Assembly (NCBI RefSeq): GCF_001625215.2
Contig: NC_030389.2
Location: 44,133,454 to 44,197,453 of the forward strand
DNA: 64,000 nt
DNA from: Daucus carota subsp. sativus
Taxonomy: Eukaryota > Streptophyta > Magnoliopsida > Apiales > Apiaceae
Reading direction: 5' to 3'
Shown: in pieces, positions 1 to 64,000 of the stretch
How the letters are laid out: each line of letters begins with the position of its first letter
How positions within the stretch are numbered: position 1 is the stretch's first letter
Position numbers and translations under genes: made by a program
Notes under the pieces: model-generated
What the model was told of the DNA's origin: nothing
Seen by the model: only the letters and a program-made list of their open reading frames with translations
Databases searched by the model: none

Positions 1-158
1 TTCTTTACATTAACCGAGAAATACTTTTTTTAGATTTATTCAAACGACCCCCAAGTTTTTCTACTTATAAGTCCAAAACATGTTCAAAGTTACGTTTAGC
101 TATTTTCCGACTTATAAGTCGGAAAAAGTCTACAAGACGGGTTCTGGATTCGAGTTAC
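1..158. other. Intron sequence with MITE-like TTATAAG repeats
   Basis: This is the start of the third intron of the left-edge RNase gene (minus strand), downstream of its exon 3 donor at 158-157. It holds short inverted motifs such as CGACTTATAAGTCGG near 110, a theme also seen in other spacers of the window, so a small MITE fragment probably sits here. No exon is visible. Confidence 0.4.
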
Positions 159-799
159 CTGCAGCTACGAGGGATTGGAGGGTATTGGCTTTCTCCTTGA
201 GTAGCAGAGCATGAGCAAAATACGAGTGCTGATCTAGGTAGGATTCGCAACAAGTCCCGTGCTTATCCCATTCGTGTCCCCAGAACGTCAATCCGAAAGC
301 ACTGGGGCAAGCTAGCGTTGGCCAGTTCTCCAGCAAGCTGCTCGTCAGATCTACCACCTAATTAAAATTCACAATTTGCAGAACTTAAAACAAAAGCCGA
401 TTATAATTTCACGGTTTCAACTTATAAGTTACTTGTAAGCTAAGCCAAACGATGTCAATTATTAGTTTTGTACATACCTGAGAATAATCGAAAGTGTTGT
501 TTGAATCACATTCAGTAGGGTACGAGCCATCTTTGTTATTAGGCCAAAGGCCGTGAATACCAAAATCCTCCTGTGGCTTCCCTGTGATCGGATAACAGCA
601 GGCTTTCGTTGTATCGCAATAAGATGCCGGCCACTGCAAATTCAACAACATACGTAAGATGATAAAAAAATACCATACCAGTGCACAAGAATCCCGCATC
701 AGTACTGACCTGTTGGACGAAATAGTAGAAGTCAAAGTCTTTCGAGACGACACTCAAGACCATGAAACATTGCAGAACCAGAAGCTTCAACAACTTCAT
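159..799 (-). CDS. S-like RNase T2, 3' end off the window
   Basis: Extracellular or secretory-pathway ribonuclease of the T2 family (RNS1-like), which cleaves single-stranded RNA through a 2',3'-cyclic phosphate. Three exons are visible on the minus strand: 710-799, 478-633 and 159-357, with GT donors at 709, 477 and 158 and AG acceptors before 633 and 357. The first exon codes a hydrophobic signal peptide followed by DFDFYYFVQQ. Exon 2 carries the first catalytic motif FGIHGLWPN and exon 3 the second, FWGHEWDKHGTC. Exon lengths (90, 156, 199) match the complete neighbour at 1469-2492 (96, 156, 199), so a fourth exon of about 260 bp is expected beyond position 1. A cysteine pair follows the second motif (GTCCES) where the neighbour has GTCSES. 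I see no lesion in the visible part. Family is certain; the exact subclass is inferred. Confidence 0.85.
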
Positions 800-1171
800 C
801 TTTGTTTCTTTTGTTTGATTTCAGAGTTAGCTAGATATAGTGGTTGTTTGAGAAATAAATATACAGAGGAAGGGTAGATAGAGAGGAGAAAAAGCCAAGT
901 ATATTCTTCAAACAATACCTTGTTATCTTGTTTATTATTTGATTATGATGTTTATGCACATCCATACAAGTGGAAGCCCACGTGTTCATTTTCTATTGGT
1001 AGTTGAGTCCGTTATTACAACTTTTCAACATTGGTTTTAGGAAAATACATGTTCCTCCAATGTAATTGGATGTCAGGGTAGCTTTCTTTGCCATCTCTCT
1101 TATTATATACGGTACAGGTCATTTTGTCATGTTCTGTTTATTTATTCTTAATATATTATCGAGTCGAGTAC

Positions 1172-1270
1172 GAACGGATAGCCCGGATTAATCCTCCGTT
1201 GTTCTGAGTTGCTCAGAAATATTGAAATAAATACTTATTTGTAAAGTATATAAGTCTAAATTATCAAAAA
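1172..1270 (+). repeat. Decayed tRNA-derived SINE
   Basis: The stretch starts with CGGATAGCCCGGATTAATCC and ends with a segment like the 3' part of the well-preserved SINE at 36606-36740 (ACTTATTTGTAAAGTATATA). The central box B region is missing, so this is an internally deleted relic. Confidence 0.5.
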
Positions 1271-1468
1271 TATAATATTGTGTCTGGTTTTTGATTCGCG
1301 TTTTTTCGGAGGAGTGTTTGTGATTTATTAGAACAAATACTAATCCGGACATTGATGATTGAAGCATACTTGCTAGAAAAAACTTTTTCATTTATTCGCC
1401 GCTTTCAAATATTGTTCCTTCAGATTATTATTAGAAACAATGGGTACATTATGGATCAGTGTGAGTAA

Positions 1469-2492
1469 TCAGAGTTCTTGATGTGCAGGCTTGATATGAG
1501 AGAAGGAAGGGAATTCGACTTGAGAAGTGCATGATCTTCCATGGGGAAGAAGAGGGCAGTTGATGAATTCTGAACCTGATGCTTCCACACACATGTACAC
1601 TTGGTAGAGCTGGTGGTACTTTCTCGATGCATCGACGTTACAGTCTATGTATGGAGTGTACCCTGTCGCTTCTTTGATCGCGTCTTTGATGCTCTCGAGG
1701 CTGTAATATTTTCCGTCTGCTGGTTTAATTCCTGAAATCGACACAAATTGTACTTCAATTTTTTGACTCTCAGATTTTTGGTGAAAAGACGTGTTACAGG
1801 ACACCCTAGCCTGTCAGGATTAACTCTCTGATTTTAAATATGACACTGTTTGATTTTAATCTGCTGGTTTGTGTACCTGCATTGTTCAAGGCTTGGAGGA
1901 GATTAGCTTTGTTTTTCAAGTCCAGAGCAGCTTTGAAATAAGAATGCTGATCAAGAAATGATTCGGAACAAGTGCCATGTTTGTCCCATTCGTGTCCCCA
2001 GAACCTCATGCCATCGCTACTCGGACATGCTAGTGATGGCCAGTCCTTTTCAAGTCTGCTTTCAAGATCAGTAATCTGTACACACATTGGTAATTGGCTA
2101 AAAATGCGATTGAATTACATTTATTTATCGAGAGGAAATCTGGGTACTGGACTGGATACCTTGGAATCGTTAAACAAGTTGACAGAGTCACAGTTGGCAG
2201 GATAGGTACCATCTCTGTAGTTTGGCCATAGCCCATGAATGCTAAAGTCCTCTGCTGGCTTCCCTGTTTTCGGGTAGCAGCAACTCCTCTTCGTATCACA
2301 GTACGACGCTGGCCACTGCATATTTCAACATATATTTTTTCACGCAATCAGTAAGCTACAATGCACAATATAATGAAGGTCTATTACTCATGTTACCTGT
2401 TGAACAAAATAATAGAAATCAAATTCTCTTGAAACACAAACAACTGCAAGGCATTGTAAGGCCAGAATCTGAATCAGTATCGAAAAATTCAT
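1469..2492 (-). CDS. S-like RNase T2, complete
   Basis: Secretory ribonuclease of the T2 family, closest in my recollection to Arabidopsis RNS1 and tomato LE/LX. Four exons on the minus strand: 2397-2492, 2160-2315, 1877-2075 and 1469-1731, joined by GT..AG introns, give 714 bp and 237 aa, the usual family length. Residues 1-21 form a signal peptide. Catalytic motifs are FSIHGLWPN (His59) and FWGHEWDKHGTC (His112, Glu113, His117). The last exon holds the conserved YSLESIKDAIKEATGYTP and LYQVYMCV segments. The protein runs past the usual FPSF end to a tail ending HQEL, which resembles an ER-retrieval signal; RNase LX ends HDEF. Phosphate starvation, wounding and senescence are the usual inducers in this family, but nothing here proves that. 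A paralogue lies 670 bp downstream and a decayed copy 830 bp upstream. Confidence 0.92.
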
Positions 2493-2544
2493 CTCTATAT
2501 TCTGCTGTCTTTCTCGCTTCATGTACAGGATACAATGGTCAACT

Positions 2545-2553
2545 TAATATATA
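2545..2553 (-). promoter_or_regulatory. TATA box of the complete RNase gene
   Basis: On the minus strand the sequence TATATATTA lies about 55 bases upstream of the ATG at 2492, a normal plant distance allowing a short 5' UTR. Confidence 0.5.
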
Positions 2554-2805
2554 GGCAAAATGTTAAGGCACAGCATGTATAAATTTATAGTGTATAATTA
2601 TTGTTGCAGTAGCTTGCAAGGCGAAGTGTTATATGGCGTGAAGGATAGTTAAAATCTTTACAAGCCATAAGGCTCAACAGGTTGGAAGAAGAAGAGAATC
2701 GTGACCATTAATCATGGCTGCCAAACCTCATGTTTTGAGGCTAACTTTTGTTTAGTTATTTATTCTTTTCATATTTCGAAAGGAAGTATGAGAAGGTGTT
2801 ATATT

Positions 2806-3079
2806 TTTATGAAAGGCCCAGATATCTCTAGCAATCGATTATCAGGACCTTTCAAGGGCATGCAGTTTTTATCGTTGGATGAATATCCAGTGGTTAGGAT
2901 TATAATTTTTTTTAACTCGTTCAGCAATTTTATCCGTCTAGCTGTTAAAAAGCTCTAGACGTGTTAAAATTTTATTATAATCCCGACCGCTGAAGATTTA
3001 TCTAACGATCCCAAAATTGTATGCCACCTAAAAGTCCTTGACAATCAATTGTCATGGACCAGGACCTTTTATGAATGTG
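2806..3079. mobile_element. Foldback MITE
   Basis: The left half (2806 to about 2915) and the right half (about 2960-3079) are imperfect inverted copies of each other: both contain a variant of GGATTATAAT..TTTAAC and CAATYGATTRTCA, and the ends read AAAGGCCC and GGACCTTTT. Arms of roughly 110 bases with a short loop point to a foldback or MULE-type MITE. I could not define a clear target-site duplication. Confidence 0.6.
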
Positions 3080-3323
3080 CCGACATCCACCTCCAAAAAT
3101 TTTGACTTTTATGCGATGAGCACTCTTACATATTCCGAAAAGTAACCGGTAAAAAGCTTTAAGCACTTGATGGATGGTGAGACAGACCTCTTTATTTATT
3201 CAAGAAAACGCAGCAATCTCATCGAGACCGTGATTCACACACGACAGTCGATCTTACTCAAGGGAAACAGCTTACAGATTCGTGCAAAAACATATAAACA
3301 AAGAAACTTAACAGAATGTTTAC

Positions 3324-3665
3324 CTTAGATTGATTGTACTTGAAATTCGAAGGCAGTTTGATACGAAAGAGCCATCCATAGTAAGGCTGGAGTTCATCAG
3401 TAACAGAGTCAGCTGCAGGTTCCTCCTTTGTGCAACAGGCTAGCAGCAGTATCGTCAGCTCTTCAGTAGTGATCGCGGCAACTTCATATTACAGAAGCAT
3501 TAACACAAAAAGCGAGACACGGTCAAGTAAAAACCAGAAAAGATTCACTTACTGATACAAAGTTGGATCTGGAAAGACACTGCTAACCTGTTGAATGAAG
3601 TAAAAAAATCTGAATTTCGTGCAGCACGTAGAACTGATGCACATTGTATCACGATAACTAACCAA
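3324..3665 (-). pseudogene. Decayed RNase T2 copy (exons 1-2)
   Basis: On the minus strand a short open piece ends KFRFFYFIQQ followed by a splice donor at 3587, like the exon 1 end of both intact RNases. Downstream (3324 to about 3480) another open piece contains ACCTKEE, PYYGW and NFKYNQSK and ends at a donor GTAAAC, which fits exon 2 by position and ends. The catalytic IHGLWP motif is absent and I found no exon 3 or 4. This suggests a third, non-functional member of the array. The exon 2 match is weak and could be coincidence. Confidence 0.4.
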
Positions 3666-4194
3666 GACGAATATCTATCTCACCCTCCCTAATTTTTCTG
3701 CATTTCTAGAATGCACGAGTTGTTTGAAACTTATTGAATAAGCATCAGAACTGAGAATCTGCGGTTGTTTATAAAAAAAATTCCTCATTCGTGGGCCGAA
3801 ATTTCAAATTCGACAAACCATTCATGGGAGGAAATTGAAAAAGGCACCTCTTCTGCAATACAATCTTGTTTTAATGAACTTATTCATCTATCATTACTTT
3901 CACATTCTTTGTGCAGTTTATCCAATTCCAACAACTCACTACCATAAACCTCTCTGCGAGAAGACTAACAACGGAACCAATATCCTCTTGGTCCGACAGT
4001 ATCTCTTTCACCCCGCTTATCAGAAGTCAAGGGTACAAAAATTATCAAAAAAAAAAACTTACAACTGATATAAAGTTTGTAATAGGTTGAATTAATCTAC
4101 AAAAACATCAAAATTTATATTTACACAGCTGAAATGTTGCGAAAAATGTATCAAAATTACAAAACTACCCCTACCGCAGAAGCAAAATTACCAT
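3666..4194. other. Intergenic, no gene seen
   Basis: AT-rich spacer between the decayed RNase and the 3' end of the ATL gene. The last 100 bases probably include the ATL 3' UTR. Short open frames here lack recognisable features. Confidence 0.5.
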
Positions 4195-5190
4195 TCATAC
4201 CCCTGACAGCCACCGAAACAATTCACTGATCTCCTCCCCAACTCTACTAGATTCCAAGTCCCCAACCGCCACCACAGGCTCACTGCGCCGACTACTCCCC
4301 GAAAAAAACCTCCCCGAGCTCCGTATCGAACGAGAAGAAATCGATGCAATTCGATCAACATAGTCCCTGAGCCAACTATTCCTCCCTCCAGCAACTTCAG
4401 CCGCCAGGCTTTCCCCTGGAGCCATCAATTGACCCCCCACCGAGTCCTTATCGACATTCGATGCAGCCTCCGAGGGCTCCCTCCTGTGCGTCGAGCCTCT
4501 CGAGAGCTCGTACCCGGCATCATCCACAATGTAGTCGAACGAGCCAATCGAATAAGACCTCCTGTTATTATCATTCGAGGTAGAGTCAGTTCTCCTGCTG
4601 ACACTCCCGATCTCAATACGAAAACTATTGCCAGAATTATCGTTCGTAACTGTGGAAATACTAATCATCTTGTCCAGAACCTCCGACTCTGTCGGATTAA
4701 TACTGGACCTGCAGAGCGGACACGTCTGATTCGACGTGAGCCACGTGTCAATGCAAGCAACATGAAAGGCGTGACAACATAACGGCAGCAGCCTCAGCTG
4801 ATCCTGAGCCTCGAACTTCGATAAACAAACCGCACAGTCAGCTGTAACAATATTTCCGATTAATGATCCAAATGTGAATAAAGGCAACGAATCATTGATT
4901 ATAATGACCTCATTTTCGGTGCAAAAATTGGTGTTAGATGGAATAATCACGTCTGAAAATGCGCGGTGAAATCTTCGTGATAAATACCTAAGAATTAGGT
5001 AAATTGAAGCGGAAATTATTATAGCGGAAGTTATAATAATAATAACGATAACAATTGAGGAGGACGAAGAGGAGGAAGAAGACGAGGGCGGTGAGGAGGC
5101 CGGGAACTGGCTAATGCTGCCAGTGTTGTAGATGAAATCAGGAGGGGGAGGTGTTTGATTTAGAATATCTGCACTAAGAATTCTTGCCAT
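4195..5190 (-). CDS. ATL4: RING-H2 E3 ubiquitin ligase, ATL4-like
   Basis: Intronless 331-aa membrane-anchored E3 ligase of the ATL family, which passes ubiquitin from an E2 to target proteins. A serine-rich stretch (about 32-45) precedes a transmembrane helix (about 46-70). The RING-H2 domain is canonical: Cys119, Cys122, Cys138, His140, His143, Cys146, Cys157, Cys160 with the expected spacing. The C-terminal third is serine and arginine rich (for example [17 protein letters not shown]) and ends [10 protein letters not shown], as in ATL4-type members. The start is the first ATG and places the helix normally. ATL genes are usually intronless and often respond fast to elicitors; regulation cannot be read here. 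The family is certain; the ATL4 orthology is from memory of the tail motif. Confidence 0.9.
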
Positions 5191-6191
5191 TTGGTTGAGA
5201 TTGAGATGGCTAGGGTTTTGTGTTCAAGTTCTGGTCATGAGAGTAATTAGAAGTTGGTGGGAGTTGGGAGATGGGAACATTTACTGTGCTTGCCTATAAC
5301 TTTAAGGCTTGTGAGGAGGGAAGACTATATTATAATGTTACGAGACGAGCAGTGACGGAACCAGAAGGGGACTAGGCGGTCAAACTCGAACTCGAGTCGT
5401 CTCGAAAGTTTGGCGGTATTTTTTGTTAGGAGTTTTGTTGGGATTTATTGTGTGTATTGGTCATAGTAGGGATGTAGACAAGGGTCTAAAGAGAATTTAT
5501 GAGATGAGTCAGGTAACTGGTATGGGGATGATAAATGCTGTTGGTGGTGATGAACTGTGTTTGTTCGTTTTGGATCCAAAGTTCCCAGCTATCCTTCTCT
5601 ACAAATCTCCTGTTTGGCTCTGATCTGCTCTGTATTAATTTGGTTTGTTCGATATTTGTGAGAACAGATATCAAATTATATAATGTGAAGATTATTGATG
5701 GTATTCTATAAATCCAGGTGTAATTAATTCGGATTTTAAAAAATATCTTAAAATTTTGAGATATTTGATTAAGATTTTGAATTACATTTCAAAATTCGAT
5801 GATATTTAATTAGGATTTTAATTATACTTAAAAATTTGATGATATTTAATTGAGATTATTTAAAATTCATTACAATCTGATAAAATTTAAATAATGTTAG
5901 ATTTTTTTTTTGACTTTGTAAATTAATAGATTTTGTTTAGTGTATCTTATATTTGAAATCCCATAATAATTTATAAGATTTTAAAATAATTTATTTTAAA
6001 TCTCAATTACTTTATATTGACTCTACGAAATTTTATGAAAAATCCGCGTAAAATTAAAATCAGAATCAGGTACAATCTATTATAATCTACATATCATATA
6101 TAATTCATTAAAACAGGGGTTACTTTAAAAGAATATTATTTATGAGAGTGTTTGTTAGTATTATCTTAGTTTTGGTGGTTGATGGGTAATA
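5191..6191. other. Upstream spacer of ATL gene, AT-rich
   Basis: Contains the likely promoter of the minus-strand ATL gene (a TATATTATAA motif near 5326) and then about 550 bases of low-complexity A/T sequence with degenerate ATTTAATTAGGATTTTA-like repeats. At about 5346 a short CAGTGACGGAACCAGA motif resembles transposon termini. The 66-codon open frame at 5423-5623 shows no family signature. Confidence 0.45.
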
Positions 6192-7664
6192 CTCCTTCCA
6201 TCCCAAACTAATTGAGAAGCCGCGCGTTGCGGCGGCCTATAAAAATTATATTAATGGCTCAATATTAATATTTGTAAAATAAAATAATTTTGTGTTTGTC
6301 TATAAAAAGTATATTAATGTTTCAAAATTAATATTTGCAGGATAAAATAAATTTTATATTATAAAAATCTTGATGTAATACCAATACTAATATATAAAAT
6401 TGCAAAATTGGACTATAATTTATGATGAAAAAATAAAAATACATTTATACACGTAATTAACAATTTAAAACACGGCGAATCTTAATTTTATTTGTGTTTT
6501 TTTTTTTTTGAAAAGTAATCATGTTCTTACATTGTCACCTTACTCCAATTTTTTTGGATTGATTGTGCACAAACAAATCTAACTTAAATATATGAGATAG
6601 CGGCAGTCGTACTTAAAAGTTGCTTGAATAGAGCAAACAGATAATGCATGAATAATTTTTTTCAATGTATACAAAGTAAATCATATAGAAATTAACAACA
6701 TATTCGAAGAACAAAAACAAACGTTATAAAATAATAACCAACAAACATACATCACTAACAGTTAATTTATTGATATCATCCATCAATATCATGTCAAGCC
6801 GTGTTTTGATTTGTCGACTCCAACATAGCGGTCTATAACTACCTTTGCTTGCAACAACCTTTATTTCTTTTATACTGTATAAACAGCCTTCACTTATCGT
6901 TCTTATAGTGTATAAACAGCCTTCACTTATCGTTACTGAAGAACGGCACCACCGAGTTAGAAATCGAGCAAGAGAATTATCACCAAAGAGAGGTAAGGTT
7001 GTGGTATTTTGAGAGAGAAGGTTGTGTTTAGATGATCCAAAACCCTACAATCTATAGGGGATTTATAGGTGCAGAGAGACTTGTGTGCTACTCTTTTCCA
7101 TAATTAAATAATCTGAAACAAAATCAGATTAAAATTTTCAAGCTACTGTATTCCATAAATAATCTGAAACAAAATTAGACTCTGAAACTTGATTCTAATA
7201 TACCCGAAACTACTAATCTGAAACAAAATCAGATTAAAACTTTCAAGCTGCTATATTCCATAAATAATCTGAAACAAAATCAGATTCTGAAACTTACTTC
7301 TAATATACCCGAAACTAAAAAAGGTAATTCTAATTTTTGATATTTTTCATCCAAAAATTCCAGAAAATTAGAAAAATCAAACGGAGCGATGTGAGAGGCG
7401 CCACCTACACGCCCCTCGCTTCTCCTTTATATAAGTATATTGATTAGATGGCCCCGTTGACTTTGGTCACACAATTTAAGGTTCATTGACCGCATAGATA
7501 CATGACTTATTTTTAAAATTTTACTTTTGCAAATAAAAATTAAAATATGAAATTTTCATTTATAAAAGAAAAAATAAAAAAATAAATTTCGGAAGTAGAC
7601 GGTCAATGCACCTAAAGTTACGTGCCTAAAATCAACGGGGACATCTAATTTGAGACGGAGGTAG
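6192..7664. mobile_element. Stowaway-like MITE split by a Helitron
   Basis: Left end CTCCTTCCATCCCAAA (6192-6207) and right part 7444-7664 form one Tc1/mariner-type MITE flanked by TA on both sides (6190-6191 and 7665-7666). Removing the Helitron joins CCCAAA to TTAGATG and restores an inverted match to the right end, which reads ATCTAATTTGAGACGGAGG. The MITE alone is about 237 bp. Confidence 0.75.
6208..7443 (-). mobile_element. Non-autonomous Helitron, copy 1
   Basis: On the minus strand the element starts TCAATATACTTATATAAAGG, then carries GAAGCGAGGGGCGTGTAGG, and ends with a GC-rich short hairpin (GCCGC..GCGGC) followed by TTCTCAATTAG. It lies between A (6207) and T (7444), the Helitron target. 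A second copy in the opposite orientation is at 20874-22026. No Rep/helicase gene is present. Both ends are confirmed by the interrupted MITE around it. Confidence 0.85.
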
Positions 7665-7666
7665 TA

Positions 7667-10101
7667 ATTTAAGGAGGAGGTAGTGTACAAATACAATGAA
7701 ATTTAATACAATTATGAGATAACAACTGTATAAATTGAATAAGTAATTAAACAAATTGACTAATAAAAGCAAAATGAATGGTTATAATTGTATACTTAAA
7801 ACATGGAAACCCAATTTATTAAATGTTGGCGATGTACGTATGACAAAAGGACTCGAATAACTCGGATAGGTGGAGTTGGTAAGTTTCGGGGCTCCGTGCA
7901 TAATAAAGTATGCCCTGTAGAAGTACCCCAACCGGAGATCGAACGGTTTTAAATCGTTCCGACTTGCTTTCGTCACTGAAATGAACCAGGAATCTTTGAA
8001 AATCTATTACAGATTGTTTTAATTTAATTTAAATAATTGAACGTTCTGTTCTAAAAATAGATGATTAATTGTGATTATTTCTTATACCGTAACTTGTAAA
8101 ATTGATTAAATCTCCATTTTACTCCCGATCAATTCGATTGATCCCTGATCATTTCAATTAATTTTTTTTTAATCTTTCTTTCGTCATTTTACCGATTAAG
8201 TTCATTATTCATTTTTTACGACACTGATGGTAGGTATCTGTATATTAAATATAGTTCGCTAGTGCAACTAAACTGAATTAAATATATAATTATTAATAGC
8301 TGTGACAATATTCACTTGGTCTAACTATACTTGACTTTGTCCATACAAACATATAAAAGATTAATCACATTCTATTCGAAGTAAAGACTTGAAAGTAACT
8401 CTTTGGCGATATACACATTTACTTTGCTTTCCATTCAATAATTAAGCATTTGAAACACTTGGAGCTGCACAGTACACAGCACTCTCAAGATTAAGAAAAT
8501 ATCTTAGGAGCTTGATTAAGAATTTTCTAACTTGTCGACTCATCTTCAAAGCTTAATTAACTGTTAATTTAATAGTTTCTTTGTAAGATAGTACATGCAT
8601 CAGTATCACGTTTGTCCGTCTGCCCGAAATAGAATTAAAATATTTTTTATATTAAATGAGTCGAGTTTAGTTGAAATGAATTTTATATTAAATGAGTCGA
8701 GTTTAGTTGAAATGAACATCTTAAACAGAAATTCAGGAACGAGCTCTTTCATTTCAAAAAATTTGGATTCGAGACACGTCTTGTTAAATATTGATATACT
8801 AGTCTCGAACTAACAAGATTAAACATTATATTTGACTTGCAGAAATTTGAATAGAGCAAGTTAGACTTGAACTCCGTTGGATTAATATTGGAAAAACAAA
8901 TTTAATTTAAAATCTTAAAATAAAAATTATAAACATAACTAATTATGTAGTAATAATATGAAAGCTTAATTTGGTACTCGGACTCTCACTTTGATTAATT
9001 TTAGATTAAATTTGTAACTACTCAGTTAGACCCCTATGGGCTATGGCTGACTAAATTTTACTATCATAAAATGTTTTCATCAGAAGGCATAACAAGTAGA
9101 GATATATCCCCAGAGTCACTAGACTGCCTATCTTTGATATGTACATTAATATGAACTAAAGGCTAATTGTCTCTGGATGAGCCTGTTTGGCGGGGATTAT
9201 GGTCCCGGACTTTAAACCATTTTCGACTTTAAGCTGAAAAATGTCTGTTTGCATAATAAGTTATAAGCGGATTTAGCTCTGAAGTTGGGGTGCTCAATCA
9301 AACTGATTGCTAGTAAGAACAAGTAATAGCCAACTACTCCTGCAATCGCGTACATAGTACTCATGCCAGCAAATAGTTTAGCACAAAACCTACTGAAAAA
9401 ATTGGAACGCCTTGTTTTACTGAAGAAGGATCAACTGAACCAATCATTTTTGTCATCAGCTAAACCTCTAAAATGCCGGCTTTACTCTTCTATACTATTC
9501 ATATGACAGCTCTGGGCACAAAATGCCCTGCGATGATGTTATCCCCTAATAGACTAATACAGTGGTGATCGATTTATGTCTTCTAAACTATATAGAACAG
9601 GTGTTACTATCATGAGAAGCAGACAGCATGAATATAAAGAGAGCGGCTATTTAACCTCAACTCCAAAGCCACAACTTGATATCCACCAAGTGATCTCTGT
9701 TTCTATCTCTAAAATGGAAACAAGTTGTCACTTCGGCTGTTTTGGACAAAATTTGGAATAATTTACCAAGTTTGAATCTAATTGTCACTTTGGCTGTTTT
9801 GGGCAAAATTTGGAGTTACAAGAAAATTTCAAAACTAGAAATATGCCCCGTATGTACAAGTGGAAGGCCAAATGAATATAAAATTTAATGAATTTACGAC
9901 GAGAAAGAAGACATATATTTTAATAACTAACTCGGAGGATACTAAAAAAATATTAACCAGATTGTTAAAGAGAAAACGTATCATTTCCCTAAAAAATAGC
10001 AAGATCAAAACCGATATACTCTAAAGTAGTAAAGATCAATGATAAAGATAGAATACCCGTTGAGGTTACTCGACAGTACAAAAAGGTTTGTGCATGAAAA
10101 A
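7667..10101. other. Spacer with short tandem repeats, no gene seen
   Basis: About 2.4 kb of AT-rich sequence without a supportable gene. It includes a 36-bp unit repeated in tandem at 8645-8716 and two copies of a 34-bp unit (core GTCACTTYGGCTGTTTTGG) at about 9722-9757 and 9782-9815. A piece near 7858-7950 has weak tRNA-like boxes (GGTGGAGTTGGTAAG and GAGATCGAAC) and may be an old SINE. Confidence 0.45.
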
Positions 10102-10173
10102 TGCCCTCACGCAGGATCGAACTACGGACCTCCAGTTTACAAGACTGGCGCTCTACCACTGAGCTATAAGGGC
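10102..10173 (-). tRNA. trnT-UGU: tRNA-Thr (anticodon UGU)
   Basis: The minus strand folds into a full cloverleaf of 72 nt. The acceptor stem is GCCCTTA with TGAGGGC and discriminator A. The D arm is AGCTCAGTGGTAGAGC, the anticodon stem CCAGT/ACTGG encloses loop CTTGTAA, giving anticodon TGT, and the T arm contains GTTCGATCC. A TTTT run follows at once (10101-10097 on the plus strand as A), a Pol III terminator. It is a nuclear-type tRNA decoding ACA and lies 150 bp from the 3' end of the PPR gene. Confidence 0.93.
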
Positions 10174-10322
10174 TGGGTTGTGCTCATTATAAACACTAAT
10201 CAAATCATTACTATAAAGATATGTGTATATATACACAAAACTGTAATGGAAAAATGTAATAACAGGCATGTCATGCTCACCTTTCTAATGTTACAAATAC
10301 CTCTCAATCCTTTTTTGTTTCA

Positions 10323-12091
10323 CTACCAGTAATCCCCACAGGAGCATTTTCCAATTTGAAAATGATGAAACCGTTGTACATCTCTAAGAATAATTTTTCT
10401 ACCGGAGATTTGTGATATAAGTTTAGCAGCAGAATGACAGTCTCTGCAGACCCTAATGTTCTTCACAACACGAATTGTTGTCCCAGGAGGAGTGTTTATC
10501 AGGCCAAAAGCAATAGCTAGTTTTTCACTATGATATCTGAGAGCAACTTCTTTCTCCTCTTCGTTCATATCTGCATAATTTACAAGAGAAGTTTCGGGAA
10601 CATATCCCACCAACTTCAACTTTTCAAAAAGCATATCAAGTGCTTCATGGAGCTCTCTATGCTCGATATGTGTACCATCCCCAGAGAAGAACTCATGCAC
10701 CATATTGTCCACCTCTATCATGCTACATCCAGGCAACTTCGCCACATGCTTATCCTTCATGAGTTTCCTCAAACGAATCACGTCTTTCAATCTCCCTGCT
10801 CTTGCACACATGTTTGAGAATATTACATAGTCCCCACTATGAGAATCGTCCAATTCAAAAATCCGAGCGATGACCCGCTCAGCCATTTCTACATTACCGT
10901 GAGTGCTACAAGCAGCTAACAAAGTTCTCCACAACACTAGAGTGGGCTGGATTGGCAACTCCTCTATAAACTTATAAGCTTCATCTAAGCGTCCAGCTCG
11001 ACCCAATAAATCTAACATGCATCCGTAGTGCTTAATACCAGGATTGATTCCATACTTGTCTCTCATAGAGTTATAATATTTCCATCCTTCCTCGACCAAT
11101 CCAGTATGATTGCATGCATTTATAAGACCCAAAAACGTAATTCCATCTGGTCGAACTCGAGCCTTTCTCATACCCTCAAATAATGAAATTGCTCTGCCAC
11201 CCTGACCATGAAGTGCATACGCCATAATCATCGCTGACCAAGCTGCTGTATCTCTAAAAGCCATACACTCAAATACACAAACTGCATCATCCAAACTCCC
11301 ACACTTGGCATACATATCAATAAGTGCAGTATTCACCTTCACATACTGATCAAACCCATGTTCCTTAACATACCCATGAATCCACTTTCCCAACTCCAAC
11401 GCTCCCAACAACCCACAAGATGAAAGCACACCAAGCATTGTCACATACGTAGGCTCTATCCTTCTGCTTTGCAATTCACGAAACATTGCTAATGCCTTAT
11501 TCGGTTCACTAGCTCTCACATAACCACTAATAATAGCATTATAACTAACCACACATGGCTCCACAATCCTCTCAAAAACGCGGCCGCCAGAACACAAGTC
11601 ACCACATTCAACATACATGTTTATCAAAGCTGGACACACATACACATCATCATTAAGCCCATACTTAACAGCAAAACAATGCAATTGCCTCCCTTCTTCT
11701 AACCCTTTTCCCTTAGCACAAGCCTTCAAAAGAGAAGGGAATGTGTAATAATCAGGACAAGCACCAACCCACAAAACCTCCACAAACAGCAGCAAAGCAG
11801 CAAGTGGGTCATCAGTCCGAGCATACCCACGAGCCATATAGTTGAAGACTACAATATCTGGTTCAGTAATTTTGTCAAACAGTTGGTGAGCATGGTTCAT
11901 TGTACTAGCATTTGGGTTCAAAGTACAAAATTTTATCAACTTGGGCAGGATAAAAATATCATTTTGGAGATGGGTTTTGATGGAATAAGCTTGGATTTGC
12001 TTGAGTTCTTTGAGGGAAGTGCAGTTGGGCAAGAGTGAAAGAGGATTAGGTAAATGTTCTTTTGGTTTTCTTGGTTTAATGTTGTTGTAAC
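10323..12091 (-). CDS. OTP85: DYW-type PPR editing factor, OTP85-like; 5' end cut off by a MITE
   Basis: PLS-class pentatricopeptide repeat protein with E/E+ and DYW domains, which binds a specific organelle transcript and takes part in C-to-U RNA editing. In Arabidopsis the closest relative I recall is At2g02980 (OTP85), which edits a chloroplast ndhD site. The frame from 12032 codes 569 residues: repeats such as EPDIVVFNYMARGYAR and NTALIDMYAKCGSLDDAV, then the E motif and a complete DYW deaminase with HSEK, CRDCH, CSC and the terminal DYW. The frame stays open through 12091 but no ATG precedes residue 45 (ATG at 11900). An hAT MITE at 12092-12880 separates these codons from an in-frame ATG and 14 codons at 12881-12922. 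The element brings an in-frame stop, so the present transcript may start at the internal ATG and lose the transit peptide. Intronless, as most PPR genes. Confidence 0.9.
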
Positions 12092-12880
12092 TAGGGCTGT
12101 TTAACGAATCGAGCTGTTCGCGAACAAGCTCGAGCTCGGCTCGTTAAGAGCTCGTTCGACTCGGCTCGTTAAGTTAACGAGCTCGAGCTTGAACACAAAA
12201 AATTGTTCGTTAAGTAAACGAGCTCGAGCCGAGCTTTTAGTATGTTCGGCTCGAGCTCGGCTCGAGCTCGGCTCGAGCTCGTTCGGCTCGAGTTCGGCTC
12301 GTTAAAGCTCGAAAAAATGTAATATTTTCGGGGTTTTTTTATAATTTATATATGTTATTGGACTCAGAATTCAACATAATATATATATATTTTAGTGATG
12401 TAAACAAAATTTTAGGAAATAATGTAAACAAAATTTTAGGAAATAATAATTTTATTTGGTTTTTAACAGGCAAGTAGAAGTTTGACTAGTACCGCTAACT
12501 AGTGTTTAATCCTAATTTAGTGTTTCAATATTTTAAAAAATATTTTTTACCGATCCAACTGTATGGATGTTGACATATATACATTTTAGTGATATAAACA
12601 AAGTTTCAAAAAAATTGAAATTATTAGGTTAGCTATTTTAAGAGTCAACTAGCGGTTTGTCCTTTATTTTTTTCTGGCTCGGCTCGACTCGACTCGACTC
12701 GGCTCGGCTCGTATTTGTTCGCGAACAAGCTCGTGTTCGGCTCGTTAGTTAACGAGCCGAGCTTGAACACAATTTTTGTTCGATTAAAAAGCTCGGCTCG
12801 GCTCGGCTCGGCAGAAAAAAAATTAAAACTCGGCTCGGTTCGATCAAAACTCGGCTCGGCTCGGTTCGTGAACAGCTCTA
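12092..12880. mobile_element. hAT-type MITE inside the PPR gene
   Basis: A 789-bp element bounded by an 8-bp duplication GTTGTAAC (12084-12091 and 12881-12888). Ends are inverted: TAGGGCTGTTTAACGAA on the left and TTCGTGAACAGCTCTA on the right. The subterminal zones are dense in GGCTCG and CTCGAG motifs on both sides, which can fold on themselves. No transposase. The 8-bp duplication places it in the hAT superfamily. It sits between codon 15 and the rest of the OTP85-like frame. Confidence 0.88.
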
Positions 12881-12922
12881 GTTGTAACGATTTGGATAAG
12901 AGAATTGATATTGAGTTGACAT
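12881..12922 (-). other. OTP85: Displaced start codon and first codons of the PPR gene
   Basis: Minus-strand ATG at 12922-12920 opens MSTQYQFSYPNRYN, ending inside the MITE target duplication. If the MITE and one copy of the duplication are removed on paper, this frame runs without a break into NIKPRKPKEHLP and the 569-residue body at 12032. The segment is therefore the original N terminus, rich in Ser, Asn and Arg, as expected of a plastid transit peptide. Confidence 0.75.
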
Positions 12923-13034
12923 TGTAAAAGCTGGTATGTATCAGTGTTGCGTATCTGTGTATGTAAAGGATACATGAGCAAAATACAGGTGGGTGTTTTG
13001 CGCGGGCTTATAAGCCAAGTTTCTGAATTATAAG
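12923..13034. other. Original upstream region of the PPR gene
   Basis: Short AT-rich stretch upstream of the displaced ATG. It probably holds the original 5' UTR; no clear TATA box is visible. Confidence 0.3.
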
Positions 13035-13479
13035 CAGTGTTGTGAAAAGCGCAAATCGGTTCTAAGCCGCAGGAGGACCTTTTAGCGCTTAAGCGGTAAA
13101 GCGGACGTTTAAGCAGAATTTTAAGCGGCTCAATAAGCGGATTAATTAAATATAATTAAATATATAGTTATAATATTATATATTAAAAATAATATTATGT
13201 TGTGTTAAGAATATGCACTTTTAATATTTTTGATAAAATATATTTTTTTTAATTTTAAATATAATTATATTTATATTATTAAAAAATTAATAATTCAAAA
13301 TTATTTTTTTAAAAAAAATTAGCAAGTCAACATCATTTTGACCGCTTAATCCGCTTAATTGTCCGCTTAATTTTCAAAAACGTTTAATTTACTGCTTGGT
13401 ACTAAATCGAAGCGCTTTGAGGCCGATTCCGCTTAGGCGGCCGCTTAATCGGCCGCTTAATGCGTTTTTTACAACACTG
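13035..13479. mobile_element. hAT-type MITE (CAGTGTTGT ends)
   Basis: A 445-bp element with inverted ends CAGTGTTGTGAAAAGCGC and GCGTTTTTTACAACACTG. Flanks read ATTATAAG (13027-13034) and ATTATAAC (13480-13487), an 8-bp duplication with one change. Inside are several GCTTAAKCGG motifs. It sits in a TTATAAG/CTTATAAG-rich tract (about 13000-13690) that looks like an older MITE. Confidence 0.75.
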
Positions 13480-13726
13480 ATTATAACTTAGAAGCACTTA
13501 TTTGTACCGTTTGTGGAAGAAGTCAAGAAGTACTTAAAAAAAAGCTACGATTACTAACTTTGTCTCACGACTTCTGCTTATTTCCCAAACACTTTTAACA
13601 CTTATAAGTCTTAACTTGTTTCTAACTTCTACTTCACTTTTTACTTTAAGCAATAAGCACTTATTTTAAACTCACTCAAACGGCCCAAAAGTCAAATGAT
13701 AAATTATACTCTTCCCATTCAAAAAT

Positions 13727-13908
13727 AATAATCATTTTAAATTTTAACATAATTTGAGCCGTAAAAAAAATACACACTTACATATTATTTTCAATTCAAT
13801 TTTGAATAAAACTTAATATTTATATATTTATTTTAAAAAAATAATTAAATTTGTATCTCAAAATATGTGTAAAATCAAAATGATTATTATTTTAAAATAG
13901 ATGGAATA
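13727..13908. mobile_element. Degenerate Stowaway-like foldback
   Basis: The left end (ACTCTTCCCATTC then AATAATCATTTTAAATTTT) and the right end (AAAATGATTATTATTTTAAA then ATAGATGGAATAAT) are inverted matches. It is an old, diverged MITE. Confidence 0.45.
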
Positions 13909-14139
13909 ATTATTGTTATTGTCTCTTCGAGTTCATGCATAAATCTTCGAAAAATCTGTAAAAATATGCATATACAGAGCTATCGCTTCAGAATATTTGT
14001 TGATTTTCTTCTGCTAAAAAATATGATATAAGTTCTGCATTAACAAGTCATATTTTGAATATCATGATTAAAGAAACAAATAAATAAATGATTCAGATAT
14101 AATCCTTTATATAGTGGAAATCATTATTATTTATTGAGA

Positions 14140-14400
14140 TTGGGTTAAAAAATTAAGGTATAAATTAATTTGATTTTTTTCCAAATTAATTGATTGGTGT
14201 ATATTTTATTATTAATTAATTTTGATACAGTTCCCGTTTATTTGGTATGCTTTGAATTAATTCGATTCGATTAGGAATGTAATTTATAACTCATTCCATT
14301 ATAAATGAAATTTATTTACCTGGAAGAGTAGATCGTACCCCAATTTCATAATTAATTATATTTAATTATGAAAAAACTAGCACACGAATCTTTCCACATT
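14140..14400 (+). repeat. Upstream segment shared by F-box genes 1 and 2
   Basis: The sequence with TTATTGAGATT, TTAATTCGATTCGATTAG and CATTCCATTATAAATGA recurs in the same order at about 18340-18540, in front of the second F-box gene. The promoter side was therefore copied with the gene. Confidence 0.6.
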
Positions 14401-14414
14401 TATATATAATTTTT

Positions 14415-14820
14415 TAAGATTATTGCAGTTTGTAACTCTTAACTTTGGCTCATTCGCCCGAACATAACAGTTGACACCCAAAAGTTCATAATGTGTTGCA
14501 GTTTGTTTTGTAATCTTTCCGTTAAAAACTTTCGTTAAAGTTAAATATGAGGTGTTAGTTGAGCAACATTTTCGTACTTACGTAATATAAAACCGAATTA
14601 TCAAATAATTTTTTTGATAAAAATCAAAAATTATATTATGAAAGTACGTAAACACCCCTGAACTAACACCTCATATATAACTTTAACAAAAAATTTTAAC
14701 GCAAGGATTACAAATAACAACACATTATTAAATTTGAGGTATCAACTGTAACATTTCAGGATAGGGGTACTCATCTGTCAATAAGTCAAAACCAAAGATT
14801 ATAAACCGCAATAAACTCTA
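14415..14820. mobile_element. Long-armed foldback element
   Basis: Two arms of roughly 190 bases are inverted copies: the left contains CATAATGTGTTG, GTTAAAGTTAAATATGAGG and TGTTAGTT, and the right contains their complements in reverse order. Outer ends read ATTATTGCAGTTTGTAA and TTATAAACCGCAATAA. It ends about 120 bp before the start of F-box gene 1 and is absent from the other two copies. Confidence 0.7.
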
Positions 14821-14940
14821 TTTTTACGGATCACTAGGGTTAATTATCTCCCAAATACCTAACCTTCCTACCCTTCCGATCTCTTATGATGAAAATCTCC
14901 TATTACATACACACATGAACACCACTCTTCAACTTAAGAC

Positions 14941-16119
14941 ATGGCACAACCTTGTTTGCCAGACGACATAATAAGGACAAATATACTGCCGCGCTTGAGT
15001 ATAAAATCTGTCACACGATTCCGCTCCGTTTGTAAGTCATGGAACTCTCTGATTTTGGAGCCTGGTTTTGCAAAAGATCATCTCTATTTCACCGCTCGAA
15101 ACCCTCAAGACGACACTCTCATATTTAACAAATTAGCCCTTACTCTTAGCTATGATGACTTTGGTACCATGATCACCAGTGCTCACTACGGTGATATAGC
15201 TCTACTATCTTTATCCGAATTGTCGGAAACTAAGCTGTTGGACGTCACAAGTGCTGAGCTACACATGCTCGGTTCAATAAATGGTTTAGTCTGTCTTTTT
15301 CTTGATAAACAAGATCAGTTTATCGTATGGAATCCTGCTATTAGACAAGCTATGAAATTCGATTCACCAAGGAAACAATTTTTGTTACGCTATATGAAAA
15401 GAAAATTTTATGGATTTTGTTGGGATGCTGTGGAAAATGATTTTAAAGTGATGGTATCTTATTACAAGATTGGGAATCTTGACTCGCCTTTAAGCTTGTA
15501 CGTTTACTCGTGCAACTTAGGCTCTTGGAGCTCACCGCGTAATTCTCTGTTTACTGAAGTCTGGTGGGATAATCACGGATTGCCATCTGCTATTGTAAGT
15601 GGAGTGCCGTATTGGACATATTCTTGGTATTCTAGGGGAACCATTAAGTTGTTTAAGTTTGACCTTATTAGTAAGGATTTCAGGAAGGTGCCTGAACTTT
15701 ATCTACTGGACCATAAAAATTTCATTGTTGTCAATTTAAAAGAGTGTCTCTCTGCATTGGTGTATGATTACGCTCTTGTTAATATTTTTGTAGACGTACA
15801 TTGTTTTGATGAGGGACTTGGTGTTTGGAGTAAGATGTACCGTGTTGGACCAATAAATGGTGATATGTTCAGTCGTGGTTGGGGATTAATGTACAATGTC
15901 CGCGTAAGTGGTAAATTGTTGGGCTGTTTTAAGCACAATGGTGAGATTGTATTCTCTGCAAACTGTAAGTACAAGTGCTACCATCACGAAACAAATAAAA
16001 TTACGGATCTTCACAACCAGGAGGGGTATACAGAAGAGTGTTTTAGTTATAAAGCAAGCCTGTTTTTTCTTGAAGGAATGAAGCCTCAGCATCAGGTAGA
16101 GCCTACATTGTGGAAGTAA
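14941..16119 (+). CDS. F-box protein with FBA domain, copy 1
   Basis: Intronless 392-aa substrate receptor of an SCF (SKP1-cullin-F-box) ubiquitin ligase. The F-box is at residues 6-48 (LPDDIIRTNILPRLSIKSVT, then FRSVCKSWNSLI), followed by an F-box-associated (FBA, type 1/3) domain with GLVCLFLDKQDQFIVWNPAI and FYGFCWDAVENDFKV. The ATG at 14941 places the F-box at the N terminus as usual. Two near-identical paralogues follow at 18651 and 22810. Copy 1 has a four-residue longer segment near residue 85 (LALTLSYDDFGTMITSAH). A foldback element sits just upstream. The target is unknown; similar genes (CPR1-like) act in defence or S-locus recognition, but this is family background only. Confidence 0.92.
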   Translation: MAQPCLPDDIIRTNILPRLSIKSVTRFRSVCKSWNSLILEPGFAKDHLYFTARNPQDDTLIFNKLALTLSYDDFGTMITSAHYGDIALLSLSELSETKLLDVTSAELHMLGSINGLVCLFLDKQDQFIVWNPAIRQAMKFDSPRKQFLLRYMKRKFYGFCWDAVENDFKVMVSYYKIGNLDSPLSLYVYSCNLGSWSSPRNSLFTEVWWDNHGLPSAIVSGVPYWTYSWYSRGTIKLFKFDLISKDFRKVPELYLLDHKNFIVVNLKECLSALVYDYALVNIFVDVHCFDEGLGVWSKMYRVGPINGDMFSRGWGLMYNVRVSGKLLGCFKHNGEIVFSANCKYKCYHHETNKITDLHNQEGYTEECFSYKASLFFLEGMKPQHQVEPTLWK

Positions 16120-16847
16120 CAGAGGTAGCACTTCCCAACCTGGTTTAACTCTGAATTTGTTTGTGTTAGTTTCTGCCTATGCAGCACTTCATCTTTTGCT
16201 ATAAAATAGAAGTCATTTATGCACCTTATCTTTTGCTTTAAAATTAATTGCGCTTGTCAACACTGAAGTGTGATAATACTTGGTTGTCGTAACTTTTCTT
16301 GGGATTTTGTGTACTGCAGTACTGGTTTTAGCTGTGTTATGAGTTGAAATTTTATCTGTAAATCTAAAATCTTGAAAATTTTGATCAAACAAATTGAGAG
16401 GAGTCAGAGTTGAGGAGAATTTGAAGATTTTGATAAGGCTAAAAGATGTGTATTAAGTCAGTTACTACTTGCTCCTGACATGTGAAATTACTGAGAGCTA
16501 ACCAGAGAGTAATCATAAGAATTTAAAGAGTTTTTGTGATGCTCTATAATCAGAAACAAGTTGCAATGAAAATACAAAGGATCGTATAAAAAAATTATAT
16601 TAATTATTTGTTTTGTTTTTGATGTATAAAAAGTAGGGGGCTCTAGCATCCCTTAACCCCTCTCTGGTTCCGCCACTGCATATCAGTTGCAATATGATGG
16701 ACATGTCAGCTGTCAGAAATTAAAATCCTAAACCATCGCTAAAATCTGGTTCACCGAGTTGATAATAGACTTTCGAAGGAAAAATTGGTGGAACAAGGAT
16801 GAAAGAAAGATAGCTAAGTTGATTCTCAGGTTTTCCCCTTGTTCTTA
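16120..16847 (+). other. 3' flank of F-box 1, duplicated after F-box 3
   Basis: Non-coding sequence that matches the flank of F-box gene 3 (23977 to about 24860). At about 16637-16680 copy 1 carries a CTCTCTGGTTCCGCCACTGC piece typical of transposon ends where copy 3 has unrelated sequence. Confidence 0.55.
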
Positions 16848-17154
16848 TGTTGTGTTTGGTTGGGGGGAATGGAATGGAATGGAATGAAATGAGTAAAAAT
16901 ACTTAAAACTATATAGATAGGAAGAAAGTTTGAAAAAAAATTGAGAGAGTGCAAAATTTCTATGATAAGATTTGAGAAAAAATTGATGATAAGAGAGAAT
17001 GGACCATTCCATCTCAAATTGAAGGTGTGATATTTAGGATATGATGCAATGAATGGAATGGAGGAAGGAATGAAATTTCTTAAAATTTGTTCATAAAATA
17101 GTTCATCTTTCATTCCATTTCTTCCGGAATCATTCACCCCAACCAAACACAACA
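16848..17154. mobile_element. PIF/Harbinger-type MITE (TTA duplication)
   Basis: A 307-bp element with inverted ends TGTTGTGTTTGGTTGGGG and CCCCAACCAAACACAACA, flanked by TTA on both sides. The paralogous segment near 24845 has the uninterrupted site (GTCCTTAGAGTCAAGG), which proves insertion. Confidence 0.85.
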
Positions 17155-17534
17155 TTAGAGTCAAGGACACAGGGGAAGTGGCACTTGTTATTATCATAAA
17201 ATATCTTATATAAATTCCATGGTTCAGGTCTGCGGCATGAATGAGCTGGTATTTTGTTGGAGAATTACCACCTGAGCTTCCACTATGAAGATTATAGAAA
17301 GCGGTAAATCCATTATTCATTCATAGATTAGAATTTTGTATCACCGTGATCTGAGAAAATGAATTGGCAGAGCAATATTTTTCTCTCGTCATAGAACCTC
17401 CTGTAATTTTGTCGATATTACTTTTATTATCTTGTTTGATGGACCAACAAGGTTGTGGATTTCTGAATTTTGCACAGAGTACATATCTCTAGACAATATT
17501 TCAAGAAATTAAGATATGTTACTGAAACTAAATC

Positions 17535-18210
17535 AGTTTATTTTATGGAATCCTGCTATTAGACAAGCTATGCAAATTAATTCACCAGTTAAACAAACAG
17601 TTTGCATATAGCATTTTTTGGATTATGTTGGGATGCGATGGATCATGATTTTAAAGTGGTTAAATTTTTTGATTATGATAGAAAGGCGGGGTTTATGGCA
17701 AAGCCATCAGAGCATCTCCAACTCTCACAAGCCCAAATCCATCTGGCTTTTCAAAATTAAATTTTATAGTCAATGTTCACAAAAAAATAGAACTCCAACC
17801 ACATCAACTCCTTGTATATAATTATAGCCATCTATAAATGGAACTCCAACCACAGCAACCCCTTGTGTATAATTATAGCCATCCCCAATGAATGGCTATA
17901 TTTGTCGATCCGCTACAGATTTGTAGCGAATTAAACGTCATCTCCCGCAATTTATTTTTCTCCTTCTCACTGATTACATATAATTTATTACCATATTAAA
18001 CTGATATATTATATTTATAACAATCTAAATATTAATAACATACTATTTTTAAATTATAGCCAACCAATACAGCCAATACCATTGAAGTACAATGTCTTAC
18101 AGGTTCGCCAAATTTTACATAATGTCTTACAGATTCAATTTAATCAACGATTATAGCCAACGCGATTGGAGATACTCTTAAGCTCGTCCATTTTTACTCA
18201 TGTAAATATT
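17535..18210 (+). pseudogene. Truncated F-box pseudogene 1, split by a MITE
   Basis: Host gene remnant. From 17535 the sequence matches the FBA part of the intact copies (FILWNPAIRQAM, then FFGLCWDAMDHDFKV) but lacks the F-box and has frameshifts. At 17709 it is cut by a MITE; after 18177 it resumes with TAAGCTCGTCCATTTTTACTC and ends near 18210. Its sister at 25225-25830 continues further. It is 1.4 kb downstream of F-box gene 1, as the sister is of gene 3. Confidence 0.75.
17710..18177. mobile_element. PIF/Harbinger-type MITE inside F-box pseudogene 1
   Basis: A 468-bp element with inverted ends GAGCATCTCCAACT and GATTGGAGATACTC. Flanks are TCA (17707-17709) and TTA (18178-18180), a mutated 3-bp duplication. 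The sister pseudogene shows the empty site (AAAGCCTTTAAGCTCG). Confidence 0.75.
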
Positions 18211-18339
18211 TATATATATAATATGTTACATTAATTATTTATTTATATTATAAAATTAATATATTTATGATATATTTAAATATTGTTAGAAAAAATTATT
18301 CACACATAATCTCATTAAATTATTATTTATATATTTTTT

Positions 18340-18540
18340 ATTGAGATTACGCTCAAAGATTACGATACACATTAATTTGATTTTGTTTCAAATTAATTAT
18401 TATGTTGTTATTTATTAATTTGATTCTGTTACGATTTATTCGATTCGATTTGGATTAATTCGATTCGATTAGAAATCTGATTCATAACCAATTCCATTAT
18501 AAATGAGATTCTTCTTACACCAATTCCATAATCAATAATA
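18340..18540 (+). repeat. Upstream segment shared with F-box gene 1
   Basis: Second copy of the upstream segment described at 14140-14400, ending about 110 bp before the ATG of F-box gene 2. Confidence 0.6.
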
Positions 18541-18650
18541 TTAACTTTCACACCCTTCCTATATGTTCGACGATAATTCTCTTACTTGATTTGTAACTCG
18601 AGTACGGTACGGTTATTCTCAATAAGCAGCGCAGCAAGCAACTTAAGGAC

Positions 18651-19817
18651 ATGGCGCAACCTTGTTTGCCAGACGACATAATAAGTACAAATATACTCCC
18701 GCGCTTGAGTATAAAATCTGTCACACGATTCCGCTCCGTTTGCAAGTCATGGAACTCTCTGATTCTGGAGCCAGGTTTTGCAAAAGATCATCTCTATTTC
18801 ACCACTCAAAACCCTCAAGACGACACTCTCATATTTAACAAGTTAGTCCTTGACTATAATAAATTTGGTTGCATGACTGGTGCTCACTACGGTGATATAG
18901 CTGTACTATCTTCATCCGATTTGTCGGAAACTAAGCTGTTGGATGTCACAAGTGCTGAGCTACACATGCTTGGTTCAATAAATGGTTTAGTCTGTCTTTT
19001 TCTTGATAAACAAGATCAGTTTATCGTATGGAACCCTGCTATTAGACAAGCTATGAAATTCGGTTCACCAAGAAAACAATTTTCGTTACGTGATATGAAA
19101 ATAAAATTTTATGGATTTTGTTGGGATGCTGTGGAAAACGATTTTAAAGTGGTGGTATCTTATTACAAGTTGGGGAATCTTGACTCCTTGTCCATTTACT
19201 CGTGCAAATTAGGCTCTTGGAGTTCACCGTTTAATTCTCTGTTTACTGAAGTCTGGTCGGATGGTCACAGATTGCCATGTGCTATTGTAAGTGGAGTGCC
19301 GTATTGGACATATTCTTGGTATTCTAGGGGAACCGTTAAGCTGTTTAAGTTTGACGTTGTTAGTAAGGATTTTAAGAAGGTGCCTGAACTTTATCTATTC
19401 GACGAAAATAAGTTCATTGTTGTCAATCTAAAAGAGTGTCTCTCTGCATTGGTGTATGATTACGCTCAGTCTATTAGTAGTTTGGTAGACGTACATTGTT
19501 TTGATGAGGGACTAGGTGTTTGGAGTAAGATGTACAGTGTTGGACCAATAAATGGTGATCTGTTCTGTCGCGGTTGGAGTAATATGCACAATGTCCGTGT
19601 AATTACTGGTGAATTGTTGGGCTGTTTTAAGCACGGTGGTGAGATTGTGTTCTCTGCAAACAGTAAGTACAGGTGCTACGATCACAAAACAGATGAAACC
19701 AGGGATCTTCACAAACCGAAGGGGGATACAGAGCAGTGCTTTAGCTATATAGCAAGCCTGTTTTTTCTTGAAGGAATGAAGCCTCAGCATCAGGTAGAGC
19801 CTACATTGTGGAAGTAA
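18651..19817 (+). CDS. F-box protein with FBA domain, copy 2
   Basis: Intronless 388-aa SCF receptor, F-box at residues 6-48 and FBA domain after it. It differs from copy 1 mainly at residues 80-95 (LVLDYNKFGCMTGAH) and near residue 180, where it lacks the SPL of DSPLSLY (DSLSIYSCKLGSWSSPFNS). The C terminus GMKPQHQVEPTLWK is shared by all three. The 3' flank matches the others for about 190 bp and then diverges near 20010. No disabling change is seen, so it should encode a protein. Confidence 0.92.
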   Translation: MAQPCLPDDIISTNILPRLSIKSVTRFRSVCKSWNSLILEPGFAKDHLYFTTQNPQDDTLIFNKLVLDYNKFGCMTGAHYGDIAVLSSSDLSETKLLDVTSAELHMLGSINGLVCLFLDKQDQFIVWNPAIRQAMKFGSPRKQFSLRDMKIKFYGFCWDAVENDFKVVVSYYKLGNLDSLSIYSCKLGSWSSPFNSLFTEVWSDGHRLPCAIVSGVPYWTYSWYSRGTVKLFKFDVVSKDFKKVPELYLFDENKFIVVNLKECLSALVYDYAQSISSLVDVHCFDEGLGVWSKMYSVGPINGDLFCRGWSNMHNVRVITGELLGCFKHGGEIVFSANSKYRCYDHKTDETRDLHKPKGDTEQCFSYIASLFFLEGMKPQHQVEPTLWK

Positions 19818-20009
19818 AAGAGGTAGCACTTCCCGACCTGGTTTTAACACTGAATTTGTTTGTGTTAGTTTCTACCTATGCAGGACTTCATCTTTTGCTA
19901 TAAAATTGAAGTCATTTAGGCACTTTGTCTTTTGCTATAAAATTAATTGCGCTTGTCAACACTGAAGTGTGATAATACTTAGTTGTAGTAACTTTTCTTG
20001 GACTACTGT

Positions 20010-20873
20010 TTTCTTCTTTTCTAAAACACGGAGAAGGGTGAATTGGAGGGGATCTTAATTAGATTGAGTTGCATCCACCTTAACTAGTTAGACAGATCAT
20101 CCGCCACCAAATTGGAGATGCTATCTTGGGCCGGAAAACCTCACTAGCTTCTGAAAAATCAGCACAGCCAGTGAGGTCTAATGGCCTAAAGATGTCTAGC
20201 GCTCACTTTTTGAACGTAGTGAGTGAGTCGTTTGATAATTAACCCCTTTTAAATATGATGGAACTCAAATAGAAGTGAGGTTTTCATATCATGGAAAGCA
20301 GGTGAAGGTGAAGAAACAATTCAGAAACGATTGATCAAGCATTTGAAATACCTTATTGTAGATAAACATTTTCGCCAACCAATTTGGTTTTTATGTATGA
20401 ATTTTAAGGGCAGGTAAAACTACAATACAGATTGATCAAAGGTTTTACCACCAATATTGGATTGGCAGAATGTTGTAGATACATTAAGAAAAAATTGCCA
20501 ACAATATTGTATTGATAAAGATTGTTAGGTAAGAGATTGACGGAGATTGTATTGTGATAGTAAAGGATCATTTTCTTATTTGGAGCATTTTAATTCTAAA
20601 TTATGATATTATGGGTCATTTTTTCTCAAAACTCCTGTTTACAAATTTTGAAAATAAGTTTACAAATTTACATATAATATTTATTTCAAGTGCCCAATTA
20701 TCAATCCTTATAAACTATTTTGTCTTATAATTTAATTTTAATACATCAAATTTCTGCAAATTGATGTTAGAATATGTTGTGGCCTCTCATTTTTAAAAAT
20801 TAGATTAAACTACATACAATTAGTTTAATTTATATTTGTTTTAAAATAATTAAAATCTCACAACTGCAATCAA
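20010..20873. other. Spacer, no gene seen
   Basis: Unique sequence after the shared 3' flank of F-box gene 2, becoming AT-rich towards the Helitron. No open frame or RNA gene is supportable. Confidence 0.4.
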
Positions 20874-22026
20874 TCAATATACTTATATAAAGGAGAAGCG
20901 AGGGGCGTGTAGGTGGCGCCTCTCACATCGCTTTGTTATATTTTTCTAATTTTCTAGAATTTTTCAATGAAAAATATTAAAAATTAGAATTACATTTTTT
21001 AGTTTCGGATATATTGGAAGCAAATTTTAGAATCTGATTTTGTTTCAAATTATTTATGGTATATAATAGCTTGAAAGTTTTAATCTGATTCTGTTTCGGA
21101 TTATTTAATCATGGGAAAGAGTAGCACACAAGTCTCTCTGCACCTATAAATAACCCTATAGTTGTAGGATTTTGGATCATCTAAACACAACCTACTCTCT
21201 CTTAATACAACAACCCTACCTCTCTCTACTGATAGTTCTTTTGCTCGATTTCTAACTCGGTGGTGCCATTCTTCTGCAACGATAAGTGAAGGCTGTTTAT
21301 ACGGTACTAAAAAAAATAAAGGTTGTTGCAAGCAAAGGTAGTTATAGACCGCTATGTGGGAGTCGACAAATCCAAACACGGGAGAAGAATATAGTCTTGA
21401 CATAATATGGATGGATGGTATCAATAAATTAACTATTAGTGATGTATGTTTGTTAGTTTTCTTTTATAATATTTGTTTTGTTCATCGGACATGTTTGCCG
21501 TTGTTAATTTTTATATGATTTATTTTGTATACAGGAAAATATTATTCATTGTTTGCTCCGTTCAAACAACTTTTAAGTGAAAGTTGTTTATACAATATTA
21601 AAAAATAAAGGTTGTTACACGCAGGAGTAGTTATAGACCGCTATCTCACGGATTTAAGTTAGATGTTTTTGTGCACAATCAATCCAAAAAAATGGAGGAA
21701 GGTGACAATGTAAGAACATGATTACTTTTAAAAAAAAACACAGATAAAATTAAGATTTGTCGTGCTTTGAATTGTTAATTACGTGTAGAAATTTATTTTC
21801 ATTTTTTCACCATGAATTATAGTCCAATTTTGCAATTTTATATATTAGTATTGGTATTACATTTAGATTTTTATAATATAAAATTTATTTATCCTACAAA
21901 TATTAATTTTTAATCATTAATATACTTTTTATAGACAGACACAAAATTATTATACTCTATAAATGTTAATATTAAATTATTAATATAATTTTTATAAGCC
22001 GCCGCAACGCGCGGCTTCTCAACTAG
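20874..22026 (+). mobile_element. Non-autonomous Helitron, copy 2
   Basis: Starts TCAATATACTTATATAAAGG after A and ends with the GC hairpin GCCGCCGCAACGCGCGGC, TTCTCAACTAG, followed by T. It shares nearly the whole length with copy 1 (6208-7443) in the opposite orientation, including a GTAGTTATAGACCGCTATG segment and the CTTATCGTT-type repeats. The 107-codon frame on its minus strand has no known domain. Confidence 0.88.
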
Positions 22027-22697
22027 TTATTAATATAACTTGTCACTAAAATTTGTCACCTAACTAAATTATTTGAAATATAATTCCACCCCCATTGTAA
22101 GATGCTTGCACAATTATGATTGATAAATATAAATCTAATTATTTATTCAACATAAGCACTAAAATATATTAACCCATATATATATAAGTCATTAAGTACC
22201 TATAACCTCAAAAGTTATAAAAAGGTTTTGTAGGAAATAGAAAATTGTATGAAACAATTTTTTATTTTTTTATGATAAAAGATTTTAAAAGTAATAGAGA
22301 AGATGTTTGAATGGAATGATTAATTTTTACAATCAAACTCCATCTAAGATAGGATATAAGAGTTTTTTTTTCTGAGAAACAGATGAATTTAAAAAACACC
22401 GTGTCCTTGTGATTTGGGAACAAGTTGTGTTTGTGTTTTTGTCCAAAGATGTTACATAATTTACTCTCGAATATTATTAAAAATATTAAATTTTTTATAT
22501 TATCAAATTCAAAATATACAACGTACTGTAAACAAAATAACACTTTTTTTTTATCATAACTTTAAGAAGTTTTAAACAGCACTCATGGCAAGTTCTGCGT
22601 GGTTAGATTGGACTCTTTAACCCTAGCCCAACTGCCCGGCTGTTGAAGAGATGGTATGCATTATATACATACTGTTTTAATGAATAGAAGCCAATAC
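22027..22697. other. AT-rich spacer, no gene seen
   Basis: Low-complexity sequence between Helitron copy 2 and the SINE fragment upstream of F-box gene 3. Confidence 0.4.
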
Positions 22698-22745
22698 TGA
22701 CCACGATTGGATAGCCCGGTGGTCGAGAGTTTATCCTCTGTTGAT
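22698..22745 (+). repeat. 5' fragment of tRNA-derived SINE
   Basis: CACGATTGGATAGCCCGG and TTATCCTCTGTTG match the 5' half (box A side) of the SINE at 36606. Box B and the tail are missing. It ends 65 bp upstream of the ATG of F-box gene 3, so it may be part of that promoter. Confidence 0.6.
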
Positions 22746-22809
22746 CTTTTTAGGTCTTTAGAATATTTGTTGGTTTTCTTCTTAATACGTAGCCAAGCAA
22801 CTTAAGGCC

Positions 22810-23976
22810 ATGGCGCAACCTTCTTTGCCTGAAGACATAATAAGTACAAATATACTGCCGCGCGTAAGTATAAAATCTGTCACACGATTTCGCTCCGTTT
22901 GCAAGTCATGGAACTCTCTGATTTCGGAGCCCGGTTTTGCAAAACATCACCTCTATTTCACCACTCAAAACCCTCAAGACGACACTCTCATATTTAACAA
23001 ATTAGTCCTTGACTATAATAAATTTGGTTGCATGACTGGTGCTCACTACGGTGATATAGCTGTACTATCTTCATCCGATTTGTCGGAAACTAAGCTGTTG
23101 GATGTCACAAGTGCTGAGCTACACATGCTTGGTTCAATAAATGGTTTAGTCTGTCTTTTTTTTGATAAACAAGATCAGTTTATCGTATGGAATCCTGCTA
23201 TTAGACAAGCTATGAAATTCGGTTCACCAAGGAAACAATTTTTGTTAGGCGATATGAAAAGAAAATTCCATGGATTTTGTTGGGATGCTGTGGAAAACGA
23301 TTTTAAAGTGGTGGTATCTTATTATGAGTGGGGGAATTTTGACTCGCCTTTAAGCTTGTACATTTATTCGTGCAACTTAGGCTCTTGGAGCTCACCGCGT
23401 AATTCTCTGTTTAATGAAGTCTGGTGTGTTGGTCGCGGATTGCCAATTGCTATTGTAAGTGGAGTACCGTATTGGACATATTGCAGGGGAACCCTTAAGC
23501 TGTTTAAGTTTGACGTTATTAGTAAGGATTTCAGGGAGCTGCCTGAGCTTCATCTATTCGACAGTAAAAAAGATGTCTCTGTTGTCAATTTAAAAGAGTG
23601 TCTCTCTGCATTGGTGTATGATTACGTTCAGTCTATTAATAGTTTGGTAGACGTACATTGTTTTGATAAGGGACTAGGTGTTTGGAGTAAGATGTACAGT
23701 GTTGGACCAATAAACGGTGATATGTTCAGTTGTGGTTGGAGTGATATGCAAAATGTCCGCGTGACTGGTAAATTGTTGGGCTGTTTTAAGCACGGTGGTG
23801 AGATTGTGTTCTCTGCAAACAGTAAGTACAGGTGCTATGATCATAAAACAGATGAAATCAGGAATCTTCGCAGCCAGGAGGGGTACACACACAAGTGTTT
23901 TAGTTATAAAGCAAGCCTGATTTTTCTTAAAGGAATGAAGCCTCAGCATCAGGTAGAGCCTACATTGTGGAAGTAA
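22810..23976 (+). CDS. F-box protein with FBA domain, copy 3 (mosaic)
   Basis: Intronless 388-aa SCF receptor with F-box at residues 6-48 (LPEDIISTNILPRVSIKSVT) and FBA domain. The N-terminal third is like copy 2 (LVLDYNKFGCMTGAH, AVLSSSDLSETK), while the middle is like copy 1 (DSPLSLYIYSCNLGSWSSPR) and the C-terminal part mixes both (RCYDHKTDE as copy 2, SQEGYT as copy 1 type). A TYSWYSR segment of the others is shortened to TYCR. Its 3' flank and downstream pseudogene match those of copy 1. The upstream side does not match copies 1 and 2 and carries a SINE fragment instead. Gene conversion or unequal exchange is the likely cause. Confidence 0.92.
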   Translation: MAQPSLPEDIISTNILPRVSIKSVTRFRSVCKSWNSLISEPGFAKHHLYFTTQNPQDDTLIFNKLVLDYNKFGCMTGAHYGDIAVLSSSDLSETKLLDVTSAELHMLGSINGLVCLFFDKQDQFIVWNPAIRQAMKFGSPRKQFLLGDMKRKFHGFCWDAVENDFKVVVSYYEWGNFDSPLSLYIYSCNLGSWSSPRNSLFNEVWCVGRGLPIAIVSGVPYWTYCRGTLKLFKFDVISKDFRELPELHLFDSKKDVSVVNLKECLSALVYDYVQSINSLVDVHCFDKGLGVWSKMYSVGPINGDMFSCGWSDMQNVRVTGKLLGCFKHGGEIVFSANSKYRCYDHKTDEIRNLRSQEGYTHKCFSYKASLIFLKGMKPQHQVEPTLWK

Positions 23977-25224
23977 CAACGTAGCACTTCCCGACCTGGT
24001 TTTAACACTGAATTTGTTTGTGCTAGTTTCTACTTATGCAGTACTTCATCTTTTGCTATATAATAGAAGTCATTTATGCACTTTATCTTTTGCTACAACA
24101 TTAATTGCGCTTGTCAACACTGAAGTGTGATAATACTTAGTTGTAGTAACTTTTCTTGGGATTTTGTGTTCTGCAGTACTGGTTTTAGCTGTGTTATGAG
24201 GTGAAATTCACATGTTATGTGTCTTCAAATTTTATGAGTAAATCTAAAATCTTGAAAATTTTGATCAAAGAAAATGCGAGGAGTCAGAGTTTAAGGAGAA
24301 TTTGAAGATTTTGACAAGGCTAAAAAAAGTTTATTAAGTTCAGTTACTCCTGACGACATGTTAAATTATTGAGAGCCATCCAGAGAGTAATCATAAGAAT
24401 TTAAGGAGTTTTTGTGATGCTCTATAATCAGAAACAAGTTGCGATGAAAATATAAAGAATCGTATAAGAAATTTAGTGTAGTAATAATTTGTTTTGTTTC
24501 TCATGTATAAAAAGTAGTATGGCTAATTAATATTTTCAGAAAAAGGGAAGAATGATAAGTATATTATGTAAATGAGCTAATTTATCAATATTGAAATCTT
24601 CAGTCGGGTCAGTTGATACAGGTTCGTTAAAGGATGTCATATCAGTTGCAATATGACGGCCATGTCAGCTGTCAGAATTTAAAATCCTAGACCATCACTA
24701 AAATCTGGTTCAAATTTAACTATCTGTCAACTTTGAATAGAGTCACCGAGTAGATGAAAATAGACTTTCGAAGAAAAAATTGGTGGAACACCGAACAAGG
24801 ATGAAGGAAAGATAGCTAAGTAGATTCTCAGGTTTTTCCCTTGTCCTTAGAGTCAAGGACACAGGGGAACTGGCACTTGTTATTATCATAAAATATCTTA
24901 TATAAATTCCATGGTTCAGGTCTGTGGCATGAATGAGCTGGTAATTTGTTGGAGAATTACCACCTGATCAGCTTCCACTATGAAGATTATAGAAAACGGC
25001 GAATCCATATTCATTCATAGAGTAGAATCATGTATCACCGTGATCTGTGAAAATGAATTAGCTGAGCAATATTTTTCTCTTGTCATGGAATCTCCAGTAA
25101 TTTTGTCGATAATTCTTTTATTATCTTGTTTGATGGACCAACAAGGTTGTGGATTTCCGAACTTTGCATAGAGTAGCAAAGCTCTGGACAAAATTTCAAA
25201 AAATTAAGATATGTTTCTGAAACT
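23977..25224 (+). other. 3' flank of F-box 3, duplicate of the copy 1 flank
   Basis: Matches 16120-17530 except for insertions and deletions, including the absence of the 307-bp MITE. At 24980-25171 an open frame of 63 codons lies in sequence also found near 17340-17500; it is not convincing as a gene. Confidence 0.5.
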
Positions 25225-25830
25225 AGATCAGTTTATTTTATGGAATCCTGCTATTAGACAAGCTATGAAAATTAATTCACCAGACACCAGTTAAAAAGTT
25301 GTTCCATATAGCATTTTTTGGATTATGTTGGGAAGCGATGGAACATGATTTTGTAGTGGTTAAATGCTTTTATTGTGATAGAAAGGCGAGGTTTATGGCA
25401 AAGCCTTTAAGCTCGTACATTTACTCATGTAAATCAGGCTCCTGGAGTCTACTGCCTAAATTTACATACTCAGAAAAATTGCCTTTTACCGTGGGGCTGT
25501 CTGCAATTGTAAATGGAATGGCGTATTGGAATTATTTAACAACTGGCTCAAGTATCATAATTAAGTTTGACGTTCGTAGAAAAGAGTTCAGGTACTTATC
25601 CGAACCTGATGTACAGTGTTGGACCAATAGCCGGTTATGTGCACGGTTGTTTCAATTATGGTGGTGAGATTGTGTTCTCTGAAGATATATTAAGGTGTCA
25701 TGATCATAAAATAAATAAATTTATGGATCTTAACAGTCCAGGTATATATCTGATTGCTTTAGTTATACTGCGAGCCTGATTTCCCTTCAAGGAATGAAGC
25801 CCGGCATCTGGTAGACTTGTGGAAGTAACA
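25225..25830 (+). pseudogene. Truncated F-box pseudogene 2
   Basis: Host gene remnant without the F-box. It begins with the FILWNPAIRQAMK segment, keeps FFGLCWEAMEHDFVVVKCF, SSYIYSCKSGSWSLLPKF and NGMAYWNY, then changes frame near 25620 and continues to the tail (GYVHGCFNYGGEIVFSED). It is about 80% shorter in identity terms than the intact copies are to each other, so it represents an older paralogue, duplicated together with F-box genes 1 and 3. Confidence 0.78.
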
Positions 25831-25910
25831 ATGGTAGCAGTCACACTTCACAAATAGAGGGATTTAGCACTCTGACGGTCTGACCTGGTTTTAGTTTTAA
25901 ATTTGACACT

Positions 25911-26073
25911 TTTTTTTTCCGAGAATTTAGGCTTTTATGCCTTACAAATGAGTATATGTTCTAATACTTCTCGGGTGAGCCAGAGTCGAACCCGGGTGCT
26001 CCGGGACAAGAGAGGTGAAGTAATATAAGATCAAAGAATTGTTTGATTTTTAACAACTGAGCCAAGACTCTGA
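25911..26073 (-). repeat. tRNA-derived SINE, reversed
   Basis: On the minus strand box B reads GGGTTCGACTCTGGC, followed by AGTATTAGAACATATAC, AGGCATAAAAGCCT and an A-rich tail (T run at 25911-25918). The 5' end is longer and different from the SINE at 36606 (GGCTCAGTTGTTAAAAATC), so it may be a second subfamily. Confidence 0.65.
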
Positions 26074-26491
26074 TTTTTTTTCATCCTGCAGCTGCCTATT
26101 CTCCGATGGCAGAAAAAGTTTCGATATAATTATGAATTTTTGATATAATTCTTTAAGTCCCGGTTATCTAATAATCCTCATTTCACCACTCTTCATCTTT
26201 GTTAAATAAATTTTTGCTCTTCTTGATCGCTGAATAAAATTTTTGCTAAATGGTTCCACCACTCTTCATTTATTTACAGTTGACAGTACATCATTTGCCG
26301 GAAAAAGATAGCTACACCATACTCTTTAATAAAAACCGGGCTTTTCCGGCTCCTCATTCGGTATTTCTATTGTCCTTCCGAGACCTCTTAGCATGAAACA
26401 TACCGGCAAACAAGTTAATCGGAACTCTCTCACGACAAGATCAAGAAGACAAAAGATTCAGATATAAGTTAGCAGGTTGCTCTGCAGGGAA
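26074..26491. other. Spacer left of the retrotransposon
   Basis: Unique sequence with no supportable gene. It ends with the GAAAC target duplicate (26492-26496) of the LTR element. Confidence 0.45.
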
Positions 26492-26496
26492 GAAAC

Positions 26497-27525
26497 TGTT
26501 GATAGAGGAATTTGGTAATCAACAAAGATGAGGTTCATGGCCGGAATCAAGATCTGTGACGGTGGTTTCGGTCGCCGGAGTGCGGTGGTTGTGTGTTTTT
26601 AGGGGGTGGCTGAGATTAGGGTTTTGAGTTGGTCTCACGTGCTCTCAACTCATGATCCCCTAATGTGCCTACGTACCCCTATATTTATAGGGGATCAAGC
26701 CGTACGTAGTTCTGTTACCAAGACTCCTAGTTTGATCAGGACTAGGCCTCTTGGGGATAAGACCGACCCGGAGGTGGTGACTTATCTCTTAGACGTCCAA
26801 CGCCTTCAGAGTCCTACTCCAGTTAGAATTAAGCCTTGAGGCCAACTACCTCAGACTCCTAGTCCAAGTACATCACGGATACGGCATCATCTCCACTACG
26901 AGAGATGACACTAACCGCTACTTTTCATAGCATGGAGGAGACGTCTGGTAGAGCCGTGACCAATTCCTTGAGGTGTAGGGCGCGCCCTTCCCCCTTAGTG
27001 AAGGTTCTCACTAAGAGGTAAGACAAGTAAGGAGCCAAGTTACACGATCGTCCCAGTCCCCCAATGAGGACTAACTCACCAGAATACAGGACCCGGACAT
27101 ATGATCGGCCTTCGTGTTACCCCTGAGGGCCTTCTACAACCATGATCACCCCAGGCCCCCGCACGAGGACAACCCGGCAGATAGCAGGACTGGGGATTAT
27201 AGATCACGCCCGGACGTAACCCGGGAACTACCAGATGAGCCTGATAACTACCAGATGAGCTCTGGCACTAGTCTTCATATCCCTCGGAAGGGTCGTCATA
27301 TCCCTCGGAAGGGTCGTCACTGAGACTCACTCATCCTCACACACAATGATTTTACCTGTGGGCGCGACCCCTGAGGGCGCGCCCTTTGTCTTCGCTGTCT
27401 TGTCCCATGAGTTGTTTGAACAATAGGTCAGTCTCGTCTTCCAATACCCGGAGGTCGCGCCCTTGGAGACACCCCGAGAAGGGCGCGCCCTTGTCTTCAC
27501 CTTGTGCTCAATTTCCATCATAACA
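26497..27525 (-). repeat. 3' LTR of the retrotransposon (left)
   Basis: 1029 bp, matches 33585-34613 at a constant offset of 7088 with no difference that I noticed. Contains three GGCGCGCC sites and a short 20-bp tandem piece (CCCTCGGAAGGGTCGTCATAT type) near 27280-27320. Confidence 0.92.
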
Positions 27526-28472
27526 AGTACTCCCCAGATTTTATAGATATTGAAGATATTTATGAAATCTCTGCAGGTCCAACCTTCACCAACGTTCTTC
27601 AGTCCTGAATGCACGCCCAAGGGCGCGCCCTGTCAGCCGGGGCGACCTCTATCACCAAGAGAATTCAAATTGATTTATCCGTTGCAAATTAAATTCGCGG
27701 GACAGCTGGCACGAACCACTCCCCACTATAAATATCTTCCTTTCTTCTCCACTTCATCATTTTTGCACTCTCTCTCTTCCCGGCGACCTCAAGCTCTGAA
27801 CGGCGTATACACCATTTTCCGGCGGCTTTCTCGCAGTTTTACTTCGACGAATCTATTCCTCTACCCTTAAGGTACATTTTCGTTGCTCTTTCGTCACTTC
27901 TCGCTTAGTATTTTGAACAATCCACGGTCGTGACTTTTCGGTTTCCACCATGTTCTTCATTTTCTTGTTACTCCGCGTATGTATATATCTGTATATATGT
28001 GTGTATATTGTTGTCTTGATCCATGAAACCCTAATTGGCAATTCACGAACTTGTTTGTGATAAACTTCCATCTGGAACACTTAGGATATAGACACAAGAC
28101 TCCCCAGTGCACAGTTTGCCGAGCTTTCACCTTATTTAGTGAAGAAGGCGCGCCTTCCTTCTTGGGCGCGACATTTCACAACACTGGAACACTCTTATCT
28201 TAATGCCCTCTTTTTTTTAAGATGTCTACACAACACCTCAACACAATTCATATTTCAAGGACGCGCCCTTACCTCTTCCTTTTTCTTCTTTTCAGCTGGC
28301 TGTCGGGGGCGCGTCTCCTCCTTTCCACCCTTTTCGAGAATTCCCGGGTTGCTCCGGGATCTCTGTTTCACCATCCGAGCTATTTTCTCCTTCACCACCA
28401 CGAAGCCCTCAAAGAGTTCCTCAGGAACTTCTAGACAAACTCAACAAACAATTCGCTGAGGGGACCTTTTCT

Positions 28473-29486
28473 TTGGACATGGACGCCTCACCCTCAACAC
28501 CTCATGGCCATTCTTCTCCTCAACCCTTTGCAACCGCCAATCCCTGGGCGCGTCCGGACGACTATGACCCTGAGCTAGAGTCATGGTTTGACGATACTGA
28601 AGGCGCGCCCTCAAAATCTGACAAGGGAAAGAAGATCGTCACTGATAACTCCCCACGCTCCTCTCATGAGCTCCTTCATGATGTTGGCCGTGGGGAATCC
28701 TCTCAAAGCGAGGGCGCACCCGGAGAAGGCTCTGATGATTTTAACATTACTTCACCTGAGAGTTCTCCAGAAAGGTACGAGCACCCCAATATTGAATCCT
28801 GGGAGGAAGACCTCGAATGGGACACGATTCCAAATGCTGACACCCTTTCCCCCAAGACGGTGGAGAGCATGAAAAAGAAAGCCGATAAGATGTCATGTGT
28901 CAACCAAGACTCATACATTTCCTGGGACGAACTCGAGTGGATTCAAGACTACTATCACATGGAAGGGAAGTCTGTAGTCCCCAAAGAAGGGATGCGCCCT
29001 CACCGTTTTGATAGGGAGAACATTAGGATTCCGCGCATGGTGACAACCCTCAAGCATGTACCGTTGGGAGTGACCGCACCCTTACCCAAGTATTATGTCG
29101 ACCTGTGTGAATGGTTTCAGGTCGCGCCCATTCAGCTATCACCCAACTCTTATATGCTGGCAGCGGGTCTGTACATCCTTTTCGATAAAGTTAGGCTAGG
29201 CGCGCCCTCAATGCGTGAGGTTAGCTATTTCTTCAGGCTTGCTCAGAGTCAGCCTGGGTATTTCTATCTGGTTGTTCAACGTGAACACAACAAAAAAGGC
29301 TTCTCTGATGGGAGAAACACCCGTATACGGAAGTGGAAAGACACCTTCTTTTATGTATACAACACTACCCGTGTTGTTACCCGGTTTAATCGTTCCCCAG
29401 GTACGTCATCACCTTGTTCTACCATCGTGAGCGCGCCACTCTTTTTTCTCGAAGGGCGCGCCCTTCTTACACCCTTTGTCCCTTAA
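28473..29486 (+). CDS. Antisense open stretch 1 of the retrotransposon
   Basis: Fossil-element part, 337 codons. After an acidic, Ser/Pro-rich N-terminal half comes a segment with YYVDLCEWFQVAPIQLSPNS and EVSYFFRLAQSQPGYFY, which resembles the plant 'putative gypsy type transposon' family (Pfam Transposase_28 in my recollection). No enzymatic motif is visible. It lies antisense to the element's own direction. Function in the element is unknown. Confidence 0.6.
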   Translation: MDMDASPSTPHGHSSPQPFATANPWARPDDYDPELESWFDDTEGAPSKSDKGKKIVTDNSPRSSHELLHDVGRGESSQSEGAPGEGSDDFNITSPESSPERYEHPNIESWEEDLEWDTIPNADTLSPKTVESMKKKADKMSCVNQDSYISWDELEWIQDYYHMEGKSVVPKEGMRPHRFDRENIRIPRMVTTLKHVPLGVTAPLPKYYVDLCEWFQVAPIQLSPNSYMLAAGLYILFDKVRLGAPSMREVSYFFRLAQSQPGYFYLVVQREHNKKGFSDGRNTRIRKWKDTFFYVYNTTRVVTRFNRSPGTSSPCSTIVSAPLFFLEGRALLTPFVP

Positions 29487-29514
29487 CACTTGTCCTTTTC
29501 TCATCTTCCCTTTA

Positions 29515-29901
29515 GTTTATCACGAGAAAGTTATCCTTACCAAGAAGGAAACAGCCCGCGTTAACAAAGTGCTTAACCTCCCAGCCTCGGAGAGGAACCT
29601 CCCCTCTGTGGTTACGGAGGCGAACCTGATAAAGGTCAAGCTTCTCCCTGAGGAAGTAGGAACAAAAGTCAAGTGGAAGAAATTCATTGATGGCCGTGCC
29701 ATCGGGGAGAAATCCGAAGGCGTTAAGAGGAAGAGACAGGAGTCCCGTGCGTCAGACAGCGATTACGAGGACGGTACGGCTGGAGGCGCGCCCTTTTATC
29801 GAGGCCGCGCCCTTCCATGTTTCGTGTACCCTCTCATCATTAAACTTTTACTTTACTGTCTGTTGATGTTTGCACACTTTATAACTGTGTTTCATTGCTA
29901 G
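29515..29901 (+). other. Antisense open stretch 2 of the retrotransposon
   Basis: Fossil-element part. A basic region (KKETARVNKVLNLPASERNL, KWKKFIDGRAIG) without a recognised domain. I keep it separate from the neighbouring stretches. Confidence 0.4.
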
Positions 29902-30053
29902 GCATCTTTCCTCTCATCGTATCTTGCACTCTTCAATTTACGCCTTTATTATCATTGTGCATGACGGCGCGCCCGCATTCCTGCAGGCGTGGCGTTAGAA
30001 TTATATTGCTTGCATAGAGGTCTAACTCCCTTGTATGGTTCTTTCGTGCAGAG

Positions 30054-30950
30054 ATGCCTCGTCCCAGCCTCTTTATTCGAAAGAAGGTGTCTCCTCAGCC
30101 ATATGTGGAGGGCGCGGCCTCGGGCTCACAACCTCCCCAGGAAAAGGCTGTGGCTCCCAAGATTGCTCCTGTCACTATTGAAACCCCCACTGAACAGCCT
30201 TCCAAGAGGCAAAAGTCCAAAAAGGGGGACGCGCCCTCCCTCAACCGGGTGGCTCGTCACTTTGCTGATATGGGTGATACCCATGTAACCGAGGAAGAGC
30301 TTTCTAGATGGAGAGGAAAGTCTCAGGAGGACAAAGACTCCTTCATCCTAAAGGGCACCTCTGAGCTGTTGATTCATTTGCATGACCGGGAGGAGCGTCG
30401 GATAGAGGACGCGGCCTCTATGAAGAGAACTGAGGAGGCTCTTTCCAAGCTTAAAGAGGATTTCAAGTCTCAGAAGGCAGAGCTGAAGAGGGCCTTGGAT
30501 GCGTGGAAAGGCTGTCAGAAACTTCTGACAGAAGAAAAGGCGCGCCTCCAGCCTCTTAAGAAACAGGTTGCAGGACTAAAGAAGGCTAATGAGGACCTGA
30601 CTGCTGCCAACTCCCAACTTAAATCCAACCAAACTATTGTTGGGGGCGCGGAGAGAGAGAAAATCGAGCTCGCGGCCTTCGACGAAGGGGTCAACAGCTA
30701 TGTGGCGACCTTCCTTGCGGGCGCGCCCGAATTCAACTGGCAGCCTCAGTTCGGTTCAGGCATGGCTAAGTTCATCAAAGACTTTTGGGGTGAACAGCAG
30801 GAGCTCATAGCTTTCAAGAAAAAGGAACTCGAAGGAATCCTGGCGCAGGAGGCCTCTACTAGCCAGATGGCTGAGGAACAGGCGCGCCCTGAGGGGGCTG
30901 ACGAACAGCCGCGCCCTGAAGATAATCTTGCCAAGGATCAAGATCCTTAG
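30054..30950 (+). CDS. Antisense open stretch 3, coiled coil
   Basis: Fossil-element part, 298 codons. A Pro/Lys-rich start is followed by a long charged heptad region (about residues 110-215, for example EEALSKLKEDFKSQKAELKR), predicted coiled coil, then a short globular piece and an acidic tail with repeated ARPEG/PRPED. Similar coiled-coil ends occur in plant gypsy antisense ORFs. No catalytic motif. Confidence 0.55.
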   Translation: MPRPSLFIRKKVSPQPYVEGAASGSQPPQEKAVAPKIAPVTIETPTEQPSKRQKSKKGDAPSLNRVARHFADMGDTHVTEEELSRWRGKSQEDKDSFILKGTSELLIHLHDREERRIEDAASMKRTEEALSKLKEDFKSQKAELKRALDAWKGCQKLLTEEKARLQPLKKQVAGLKKANEDLTAANSQLKSNQTIVGGAEREKIELAAFDEGVNSYVATFLAGAPEFNWQPQFGSGMAKFIKDFWGEQQELIAFKKKELEGILAQEASTSQMAEEQARPEGADEQPRPEDNLAKDQDP

Positions 30951-33584
30951 TTCCGTTGTTTCTTTACTTGCCCTTTTGCAAACTTATTATATTAAGTCTT
31001 ACCGTATTTCGAGGTGTGGGCCCTCTTTTGATGCTTCACAAGTTGTATTATAAACTAAGTTTCTGGATTCTCGAGGGTATGCCCTTCTGACACACTTTAA
31101 CTTTTGGCTACTTAACTGTAATCTTTTGACGACGCGCCCATGCTCTTACGCATTTCTGAATTTATGGGAGAGGGCGCGCCCTGATGGGTATTATGCTTTA
31201 GTTTTTGGTACCAACACCCTATTCCACATTGTTTGCATATAGCTTTCATTATGCTTGCTGTTAATTGTTAGGGCTGTATCGCTCCCAAAAGGCCGCGCCT
31301 TCAGAAGGTCATGCTCTTCTCCCGTGACTACGGGGGCGCGCCTTGTTACAATATGCAGCAGCGAAGCCATGCTTTGACCCCTTTCAAGAATCGTAAATGC
31401 GGAGGGTGCGGCCTTTCCTGAAAGCGCCCCCTTTTTTCCAAAAGATAGCACAAGTAGTGGACATGGCACATATTATCGCCTCGTTTTCTCAATCCTATAC
31501 TTTGTTATAACAAGTAGTACTCCCCAAATTTTCTTGATATTGGAGATATCAGGGGAATTTTTACTCCGTATATATCACGCATCCTCTTCCGAGAGCGCGT
31601 CCGCGCATAGAGGCGCGACGTAAGCCACTTCTATTCCTCGACATTTCAAGGTGCAGTTTGTGCACAAGCCTTGCAAGTATGTAATGTCGGTATTTTTGGT
31701 CATTTTAGCAAAGTGGCTAGACATGAGGCCGGCGCATCTTTATGATGTGTTCATAAGTAATGAGCAATCTTTATGTAGATAAAAGAAAACACGGGGCGCG
31801 GCCTATCTGTCGTTGACAGTGGCGCAGATTCGCCTATTCCTTCCAAAGGACACATTCAACCATAACATTCGCGCCAATGAACTTCAACAAAAGAAGGGCG
31901 CGCCTTCGCGGTGCGAAGGTTTGTGGCTTTTTTTTTTTTTTTTTTTTTTAGCCTTAGTGTGTCCATGATACCCAGGAATAGTAAATATAAGGCGCGACTT
32001 ACAGAATGGCGCTGCCTTGTTATAACATGACCCTTTTTTATCTTTTAAAGAATTGCCTAAGCAGAGGGCGCGGCCGATGGCGCTGCCTTACTTGTAATAT
32101 TTCTTTTTCTTCCAAGGACTGTATAAGCAGAGGGCGCAGCCTTACTTGTAATGTGGGCTCCTTTGATCTTTTTCCAAGGATTAAGTAGAGGGCGCGGCCG
32201 TCGGCGCGGCCTTACTTTTTCACGCGTGAATCACTTGCTTAAGAAAATCAAGAGCACCACTCCCCAGTCCATACATCATCCCATATGGGGCATCACGAAC
32301 CTTATCGTGGTTTAAAAAACTTCGGTGCGTCGCACGGGTCCCAGAGCTCATAGCTCAATGGGGAATTAATAGATAAAGTGTTATCCAGAGCATATCATGG
32401 ATATGTAAGATCCAGAGCGTATCATGGATGCGTAAGTATAATGTCCAGAGCGTATCATGGATGCGCAAATATAGTATCCAGAGCTAGTCATGGATAATTA
32501 GGCAACCTTTGAAAGGTCTTAAGTGTATCATGATCAGAGACCTTGCAGGTATCATGCTACGTTCCTGTAGAACGGAGGGCGCGCCCTCATCAAGATGGGC
32601 AGCTCCTTTAGCATGTTGGACTTGACCTGCACTTTATCATGTATACGACTTAATACTGATGGTCAGTGTTACCTCATGACGCGCCCGGTTAGGGGAAGGC
32701 GCGTCCTCCCAAATTATCAACCCTAGAAACATGACTTTGGAACTCGGGGTGCGTCCAACTAGGAGGAAGCGCGTCTTTGAAGCATCTTCCTTCTCAACAT
32801 TTTTATCTTGGGGGCGCGCCCTCATGCGCTTCCTAAAGTGATGAGTACTCCCGAGAGGGCGCGCCCTGGGGAGCGACGTGACCTCTTCAAGACTACTGAG
32901 CTCCTTTCCTGCATATGTTTGTCTGAGGGCGCGCCTGGTCAGGGGAAGGCGCGCACCCTTGCGACTTTTCGAGCTAGGTTCCATCTGAATAGCTCGTCCC
33001 CCGTAACTTTCCCCAGAGGCGCGCCCTGGCAAGGGAAGGCGCGACTTCTTCGAAAATGTTAAAGGGTGCATCCCTCATGGTGGTGGTCGAACACCACATT
33101 ACCTGTAGTTTTCAATGTGCCATACTTCTAGAGAATGCAGTAACGAGGAGGTTTAGAGTAGAGTTTACCTGGAGGCGCGCCCTGTCGGGGGGAGGCGCGA
33201 CTTCTTCGGAGGTGTCAGGGAATGCATTCCTCACGGTGGTAGTCGGTCACCACATCACCTGGAGGTGTACCCTGTCAGGGGGAGGCGTACCCTCCGAACG
33301 CGTCAGGTCTCCGAAGATCACATCCTTCGACGACTCCCCGGTCCAGAAAACCCCGATTGCAAATTAGGCTACCTCCTAGAATTTCGTTGAAGATCATCCT
33401 CCGCCGAACTCTTGGTGGAGATTTCATTGTTTTGTGGAGAGGTAGATGAAGGTCTCCTCTTCTCTTGTGCTCCAGCCATCACCCTGCCGGAAAACGCTCC
33501 TCCTCTCCGTGCGAATCTCCGTTGTGTGACATCTTTTCCTCCTAAGATGAAGATCTTGAATAGCCCCTCCTTCTAGCGCCAATT
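30951..33584. other. Non-coding GC-rich interior of the retrotransposon
   Basis: Where an autonomous element would have gag-pol there is no long open frame. The region has many GGCGCGCC and related GGGCGCGRCC motifs, short near-repeats (CCAGAGCGTATCATGGATGC near 32410-32480; GGAGGCGCGCCCTG-type near 33015-33290), a 20-odd T run near 31929, and near 31505-31560 a second copy of the polypurine-tract-like segment (minus AATTTGGGGAGTACT). Confidence 0.6.
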
Positions 33585-34613
33585 TGTTGATAGAGGAATT
33601 TGGTAATCAACAAAGATGAGGTTCATGGCCGGAATCAAGATCTGTGACGGTGGTTTCGGTCGCCGGAGTGCGGTGGTTGTGTGTTTTTAGGGGGTGGCTG
33701 AGATTAGGGTTTTGAGTTGGTCTCACGTGCTCTCAACTCATGATCCCCTAATGTGCCTACGTACCCCTATATTTATAGGGGATCAAGCCGTACGTAGTTC
33801 TGTTACCAAGACTCCTAGTTTGATCAGGACTAGGCCTCTTGGGGATAAGACCGACCCGGAGGTGGTGACTTATCTCTTAGACGTCCAACGCCTTCAGAGT
33901 CCTACTCCAGTTAGAATTAAGCCTTGAGGCCAACTACCTCAGACTCCTAGTCCAAGTACATCACGGATACGGCATCATCTCCACTACGAGAGATGACACT
34001 AACCGCTACTTTTCATAGCATGGAGGAGACGTCTGGTAGAGCCGTGACCAATTCCTTGAGGTGTAGGGCGCGCCCTTCCCCCTTAGTGAAGGTTCTCACT
34101 AAGAGGTAAGACAAGTAAGGAGCCAAGTTACACGATCGTCCCAGTCCCCCAATGAGGACTAACTCACCAGAATACAGGACCCGGACATATGATCGGCCTT
34201 CGTGTTACCCCTGAGGGCCTTCTACAACCATGATCACCCCAGGCCCCCGCACGAGGACAACCCGGCAGATAGCAGGACTGGGGATTATAGATCACGCCCG
34301 GACGTAACCCGGGAACTACCAGATGAGCCTGATAACTACCAGATGAGCTCTGGCACTAGTCTTCATATCCCTCGGAAGGGTCGTCATATCCCTCGGAAGG
34401 GTCGTCACTGAGACTCACTCATCCTCACACACAATGATTTTACCTGTGGGCGCGACCCCTGAGGGCGCGCCCTTTGTCTTCGCTGTCTTGTCCCATGAGT
34501 TGTTTGAACAATAGGTCAGTCTCGTCTTCCAATACCCGGAGGTCGCGCCCTTGGAGACACCCCGAGAAGGGCGCGCCCTTGTCTTCACCTTGTGCTCAAT
34601 TTCCATCATAACA
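33585..34613 (-). repeat. 5' LTR of the retrotransposon (right)
   Basis: 1029 bp, partner of 26497-27525. On the minus strand it starts TGTTATGATGG and ends CTATCAACA, followed by AA and the primer-binding site. Confidence 0.92.
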
Positions 34614-34618
34614 GAAAC

Positions 34619-36590
34619 GAAAAAGAACAATAATGCCACAAAATAGTGTACAAGAAATTCATTTTGTAAGAGTTCACAAAATACTGAAAACAAAGATTCG
34701 ATAAAATTATATTTGGTCAATGTTATCTGATAGACTAATACTCTATGGTGAAATAAGCACTGCCATCATTTCATGTGTCATTAACGTATTAACTCTGGAA
34801 TTGGTATGCAATTTCTGGTGCTTCTCAAACTAGAATTTTCTAACTTCTTAAATTTTATAAAGTTTTTATACAAACTATACAATAAATTATTTCTTACTTA
34901 TAAATCTAAAAACGACTTAAAATCCCAACCAAAAAAGATCATAATAAATATTATTACCTCCGTCCTACTCATTTTTATAATTTATTTTCAATTTTTTTTA
35001 TCCTGTCTCCTAATATAGGAATGGAGGGATATAAAATACTATAAATTTATTGCTCGGAAAAAAAACAATTACCATGTGTATAAATATATTGTCACAGAAT
35101 TCCACAACTTGAGTCGAACCTCGTCAAAATGAAGCAGCCCCGGTGAATCCGAGGCTGTCACAATCAACCCAGTGGCATGGCATGGATTTTACCTTAAATG
35201 TGAATTACAGCTTTCACAAATAAAATAATTTATCAAGATTTTTTCGCACACAAAAGTAACCGAAAATGTTAAAATTTTATCACAAGCTTTATACTTGAAA
35301 CTTGAAAGTTGAAAGCTGAAGCCAAGTTAGAGTTGACTTTTCACATTATGATCTGAGTTGACAAACGGAGAATTTGTTACATGCATCTATAGTACTCCCT
35401 CCGTTTTTTTATTCTTTTCTCGTTTGATATGTTGGGACTGTTCATCACATGAGATAAATTACTAATTTACGTCTAATCTATAAGACTAAATATAATCGTG
35501 AGTTATCTTGTTGGATTCGTATTCACGAGTAATTTAATATAGTGAAATTTTCATATTTAATATCAATATGAAATTATTGATATTAAGAATCAAAGATGTA
35601 TATTGGCAACGTGCTAAAGAGAAACAGGAAACGTAATAAGAGACGGTGGGCGTATGTGATTATTAATTACTCTATGAAATTGTTTGAATTAATTTTTACA
35701 TTGTGAATAAATAGTGATTATTTGTGAGGTTAATAATTGTTCGTCTTTTTTATCATGAACTATTCTATCGAGCACAAGAATCAAGTCTGGTGTTTCTTAT
35801 TCGACAAATTGTCAATTATTGACAAATGATTGGAACTTAAGCTAATACCATAGTTCATTCCGCAAACAAAATTACAACAATACAGTAACGTGAGAACTAA
35901 ATAACTACTCCCAAAATTTAAACAAAATTTATATTTCAATTTTCATATATAGAAGTATTTAAAACGTTACTGAGAATCCCAAAAAACAAAGTTAGGAGAC
36001 CTAATTTTTGATGTTTTGGAGTTTTTTTTAACTTACAAATTATGGGTATCTACTATTTTTTTTTACTTATAATCTACTTTTATTACCTAAAACAAATGAT
36101 CCTTGCTTAAAGTAAAAAAAATGAAGTAGAAGTTATAAGTTAGTTGAGACATATAAGTGATTAAAGTGTTTGGGAAAAAAGGTATTCCCTCCATCCCCTT
36201 TTACAGGTTCATTTTAACTTTTTGATCAGTCAAATTGATTATATTTTGACTGAACTTTGCATGTATCAGGTAATTGAGAAAAATAATAAAAAATATATCT
36301 AGTTTATTTTAATATGCAACTTTCAGATTTTGGAAATGATGAGTTGATAAATTGTAATGTTTAGTCAACAATGGGTCAATTTGACAATTAGAAAAACAAA
36401 ATAGACATGTAAAAAGGAACAAAAAGAGTAAAATACATGAGGAAAAATTTAGAATTCTTAATTTTTTATAAGTACTTCTCGACTTTTTACCCAAACCAAA
36501 GCATACGAAGGGGCTTGAAAGATCTACGCAAACACCCACTTATTTACGTCCAGCAAAGGACCCCCAGTTTTTTTTTTTTTTAATGCAATC
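34619..36590. other. AT-rich spacer with MITE remnants
   Basis: No gene supportable in about 2 kb. Half-ends of Stowaway-like MITEs (ACTCCCTCCGTTTTTT near 35393, ATTCCCTCCATCCCC near 36184, ACCTCCGTCCTACTC near 34957) and a TTATAAG-type fragment near 36060-36175 are visible. Confidence 0.45.
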
Positions 36591-36605
36591 AAAGGACCCC
36601 AGTTG

Positions 36606-36740
36606 AGCACGATTGGATAGCCCAAGTGGTGGGCTTATCCTCCGTTGTCCCGGGAGACCCGGGTTCGACTCTGGCTCATCTCAAAAAGTATTAGAACAGA
36701 TACTAATTTATAAGGCATATAAGCCTGCATTGTAAAAAAA
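36606..36740 (+). repeat. tRNA-derived SINE with intact target duplication
   Basis: A 135-bp SINE flanked by a perfect 15-bp duplication AAAGGACCCCAGTTG (36591-36605 and 36741-36755). Box A side is GATTGGATAGCCCAAGTGG, box B is GGTTCGACTCT, and it ends with an A run. It is the best copy in the window and the reference for relics at 1172, 22698, 25911 and 56526. Confidence 0.92.
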
Positions 36741-37085
36741 AAAGGACCCCAGTTGTAATATATTTTATTTTAATTTCATTATATCTCATCATTGATGATG
36801 TTTTTTTTTGTCAAACATTGACGAAGACATGAGATGATGAGAAGATAATACTTCATTTTGTACGATATAAAATTTAGAAAAATATAGCAGCACACAAGAC
36901 AGGAAATTGAGGGGAAATAAATAAATGGGGAACGCGGAATTGACGAAAGGGTGAACTCATCTTTCTTCCCTTCCCTTCTTCTTCCACAAAGAGAGAGAGG
37001 GAGGAAAATACCAACAACAAACCACCAAGACCCTTTCTCGGTGGGCCCCACCCCCTCACAAACGCGCTTCCCTATTCTTTCCCAG

Positions 37086-37917
37086 GTACATATATATACA
37101 TACAATAATACTTACATTATTTTTCACACCCATTTTCTTGGTTTTATCAGCTTCTTCATTTTGGTGAATTTTTTGTATCAAGTGTTTGGTATTGGGATTT
37201 TCTTGCATTTGGGTACTTGTGTTTTGGTAAAAAGGTTGGATCTTTGTGATTATCATAAAGGTATTTTGAGGTACATTTCTTGGTTAAGTCAACTTTTTTT
37301 CATTTGGGTATTTGCATTTTGGTAAAAAGATTGTAACTTTGTGATTATAATAAAGATTTTTTAGGTACATAGATTGTGTTCACACATATTTGGTGCTTTT
37401 TATATCAAGAATTTCATAATTGAATTTGAAGTTTAGGTAAAAAGATTGTATCTTTGTGATTATCATAGATATATTTGAGGGTACATATTTTGTGTTCACA
37501 CATATCTGTTGTTTTAGTCAGCTTCTTTATTTTGGTGCTTATCGTGCCAAGAATTTGAAATTTGAACTTTTTTCCCATTTGGATGTTCGATATTTGGTGA
37601 AAATATTGTATCTTTGTGATTAGCATAGAGCTACTTGAGGTACATACAGGCATACATACAATTCATGGATTGTGTCCATACCATTTCTTGATTTAGTCAG
37701 CCTTTTAGTTTGTGTGCTTTGGTGTCAAAAAATTGATAATTGGCCTTATTTTTATTTGGGTACTTGAATTTGATATAAAAATTATATCTTTGTACCTATT
37801 GTTGGTTTTCAGCTTATTCATTTGGCTGTTTTTGATATCAAAGTTTGATTTTTGGCTTTTCTGGTATCTGGGTACTTGAATTTTGATAAAAAGGTGAAAT
37901 CTTTGTGATTGATATAG
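37086..37917 (+). other. 5' UTR intron made of degenerate tandem repeats
   Basis: A likely first intron of the RINGv gene: donor AG|GTACAT at 37086 after a CT-rich leader and acceptor ATATAG at 37917, 31 bp before the ATG. It consists of about six diverged units of 100-160 bp, each with TTTGGTAAAAAGATTGTATC, TTTGTGATTATCATA and a GAGGTACAT motif close to the donor sequence. Confidence 0.6.
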
Positions 37918-37947
37918 GGCTATTTCGGGCTCATTTAAACTGTAAAA

Positions 37948-40900
37948 ATGGGGGATCATTTAGTTGTTGATGTGAACCGGCTTGTGAAGCCTGAGATATC
38001 ATCTGGGATAGATGAAAGGCAGCATTCACTATCTCCGTCGCCTCTGGGAAAGTCTTCAGCCTCATCATCTGCCGTGGTGGTGTCAGAGGAGAGAATGGAT
38101 GATGCAAATGATGAGGAAGCACCTCTTATAACAATGGCCGAGTGTCGTATTTGCCAGGATGAGGATGCTATTACAAATATGGAGGCCCCTTGTGCTTGCA
38201 GCGGCAGTCTTAAGGTAATTTTTGTAGATTTTATGGATGATTTTTGCTTAGTATGGAATATGAATGATCGAGGAGGTGAGAAATGTGAAAGTTGTGATCT
38301 ACTGATCTTTTTTGTTGATTACCATGAACTTGAATGTAAAAGATATCAAATGTGAAAATCACTAAAAACTTTGGGTCAACAAAGTGAACAATTGTTGGCT
38401 GAGCTGAAATAAATGATTATAAATATTACCCTTTATTTTAAATAAAATTTTGGTGTCATAGTACCTCGGTTGGACTCTTTTGTTGTTCTTTCCTCTAGAA
38501 AAATATATCTAGTAACCCTAATTGGGTGTTGAGTGGATAGTTTGGAGTCTTTGATATCTTTATAACTGGTGAGTCGGGTTTTATTTCTTTTTGGTGTGTG
38601 TTGTCTGATTTATTCATGGTTTGCCCAAATTTTATGCAGTATGCTCACAGAAAGTGTGTCCAGCACTGGTGCAATGAGAAAGGAGACATCACATGTGAAA
38701 TTTGCCATCAGGTACTTTTATTGCTCATTTTAATTATTATTTCAGCTATTCTTCTGTCTAACGTTTAAGCTGAAGATAAGATGATGCATTGTCCTGTTTG
38801 TACCTCATGTGAGTTTTCTATACTGCAATAGAAAAACCATGTTAACTTATTAACATTCCCCGTTAATAATAAGAGTTACTGATATTCCCAGGGGAAAGCA
38901 TTGTGTACTATAACACTGTTGCCTTGTGTATTACTATGTTAAGGTTTAAACCAACTGGTTCCTCTTATAAAACATTAGAAGTAAGTTGGTTATTACTTTG
39001 AATGTTAAATTGTCATGTTACCATGTCAGAGTATCGATTTGTGTTGATGTGGCTTAATGTATCTCTCTAAATGTGGCCTTGCATTAAAAATCATGGGACT
39101 TGAATCCCTTTAGGACAGGAATTGAAAGGTCGGTTCCTGCGGTGAGGGGTATTCTCTTTATTTTATATTTATATCTCACTGTATGGAGTGAAGTCTTCGT
39201 GGAAATTTGAGGTTTTGTCATGTCTATGATTGCTGTTGCTGCAGCTTAATTGTTATCAATGTACTCTGTCACTTGATTTTACTTCGACTTCTAATGATGT
39301 ATATCTTGCCATTGATACGCAGACTTACCAACCTGGCTTTACTGCTCCTCCTCGACCACAACCTGAGGAGACTACCATAGATATTGGGTAACTTCTACTT
39401 TCTTGTATGGTATTGTATGCTGTAATTATATAAATCTTTGAAGGAGCATGTGGCAGACTATTCTCCTGGAAGAACAAGAGATTTGAATTAGTATGACATA
39501 CTGATTTCTGTTGATATATCTATTAGGGGAGGATGGCATATATCTGGCACACCCTTAGATTTGCATGATCCTCGCATTTTGGCAATCTCAGAAGCAGAAC
39601 GTCAAATTTTGGAGGCCGAGTATGATGAATATAATTCAACAAACGCCAGTGGAGCTTCGTTCTTCCGTTCAGCTGCTCTTATTGTAAGCCCTTAATGATT
39701 TGCATTTTGCAATCAGAAAAACTAATTCAATGAGCATATAGTGATAGAGTCTTGACTCTTGAGTTGAAAAGATTCAGTATTCAATTGCCACAATTGTCCC
39801 TTTTCCTCTTTTCCGGTAAAGAAACTTCATTATGCGTCTGTTAATTAAAATAAAGAAAAAGGTTTTATGATCAAAATATTTTGTGAAAAACTTGTACTTA
39901 TATATTTGTTGTTTCAGTAAAGTGTTATGGTCTCAATTTCACGTGAACCTGCTTATTCATAGTTTACTTGGGATCAAGGAAGAAACCGGTTGTTTGCTTA
40001 TTCTTTTTGCTTCCGTCGAGTCATCATGTGGTATTCTAATTTTTAATGGATTGACTGGCAGTTGATGGCTCTCTTGCTACTGAGGCATGCAGTAACCGTA
40101 ACCGATACTGATGAAGACGGCGATGAATCTAATTTCTTTACTGTAAGCAGAGCTTGAATCTCTTGCATTTTATTTTCAGGATTTTGTATGTGTTCAATGT
40201 TTAGTGCTTTACCTATCTTTAAATTGACTCCCTGCATAATATGATGCTGTACAGCTTTTCTTACTCCGGGCTACTGGATTTCTGTTGCCCTGTTACATCA
40301 TGGCCTGGGCCATTAGTATCATGCAACGCAGAAGACAAAGACAGGTTAATATCCATCCGACTCCTATTTAATATAAGTTCATCCTATATATCTATTAACA
40401 GCGTACATTTTATAGTCAATTTCTGCCTTTTTTTCCTAGTACACGGGTGGGGAGTATTTTACATGTTTCACGATATAAAAGAACAGAGTGCACTTAAGAA
40501 AACAGAATTATACAAAGACGTATAGGTGCCTATTTAGGCAATTGCAAGTCTACTCTGACATTGAAATGCCGAGAGATAACCATTCGACATGTGTTGGACA
40601 TAATTGTATGATGGTTCACCCTTAAACATATGATCCTCACAAAATTTTTATATTTAAAAATCTCTGCACATCATACGTTCAGTGCCTAATCTCCGTTTTA
40701 ATTATCCTGTTTATCTCCTTCAATAAACTGTTTAGTCTCACACTATAATATCTTTGGTGAAAGCAGGAGGCTGCGGCACTGGCAGCAACACAATTTGCTT
40801 TAGTAATACAATCAAGAACACCCAGGGGTCTACATTTCACACTTGCATCCTCACCTGCGTTAGCATCCTCACCCGTCTTAGCATCACCACGTCCACTAGC

Positions 40901-40949
40901 ATCACCAATCGCTGTCACCACCCAGCAACAAGAACAACAAACTGCATGA
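37948..40949 (+). CDS. RINGv (MARCH-like) membrane E3 ubiquitin ligase
   Basis: Seven coding exons: 37948-38214, 38640-38711, 39323-39387, 39527-39683, 40062-40142, 40255-40344, 40767-40949, all with GT..AG borders, giving 304 aa. The C4HC3 RING-variant domain has Cys66, Cys69, Cys82, Cys84, His92, Cys95, Cys108, Cys111 with family spacing. It is followed by the plant DUF3675-type segment (QPGFTAPPRP, WHISGTPLDLHDPRILAISE, AERQILEAEYDEY) and two hydrophobic helices: FFRSAALILMALLLLRHAV and LFLLRATGFLLPCYIMAWAI. The tail is Ser/Pro/Ala rich with repeated ASSP/ASP and ends in QQQEQQTA. It should sit in an endomembrane and ubiquitinate membrane proteins. The Arabidopsis relatives include PIT1; I do not assign a symbol. 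Long reading past exon 1 to 38355 is intron read-through. Confidence 0.9.
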
Positions 40950-43901
40950 ACCTGTGCAGTAGCTATGCGGCCATATTTTCTGTAAGGGCTTTTCAAGAAA
41001 TGCGCCTGTCAAATATTTGTCGAAAAAAGGTTAATTTTGTCAGTCTCTGTCTATACAGGAGAATGGTATTTTCACATGTATCCTCTGTTTTGTATTCATT
41101 TCATTCGTTAGGCTCGATTAATCGCTGACATGCTTTTCTATGGCAACCACAAAGAATAGCATAGCAAGGTTCTGAGAATATTAATGTTTTCTTAAATATG
41201 CAGAATATTATCAAAAATGGGAGGTCTAAAGTATTAAGACATGTATGATATTGTATAATAATGAATATACATGTTATGTATATATGTGGGTTAGTTTTAC
41301 GGAGACTATTTTTTTTATAGGAGACATCGGAGCAAGCAGAATATTATAAAATATATTATTACATAAAACATGTTTAGCTTGTGAAGTATATATGGTCTCC
41401 GAAATCTCTAATAAAATGTTGTTACATATCATAAAAATTTGTGTTGGACTTTATTTAAAGAAAATTAATTAACCTTTTTTTAAATGAAGAAAATAAAAGA
41501 GAGATCACGTTAGTCATGCTCATGAAAGAACAGAACAAAAGAAGAAAGATGCTAAATTCTCCAGTGAATTTAACAGTCTTGGCATGTCTGGAATAATCCT
41601 AAAAGTAGACAAGAATATCATTTCCTTATGCTTATTATAGGTGACATTCTGATTGCAGTGTCCCTCCCTGTCTTTCTGCCTCTGGCATTCGGATACTTAA
41701 AATTAGATGTACGTAGATCTTACCCGAGTTCGTGATAACCGACTTGTTTTTTTCACAACAGCAAATATTTAATTAAAATTTCGATACTTAATCAATGCTG
41801 CAAGGGAGATCAGTGCTGAAACAGCAAAAGAAGGCATACCTTAATCCATGATAATTATAGTCATCTTTTGCTTTAATTTTTTTTTTTTTTAAATCAAGAC
41901 AAAATCTAGTTTTTATTCAAGATGCAGCTGGTAACATGGACCCGGATTGTTAATCTGCTATAAAGTAATAGAAAGCCATTACTTTAGGACCAAGCTCCAT
42001 TACCAACAATCTGCACTTTTCTTTTGTTCTAAAAATTCACAGGGGGAATGATGTTATCATACCACACAGATCACAATGGCAAACACCTTTCGAAAAAGCC
42101 AGGAGTATCTGATAAGTCCATCAGGCATGCAAAAGTACGTAGCAGCGCGTAAAAAAGCCTCTACCAATCTTGCAGAGAAGCTATAAGTTAAGAATACCGA
42201 ATAAACATGTGGAACGTACTGAGTATGTTTGGTCTGGTTTATACCCGAGTTGTTGCAGATGCAGCATATATTCGAGGGAAATTCAGTGCTACGGATTTAT
42301 GATCAGGGATCGATTTGAGTGCATCAGAGGTTATTGAGGGTGAAAAAGTACACAGCAACAACTCAGATAGTTCTTTAACTTTAATTGAAGGAAATAAAGC
42401 AGATAATCTGCTAATTAACAATATATCTAACATGAGGTATTCATTGCTTAAACCATTATTAATGTTAAATTTCAGAGTGGCCACCAAATCTCATCATGCA
42501 AATTACTAAAGCATGGAAGTGAAGTTTTGTTTGTTCCAACTTGCTTGTGAATGTAGTATGTAATCATACAAGAATAGTAGGCAAAAGATAGAGAATAAAA
42601 CCGATGAACGTATAGAATTTCAGGAAAACCAAAATGAGTATATTTCCGGGATAGCTTAAGGGCAAAGACTCATTCGCCATTCCCCTCTCGAATGACAAGG
42701 TCGTGTGTTGGAATTGCCACTCCGCTAATAATTCTCAGGGTGAGCGAGAGTCAAATTCAGGATGTAGAGACACGAAGGACAAACCATTGGCACAGAACAA
42801 GAAAACTATTTTCTTGTTGCATTGAGATTAGAGCTTGGAATTCTAAAGTTAGATCTTCATTTGGCATAAAGTCATTGTTTACAAGTTTAGGGGGTATTGT
42901 TCCATTCTTCCGTACTTTCCATTCCATTCCTCTTTATGACTCGAAATCCTGTAGATTTGGCTGCTCATGGTTGCTCCCTATTATTTAACTCATTATCTTG
43001 TTTTCTTAGTAGCTAAGGCAAAAGAATTTACTGAGAACCCCTTTGGAACTGTCATTATAATCCAGTTATACGTCCATGAATACTCTCGGTAGCATGTTAA
43101 GTGACCAATTCTCCCAGAATCTTATGCAGATCAACCATTAACGAGTAATCCTAATATAGGCAGATTTGGCCAGGAAGATGTAGAAAAGTACTTCAAGATC
43201 CCCTACGTGTTCAAGACCTTTTGTTCCTCTTGACATCTGTTATTTTGGCACAAATCTTTTTTGTTCTTAAACAGAAACAGTTGGAGAAATTCAATTGTTA
43301 GAAATGAATTTCTAGACTCGTGGTCGTGGATTATCGACATTGAGCTCATAATGTAAAAGAACAAATTATTTTTGATGACTTCTTATTATAAAAAATAGAC
43401 ATTATTAAACGCCTTTTTCTTTTTTATACTTATTTGTCTACGGGATGTCGCTTACCAGGATCGTATATTATTTTAACACACACAATCACATGTATTTGGA
43501 AGTATGCATAAGGTGGCAAGATGGTACGAGTCTAAGACTGCATTGGTCTTTATTCCAACAGTTGGTTAAGAGACAAAACAAAAGCAGGGAAATGATGCAA
43601 GGAAACATATGTAAAAAGATACTTGGCTTCTGAAGGGTGCTATTCCAACACTTTTTATTCCACTCAGATTCTTCTGTAACAATCTTAATCTGCTTAGATT
43701 GCAGAGCCTATGATTACAATGAATCTAAAACTCCCTTGGACTATGGGGCCCTCGTCGCTTTACCCTTTAAAGTTCAAGTCCATAAAAGGCAAATTAGAAG
43801 CTTATATGTACAGGAATTGATCACAGAATCTGAAGAACACAATCTGAGACTAGCACAGTTTCTAATTGCTCCGAAAAAAGAAACGTATACTTCCTCCAAA
43901 A
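40950..43901. other. Intergenic, no gene seen
   Basis: About 3 kb. The first 300 bases are probably the 3' UTR of the RINGv gene. Near 42650-42770 there is a weak SINE-like piece (GGGTGAGCGAGAGTCAAATTC). The rest shows nothing I can support; the last few hundred bases must hold the CLE promoter and 5' UTR. Confidence 0.4.
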
Positions 43902-44186
43902 ATGGTTTTTAGTGCTCATCGGATATTTATCCTTCTGCTCTGCATTGGTTTACTAGCAGTTCATCCAACTAAAATTACCGGCTTGAGAAGTATGGACCTC
44001 GCCCTTAGATGGACCGAGGAACATCAAGGGGGAGCGCATACCAATAGGCGAATGCTTGAGGAATTTGGCACGAAGGCATCAAATGCAGAAAAGAAACCAG
44101 TGGCTGTGAACAAGAATACTGATCCTTACCAAGCAAGCAAAAGAACATTTCGCAGAGGCTCAGATCCCATCCACAACAGGTCGTAA
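43902..44186 (+). CDS. CLE45: CLE45-like signalling peptide precursor
   Basis: 94-aa precursor of a secreted CLAVATA3/ESR-related peptide. Residues 1-27 are a signal peptide (RIFILLLCIGLLAV core). A variable, charged middle follows, with RRMLEEFG, as in Arabidopsis CLE45 (RRVLEEV). The CLE motif is at residues 81-92, RTFRRGSDPIHN, preceded by K80 and followed by only two residues (RS). CLE45 of Arabidopsis has RRVRRGSDPIHN. Such peptides bind BAM-type receptor kinases; CLE45 restrains protophloem differentiation in roots. Start: the ATG at 43902 begins directly before the signal peptide; the frame is open further upstream without another ATG. Thr-Phe at motif positions 2-3 is a slight departure from the usual Arg/Lys-Val. 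Confidence 0.9.
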   Translation: MVFSAHRIFILLLCIGLLAVHPTKITGLRSMDLALRWTEEHQGGAHTNRRMLEEFGTKASNAEKKPVAVNKNTDPYQASKRTFRRGSDPIHNRS

Positions 44187-46204
44187 CAAGTTGCTGTGTC
44201 TTACGACACAGAGAGAAGACCAGAGTTGAGGTACAAAATTACAAACAACTTGTAACAATACTACAGAAATTATAAGGTGCAAGAAAGCCGATACCTAGTT
44301 CTTCCCTGAAGGTATCGCAGATTTGGTTCAGAAGCTCCCTACTTAATAGATTTAATCAAAATTGTGTATAGTCATAGTTTCAGATTAGAAATACTACAGT
44401 TGACATTGTGCTTGCTCTCATAACCAAAATTCATTTGTTTCTGTTTGTTTCCATATTTCTGCATGCCTAGTACAATCTGTTCGCGTTGATACTTATGCTT
44501 ATTAAAGACGGGGCAAAAGTGTTTATACGATCTCTCTTACTCTTCGGAGATTCCATTTAAGTTGAACAGCCTTAGATTTCCAGAGTACATGATGACTCTG
44601 TCTTGTAGTGTACCATCTTCATTTCCTGTAAAACGATTCAAGATCATTTTACTTTATATCTGTAGCGGTAAAATTCACCATTACAAAATCATACTAGATC
44701 ACAAGATTTCCTCCTGAGCTAAAGAAAGAAGCTCTAAAGTAGATACTCTAAAGTATATAGGATGAATCTTTAGCAGTTCGGTTTGAAAAACAAGTAGGCT
44801 TGCAAAACATTAATGAAGCAGAGTAAAACCAGAACTATTTACCCAGTAGATCAGAGACAAAGCACAGTGCAACACAAACGAGGCTTGAGCTATAGTTAGC
44901 GGTCGATATTATTCCCGTCGATAAAATCTCTGTTTCTTTTTTTTTTTTTTTTTTATAACCAAAATCTCTGTTTCTTGTACTAACAGCTACTTATCCTTCC
45001 ATTTTGAAATCTCTATTATTATTAAATTATGCAAAGATTTATGATGTCCGATACACGGGTGATTATAATAGTTCACTTAAAATCAAATTGATGCACATTT
45101 AGTTTGAATTTTTCTATATTTTATGAAGGTGTCACTAGAATTTTAAATTCAAATCTTATTAAGTATATTAAAATAAATTATTAATTTTAATACATATTAA
45201 AAATTATTAATTATTAATATATATCCGTAGCACGGTTATATGTCAGTAACGAATATATAAGCTGTTGGTAATAAGATGAATTTTTGGGGGTTTAATTTTC
45301 CATGATCGTAAACTATGAGGGGTGTATTCGATTGAAATTTTAATGGATTGTTTTTATATTTAAATTGTAAAACAATTATGTAGATGAAGAAATACATAGT
45401 CAAGACTCCATCATATAGAATAATTTAAGTGAGTACTTAATTCTTTACAATTATCGAAACTTTTGACTTGGAATAAAACCGTGGGAGGACACCGCAAGCC
45501 GTAATAGACTTTAACAAACTTGTTCCTGTATTGTATCATTATCTATTTCGTCGTTTACAATAAAATTACATATTTACAGTCAATTTTTCAAAATATTTCA
45601 TATTAAAATTTAATAATTATTTTCTTTTGTGAGGCTCTTATTTGCGTTTTGTATTGTTCCTAATGCCTCATTTGTAAGACCCTCCGAGATTGTTAATATA
45701 TTTTGCTTTTCAAAAAAAAAAAATTAATAATTATTGTCAAGTATTTATAATTAGAAAAATATTAGAGGTCCCAAAAAATATTATTAAAATTCCCAAAAAT
45801 GATATTTCAACTTCTATAAATCATTTTTTCAAAAAATATAACAGAATCCCTATTTAAAATATGTCATATATTTCTGATTTTAATTTGATATTATATGAAT
45901 GTTGTTGAAACTTCATTATTTTAATGTCGTATCAGGGAGACAAATCAAGAAGTACTAATAATTTAAGTCGGTGAACTTAAATTTTGAAAGCCACTTTTAA
46001 TCCGACATTGGACGAAGTGATATTACTTCGACGAGTTGTCTAATGTCTAGTTATGTACAAGTACACTAGTATTAATTTTCATCAGCTGATAGTTAAGCCA
46101 ATGAGTTGAGTGACATTTTACTAATCTGGTTTAGTGTGAAAGTTGGTCATTAGTTGGTGTCCAGACCGGTTTCCCTTTAAATAAGTGATAACAACGTCGA
46201 AATA
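44187..46204. other. Intergenic, no gene seen
   Basis: CLE 3' UTR at first, then AT-rich spacer. Contains a T run at 44937-44954. No RNA gene or long open frame supported. Confidence 0.4.
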
Positions 46205-46664
46205 CTCCCTCCATCCCAATTTAGACGAGGCTTTTGGAAAATTTTTTATCTCAAAATAATTGAGCTGCTCCCTTTCCAATGCATATTTATTAATCATCTT
46301 TCATATTTACCCTCTCATATTTATTATCGGTTTGGCTAGTGTGTGCCCATGGGCACATGCTAAGCGCGGAAATTTTTGTATTTGGGAGATTTTGATTGGT
46401 GTGGTTGGTGTATTTGCGGGGGGTCCACCATTATCATGAGATAGGAGCCAATCAAAATGATCCAAGCACAAAATTTTCCGCGCTTAGCATGTGCCCATGG
46501 GCACACCATAGAAAAACCGATTTATTATTCTAATATACCACTAGCTACTACAATAAGAAGTCAACACAATAAATATGGGCAAAAATGGAAAAAAAATAAC
46601 CATTTAATACTTCTTAATATGTGTGAAATGAGCAAAAGACTCATTTAAATTGGGATGGAGGGAG
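46205..46664. mobile_element. Stowaway MITE with nested MULE MITE
   Basis: Inverted ends CTCCCTCCATCCCAATTTA and TAAATTGGGATGGAGGGAG, flanked by TA on both sides. Total 460 bp, of which 201 bp is a nested insertion (192 bp plus a 9-bp duplication). Tc1/mariner type. Confidence 0.85.
46328..46519. mobile_element. MULE-type foldback MITE
   Basis: 192 bp with a 9-bp duplication ATTTATTAT on both sides. Ends are inverted: CGGTTTGGCTAGTGTGTGCC and its counterpart ending AGAAAAACCG, including the shared pieces GTGCCCATGGGCACATGC and TTAGCATGTGCCCATGGGC. A 9-bp duplication fits the Mutator superfamily. Confidence 0.85.
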
Positions 46665-46667
46665 TAT

Positions 46668-46958
46668 TGTGGTTGTTTGGCTAAGTGACTTTTAGGCTTT
46701 TTCTACATAGAAGTTGGTTTCTAATTAGATGTGACTGTTTGACCCTGTAATAGAAGCGCTTATACCGAGGTTTAAAAGCTCCCGAGGAAAGCTAGATTTT
46801 TTTTGGATTACAGATTTTTCCGAAAGAAATACTTAACTTATAAATCAAGGTATTCAAACACTTCTCATAACTTATAAGTTTATATTAACTTTTTATTTAT
46901 AATTTATTTTTTTTCTTTAAGCAATAAGTCACTCTTTTTAGCTTCAGCCAAACGACCG
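46668..46958. mobile_element. hAT-like MITE (GTTTGGC ends)
   Basis: Inverted ends GGTTGTTTGGCTAAGTGACT and a right end with AAGTCACT, AGCTTCAGCCAAACGACC. Similar TTATAAG/GTTTGGC elements are at 56731 and fragments elsewhere in the window. Confidence 0.5.
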
Positions 46959-47690
46959 CATTATATGTCAATTATTCGAGAACATCTTAGAAGAGAGTCA
47001 ATTATAATAAAATAACCTAAAATAATTTGATTCATCGCAGATAATATACTCACCAATTAAATCTATTCTCACTTCCGATAATACAAATTTTTATAAAGAA
47101 CGAAATTCATATAATTTCATCTTAAATAAAAGGTCTTGATCCTATTAACCAATTATTTCGGTAAATAATCGGTGATTTTTTTTTTTACAATAAAAAACCA
47201 CTAATCTTAAAATCCTTGTGTGCATATTTTTCGTTCCAACATAAAAAATAGAGGATTATTTATTTACAACAATCAATTATCGAGAATCAAAATTATCAAA
47301 AAACAGTTTCCGATTTTTCCCAACCAAATGCCTAAAGATATACGTATGATATAACTTATCAACACATTGTTCAAGCAAAATAAAAATAAAAATAAATGTA
47401 AGTTAATGTCTATGTGATCACTTTTCAATAAGTTTTATTATTTATAATTTTAATATAAATCTTTGAATATAATCAATAATCCAATATCTTATTCATTTCA
47501 AATTTATCTCTTTAATATGAGCGGATATAATTTAAAATTCAAATATTGACTACTAAATTGAAAAAGAAATTTCATAACAATTGCTGGAAATACTTGGCAT
47601 TTTTCATAATAAAATAAAGAAACTTGACCTTACATTGTCTGATACCTGAGAATTATATAAGGAAATGTCCGATCTGAATGCGCGGGACAT
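46959..47690. other. AT-rich spacer upstream of the PMT gene
   Basis: No gene supportable. The promoter of the methyltransferase is expected in the last few hundred bases. Confidence 0.4.
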
Positions 47691-47869
47691 TCCTTCCCTA
47701 TATCCTCGGATTCTGTAATCTAACATATACATACAACCACTCTGTATTTATATGTTTTTAACTCAAAATTGCAACTTTTAATTTGGGTTTTTCTGAATTT
47801 AATTGTTGAGCTCAAATTGAAGTTTTTGTAGGAGCCCATCTTCAGCTTTGGAGTTCTTGATGCAAATTG

Positions 47870-48862
47870 GTATGAAAAATCTCAGCTTTTTATTTGTTTT
47901 GTGTTGTTTTTGGCAAAGTTTTGATTTTTATTTAGGTGGTTCTTGAGCATGCTAGTGATCTTTGGAGCATATGAGGTTTTTTTACTTGATTTGTATGTGT
48001 GTTTGTGTTTATGCTAGTCTTGTTTCTTGATTAGTGTGTGAGCGAGGGAGTGTGGGAGAGAGGGGGGGGGAGGAAGGGGGAGAGAGAGAGTTTTTGTATA
48101 CAAGTGATCTTTGAGGGGGAGAGAGGGAGGGAGTGAGAGAGGAAGGAGAGAGAGAGTTTTTTTGTATACAAGTGATCTTTGAGGGGGAGAGAGAGAGAGA
48201 GATCTTGGTATGATACTTTTTTTGTGCGTAGATTTGTTTTGAAGTTAATTTTGAATGTTACTAAAAGGAGCTACTTCTGTTTGTTGTTTAGTTATAGAGA
48301 TATATGTAGGGGAAAAGAGGAGGTATTCAAGAACTATAATTGAATTTTGGTTGTTTATTATGTGCTGTGCTGAATGATGGTTTTTTGAGTTTGATTTTTC
48401 CGTTTTTGTTGCGATAACTGATATATGTTCAATGAAAGGATCTGAATGAAGCGGTCAGAGGACCGTTTTTTGAGTTGTTTTTCTTCTCAGTGTTTACATT
48501 GTATAAAGAGCATTTACAAGTGGTATGTTGTACCAGCTTCTTTACAGCGGGTTTTTAGTTTTAAGTGGCACAATCCAAGTAATTAACGGGTCATGGGTAT
48601 ATACTGTATAGGATTAGACCAAGCAATTGTAAAATTTCTCAGATTACTTGGCTTTATAGTAGAAATTGGTACTTTGCAGTGTTATAGTAAAATTTATAAA
48701 TTTAAAATGTGAAAATACTTACTTAGGTCCCTAACATTTATTCTTGTGTATGCACAGAGACACAGAAAAAAAGGATTAGCATGACAAATATATACACATA
48801 GATCGTGTGTTTTTTTACCTTTGTCAAATATATACTGAATTTCTACAAAAAATGATATCAGG
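47870..48862 (+). other. 5' UTR intron with GA-rich tandem repeat
   Basis: A donor-like TTG|GTATGA at about 47870 follows a CT-poor leader and the acceptor TATCAG lies at 48857-48862, just before the ATG. Inside, 48048-48205 has a GA-rich repeat in which AGTTTTTGTATACAAGTGAT plus GAGAGA tracts recurs about twice. Confidence 0.5.
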
Positions 48863-48868
48863 TGCACA

Positions 48869-51800
48869 ATGGCAACAAAGTTAACTAAAGGGCCTAGGAG
48901 TTCGGTATCTATTTTTATAGTAGCTGGCTTGTGTTGTTTTTTTTATTTGTTGGGAGCGTGGCAAAGGAGTGGTTTTGGGAAGGGAGACAGTATAGCTTTG
49001 GAGATGACCAAGGCAGGTGCAGACTGCAGTGTGCTTCCAAATCTGAATTTTGACACTCACCACCACAGTGATTCTCGGACCATTGATGATTCTGGATCAA
49101 AAGTTAAAATATTTCAGCCATGCAAAGCTCGTTATACAGATCACACACCTTGCCAAGATCAGAAACGTGCAATGAAATTCCCAAGGGAAAATATGAATTA
49201 CCGAGAAAGGCATTGCCCGCCGCCGGAAAAGAAGTTACGCTGCCTTATCCCTGCCCCCAAAGGATATGTGACCCCTTTCCCATGGCCAAAAAGTCGTGAT
49301 TATGTACCCTTCGCAAATGCCCCTTATAAGAGCTTAACAGTTGAGAAGGCTATCCAGAATTGGATTCAGTATGAGGGTAATGTCTTTAGATTCCCTGGTG
49401 GAGGGACACAGTTCCCTCAAGGGGCAGATAGATATATTGATCAGCTTGCTTCTGTAATACCAATTGATAATGGAACTGTAAGAACTGCTCTGGACACTGG
49501 TTGTGGGGTATGTCAAATTTGTAGTTATCTTTAGTTATTCGTCCTTTTATTATGCAAAATTTTCTTGGGCCAGTTCTGTTAACATTTTTGCTCTATGGTC
49601 TTTTTTCTAATTGTTTTTCATTAACTAATTATTTTGTTTAGGTTGCCAGTTGGGGTGCATACCTTTGGAAGAGGAAGGTTATAGCTATGTCATTCGCACC
49701 AAGGGACTCTCACCAAGCACAAGTTCAGTTCGCTCTTGAGAGAGGAGTGCCTGCTGTTATTGGTGTTCTAGGAACCATAAAAATGCCGTACCCATCCAAG
49801 GCTTTTGACATGGCCCACTGTTCTCGTTGCCTAATCCCATGGGGAGCTAATGGTCAATACTGAATCTTTGATTCATCTCCTAACATAAAGCAAACATATA
49901 GATGCTCCTTTCCAACGTTGATCTTTAATTTTCGTGGCAGTAGGAGGAACTAGTATTGTTATTTATCTGTTAATGTTTTTTGGCAGACGGAATATACATG
50001 ATGGAAGTTGATCGAGTTTTGAGACCTGGTGGCTACTGGGTTCTTTCAGGTCCTCCAATTAATTGGAAGAATAACTATAGAGCATGGCAGCGTCCTAAGG
50101 AGGATCTTGAGGAGGAACAAAGAAAGATCGAAGATATTGCGAAGCTTCTATGTTGGGAGAAAAAAACCGAGTTTGGTGAAACGGCTATATGGCAGAAAAA
50201 ATTGAACACTGAATCTTGTCGTGCTTCACAAGCCAATACTTGTGAATCCTCAGACCCGGACAATGTGTGGTATGGTTCTTTCCCTGATTTTTTAGCACGA
50301 ATGCAGATGCTGAAGACGAGGAAGATGCTGTGTATGGCAGTCTTTTATTTAGTTTCAAGAGTTCAGCAGTTCACAGTGCATGATTTTGAATCATCAGTGT
50401 TGGTGATGTCAGCATGAAAATGCATACATCATATCATTTTTTTAAGCAGTCATACTCGCACTGATTAAATCCTCTCTCTTACTCAGCTATGTTATCCCCT
50501 GTTGTCTAATTAGTGTGCCTAGAGCAATAAATGAAAAATGAACTAGTTTTCATACCTTTATTGGGTTATTGTAGGTACAAAAAGATGGAGGCATGCATAA
50601 CCCCATCTACCAAATCAGACAGTGAGGAAGGTGGTGCGGAGCTGAAGGCATTTCCGGAGAGGCTTTATTCTGCCCCTCCCAGAATTGTCAGTGGATCTGT
50701 CCCTGGAATATCTGTTGAGACTTACCTGGAGGATAATAAAATCTGGAAGAAGCATGTGAATGCCTATAGAAGAATTAATAAACTTATTGATTCTGGAAGG
50801 TACCGCAACATAATGGATATGAATGCTGGATTGGGAAGTTTTGCTGCTGCTCTGGAGTCTCCAAAATTGTGGGTTATGAATGTTGTCCCTACTCTGCATG
50901 AGAAAAATACTCTCGGTGTTGTATACGAGCGAGGAATGATTGGCATCTACCACGATTGGTACAGATTTTTGATTTTTTTCTTCTTTAACAGCTTTCGTGG
51001 ACAATCCTACTCAGTGATATCTTTTTGTTTTCTTTTATATAATATATTTTAACTTGCTCTTTTGTTCAGGTGTGAAGCTTTCTCAACTTACCCAAGAACC
51101 TATGACTTTATTCATGCAAGCGGTGTTTTTAGTTTGTACAAGGACAGGTAAGTAAGAGATTCTGTATATCGTCCCTTTGAAGATTCCAAATCCATCTTTA
51201 TATGAAAAAACTTGTACATGTACACTAGTTAACTTGCATATGCCCCGTATTAGTGGTGATACTTCTAGGCCCTGAGCCTGCTTACCAGTTCCCCAGTACC
51301 ATGCCTATTTCCAGACTTCTAGAGCAATATACTTGAAATGTCGATGGGTGGACAAAGCATGCACACTCACAGACAAACTTGATTGTAGGTGCAAGACTTC
51401 CCGTGAGAATAAAAGCTAGTTTAAATAGTTAGATACTCTTGTCAACCTAGTGAACACGATTAAGTTAACCTGTATACCCAAATAGGACATCCTTGTTCAT
51501 GATAAGCCTGATTGGCTACGTTACTCGATCATAACAACTTGCTCTATGATAATCCAGGTTTTTCCTAAGAAATCAGGTATTCAATCCCAAACAAGGGCCT
51601 AACTCAAGCTTATTTTGTGGTCAGACCTATGAACTAGCTGAACTTGAAGAAGAAGTAGTTGTGCTGGTTAAAGCCTCTGGGTGGCTCGAATATCACACGA
51701 ACAACACTTCTGTAGACAAATAATATAGAGTTCTTTTTTTATTTAATGAAAGTTAAATACAAACATCCTGACAGAAAATAGAAAGGTTAAGATCAGCAAT

Positions 51801-52370
51801 CGAACTCATAGTATGGTCGGCCCGACACAAGCTACATTCTATAATATGCTTACGAATACCATCACATTAAATATATTTTTTGTCAGGACTATCACATTAA
51901 ATATTAAATTAAAGACAAAGTATGATGTATCAATGTTTAGCGGAGCTCGAGCTCTCTGTTATTAGTTTCACTTGTTTACAGCCCTACTCAAAATGCCTTG
52001 GTCCCGTGGGACTGGTTTATTTGGAACCCCATTTTATTTGATACAAGTACTTGTGTCTTGATGCCATTGTCTGTGGGTAACTGCTGCTCACTGCACCAAT
52101 GAGTCTATACTAATTTATGTACTTTATTTTAACAGATGTGATATTGAAGATATTCTTCTTGAAATGGACCGTATTCTACGGCCAGAAGGTGCGATTATTA
52201 TCCGCGATGAAGTTGAAGTAGTTGTCAAAGTGCAGAAGATTGTTGGAGGAATGAGATGGGATACTAAAATGACAGATCACGAAGATGGTCCCCTTGTACC
52301 TGAGAAGATTCTTGTCGCAGTCAAACAGTATTGGGTCATGGATGATAATAACTCCACATCCCCGCTGTAA
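48869..52370 (+). CDS. PMT2: PMT-type (DUF248) Golgi methyltransferase, PMT2-like
   Basis: Six exons: 48869-49507, 49642-49852, 49987-50269, 50575-50958, 51070-51147, 52136-52370, with GT..AG borders, give 609 aa, the normal family length. It is a type II Golgi membrane protein: residues 13-32 form the anchor ([14 protein letters not shown]), then the lumenal methyltransferase. The SAM-binding motif [13 protein letters not shown] spans the first exon junction (Asp209-Gly213). Other family blocks are [63 protein letters not shown] and [20 protein letters not shown]. These proteins are thought to methylate cell-wall polysaccharides such as homogalacturonan (QUA2/QUA3 relatives). By memory, At1g26850 (PMT2) is closest, with [19 protein letters not shown] nearly identical. 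Confidence 0.93.
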
Positions 52371-52989
52371 AATTATTGGGAACCCGTAGAATGATGAATT
52401 GAGGTCGTATTTAGAGGAAGGGAAAGAAGATTGGCTACAGTAAGATGCAACGTAACAGAAATAATGGCGCTACTGGCATGGAACAGAGGTGGTAATGGTT
52501 TTAAAACATGATTCATGTATTATTTATTATTCATCCTATATTGTTCTTATCTTGTATATTTACATCCCGAAATTTGTAAATGTACTTTACCTATACGGTA
52601 AACAATAGAAGGCTGGCTCGGTATCATATGTTGTATGTTTCAAAAGCAATTAAATGGTTTATTATTTGGGAATATATAATCTAGGTGTGTTTTTCGGATA
52701 TTTTTTTGCTTGCAAGGGAAATTCTCTGTTGCCATCCCAGCTTCGGAATTATAGAAAATATTGATTTTCTTTACGGGCTCCTGGTTTTTATGTAATGAAC
52801 ATCAGAATTGGAGGGATTGTACATTTTCCCTCTTACAGCATCTATATGCAGACCTAAAATAAGGACCAGATCAGGTCTCTTAAGGGCACATCTGAGCCAG
52901 ATCTTCTGTATTTACTTCATGTTCAAACATTTCACTCACTCTTTAGGCCATGTTTATCCAGGTTGGTTCTTTCAGATTGCGCATTTCTT

Positions 52990-53050
52990 CACCTTTAAGA
53001 TGGGTTCTGTTCCGATCATGCACCTTTAAGATGGGTTCTGTTCCGATCAC
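52990..53050 (+). repeat. Tandem duplication of 31 bp
   Basis: Two adjacent copies of a unit with CACCTTTAAGATGGGTTCTG and TTCCGATCA in the spacer between the convergent PMT and SBH genes. The rest of 52371-53518 is 3' UTR and spacer without a gene. Confidence 0.7.
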
Positions 53051-53518
53051 AGGAGTAGCGTATAGCTCTTTACTTCTCTTATTTTCCTTGAATCTGTTCT
53101 GAACAAGCTTAATAGAGCTTATAGCTATAAATGGATTCAAAAAATTGTGTTTATAATTCTTACTTAAAAAATGCTTAGTAGGAAATCAAGTCATGGAAAT
53201 CATATTTTAAACAGAAACTATAAACAGAAGATGCAGAATGTTCCATTTCATGCTTCCACATAAAAAATGGAATATATTAGATACGAGAAGAAAAACACTG
53301 GACAAGCCGGTTTCAAGTACAAAGATCATAAACTTCACATATACCATGGGTTACATACATATTAATCATGGGACGGCGAAGGTCCTCAATAGCTCCTGTA
53401 AGAAGCAACAGTGCAGTGCATCTACAATAGGCAACTCAAGTGTTTTTGAACATGAACTCAATATAAATAAGATTGATACCGCAATGCATTAAATTTTGAC
53501 AGAGCCATGTCAAGCTGC

Positions 53519-55732
53519 TTAACTCTCCTTGCATACTTTCTCAGGCTTTACTTCAAAACCGCCATCTGGTCTCTTCTGAAGTGAAAAAGGCAAGTAAGTT
53601 CCAAGAATTTTGTCCCATGTAACGAAAAATGGCTGTGAAAAGTTATATTTGGTGCCATAAAGCTGGTGGTGGACATCATGATAAGCAGAGTTGTTCCTAA
53701 AGAAGATATGGAAAGGGTTTCCAGGAAGCAATAAACCACAGTGGTCATCAACTGTTTTAATGGTGGCAAAGGAAAAGAAGAAGATGGAAGCTCGAGGGGA
53801 CATGCCAGAAATGAGAAAAGATAAAGCCCCACCAATTGTATCTAGAATAAGTCCCTCCAACGGATGATTATATAAAGCTCCAAATGCATAAGGTACAACG
53901 AGGCGGTGATGTTGAGAATGTACATGTCGGTACAAGAACTTGTTATGGTGCATGTATCTATGCATAAAATATTGCCAGGTATCTAAAACCACCATTGCAG
54001 TAAAGAATTGCCTAGCAAGAACAACGGGGGAAGACTGCTCCCCTGTGCCATCACCAGCAGTATCCCCAGTCACCTGAAAACAAAGTTTATCATAAATGTA
54101 TTAGTGCACGGACAAGAAATTAGTGATCACTTATTATACAAGTATATAATCTAATTTTAAGATACAATGCATAATATCAGGCAAAAATAATATGATTTAC
54201 TACTGGAAACTTGAAAACTAATAAAGAACATACAAACAAGGAAAACATTTATTGTCGATCAAAGAAGAACTGGAAGGAAAAAAGGACTCTGACGCTGGGA
54301 GACAACATACCGACAAGGCGACAACATACAAGATATCAGTTGTATATGCAACTTAAATTATAAAGACATAAAAAATACAAGGAATGACAGGCACTAGTGA
54401 CCAAAGGTGGTATATATACAATTATAATTGATAAAGAGAAACGCAGCATGTGCTTTGCTACCCTAAACAATATTCAAGGAGCTGCCTTTGATCCTCGACT
54501 ATCTATGCATTCACTTGATTTTCACTCTCGATAAATGATCAATATAGCAGACTTCTTAGGACAGCTATCTAACACTCCATCTGTCACTGGTCGCTTGTTC
54601 GGGTTTTCTTTGATCTTTTTTCAGCTTTGTAAAAAAGGTATCATGCATTCACTTCTCAAATAATTTTTAATTCAGACAAAGAGTTAGCTACTTAGCTTTA
54701 AACTTTTTATTCAAACAAAATACTGTGAATAGATGATACCCTTTCTAGAAACCTTGAAAATTGCTAACAATGTCGACAGGGACTAGAAAAACTTTTGGAG
54801 GGTAGATAATATATATCAAACCTTCCAAGTTACTGGAATCATTTCAAATGACAAACATAAATACATAATCTTTCTGGGGAAAAAGGCATTTAAATATTTT
54901 CTTATAGGAACTATAATCTTTGCAATTACTTTTCATTCTAGCTACTGCATTTTACAATAAGGACATCCAATTTGACTAGAACATATGGTCCTAGTAGAAA
55001 ATGCTTATAATGACAATATACTATCTACAGTAATTCACAAATGCAAAAGTGGTTGCACAATCATCTATCAACATCTCTCATTCAAACTATAGCATTCCAT
55101 TGCAATTTATTCAAACAAAAGCCAAGATAAAATACTTTGATAGAAGCATAAACAAACTTAAAATTAATCTTCTATAACGCAAAGGGGGTTCTTATCACAT
55201 TTTTGCAAATTAAGTCTCTTAAGCAGCATTCTTCCCGGTATACCTAATTTAGTTCTAATGTACTAAATCTACCCCCCCCCCCCCCCCCCCCCCCTCTCTC
55301 TCTCCCCCCCCCTCTCCCTCTCTACACCTATTGAAGTTACAATGTATTAACTTTCCCTCCCTCCCCTATCTCTCTCACACAGACAAACAAACACACACAC
55401 ACACACACAATTACATTACAGCAGTACAAAAGTTAATATATTAGTGAAAACCCCAGATCCAAACCAAAAAAAACACAAAATGCCACCAAAAAACACCATA
55501 AAAATCATACCTTGAACAAGATTATAGCCACAATAGCCTGCACAAGCTGCTGCAGAAGAACCCCTTTAACAACAACACTTTTAGGCACTAAATTCTTCTC
55601 ATTCTCATCTTTTCTTGAATGCAATCTATACTTATCCATACCTCCAAACAATATATACATCCCTGAATAAACCCAATACACAATTATAGGCATTATAACA
55701 CCTAACAATTCATCTGAAACCCTAAATTCCAT
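53519..55732 (-). CDS. SBH1: Sphinganine C4-hydroxylase (SBH)
   Basis: ER membrane di-iron enzyme that hydroxylates C-4 of dihydrosphingosine to make phytosphingosine long-chain bases. Two exons on the minus strand: 55511-55732 and 53519-54073, joined by a 1.4-kb GT..AG intron, give 258 aa; Arabidopsis SBH1 has 260. The start at 55732 (MEFRVSDELLG) matches the family; an in-frame ATG 33 bases upstream (55765) would add 11 residues. Histidine boxes of the fatty-acid hydroxylase family are complete: His112-x3-His116-His117, His126-x2-His129-His130, and His206-x2-His209-His210. Conserved VYWVYSGMYILFGGMDKYRL and SFATIKTVDDHCG are present. The C terminus EKVCKES replaces the usual dilysine type, which is slightly unusual for an ER protein. 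Convergent with PMT2. Confidence 0.95.
55272..55410. repeat. Homopolymer C run and CT/CA microsatellites
   Basis: In the SBH intron there is a run of 23 C (55272-55294), then CT-rich and C-rich tracts and an (AC)n stretch near 55388-55408. On the gene's sense strand this is poly-G. Confidence 0.9.
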
Positions 55733-55765
55733 CTCTTTCAGCTCAAAAGCAATATAAAAGTCCAA

Positions 55766-56525
55766 TCTTTAAATCTACAGAAACCAAGAAATGGGTAGCA
55801 AATATTTTTTCAAAATTTTTTTTTGATTAATTTTTAAAAGGACCCAATTGGGTAGATTTGAATTGGGGTTTGTTGTTTGGATAGTTGAGAAGAGATATAA
55901 AAATTTCTAGGGTTTCAAGATTGAAGCTTTTTGCCCAAATTGAAATGAAGATGGAAAATATAGTGGTTTGTTTTACTATTTGTTCTGTTATATTTGTTTC
56001 ATATTTGGGAGAAAATTATTTAATTTAAGTACAACTAGATATTGACCATTTAGTACCTGTCAATTGGTAAAGTGAACATGGAATCTGAGCTGGCAGTAAA
56101 AAAAAGTGGTGGACCCGGCTAGTTTATATAGAATTATTGTAACAAATAATTTTTTTTACTTCCGTTGTGAGAGTTGATTAGGCTTTTATTATAAAATGAA
56201 AATAAATGATACTTTATAATCATTAAAAAATTTCTATAGACATGCATGAATATATTTTTGACAGTTTATTACTAAAGTTTGGAGTTTTTCTGAATTAACT
56301 ATAACGTTTTTAAACATATAATGCTAAAAGTAAGTTTAATAATTTAAATGAAATTTAACTTGTTTTTTTTTTGAAAAGGAAATTTAAGTTGTTTAAAAAT
56401 AAATTGAAGCAGATTATCTAAAGGATACCCAAATCACAATCGGCCCAAATAAGTATATCTTTTCCGAGCCCAACCATAATCTCTTGTCATTTGCTTTGTT
56501 TTTGGTCCAACACAGTTGCTTTGTT
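55766..56525. other. SBH promoter side and spacer
   Basis: AT-rich, holding the 5' UTR and promoter of the minus-strand SBH gene. No other gene seen. Confidence 0.4.
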
Positions 56526-56673
56526 TTTTTGTTTTTTTTTTTTTTTTACAATGCATGCTTATATGACTTATAAATTAATATTTGTTCTGATATTTTTCGG
56601 ATAAGTAAGTCGAACCCGAATCTCCCGAGACAATTGAAAAATAAACTCATCATTTAGATTATCCAATCGTGCT
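56526..56673 (-). repeat. tRNA-derived SINE, reversed
   Basis: Reverse copy of the 36606 SINE: T run at the left, then ATGACTTATAAATTAATATT and AGTCGAACCCGAATC (box B in reverse), ending CCAATCGTGCT. Flanked by an 18-bp duplication with one change (CAACACAGTTGCTTTGTT at 56508-56525 and CAACACAATTGCTTTGTT at 56674-56691). Box A is mutated by comparison. Confidence 0.85.
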
Positions 56674-56730
56674 CAACACAATTGCTTTGTTAAGTTGCTT
56701 TTTTTTTTTATTTACCATAAAAAACAATGG

Positions 56731-57125
56731 GGCCGTTTGGCTTAGCTTAAAATAAGTGACTTAGTATTACTTAAAATAAAGAAGAGAATTATAAGTGATA
56801 AGCGAACTTAACATATAAGTTATCAAAAATGTTTGGATAACTTCACTTATAAATCAATTGAGTGTTTGGTAATTTAAATTTATAAATTAGAAAAAAAATT
56901 CAAATCATAAAAATACAAAAAAATTATTAATAAATAAAATTTATTACGTATTAAAAATTTAAAAATTTCATAAAAATACAAATCAAAAAAAAAAACTCAA
57001 AAAAAGCTAGCATTTGTAACTTCCAACTCTAGCTCCAAAAGGCTGACAAGCCCTTGCGACTTCTGCAAGCTGAACTCAACTTTTATATAAAAAAAAGTGG
57101 GAAGTGGGTGTTCCCAAACACCACA
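56731..57125. mobile_element. Probable hAT-like MITE
   Basis: Left end GGGGCCGTTTGGCTTAGC and right end with TTCCCAAACACCACATT are loosely inverted, and the interior has AATAAGTGAC and TATAAGTTATC pieces as in the element at 46668. Borders are uncertain. Confidence 0.35.
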
Positions 57126-57261
57126 TTAAGTTGTGAGCATTTTGTTTTTTCCCATGTTGTTTCCTAGCCACAGCTGCTTTCTAGTCCCATTCCACATATA
57201 AACATCACATGATATCATTTGCATTTAGTCTTCAACCCAATCTAAGACATCTTTCTCATCT

Positions 57262-57333
57262 GACCGCATAGCGCAGTGGATTAGCGCGTTTGACTTCGGA
57301 TCAAAAGGTCGTGGTTCGATCCCACTGTGGTCG
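57262..57333 (+). tRNA. trnR-UCG: tRNA-Arg (anticodon UCG), short T arm
   Basis: Acceptor GACCGCA pairs with TGTGGTC, D arm GCGCAGTGGATTAGCGC, anticodon stem TTTGA/TCAAA around CTTCGGA gives TCG (Arg, CGA codons). The T arm is GTGG TTCGATC CCAC, a 4-bp stem, two bases shorter than the usual 5-bp arm. Box B (GGTTCGATCCC) is still good, so it should be transcribed. A TTTA-containing repeat starts right after the 3' end, without a clean T4 run nearby. Confidence 0.8.
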
Positions 57334-57437
57334 ACACATTTATTTACCAAAAAAAATTATTCAGTTTTTCGGACACATTTATTTTACCAAAAAAATTATT
57401 CAGTTTTTCGGACACATTTATTTTACCAAAAAAATTA
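57334..57437 (+). repeat. 39-bp tandem repeat directly after the tRNA
   Basis: Units start at 57334, 57373 and 57412, each with ACACATTTATTTTACC, an A run and ATTCAGTTTTTCGG. The third unit is interrupted by a Stowaway MITE and resumes at 57665 (TATTCAGTTTTTC). Confidence 0.85.
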
Positions 57438-57664
57438 CTCCCTCCATCTCATTTAACTGCTTTGACTTTTTTACACGTATTTTAAAGTGTAAAAAAATCA
57501 AATCTAAATATAATATTCTTTATAAAATTTATATCAAATAAAAGTTTAGAATCTAAACTTATTTGATATAAGAATTGAATTTTTTATTAAACGTAGACAT
57601 GTTCTTTTACACCTCAATATACGTGTTAAAAAGTCAAACATCAGTTAAAATGGGACAAAGGGAG
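57438..57664. mobile_element. Stowaway MITE
   Basis: 227 bp, flanked by TA. Ends CTCCCTCCATCTCATTTAAC and a right end with AAAATGGGACAAAGGGAG are inverted. Inserted in the third unit of the tandem repeat. Confidence 0.85.
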
Positions 57665-57916
57665 TATTCAGTTTTTCAAAAAATTGCACATTTTAAACCC
57701 AAGTCTGCAGCAAAATAAGTTCTTTTCCTAAAATCATTCAGTTGTTTTGTAAAACATTGTACATTCTAAACCCTGTAAAAATCATTCAACCTTACAGCAA
57801 AATAATATGCTGGTGAAGACTGATCAAGAGTACTGTACTGTTAGTAGTTAGTACTAGTTAGTACTAGCTATCCAGCCAAAATGCATGAGCCATGAAGCTT
57901 TCAGTGTTAAGTTCTC

Positions 57917-57926
57917 TCTATATATA
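57917..57926 (+). promoter_or_regulatory. TATA box before hairpin pair A
   Basis: CTCTATATATAGTAAC lies about 65 bases upstream of the first hairpin. The matching place in copy B has TCTATATAAG, and both are preceded by the shared AAAATGCATGAGCCATG. Confidence 0.55.
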
Positions 57927-57979
57927 GTAACATACCTGCTCAACCAAAGCCATCTGATATATAGCTTGTAGCGAAAAGT

Positions 57980-58068
57980 CTAATTGAGTATTAGAGGGAA
58001 CTAAACACAGCTGCATTGTTGTTTAATCCATCCGCTTTGTCTTTAGTTTACTCTAATATCTCATTTGC
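57980..58068 (+). ncRNA. MicroRNA-like hairpin A1
   Basis: The 5' arm (57985-58006, TATTAGAGGGAACTAAA) pairs with the 3' arm (58040-58063, TTTAGTTTACTCTAATATCT) over about 22 positions with one bulge and two mismatches. The loop region is about 33 nt. The arm is conserved with hairpin B1 while loops differ, as in plant MIRNA genes. I do not recognise the family. Confidence 0.6.
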
Positions 58069-58140
58069 GGCTTTCACTCTCTTTGGTAACCATAAGAACT
58101 CCTCCCCACCGCACACTCTATGATTCAACCGTGAATTGCC

Positions 58141-58225
58141 TTATGTGAGGATCGGATGGAATTAAACAGCTAGCATTTTTGTTTATAAGATGCATTCGTT
58201 TAATTTCCTCCGATATCTCATCTGT
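58141..58225 (+). ncRNA. MicroRNA-like hairpin A2
   Basis: The 5' arm (58145-58167, GATCGGATGGAATTAAAC) pairs with the 3' arm (58197-58220, GTTTAATTTCCTCCGATATC), with further GCAT/ATGC pairs near the loop. The likely mature region on the 3' arm, TTAATTTCCTCCGATATCTC, is identical in hairpin B2. Confidence 0.62.
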
Positions 58226-58399
58226 GGCTTCCACAGTTTTAGTTATATGTCATTTGTGAATTAGTAACAAGAAATGCTTAAATTTTCGTTGTCTGCTTGC
58301 TTGTTTTTCTGATTTATTTGCTTTGCAGCAACACTCGCTGGAACAAACCATAAAACGTATACAAGACCGGTTTTTAGCAAGCTTAATTGAGAACACCAG

Positions 58400-58600
58400 A
58401 ACTAAGCCTGTCATGGATCATCAGCAATGCCTTGTTATGATCAGCTCATTTTCTGTCGATTCAATCAGAAACAAATCACCTTAGGCCCTTCTCCACGTGT
58501 TAAAATCTCTTCTAGGTGGTAGTCATAGTTAACTCTAGCCCTGTATTCAGCCTCTCGCCATAGTTTGTGCAATACCATATCATAAGCATTTCTAAGACAA
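58400..58600 (-). pseudogene. CUL3-like pseudogene fragment (deleted copy)
   Basis: Matches about 62615-62800 of the larger cullin pseudogene: both have GTCATGGATCATCAGCAA, AGAAACAAATCACCTT and TTGTGCAATACCAT. On the minus strand it codes remnants of AYDMVLHKLW-type sequence with breaks. Most of the cullin is deleted. The following 58600-59180 matches the intron side of the larger copy. Confidence 0.6.
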
Positions 58601-59337
58601 CGAAAACAAGTAACAACATATCAGAAACATCCTCTTACAGACAAAGTTATTGTTAACTACCTTATATACCAGTCTTTGAGTCTGTAAGCTTCTAACAGAA
58701 CCAGTACCAGCAAAACCTTGCAAATTCCAAAAAAACTCAATCTTAATGAAATCTAACAAACAGAACGGTAAATGATGCAAGTGGCTTTCTCTAAATCCAG
58801 AAACAAAATTTCCTGTTACCTTCTAGTGAACAAAGAGAGGGAGAGGTCTGAGTGGGAATAATATAACAGTTTATTTTTACATTTCTCAAAAGGCGTATTT
58901 TAAATGCACATTGCTATATTTTACCCTAGCCCGATCCTCTTCATTATGACATATACAAATTAAAAAATCCGCATCAAATCAATTGACTATATTAATAATA
59001 GAACAGTTATTGTCCACATCTCGAAATGTATATAAAGCCAAATAATAACATTAGCTTAAAAGTAGTATCGCGAGAAACATTTCCAAATCATAAGGGCCGG
59101 TAGTTATAACAATTTTCCTGTAGGTGGTTCTTTAAATGCTTGATCTTAAATTGTTATAAAATCAATTTTATGGATCTGCAGACTTGATCAGCACAATCAT
59201 ACAGTACAAAACTGTTCAGCAATGAACAGATACAGACATTAACAATACACCTATTTATAGTGAAATCAGACACAACACAATCATACAGTACAAATTGTTT
59301 GAAGAAAAAAAAGTGAACTGATACAAGGGTCCAGGTC

Positions 59338-59590
59338 CCTGGCAACGTATGCCAGGGAGCTGTTAACCAACAATCAGTTTCCTGGCATACGTAGGCCAGG
59401 AGCTGTTAACCAACAATTAGTTTCCTGGCCGTTGGATACATATCCAGCGGCGGGATAAAAAAACAAAGTTTAATATGTCCAGCGCGTTTTTACGGCTGGA
59501 CGGGCGGTAAAAAAGCGCGGGACGGACCTCGTCCAGCGCTAAAAAAGCGCTGGACGTAGGTTATAATCCTGGCCGCTGGATATTCATCCA
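59338..59590. repeat. Tandem repeat and palindrome cluster (GTCCAGCGC motifs)
   Basis: Two 43-bp tandem units (59338-59380, 59381-59423) with GAGCTGTTAACCAACAAT and CCTGGCATACGT pieces. Then GC-rich palindromes: GTCCAGCGCT, five A, AGCGCTGGAC (59531-59555) is a perfect 10-bp hairpin, and CCTGGCCGTTGGAT / CCTGGCCGCTGGAT frame the block at 59424 and 59568. Possibly a small transposon; not found in the sister segment. Confidence 0.55.
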
Positions 59591-60409
59591 CAACAATGAA
59601 GGAAATGATCAGCAGAAAAATGTTAATAACATTGTAATTGAGAAAAACACTAATCAGGGCTAGCTTTCTAAAGGTGAATTAGTGAAAGACTGCACCTTTC
59701 TTTAAAATCTTTTGAGTTGCAGAGAAGTGAATTCAAGAACCCTTTGAATTTACTCCAGGTATTAGCACATACTCAACTTAAATAGGTGCCTCACTGATTT
59801 TGTAATTAATCTGGAAAAATGGAATCTTTTGGATTTTTGAATATTAAAGAAGTGCTAGGTATCTGAATTGGGTATATAAAAGGTTCATGAATGATGTGGC
59901 GGAGAATATACGCTATTTCTATTATCATTCGCGGGTAAAATGGAAGATATTAATTGGTGTGGTTGATGGGAAGGAGGTCAATCTCATTTATTATCTTCGT
60001 AACCGACAATGTCTTTTGCAATTTTTTTTTTCTGGAATCAATTTGAGGTCCCTGAGTTTCCTGTAATGATATCAGGTTCACCATAAAAGATCCTGTAATG
60101 ATATCTGGTTCACCATAAAAGATAGATCCACTTTTTCAGAAAAAGAAATGAATAAAATCTACGTGGCTATATAAATATTTTGACATTAACAAAAATCCAC
60201 GATCAGTCCGAAAAAACTACTAACAATAGTTTGATTCATATTAGACTCTAGTATTTTCATGCTAAGCACCAAATTTCATTTTCATACATAATTTCATTTT
60301 CAAACATTCATGAATCATTTTGGCGTCTCTAGCATTCCACATCTAAACGGGGTTATTTCAACAAGACCAATAAAGGAGATCTCATGAGACCTGAGGGCCT
60401 CAACCTACC
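59591..60409. other. Spacer with a 32-bp tandem duplication, no gene seen
   Basis: At about 60060-60122 the unit CTGTAATGATATCAGGTTCA plus CCATAAAAGAT occurs twice. Otherwise AT-rich without supported features. Confidence 0.4.
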
Positions 60410-60560
60410 ATCACTTTTGTTCCATATGTACATTTTCAACTCTGCAAAAAGTATTCAAGCCTTACAGCAAAACAAGTGTATGTTGGTCAAGACAGAAGAG
60501 GTGACGTGTTTAGTTACCCAGGCAAAATGCATGAGCCATGGAGCTACAGTTCGGAGTTGT

Positions 60561-60569
60561 CTATATAAG
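60561..60569 (+). promoter_or_regulatory. TATA box before hairpin pair B
   Basis: CTATATAAG, about 60 bases upstream of hairpin B1 and 20-25 bases after the conserved ATGCATGAGCCATG block. Confidence 0.55.
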
Positions 60570-60621
60570 AAACATACCTCTCAACACAAAGCCATATGAA
60601 AAATCTCTTGCATTGTAAGTC

Positions 60622-60706
60622 TTAAGTGAGGATTAGAGGGAACTAAACATGCAGCATTGTTGTTTGATTACACTTTATGTTTAGTTTCCTCTAATATCTA
60701 CCTGTG
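60622..60706 (+). ncRNA. MicroRNA-like hairpin B1
   Basis: The 5' arm (60626-60650, GATTAGAGGGAACTAAACAT) pairs with the 3' arm (60676-60700, ATGTTTAGTTTCCTCTAATA) over about 22 positions, better than in A1. The flank CTGTGGCTTTCAC follows, as after the other hairpins. Confidence 0.65.
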
Positions 60707-60776
60707 GCTTTCACTTCTCTCCGCGTTCATTAAAACTCCTCTCACCGCACATCTCCTTGATTCTACTGTGTATTGC

Positions 60777-60864
60777 CCTATGTGAGAATCGCAGGGAATT
60801 AAATAGCCAGCATCTTTGTTATAAGATGCATTCTGTTAATTTCCTCCGATATCTCATTGTGGGC
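60777..60864 (+). ncRNA. MicroRNA-like hairpin B2
   Basis: The 5' arm (60782-60805, GAATCGCAGGGAATTAAATA) pairs with the 3' arm (60834-60856, TTAATTTCCTCCGATATCTC), plus GCATCTT/AAGATGC near the loop. The 3' arm is the same as in A2. Confidence 0.65.
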
Positions 60865-61073
60865 TTGCACAAATTAGTTTCATCTCATTTCGCAAGAACT
60901 TCAAGAAATAGTAACAAGAAATGTAGCTATAAGAGATTTCACACAGATAAGGCTCAAATACCGAATAAGCAAGCATTATCCTTACAGATCGCAAATATCA
61001 AAAAAAGACAAATTTATGGTTTAAAAGGAAATATATTCAGAGTACTATACTCCAACAGTAAATAAAGATGAGT

Positions 61074-64000
61074 TCAAGATATCTGGTAATATCCTAAAGT
61101 TGCAGACTCAGGCAAGATATCGGTACAAGTTTCTTTGAGTGCCATCCCTTTCCAAAATTCACGCTCAATCAAACTCTCAATTCTTCTTCCAATCATATAG
61201 GGTCTGCCAGGAATCTTGGCTGCAGATGCCTCGGTGACCTCCGCGATGATATCAGTATGATCCACACTCGCCTTGATTTCATTATTCGTATATTGCAGCA
61301 TCAATATGATGCTTTCGGTTATTCCCACTATCTGCCTTATTCTACTTTCTTAGGATCAGATTCCTTTTCAGCTGAAACAGTTCTTATAGTTAGTTTGTAA
61401 CTTTTGCCAATGAAATTTTCATTCACGGAAAATAATCCCCCTCACTGACATCCTTGGTGTCCGATCTTTTTTCAGTACATTCTTTCCCTCGACACAAGCC
61501 AAGGAGTGCAGGCTCCTCTTCAGTTGATGGAGGGATCTCTGTAGCTCCTGGATCTCTCTATAAGCTATACTGATCAGCATTATTGAACATCATGAGGACA
61601 CACATCTGATAAGTAGATACGGTCAACTGATGCTCTTGTCCTTCCCAAAGATTGCCTTCAAGACAGCTGTGCCCATGTTGTTTGCCAAGACAATCTACGG
61701 CCTGCATGAATTTCTAGATAATAATAGCGGAACTTCTCACAGAGAGCTGACATTTCAGCTGGCAGGTTGCAAGTGACAGTGGGCTGGGGAGGCCATGACC
61801 CTGTCGTCAGAACTTGGACTATAAATGTAGGGCCTGTCTACCAGCTCAGCATCATGGGCCCAATAGAACCCCAGCATTGTTTCTTGAGAGGTTATCATGT
61901 CCGCGAGCATTCTTTCTGCTTTTAAAGTGAACTGATATCCAAATTCAGTCTCTTAGCATAACAATCAGACTTCTCTCAGCATTGTAAGAAACAGTTTTGC
62001 TGACAACAGCCGTTGAGCTAAGTGTTGCTTATAGTATTTCTCAAAAACATCTTTCTCCTTTAAGAAAAGGAGGAGCACCACTATCTTGTTAAGAGCAGCC
62101 TCAACATTCTCCTCACTGACTACCTTCAGACCTTTCCTCAATGTATAATCCAGAAATAATGAGATGAATTCAGAAGAGCGAGGATTCAGATTAAAGATGC
62201 TTTCAAACGACGAATCAAAAGCATTTTGAAATGTCTTATCATCACAAAATGCCAGATATATTATTTTATCATATTTCTCCTTGACATCCAAGAGGAACTT
62301 AACAAACTTCACAGGATTTCTTGCCCTTTCCGTATCAGCAACAAGCTGTTCACGGTTTCTCTGAGGTGAGAAGTCATCACAGCCTTCATCGTTGAAAGAC
62401 CATCAGGAACCCCGTGAAACAAATTATACATTCTTCTCAGGTCCTCAATCTTGTCATCCATAAGCATATTCACTAAGCCCGGCGTATCCAAAAGCCTGGT
62501 CTTAATTTTAGGGGACTGTAAAACAATGTCCCTCCAAAGGTGCATGCCAAGCTCACGTACAGGGGTTTTATGGTTATGTGGAATATAAGTCCTGTCCATG
62601 TACCTCAGAATGTCATGGATCATCAGCAACACTGTCCTATTCTTAACCCAATTTTTGAAGACTTCCTCCAGAAACAAATCACCTTCGGCCTCTGCTAAAC
62701 GTTTTGAAATCTCCCTTAGGCGGTTAGTCATAGTGGACTCTACCCCTGTATACAGCATCTCGCCAAAGTTGTGCAATACCATTTCATATGCATCTCTAAG
62801 ACAATGAAGAAAACATATTAGAAACATCATCTTACAGACTTTGCAGTCACAAGTTATTGCATATATGAGTCTGTAAACTTCAAGCAGTATCCAGATATCA
62901 CAATAAATCTTGGCAGATTCTAACAAACACAATTTTAATGAAATCTTTCAAGCAGAAAGGTAAATGATGCAACTACAAATGCAATTTAAAAAAAAATCTT
63001 ACAAGCAGAAAGGTAAATTATGCAACTTGTCTTTTTCAAAATCTAGATAATATTTTACTTAATCATATGATACTATCATAACAATTATTATATTAAGTGT
63101 AAAGAGTAGTCCTTATCAACATTATAAAGTATCTAATATCATCTCTAAGAGCATAATAACTAAAATATAAATTTAGAATACTCGGTAAGTTGCCCAAAGC
63201 ACGCCATTTTACTATAATTAGCTTTCATGGTTTTCCCTTGTATCTAATATATATTCCTTAACTGTAAAAGCTATAACAACTACAAAACAAATCTAATTTT
63301 AGGGAAATAATATCTTCAGCAATGCAAAAAACTTGACTACAAGAGCCGGTGCGTGTCAATTAGATCAAAAGCTCAGCGAAAAAACCTAGTTGAACAAAGA
63401 GAGGGAGCTTGAGTTGAGAAATTAATATGCAAGGTTATTGTTATATTTCTATAATGCGTCTTTTAAGTGCACATTGCTATATATTTAACCTCATCCCCGT
63501 TTCCTCTTTCGTTATGACATATACCATTTAAGAATTCTGTATCGAAGTCAATTGTGTATAGTAATAATAGAATAGAACAACGTTATAATTGTCCCCGTGT
63601 GACAATTGGTAACATAAGCCTAAAAGTATCACCGCGATAAACAATATCCCAAATCAAAAGTTCCTGTAACTATAACATAATTTTCCAATAGGGTGCTTCT
63701 TTAATATATAATCTAAAATGGTCTAAAAATCATTTATATATCTGCAGACTGATGGAATTAATTGGATTCTGTTACATGTATCAGAGGGAATAACAATCAA
63801 CTAGATGCAAGCAACTTTGACAAACATAAACACGAAAAACAAAACAAAACTTCCACATAAAATGCAGCAGCAAACAATCCACTGGTGCAACTGAAAATCA
63901 ATTTAATTAAGAGAGTAAATAAGTGAAAGATTGAGGCTTACCTATAGAGCTCATGGTAACTAAGAAGCCTACCATTGTGATTGTAAATTTCATTGATAGC
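61074..64000 (-). pseudogene. CUL3-like cullin pseudogene, 5' part off the window
   Basis: Cullin 3 is the scaffold of BTB-type ubiquitin ligases. On the minus strand an exon at 63942-64000+ (NEIYNHNGRLLSYHELY) is followed, after an intron to 62796, by a long exon with AYEMVLHNFGEMLYTGVEST, VLLMIHDILRYMDRTYIPHN, KTPVRELGMHLWRD and KYDKIIYLAFCDDKTFQNAF, then EKDVFEKYYKQHLAQRLLS. About 120 family residues are missing between TRLLDT and GLVNML. The frame shifts near 62340 (HLRE to EQLVADTERARNPVKF), again after 61990, and stops occur in the 61600-61960 part, where SALCEKFRYYYLE and GRRLSWQT can still be read. The NEDD8-side end survives as DHTDIIAEVTE and RIESLIERE but the final YRYLA is lost. 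Clearly disabled. Confidence 0.82.

Follow-up and report, generated by a model that had tools for sequence, protein, structure and literature searches.

The window, that is, the whole stretch of 64,000 nucleotides of carrot DNA analysed here, very probably carries two polycistronic MIR2275 genes of two hairpins each, which would feed a putative 24-PHAS pathway. Namely, all four hairpins (A1 and A2 in pair A, B1 and B2 in pair B) match the Rfam model RF03896 (MIR2275), so that the original prediction, which recognised no named family, was mistaken on this point: the hairpins do not make up a new family, and MIR2275 is amplified in the carrot genome. The identity matters, since in meiotic anthers miR2275 sets off the 24-nt phasiRNA pathway, which is patchy in eudicots. 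In the available part of the relevant literature, miR2275 is described as a 22-nt RNA that triggers these 24-nt phasiRNAs and is encoded in polycistronic hairpin clusters, and their disruption in maize as a cause of conditional male sterility (PMC6367383).

The four hairpins lie on the forward strand and are 94-99 nt long: A1 at 57975..58073 (40.7 bits, E = 2.1e-5), A2 at 58136..58230 (63.3 bits, E = 3.8e-11), B1 at 60617..60710 (50.6 bits, E = 6.6e-8) and B2 at 60773..60866 (40.9 bits, E = 1.9e-5), with a gap of 62 nt between the hairpins in both pairs. The score of A2 is above the Rfam gathering score of 60.5, while A1, B1 and B2, at 40.7-50.6 bits, are under it and align over the full model (1-95). 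That stem-loops form at these places had been predicted, and folding bears it out: in a comparison of the hairpin stretches, taken with a few flanking bases, with 200 shuffles, the z values are -4.26 (A1), -6.53 (A2), -4.46 (B1) and -6.79 (B2), and for none of the four did any of the 200 shuffles match the stability of the real fold.

Each hairpin has a 5' arm of 21 nt, the putative miR2275*, and a 3' arm of 22 nt, with the arm ends deduced from the sequence. These arms lie at 57987..58007 and 58042..58063 in A1, 58148..58168 and 58199..58220 in A2, 60629..60649 and 60680..60701 in B1, and 60785..60805 and 60835..60856 in B2. In the duplex comparison, the arms show 0-2 mismatches (two in A1) and one 1-nt bulge, which sits in the 3' arm at nt 17 in all four hairpins, a geometry compatible with a 22-nt mature miR2275 from a bulged duplex. 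Plant MIRNA annotation allows a duplex up to five mismatches, at most three of them in bulges, and all four duplexes stay within these limits; the same criteria also ask for reads of the exact miRNA and miRNA* with 2-nt 3' overhangs. The 3' arm of A2, a putative mature miR2275, reads TTTAATTTCCTCCGATATCTCA, a 22-mer present in 9 of the 33 genome hairpins, A2 included. The arm word that was to be conserved in the second hairpins, TTAATTTCCTCCGATATCTC, is indeed found at 58200 (A2) and 60836 (B2). Its counterpart for the first hairpins, TTTAGTTTCCTCTAATATCT, is present in B1 (60680) but not in A1, which has TTTAGTTTACTCTAATATCT (58042); in other words, the A1 arm contains TTTACTC and not TTTCCTC, as it had earlier been read. 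This putative mature sequence carries an unusual A at nt 9, which leaves the usual target unpaired there. An identical A1 3' arm is found in an inverted near-copy of the region (L069).

Upstream of both pairs, on the same strand, we find an exact match to the shared block AAATGCATGAGCCATG with its TGCATG core (57879..57894 for pair A, 60525..60540 for pair B), followed by a TATA box (57919..57926 and 60562..60568, the latter shorter than that of the near-copy). The TATATA motifs at 57919 and 60562 stand 67-68 nt ahead of the 5' arms, in agreement with the 60-75 bases given originally. Moreover, TGCATG also occurs 26-37 nt before TATA at the C3, C5a and C5b MIR2275 clusters, which places the block upstream of MIR2275 clusters on three contigs (C3, C5 and C9). 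A bacterial promoter scan gave no match; its model is bacterial and irrelevant here.

A genome-wide search with RF03896 found at least 33 sense MIR2275 hairpins in carrot, on C2, C3, C5 and C9, of which 20 sit as ten pairs on C9 and come from amplified repeats. As to the species, a Dau c 1 fragment points to carrot or something very near it, while five exons of major latex-like proteins and one PR-10 exon nearer to Api g 1 were uninformative. In an alignment of 21 of the 33, with 500 shuffles as control, 95.7% of the paired cells do pair and 30 cells are changed on both sides (shuffled mean 7.7), a number that none of the 500 shuffles reached; another covariation measure, that of further pair types, was reached by 27 of the 500. 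Arm pairing is thus kept among related hairpins through compensatory changes while the loops drift. Together, fold, covariation and paired-arm conservation among the 21 hairpins back the proposal that the hairpins belong to a clustered MIRNA family driven by TATA promoters.

Could the hairpins be something else? One might argue, from the fact that three of the four score under the gathering cut-off, that they represent a new MIRNA family merely resembling MIR2275. However, A2 is above that cut-off, the other three cover all 95 model positions, and in a single alignment the window hairpins share the bulge and the arm register with C3 and C5 hairpins that score above it, so we consider a separate family highly improbable. 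Equally hard to credit is the idea that the hairpins are simple inverted repeats or remains of MITEs and do not serve as microRNA genes. Such a reading draws on a MITE-like repeat that occurs at least 1008 times with exact flanks and whose majority reading among the matches listed, CCACTACTTTCCTCCACTATCTCAAATCTATT, is one base from the 17-nt miR2275 core; yet it is at odds with the family match, with the covariation of the arms next to drifting loops, with the hairpin clusters on C2, C3 and C5, and with the promoter block common to C3, C5 and C9.

A more serious rival, though still an unlikely one, is that the window holds decaying MIR2275 copies, its one-base losses in promoter, arms and flanks being real mutations, and that functional copies are to be sought at other places on C9. 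In particular, relative to L069, a single T is missing from the 3' arm of B1 and another from that of B2, near the 3' end in B1 as assembled (as against seven paralogues) and at the 5' end in B2 as assembled (as against nine), while A1 lacks one base at the hairpin foot and A2 has lost one immediately 5' of the 3' arm. Comparison of the pair B region with each of seven paralogues gives 55-65 gap openings, and C9 has other places that match pair A in part, which suggests copies in decay. That said, the losses are almost all of 1-2 nt, on the window side, and within about 56.9-61.7 kb: between 56900 and 61700, a stretch spanning both pairs, we count 82 gap runs in the window and 5 in the near-copy, as against 2 and 6 in the adjoining stretch. 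Because these one-sided short deletions are so confined, and touch all four hairpins as well as the T arm of a tRNA-Arg, this part of the assembly is probably unpolished. Mature ends read there are therefore doubtful, two of the mature sequences that the window gives are probably wrong, and those taken from this stretch are unfit for use in their present form.

If the window hairpins are MIR2275 genes, as we favour, sites complementary to their products are of interest, and such sites are present in non-coding loci. Two non-hairpin sites are complementary to a mature sequence at 22 of 22 positions. For the C9 type-1 mature, 55 of 72 matches (at most three mismatches) fall outside MIR2275 loci, as against 19 for the reversed pattern; for the A1 query, the figures are 37 of 52 and 20, and among the 37 there are 25 that carry an A at this query's nt 9 (three of them MITE-like, by hand count). 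Pooling four queries, 112 sites form 28 neighbouring pairs no more than 100 kb apart (2.8 expected), 24 of them on the same strand, in a count that left out rows in MIR2275 loci (with which C2:54362113 was grouped, where Rfam recognised no hairpin), 58 MITE-like rows judged by eye (51 of the 100 listed matches and 7 more), 9 rows beyond those listed and, by rule, 5 of the 117 typed rows. The 19 reversed type-1 sites include no pair within 100 kb. At the paralogous C4 and C7 loci, fully identical 22-nt windows occur only in one run, which covers the site. No MIR2275 hairpin was found at any of the eight candidate target loci scanned, and the longest stop-free stretch in ten candidate loci is 55-128 codons. 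These mostly same-strand clusters look like candidate 24-PHAS loci. Candidate target sites include C8:31146865 and C1:52129853. The weak sites L009 (penalty 5.5) and L026 (7.75) were dropped, as were L018 and L020, with a penalty of 3.5 apiece.

A genome search with TTTCCTCYRATATCT gave 50 matches (2 for the reversed pattern), 32 of them outside the C9 MIR2275 clusters; those outside had at first suggested 24-PHAS targets, but of the 30 whose loci were inspected 22 are MITE-like, 2 are the C2 hairpins and 6 are others. Since these outside matches are mostly the MITE-like repeat, they are no proof of targets, and that repeat is itself unlikely to be a real target, its usual form mismatching at nt 1, 2, 5 and 15 (hand count).

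The mature subtypes differ in the clusters that they fit best. The type found on C3 and C5, which has U at nt 9, best fits the C8:18.7 Mb cluster at 18.69-18.77 Mb (mean penalty 3.1 vs at least 4.7), C9 type 1 the C8:31.1 Mb and C4/C7 loci (2.0 and 1.0 vs at least 3.5), and the A1 type the C1:44.8 cluster (3.2 vs 4.2) and, narrowly, the C7:1.8 Mb cluster (3.1 vs 3.6); more clusters of A9 sites are seen at C3:62.45 and C8:27.6 Mb. The A2/B2 type fits best at none of the 26 scored cluster or selected sites. Tentatively, MIR2275 subfamilies and 24-PHAS clusters might have split into matching dialects in the carrot lineage, although we would at present sooner doubt this than rely on it. If true, A1 would be functional, with targets of its own, and no product of decay, and the triggers would evolve in step with their targets.

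By analogy with relatives, Pol II would use the TATA box ahead of each pair to transcribe it, and DCL1 would cut the 22-nt miR2275 out of the 3' arm, a length that the asymmetric bulge there may explain. The product would guide AGO to cleave 24-PHAS transcripts, which in meiotic anthers would be copied by RDR6 and then diced into 24-nt phasiRNAs; for eudicots, DCL3 is the dicing enzyme that has been proposed. The available part of PMC6367383 calls DCL5 specific to monocots. Given amplified triggers, clustered candidate targets and a common promoter block, the pathway and its trigger-target co-evolution are therefore testable in a crop.

Panax notoginseng belongs to the Apiales. Its 24-nt PHAS loci thus fall in carrot's own order, and the accessible part of that report names miR2275 only as the rice and maize trigger (PMC5780745). 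In rice, as excerpts of the rice work have it (PMC5825165), complementary sites likewise lie in often-clustered loci; rice 24-PHAS loci are known from reads, degradome and ChIP, the candidate carrot loci from sequence alone. A close likeness is also to eudicot MIR2275 of litchi, citrus, grape and strawberry, where clustered stem-loops and bulged miR/miR* duplexes have been published: the carrot genes are alike in hairpin family, 3'-arm sequence, predicted bulged duplex and hairpins spaced by tens of nucleotides. Against the three precursors with six duplexes of litchi, 10 in citrus, 10 in grape and 17 in strawberry, as given in the portion of that paper at hand (PMC6367383), carrot has at least 33 hairpins, with 20 of the 33 in ten pairs on one contig.

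All four hairpins, A1 (57975-58073) and A2 (58136-58230) of pair A and B1 (60617-60710) and B2 (60773-60866) of pair B, match MIR2275 (Rfam RF03896) over the full model, and the original prediction, which recognised no named family in them, has to be corrected on this point. The scores are 40.7, 63.3, 50.6 and 40.9 bits, respectively, of which only that of A2 passes the curated gathering cut-off of 60.5 bits, the other three lying under it; in the whole 64-kb window, gathering thresholds are reached only by A2 and two tRNAs. Weak antisense echoes of the model were seen at A2 and B1. The hairpins claimed in both pairs are borne out by their folds, which in all four cases lie far below shuffled controls (z of -4.26, -6.53, -4.46 and -6.79, in the same order, with none of 200 shuffles as low as the native fold for any of them), and the fold of a 336-nt stretch of pair A retains both hairpins (z -4.92; 0 of 100 shuffles). 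In the duplexes, the 5' arm is 21 nt and the 3' arm 22 nt long, with 0-2 mismatches and one bulge. As for the arm sequences proposed earlier, the second was found in both pairs, and the first in B1 and not in A1, where one base differs.

Genome-wide, RF03896 gave 35 rows, namely 33 sense hairpins and 2 antisense echoes, the former on contigs C9 (20), C5 (6), C3 (4) and C2 (3); because the scan scored 61 of 78,259 candidates, 33 is a lower bound. Six of these at least 33 hairpins are over the cut-off. The 33 hairpins carry 18 different 22-mers; in their assembled form, the 22-mers of B1 and B2 are confined to the window. When 21 of the hairpins were aligned, with further C9 copies left out, the 21 consensus pairs were paired in 95.7% of cases and the loops drifted. 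Two-sided changes occur at nine pairs, in 30 cells against a shuffled mean of 7.7 (0 of 500 as high), and sliding the partners by 1-3 columns leaves 0-8 such cells; for example, U at nt 13 is accompanied by A in the 5' arm, and G at nt 14 by C there. A weaker measure, counting further pair types, gave 23 against 20.6 shuffled, a value reached by 27 of 500 shuffles. This covariation is support, not proof, for a hairpin structure that would be under selection, since relatedness among the sequences can be enough to exceed shuffled controls of this kind.

Searching the DNA with pair A gave matches at 22 places, and C9 holds all of them (43.09-43.15, 44.19-44.22 and 45.83-45.85 Mb). Ten complete hairpin pairs are present on this contig, and the remaining 12 places are partial matches, perhaps decayed A-type pairs. 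Six copies of the B type share 99.1-99.8% identity across 3.0-3.3 kb. Contig C9 closes, in its last 9 kb (L069, G000:C9:45841500-45850561), with an inverted near-copy of window 55320-64000, at 96.6%; since the last 3 kb of the contig contain no telomere repeats, this terminal segment may be incomplete or in the wrong place.

The comparison with L069 also bears on the quality of the window itself. Between 56900 and 61700 the window has 82 gap runs to the copy's 5, along with 58 mismatches, and from 61701 on it has 2 to the copy's 6, with 88 mismatches; at 55320-56899, near the contig end, it is the copy that is poorer, with 34 gap runs against 14. Over the whole alignment, the window has 98 gap runs, 83 of 1 nt and 15 of 2 nt. 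Aligning the pair B region with any one of seven paralogues takes 55-65 gap openings; these paralogues need 2-16 among themselves, the higher values involving the one labelled f. We conclude that 56900-61700 is probably an unpolished assembly stretch, real decay of the copies being the less likely reading. Both copies carry the A at nt 9 of A1, which is no error of the unpolished kind. The tRNA-Arg at 57261-57335 (TCG) lacks in its T arm two bases present in the L069 copy, though ARAGORN calls a tRNA in both copies.

This tRNA is adjoined by a short inverted-repeat element (57438-57667) with CTCCCTCC-type ends, which we take to resemble a Stowaway MITE. Between the pairs, 59320-59600 holds multiple inverted repeats (CCTGGC..., GTCCAGCGC...), perhaps a small non-autonomous element. 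A Cullin-like ORF of 207 aa, seemingly a fragment, adjoins pair B (62309-62932), and three F-box ORFs of 388-392 aa stand in a row at 14941-23976. Elsewhere, PR-10 (Dau c 1 / Api g 1-like) exon arrays lie at G000:C7:311843-437665 and C8:28165118-28242482. At four places on C8, 93 residues of the carrot allergen Dau c 1 (PDB 2wql) recur at 97-98% identity, in keeping with Daucus carota or a very close relative as the source.

Upstream, the TATA box is preceded at a distance of 26-37 nt by TGCATG, the RY-element core, in 5 of 6 regions examined: one cluster on C3, two on C5 and two paralogues inspected on C9. The motif is absent at the C2 cluster. Dinucleotide shuffles of the 170-nt upstream regions contain it in 1.5-16.8% of cases. 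As the clusters may share descent, its placement shows conservation rather than independent recurrence.

Candidate target sites were searched genome-wide with up to 3 mismatches, with reversed patterns as controls and matches within MIR2275 loci counted by hand. The type 1 pattern (that of C9) gave 72 matches, 17 of them in MIR2275 loci (reversed 19); the C3/C5 type (U at nt 9) 87, with 32 in loci (reversed 11); type 2 (shared by A2 and B2) 42, with 21 in loci or their remnants (reversed 2); and the A1 type (A at nt 9) 52, with 15 in loci (reversed 20), which leaves 37 outside them. A consensus pattern gave 109 matches, of which 100 were considered, many being MITE-like copies (reversed 9). 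This MITE-like repeat has 1008 copies at exact flanks genome-wide (for instance at loci L010, L019 and L036), in its usual form it differs at a single base from the 17-nt miR2275 target core, and it accounts for 22 of 30 loci read with a 15-nt core match.

The type 1, type 2, C3/C5 and consensus queries, the last among the matches listed, yielded 117 typed sites after 58 MITE-like rows were omitted by eye, and 112 after 5 more were removed by rule. Among the 112, 28 neighbouring pairs are no more than 100 kb apart, where random placement gives 2.8 on average (at most 10 in 2000 randomisations), and 24 of the 28 are on the same strand; the 19 sites of the reversed type 1 pattern form no pair within 100 kb. 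The largest clusters lie at C8:18.69-18.77 Mb (7 sites), C1:2.52-2.64 Mb (5, mixed strands), C8:31.12-31.15 Mb (4), C3:62.57-62.60 Mb (4) and C1:44.785 Mb (3). The first of these, with seven same-strand miR2275-like sites in 83 kb (G000:C8:18686165-18768824), is a candidate 24-PHAS cluster. Local duplication alone can also produce such clustering. Within six clusters or pairs, in-register identity is 77-92% for the 22-nt site, 23-73% for adjoining blocks and 14-59% for blocks further away, a difference that comes partly from match-based site choice and indels. The C4 and C7 loci are 78% alike over 291 nt, and their fully identical 22-nt windows form a single run covering the site (8 of 328). 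Two sites, C8:31146865 and C1:52129853, match a MIR2275 mature sequence at 22/22, and a scan of 8 candidate loci with Rfam detected no MIR2275 hairpin.

Do MIR2275 subfamilies and 24-PHAS clusters split into matching dialects? Judging from sequence, we consider this rather doubtful. When 26 sites were scored for their fit to five mature types, the best fit was type 1 at 9, C3/C5 at 7, A1 at 6 and C2 at 2, with A1 and C3/C5 tied at 2 and type 2 best at none, a preference that is partly built in because the sites came from queries with the type 1, type 2, C3/C5 and consensus patterns, A1 and C2 not being among them. A later A1 query found same-strand A9 clusters of 3 sites each at C3:62.45 Mb and C8:27.6 Mb. 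The A1 excess outside loci (37 against 20 reversed) and the missing type 2 fit pull in opposite ways.

In kind, the four hairpins are ordinary, a known microRNA family in a known arrangement, but strongly amplified here; they are useful as an entry to the miR2275 pathway in carrot and as an assembly warning. The A2/B2 mature string was not found in the literature searched by miRNA sequence, nor these loci described in the available portions of work on miR2275 and phasiRNAs in carrot, Apiaceae and asterids. Excerpts of a cumin paper give short miR2275-like reads, those of a carrot TCP paper use a miR2275 in target prediction, and one on Panax notoginseng has 90 loci under a heading of 24-nt PHAS loci (PMC5780745). 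According to the main text of Xia et al. 2019, supplements aside, miR2275 triggers 24-nt reproductive phasiRNAs, clustered MIR2275 stem-loops are conserved and DCL3 is the proposed eudicot Dicer; carrot, Daucus, Apiales and Apiaceae are absent from it (PMC6367383). In rice, as the consulted part of one study reports, the bHLH factor EAT1 was enriched at the promoters of 24-PHAS loci and of DCL5 but not at the pri-miR2275b promoter, and 24-PHAS loci are frequently clustered (PMC5825165), as are the candidate target sites in carrot.
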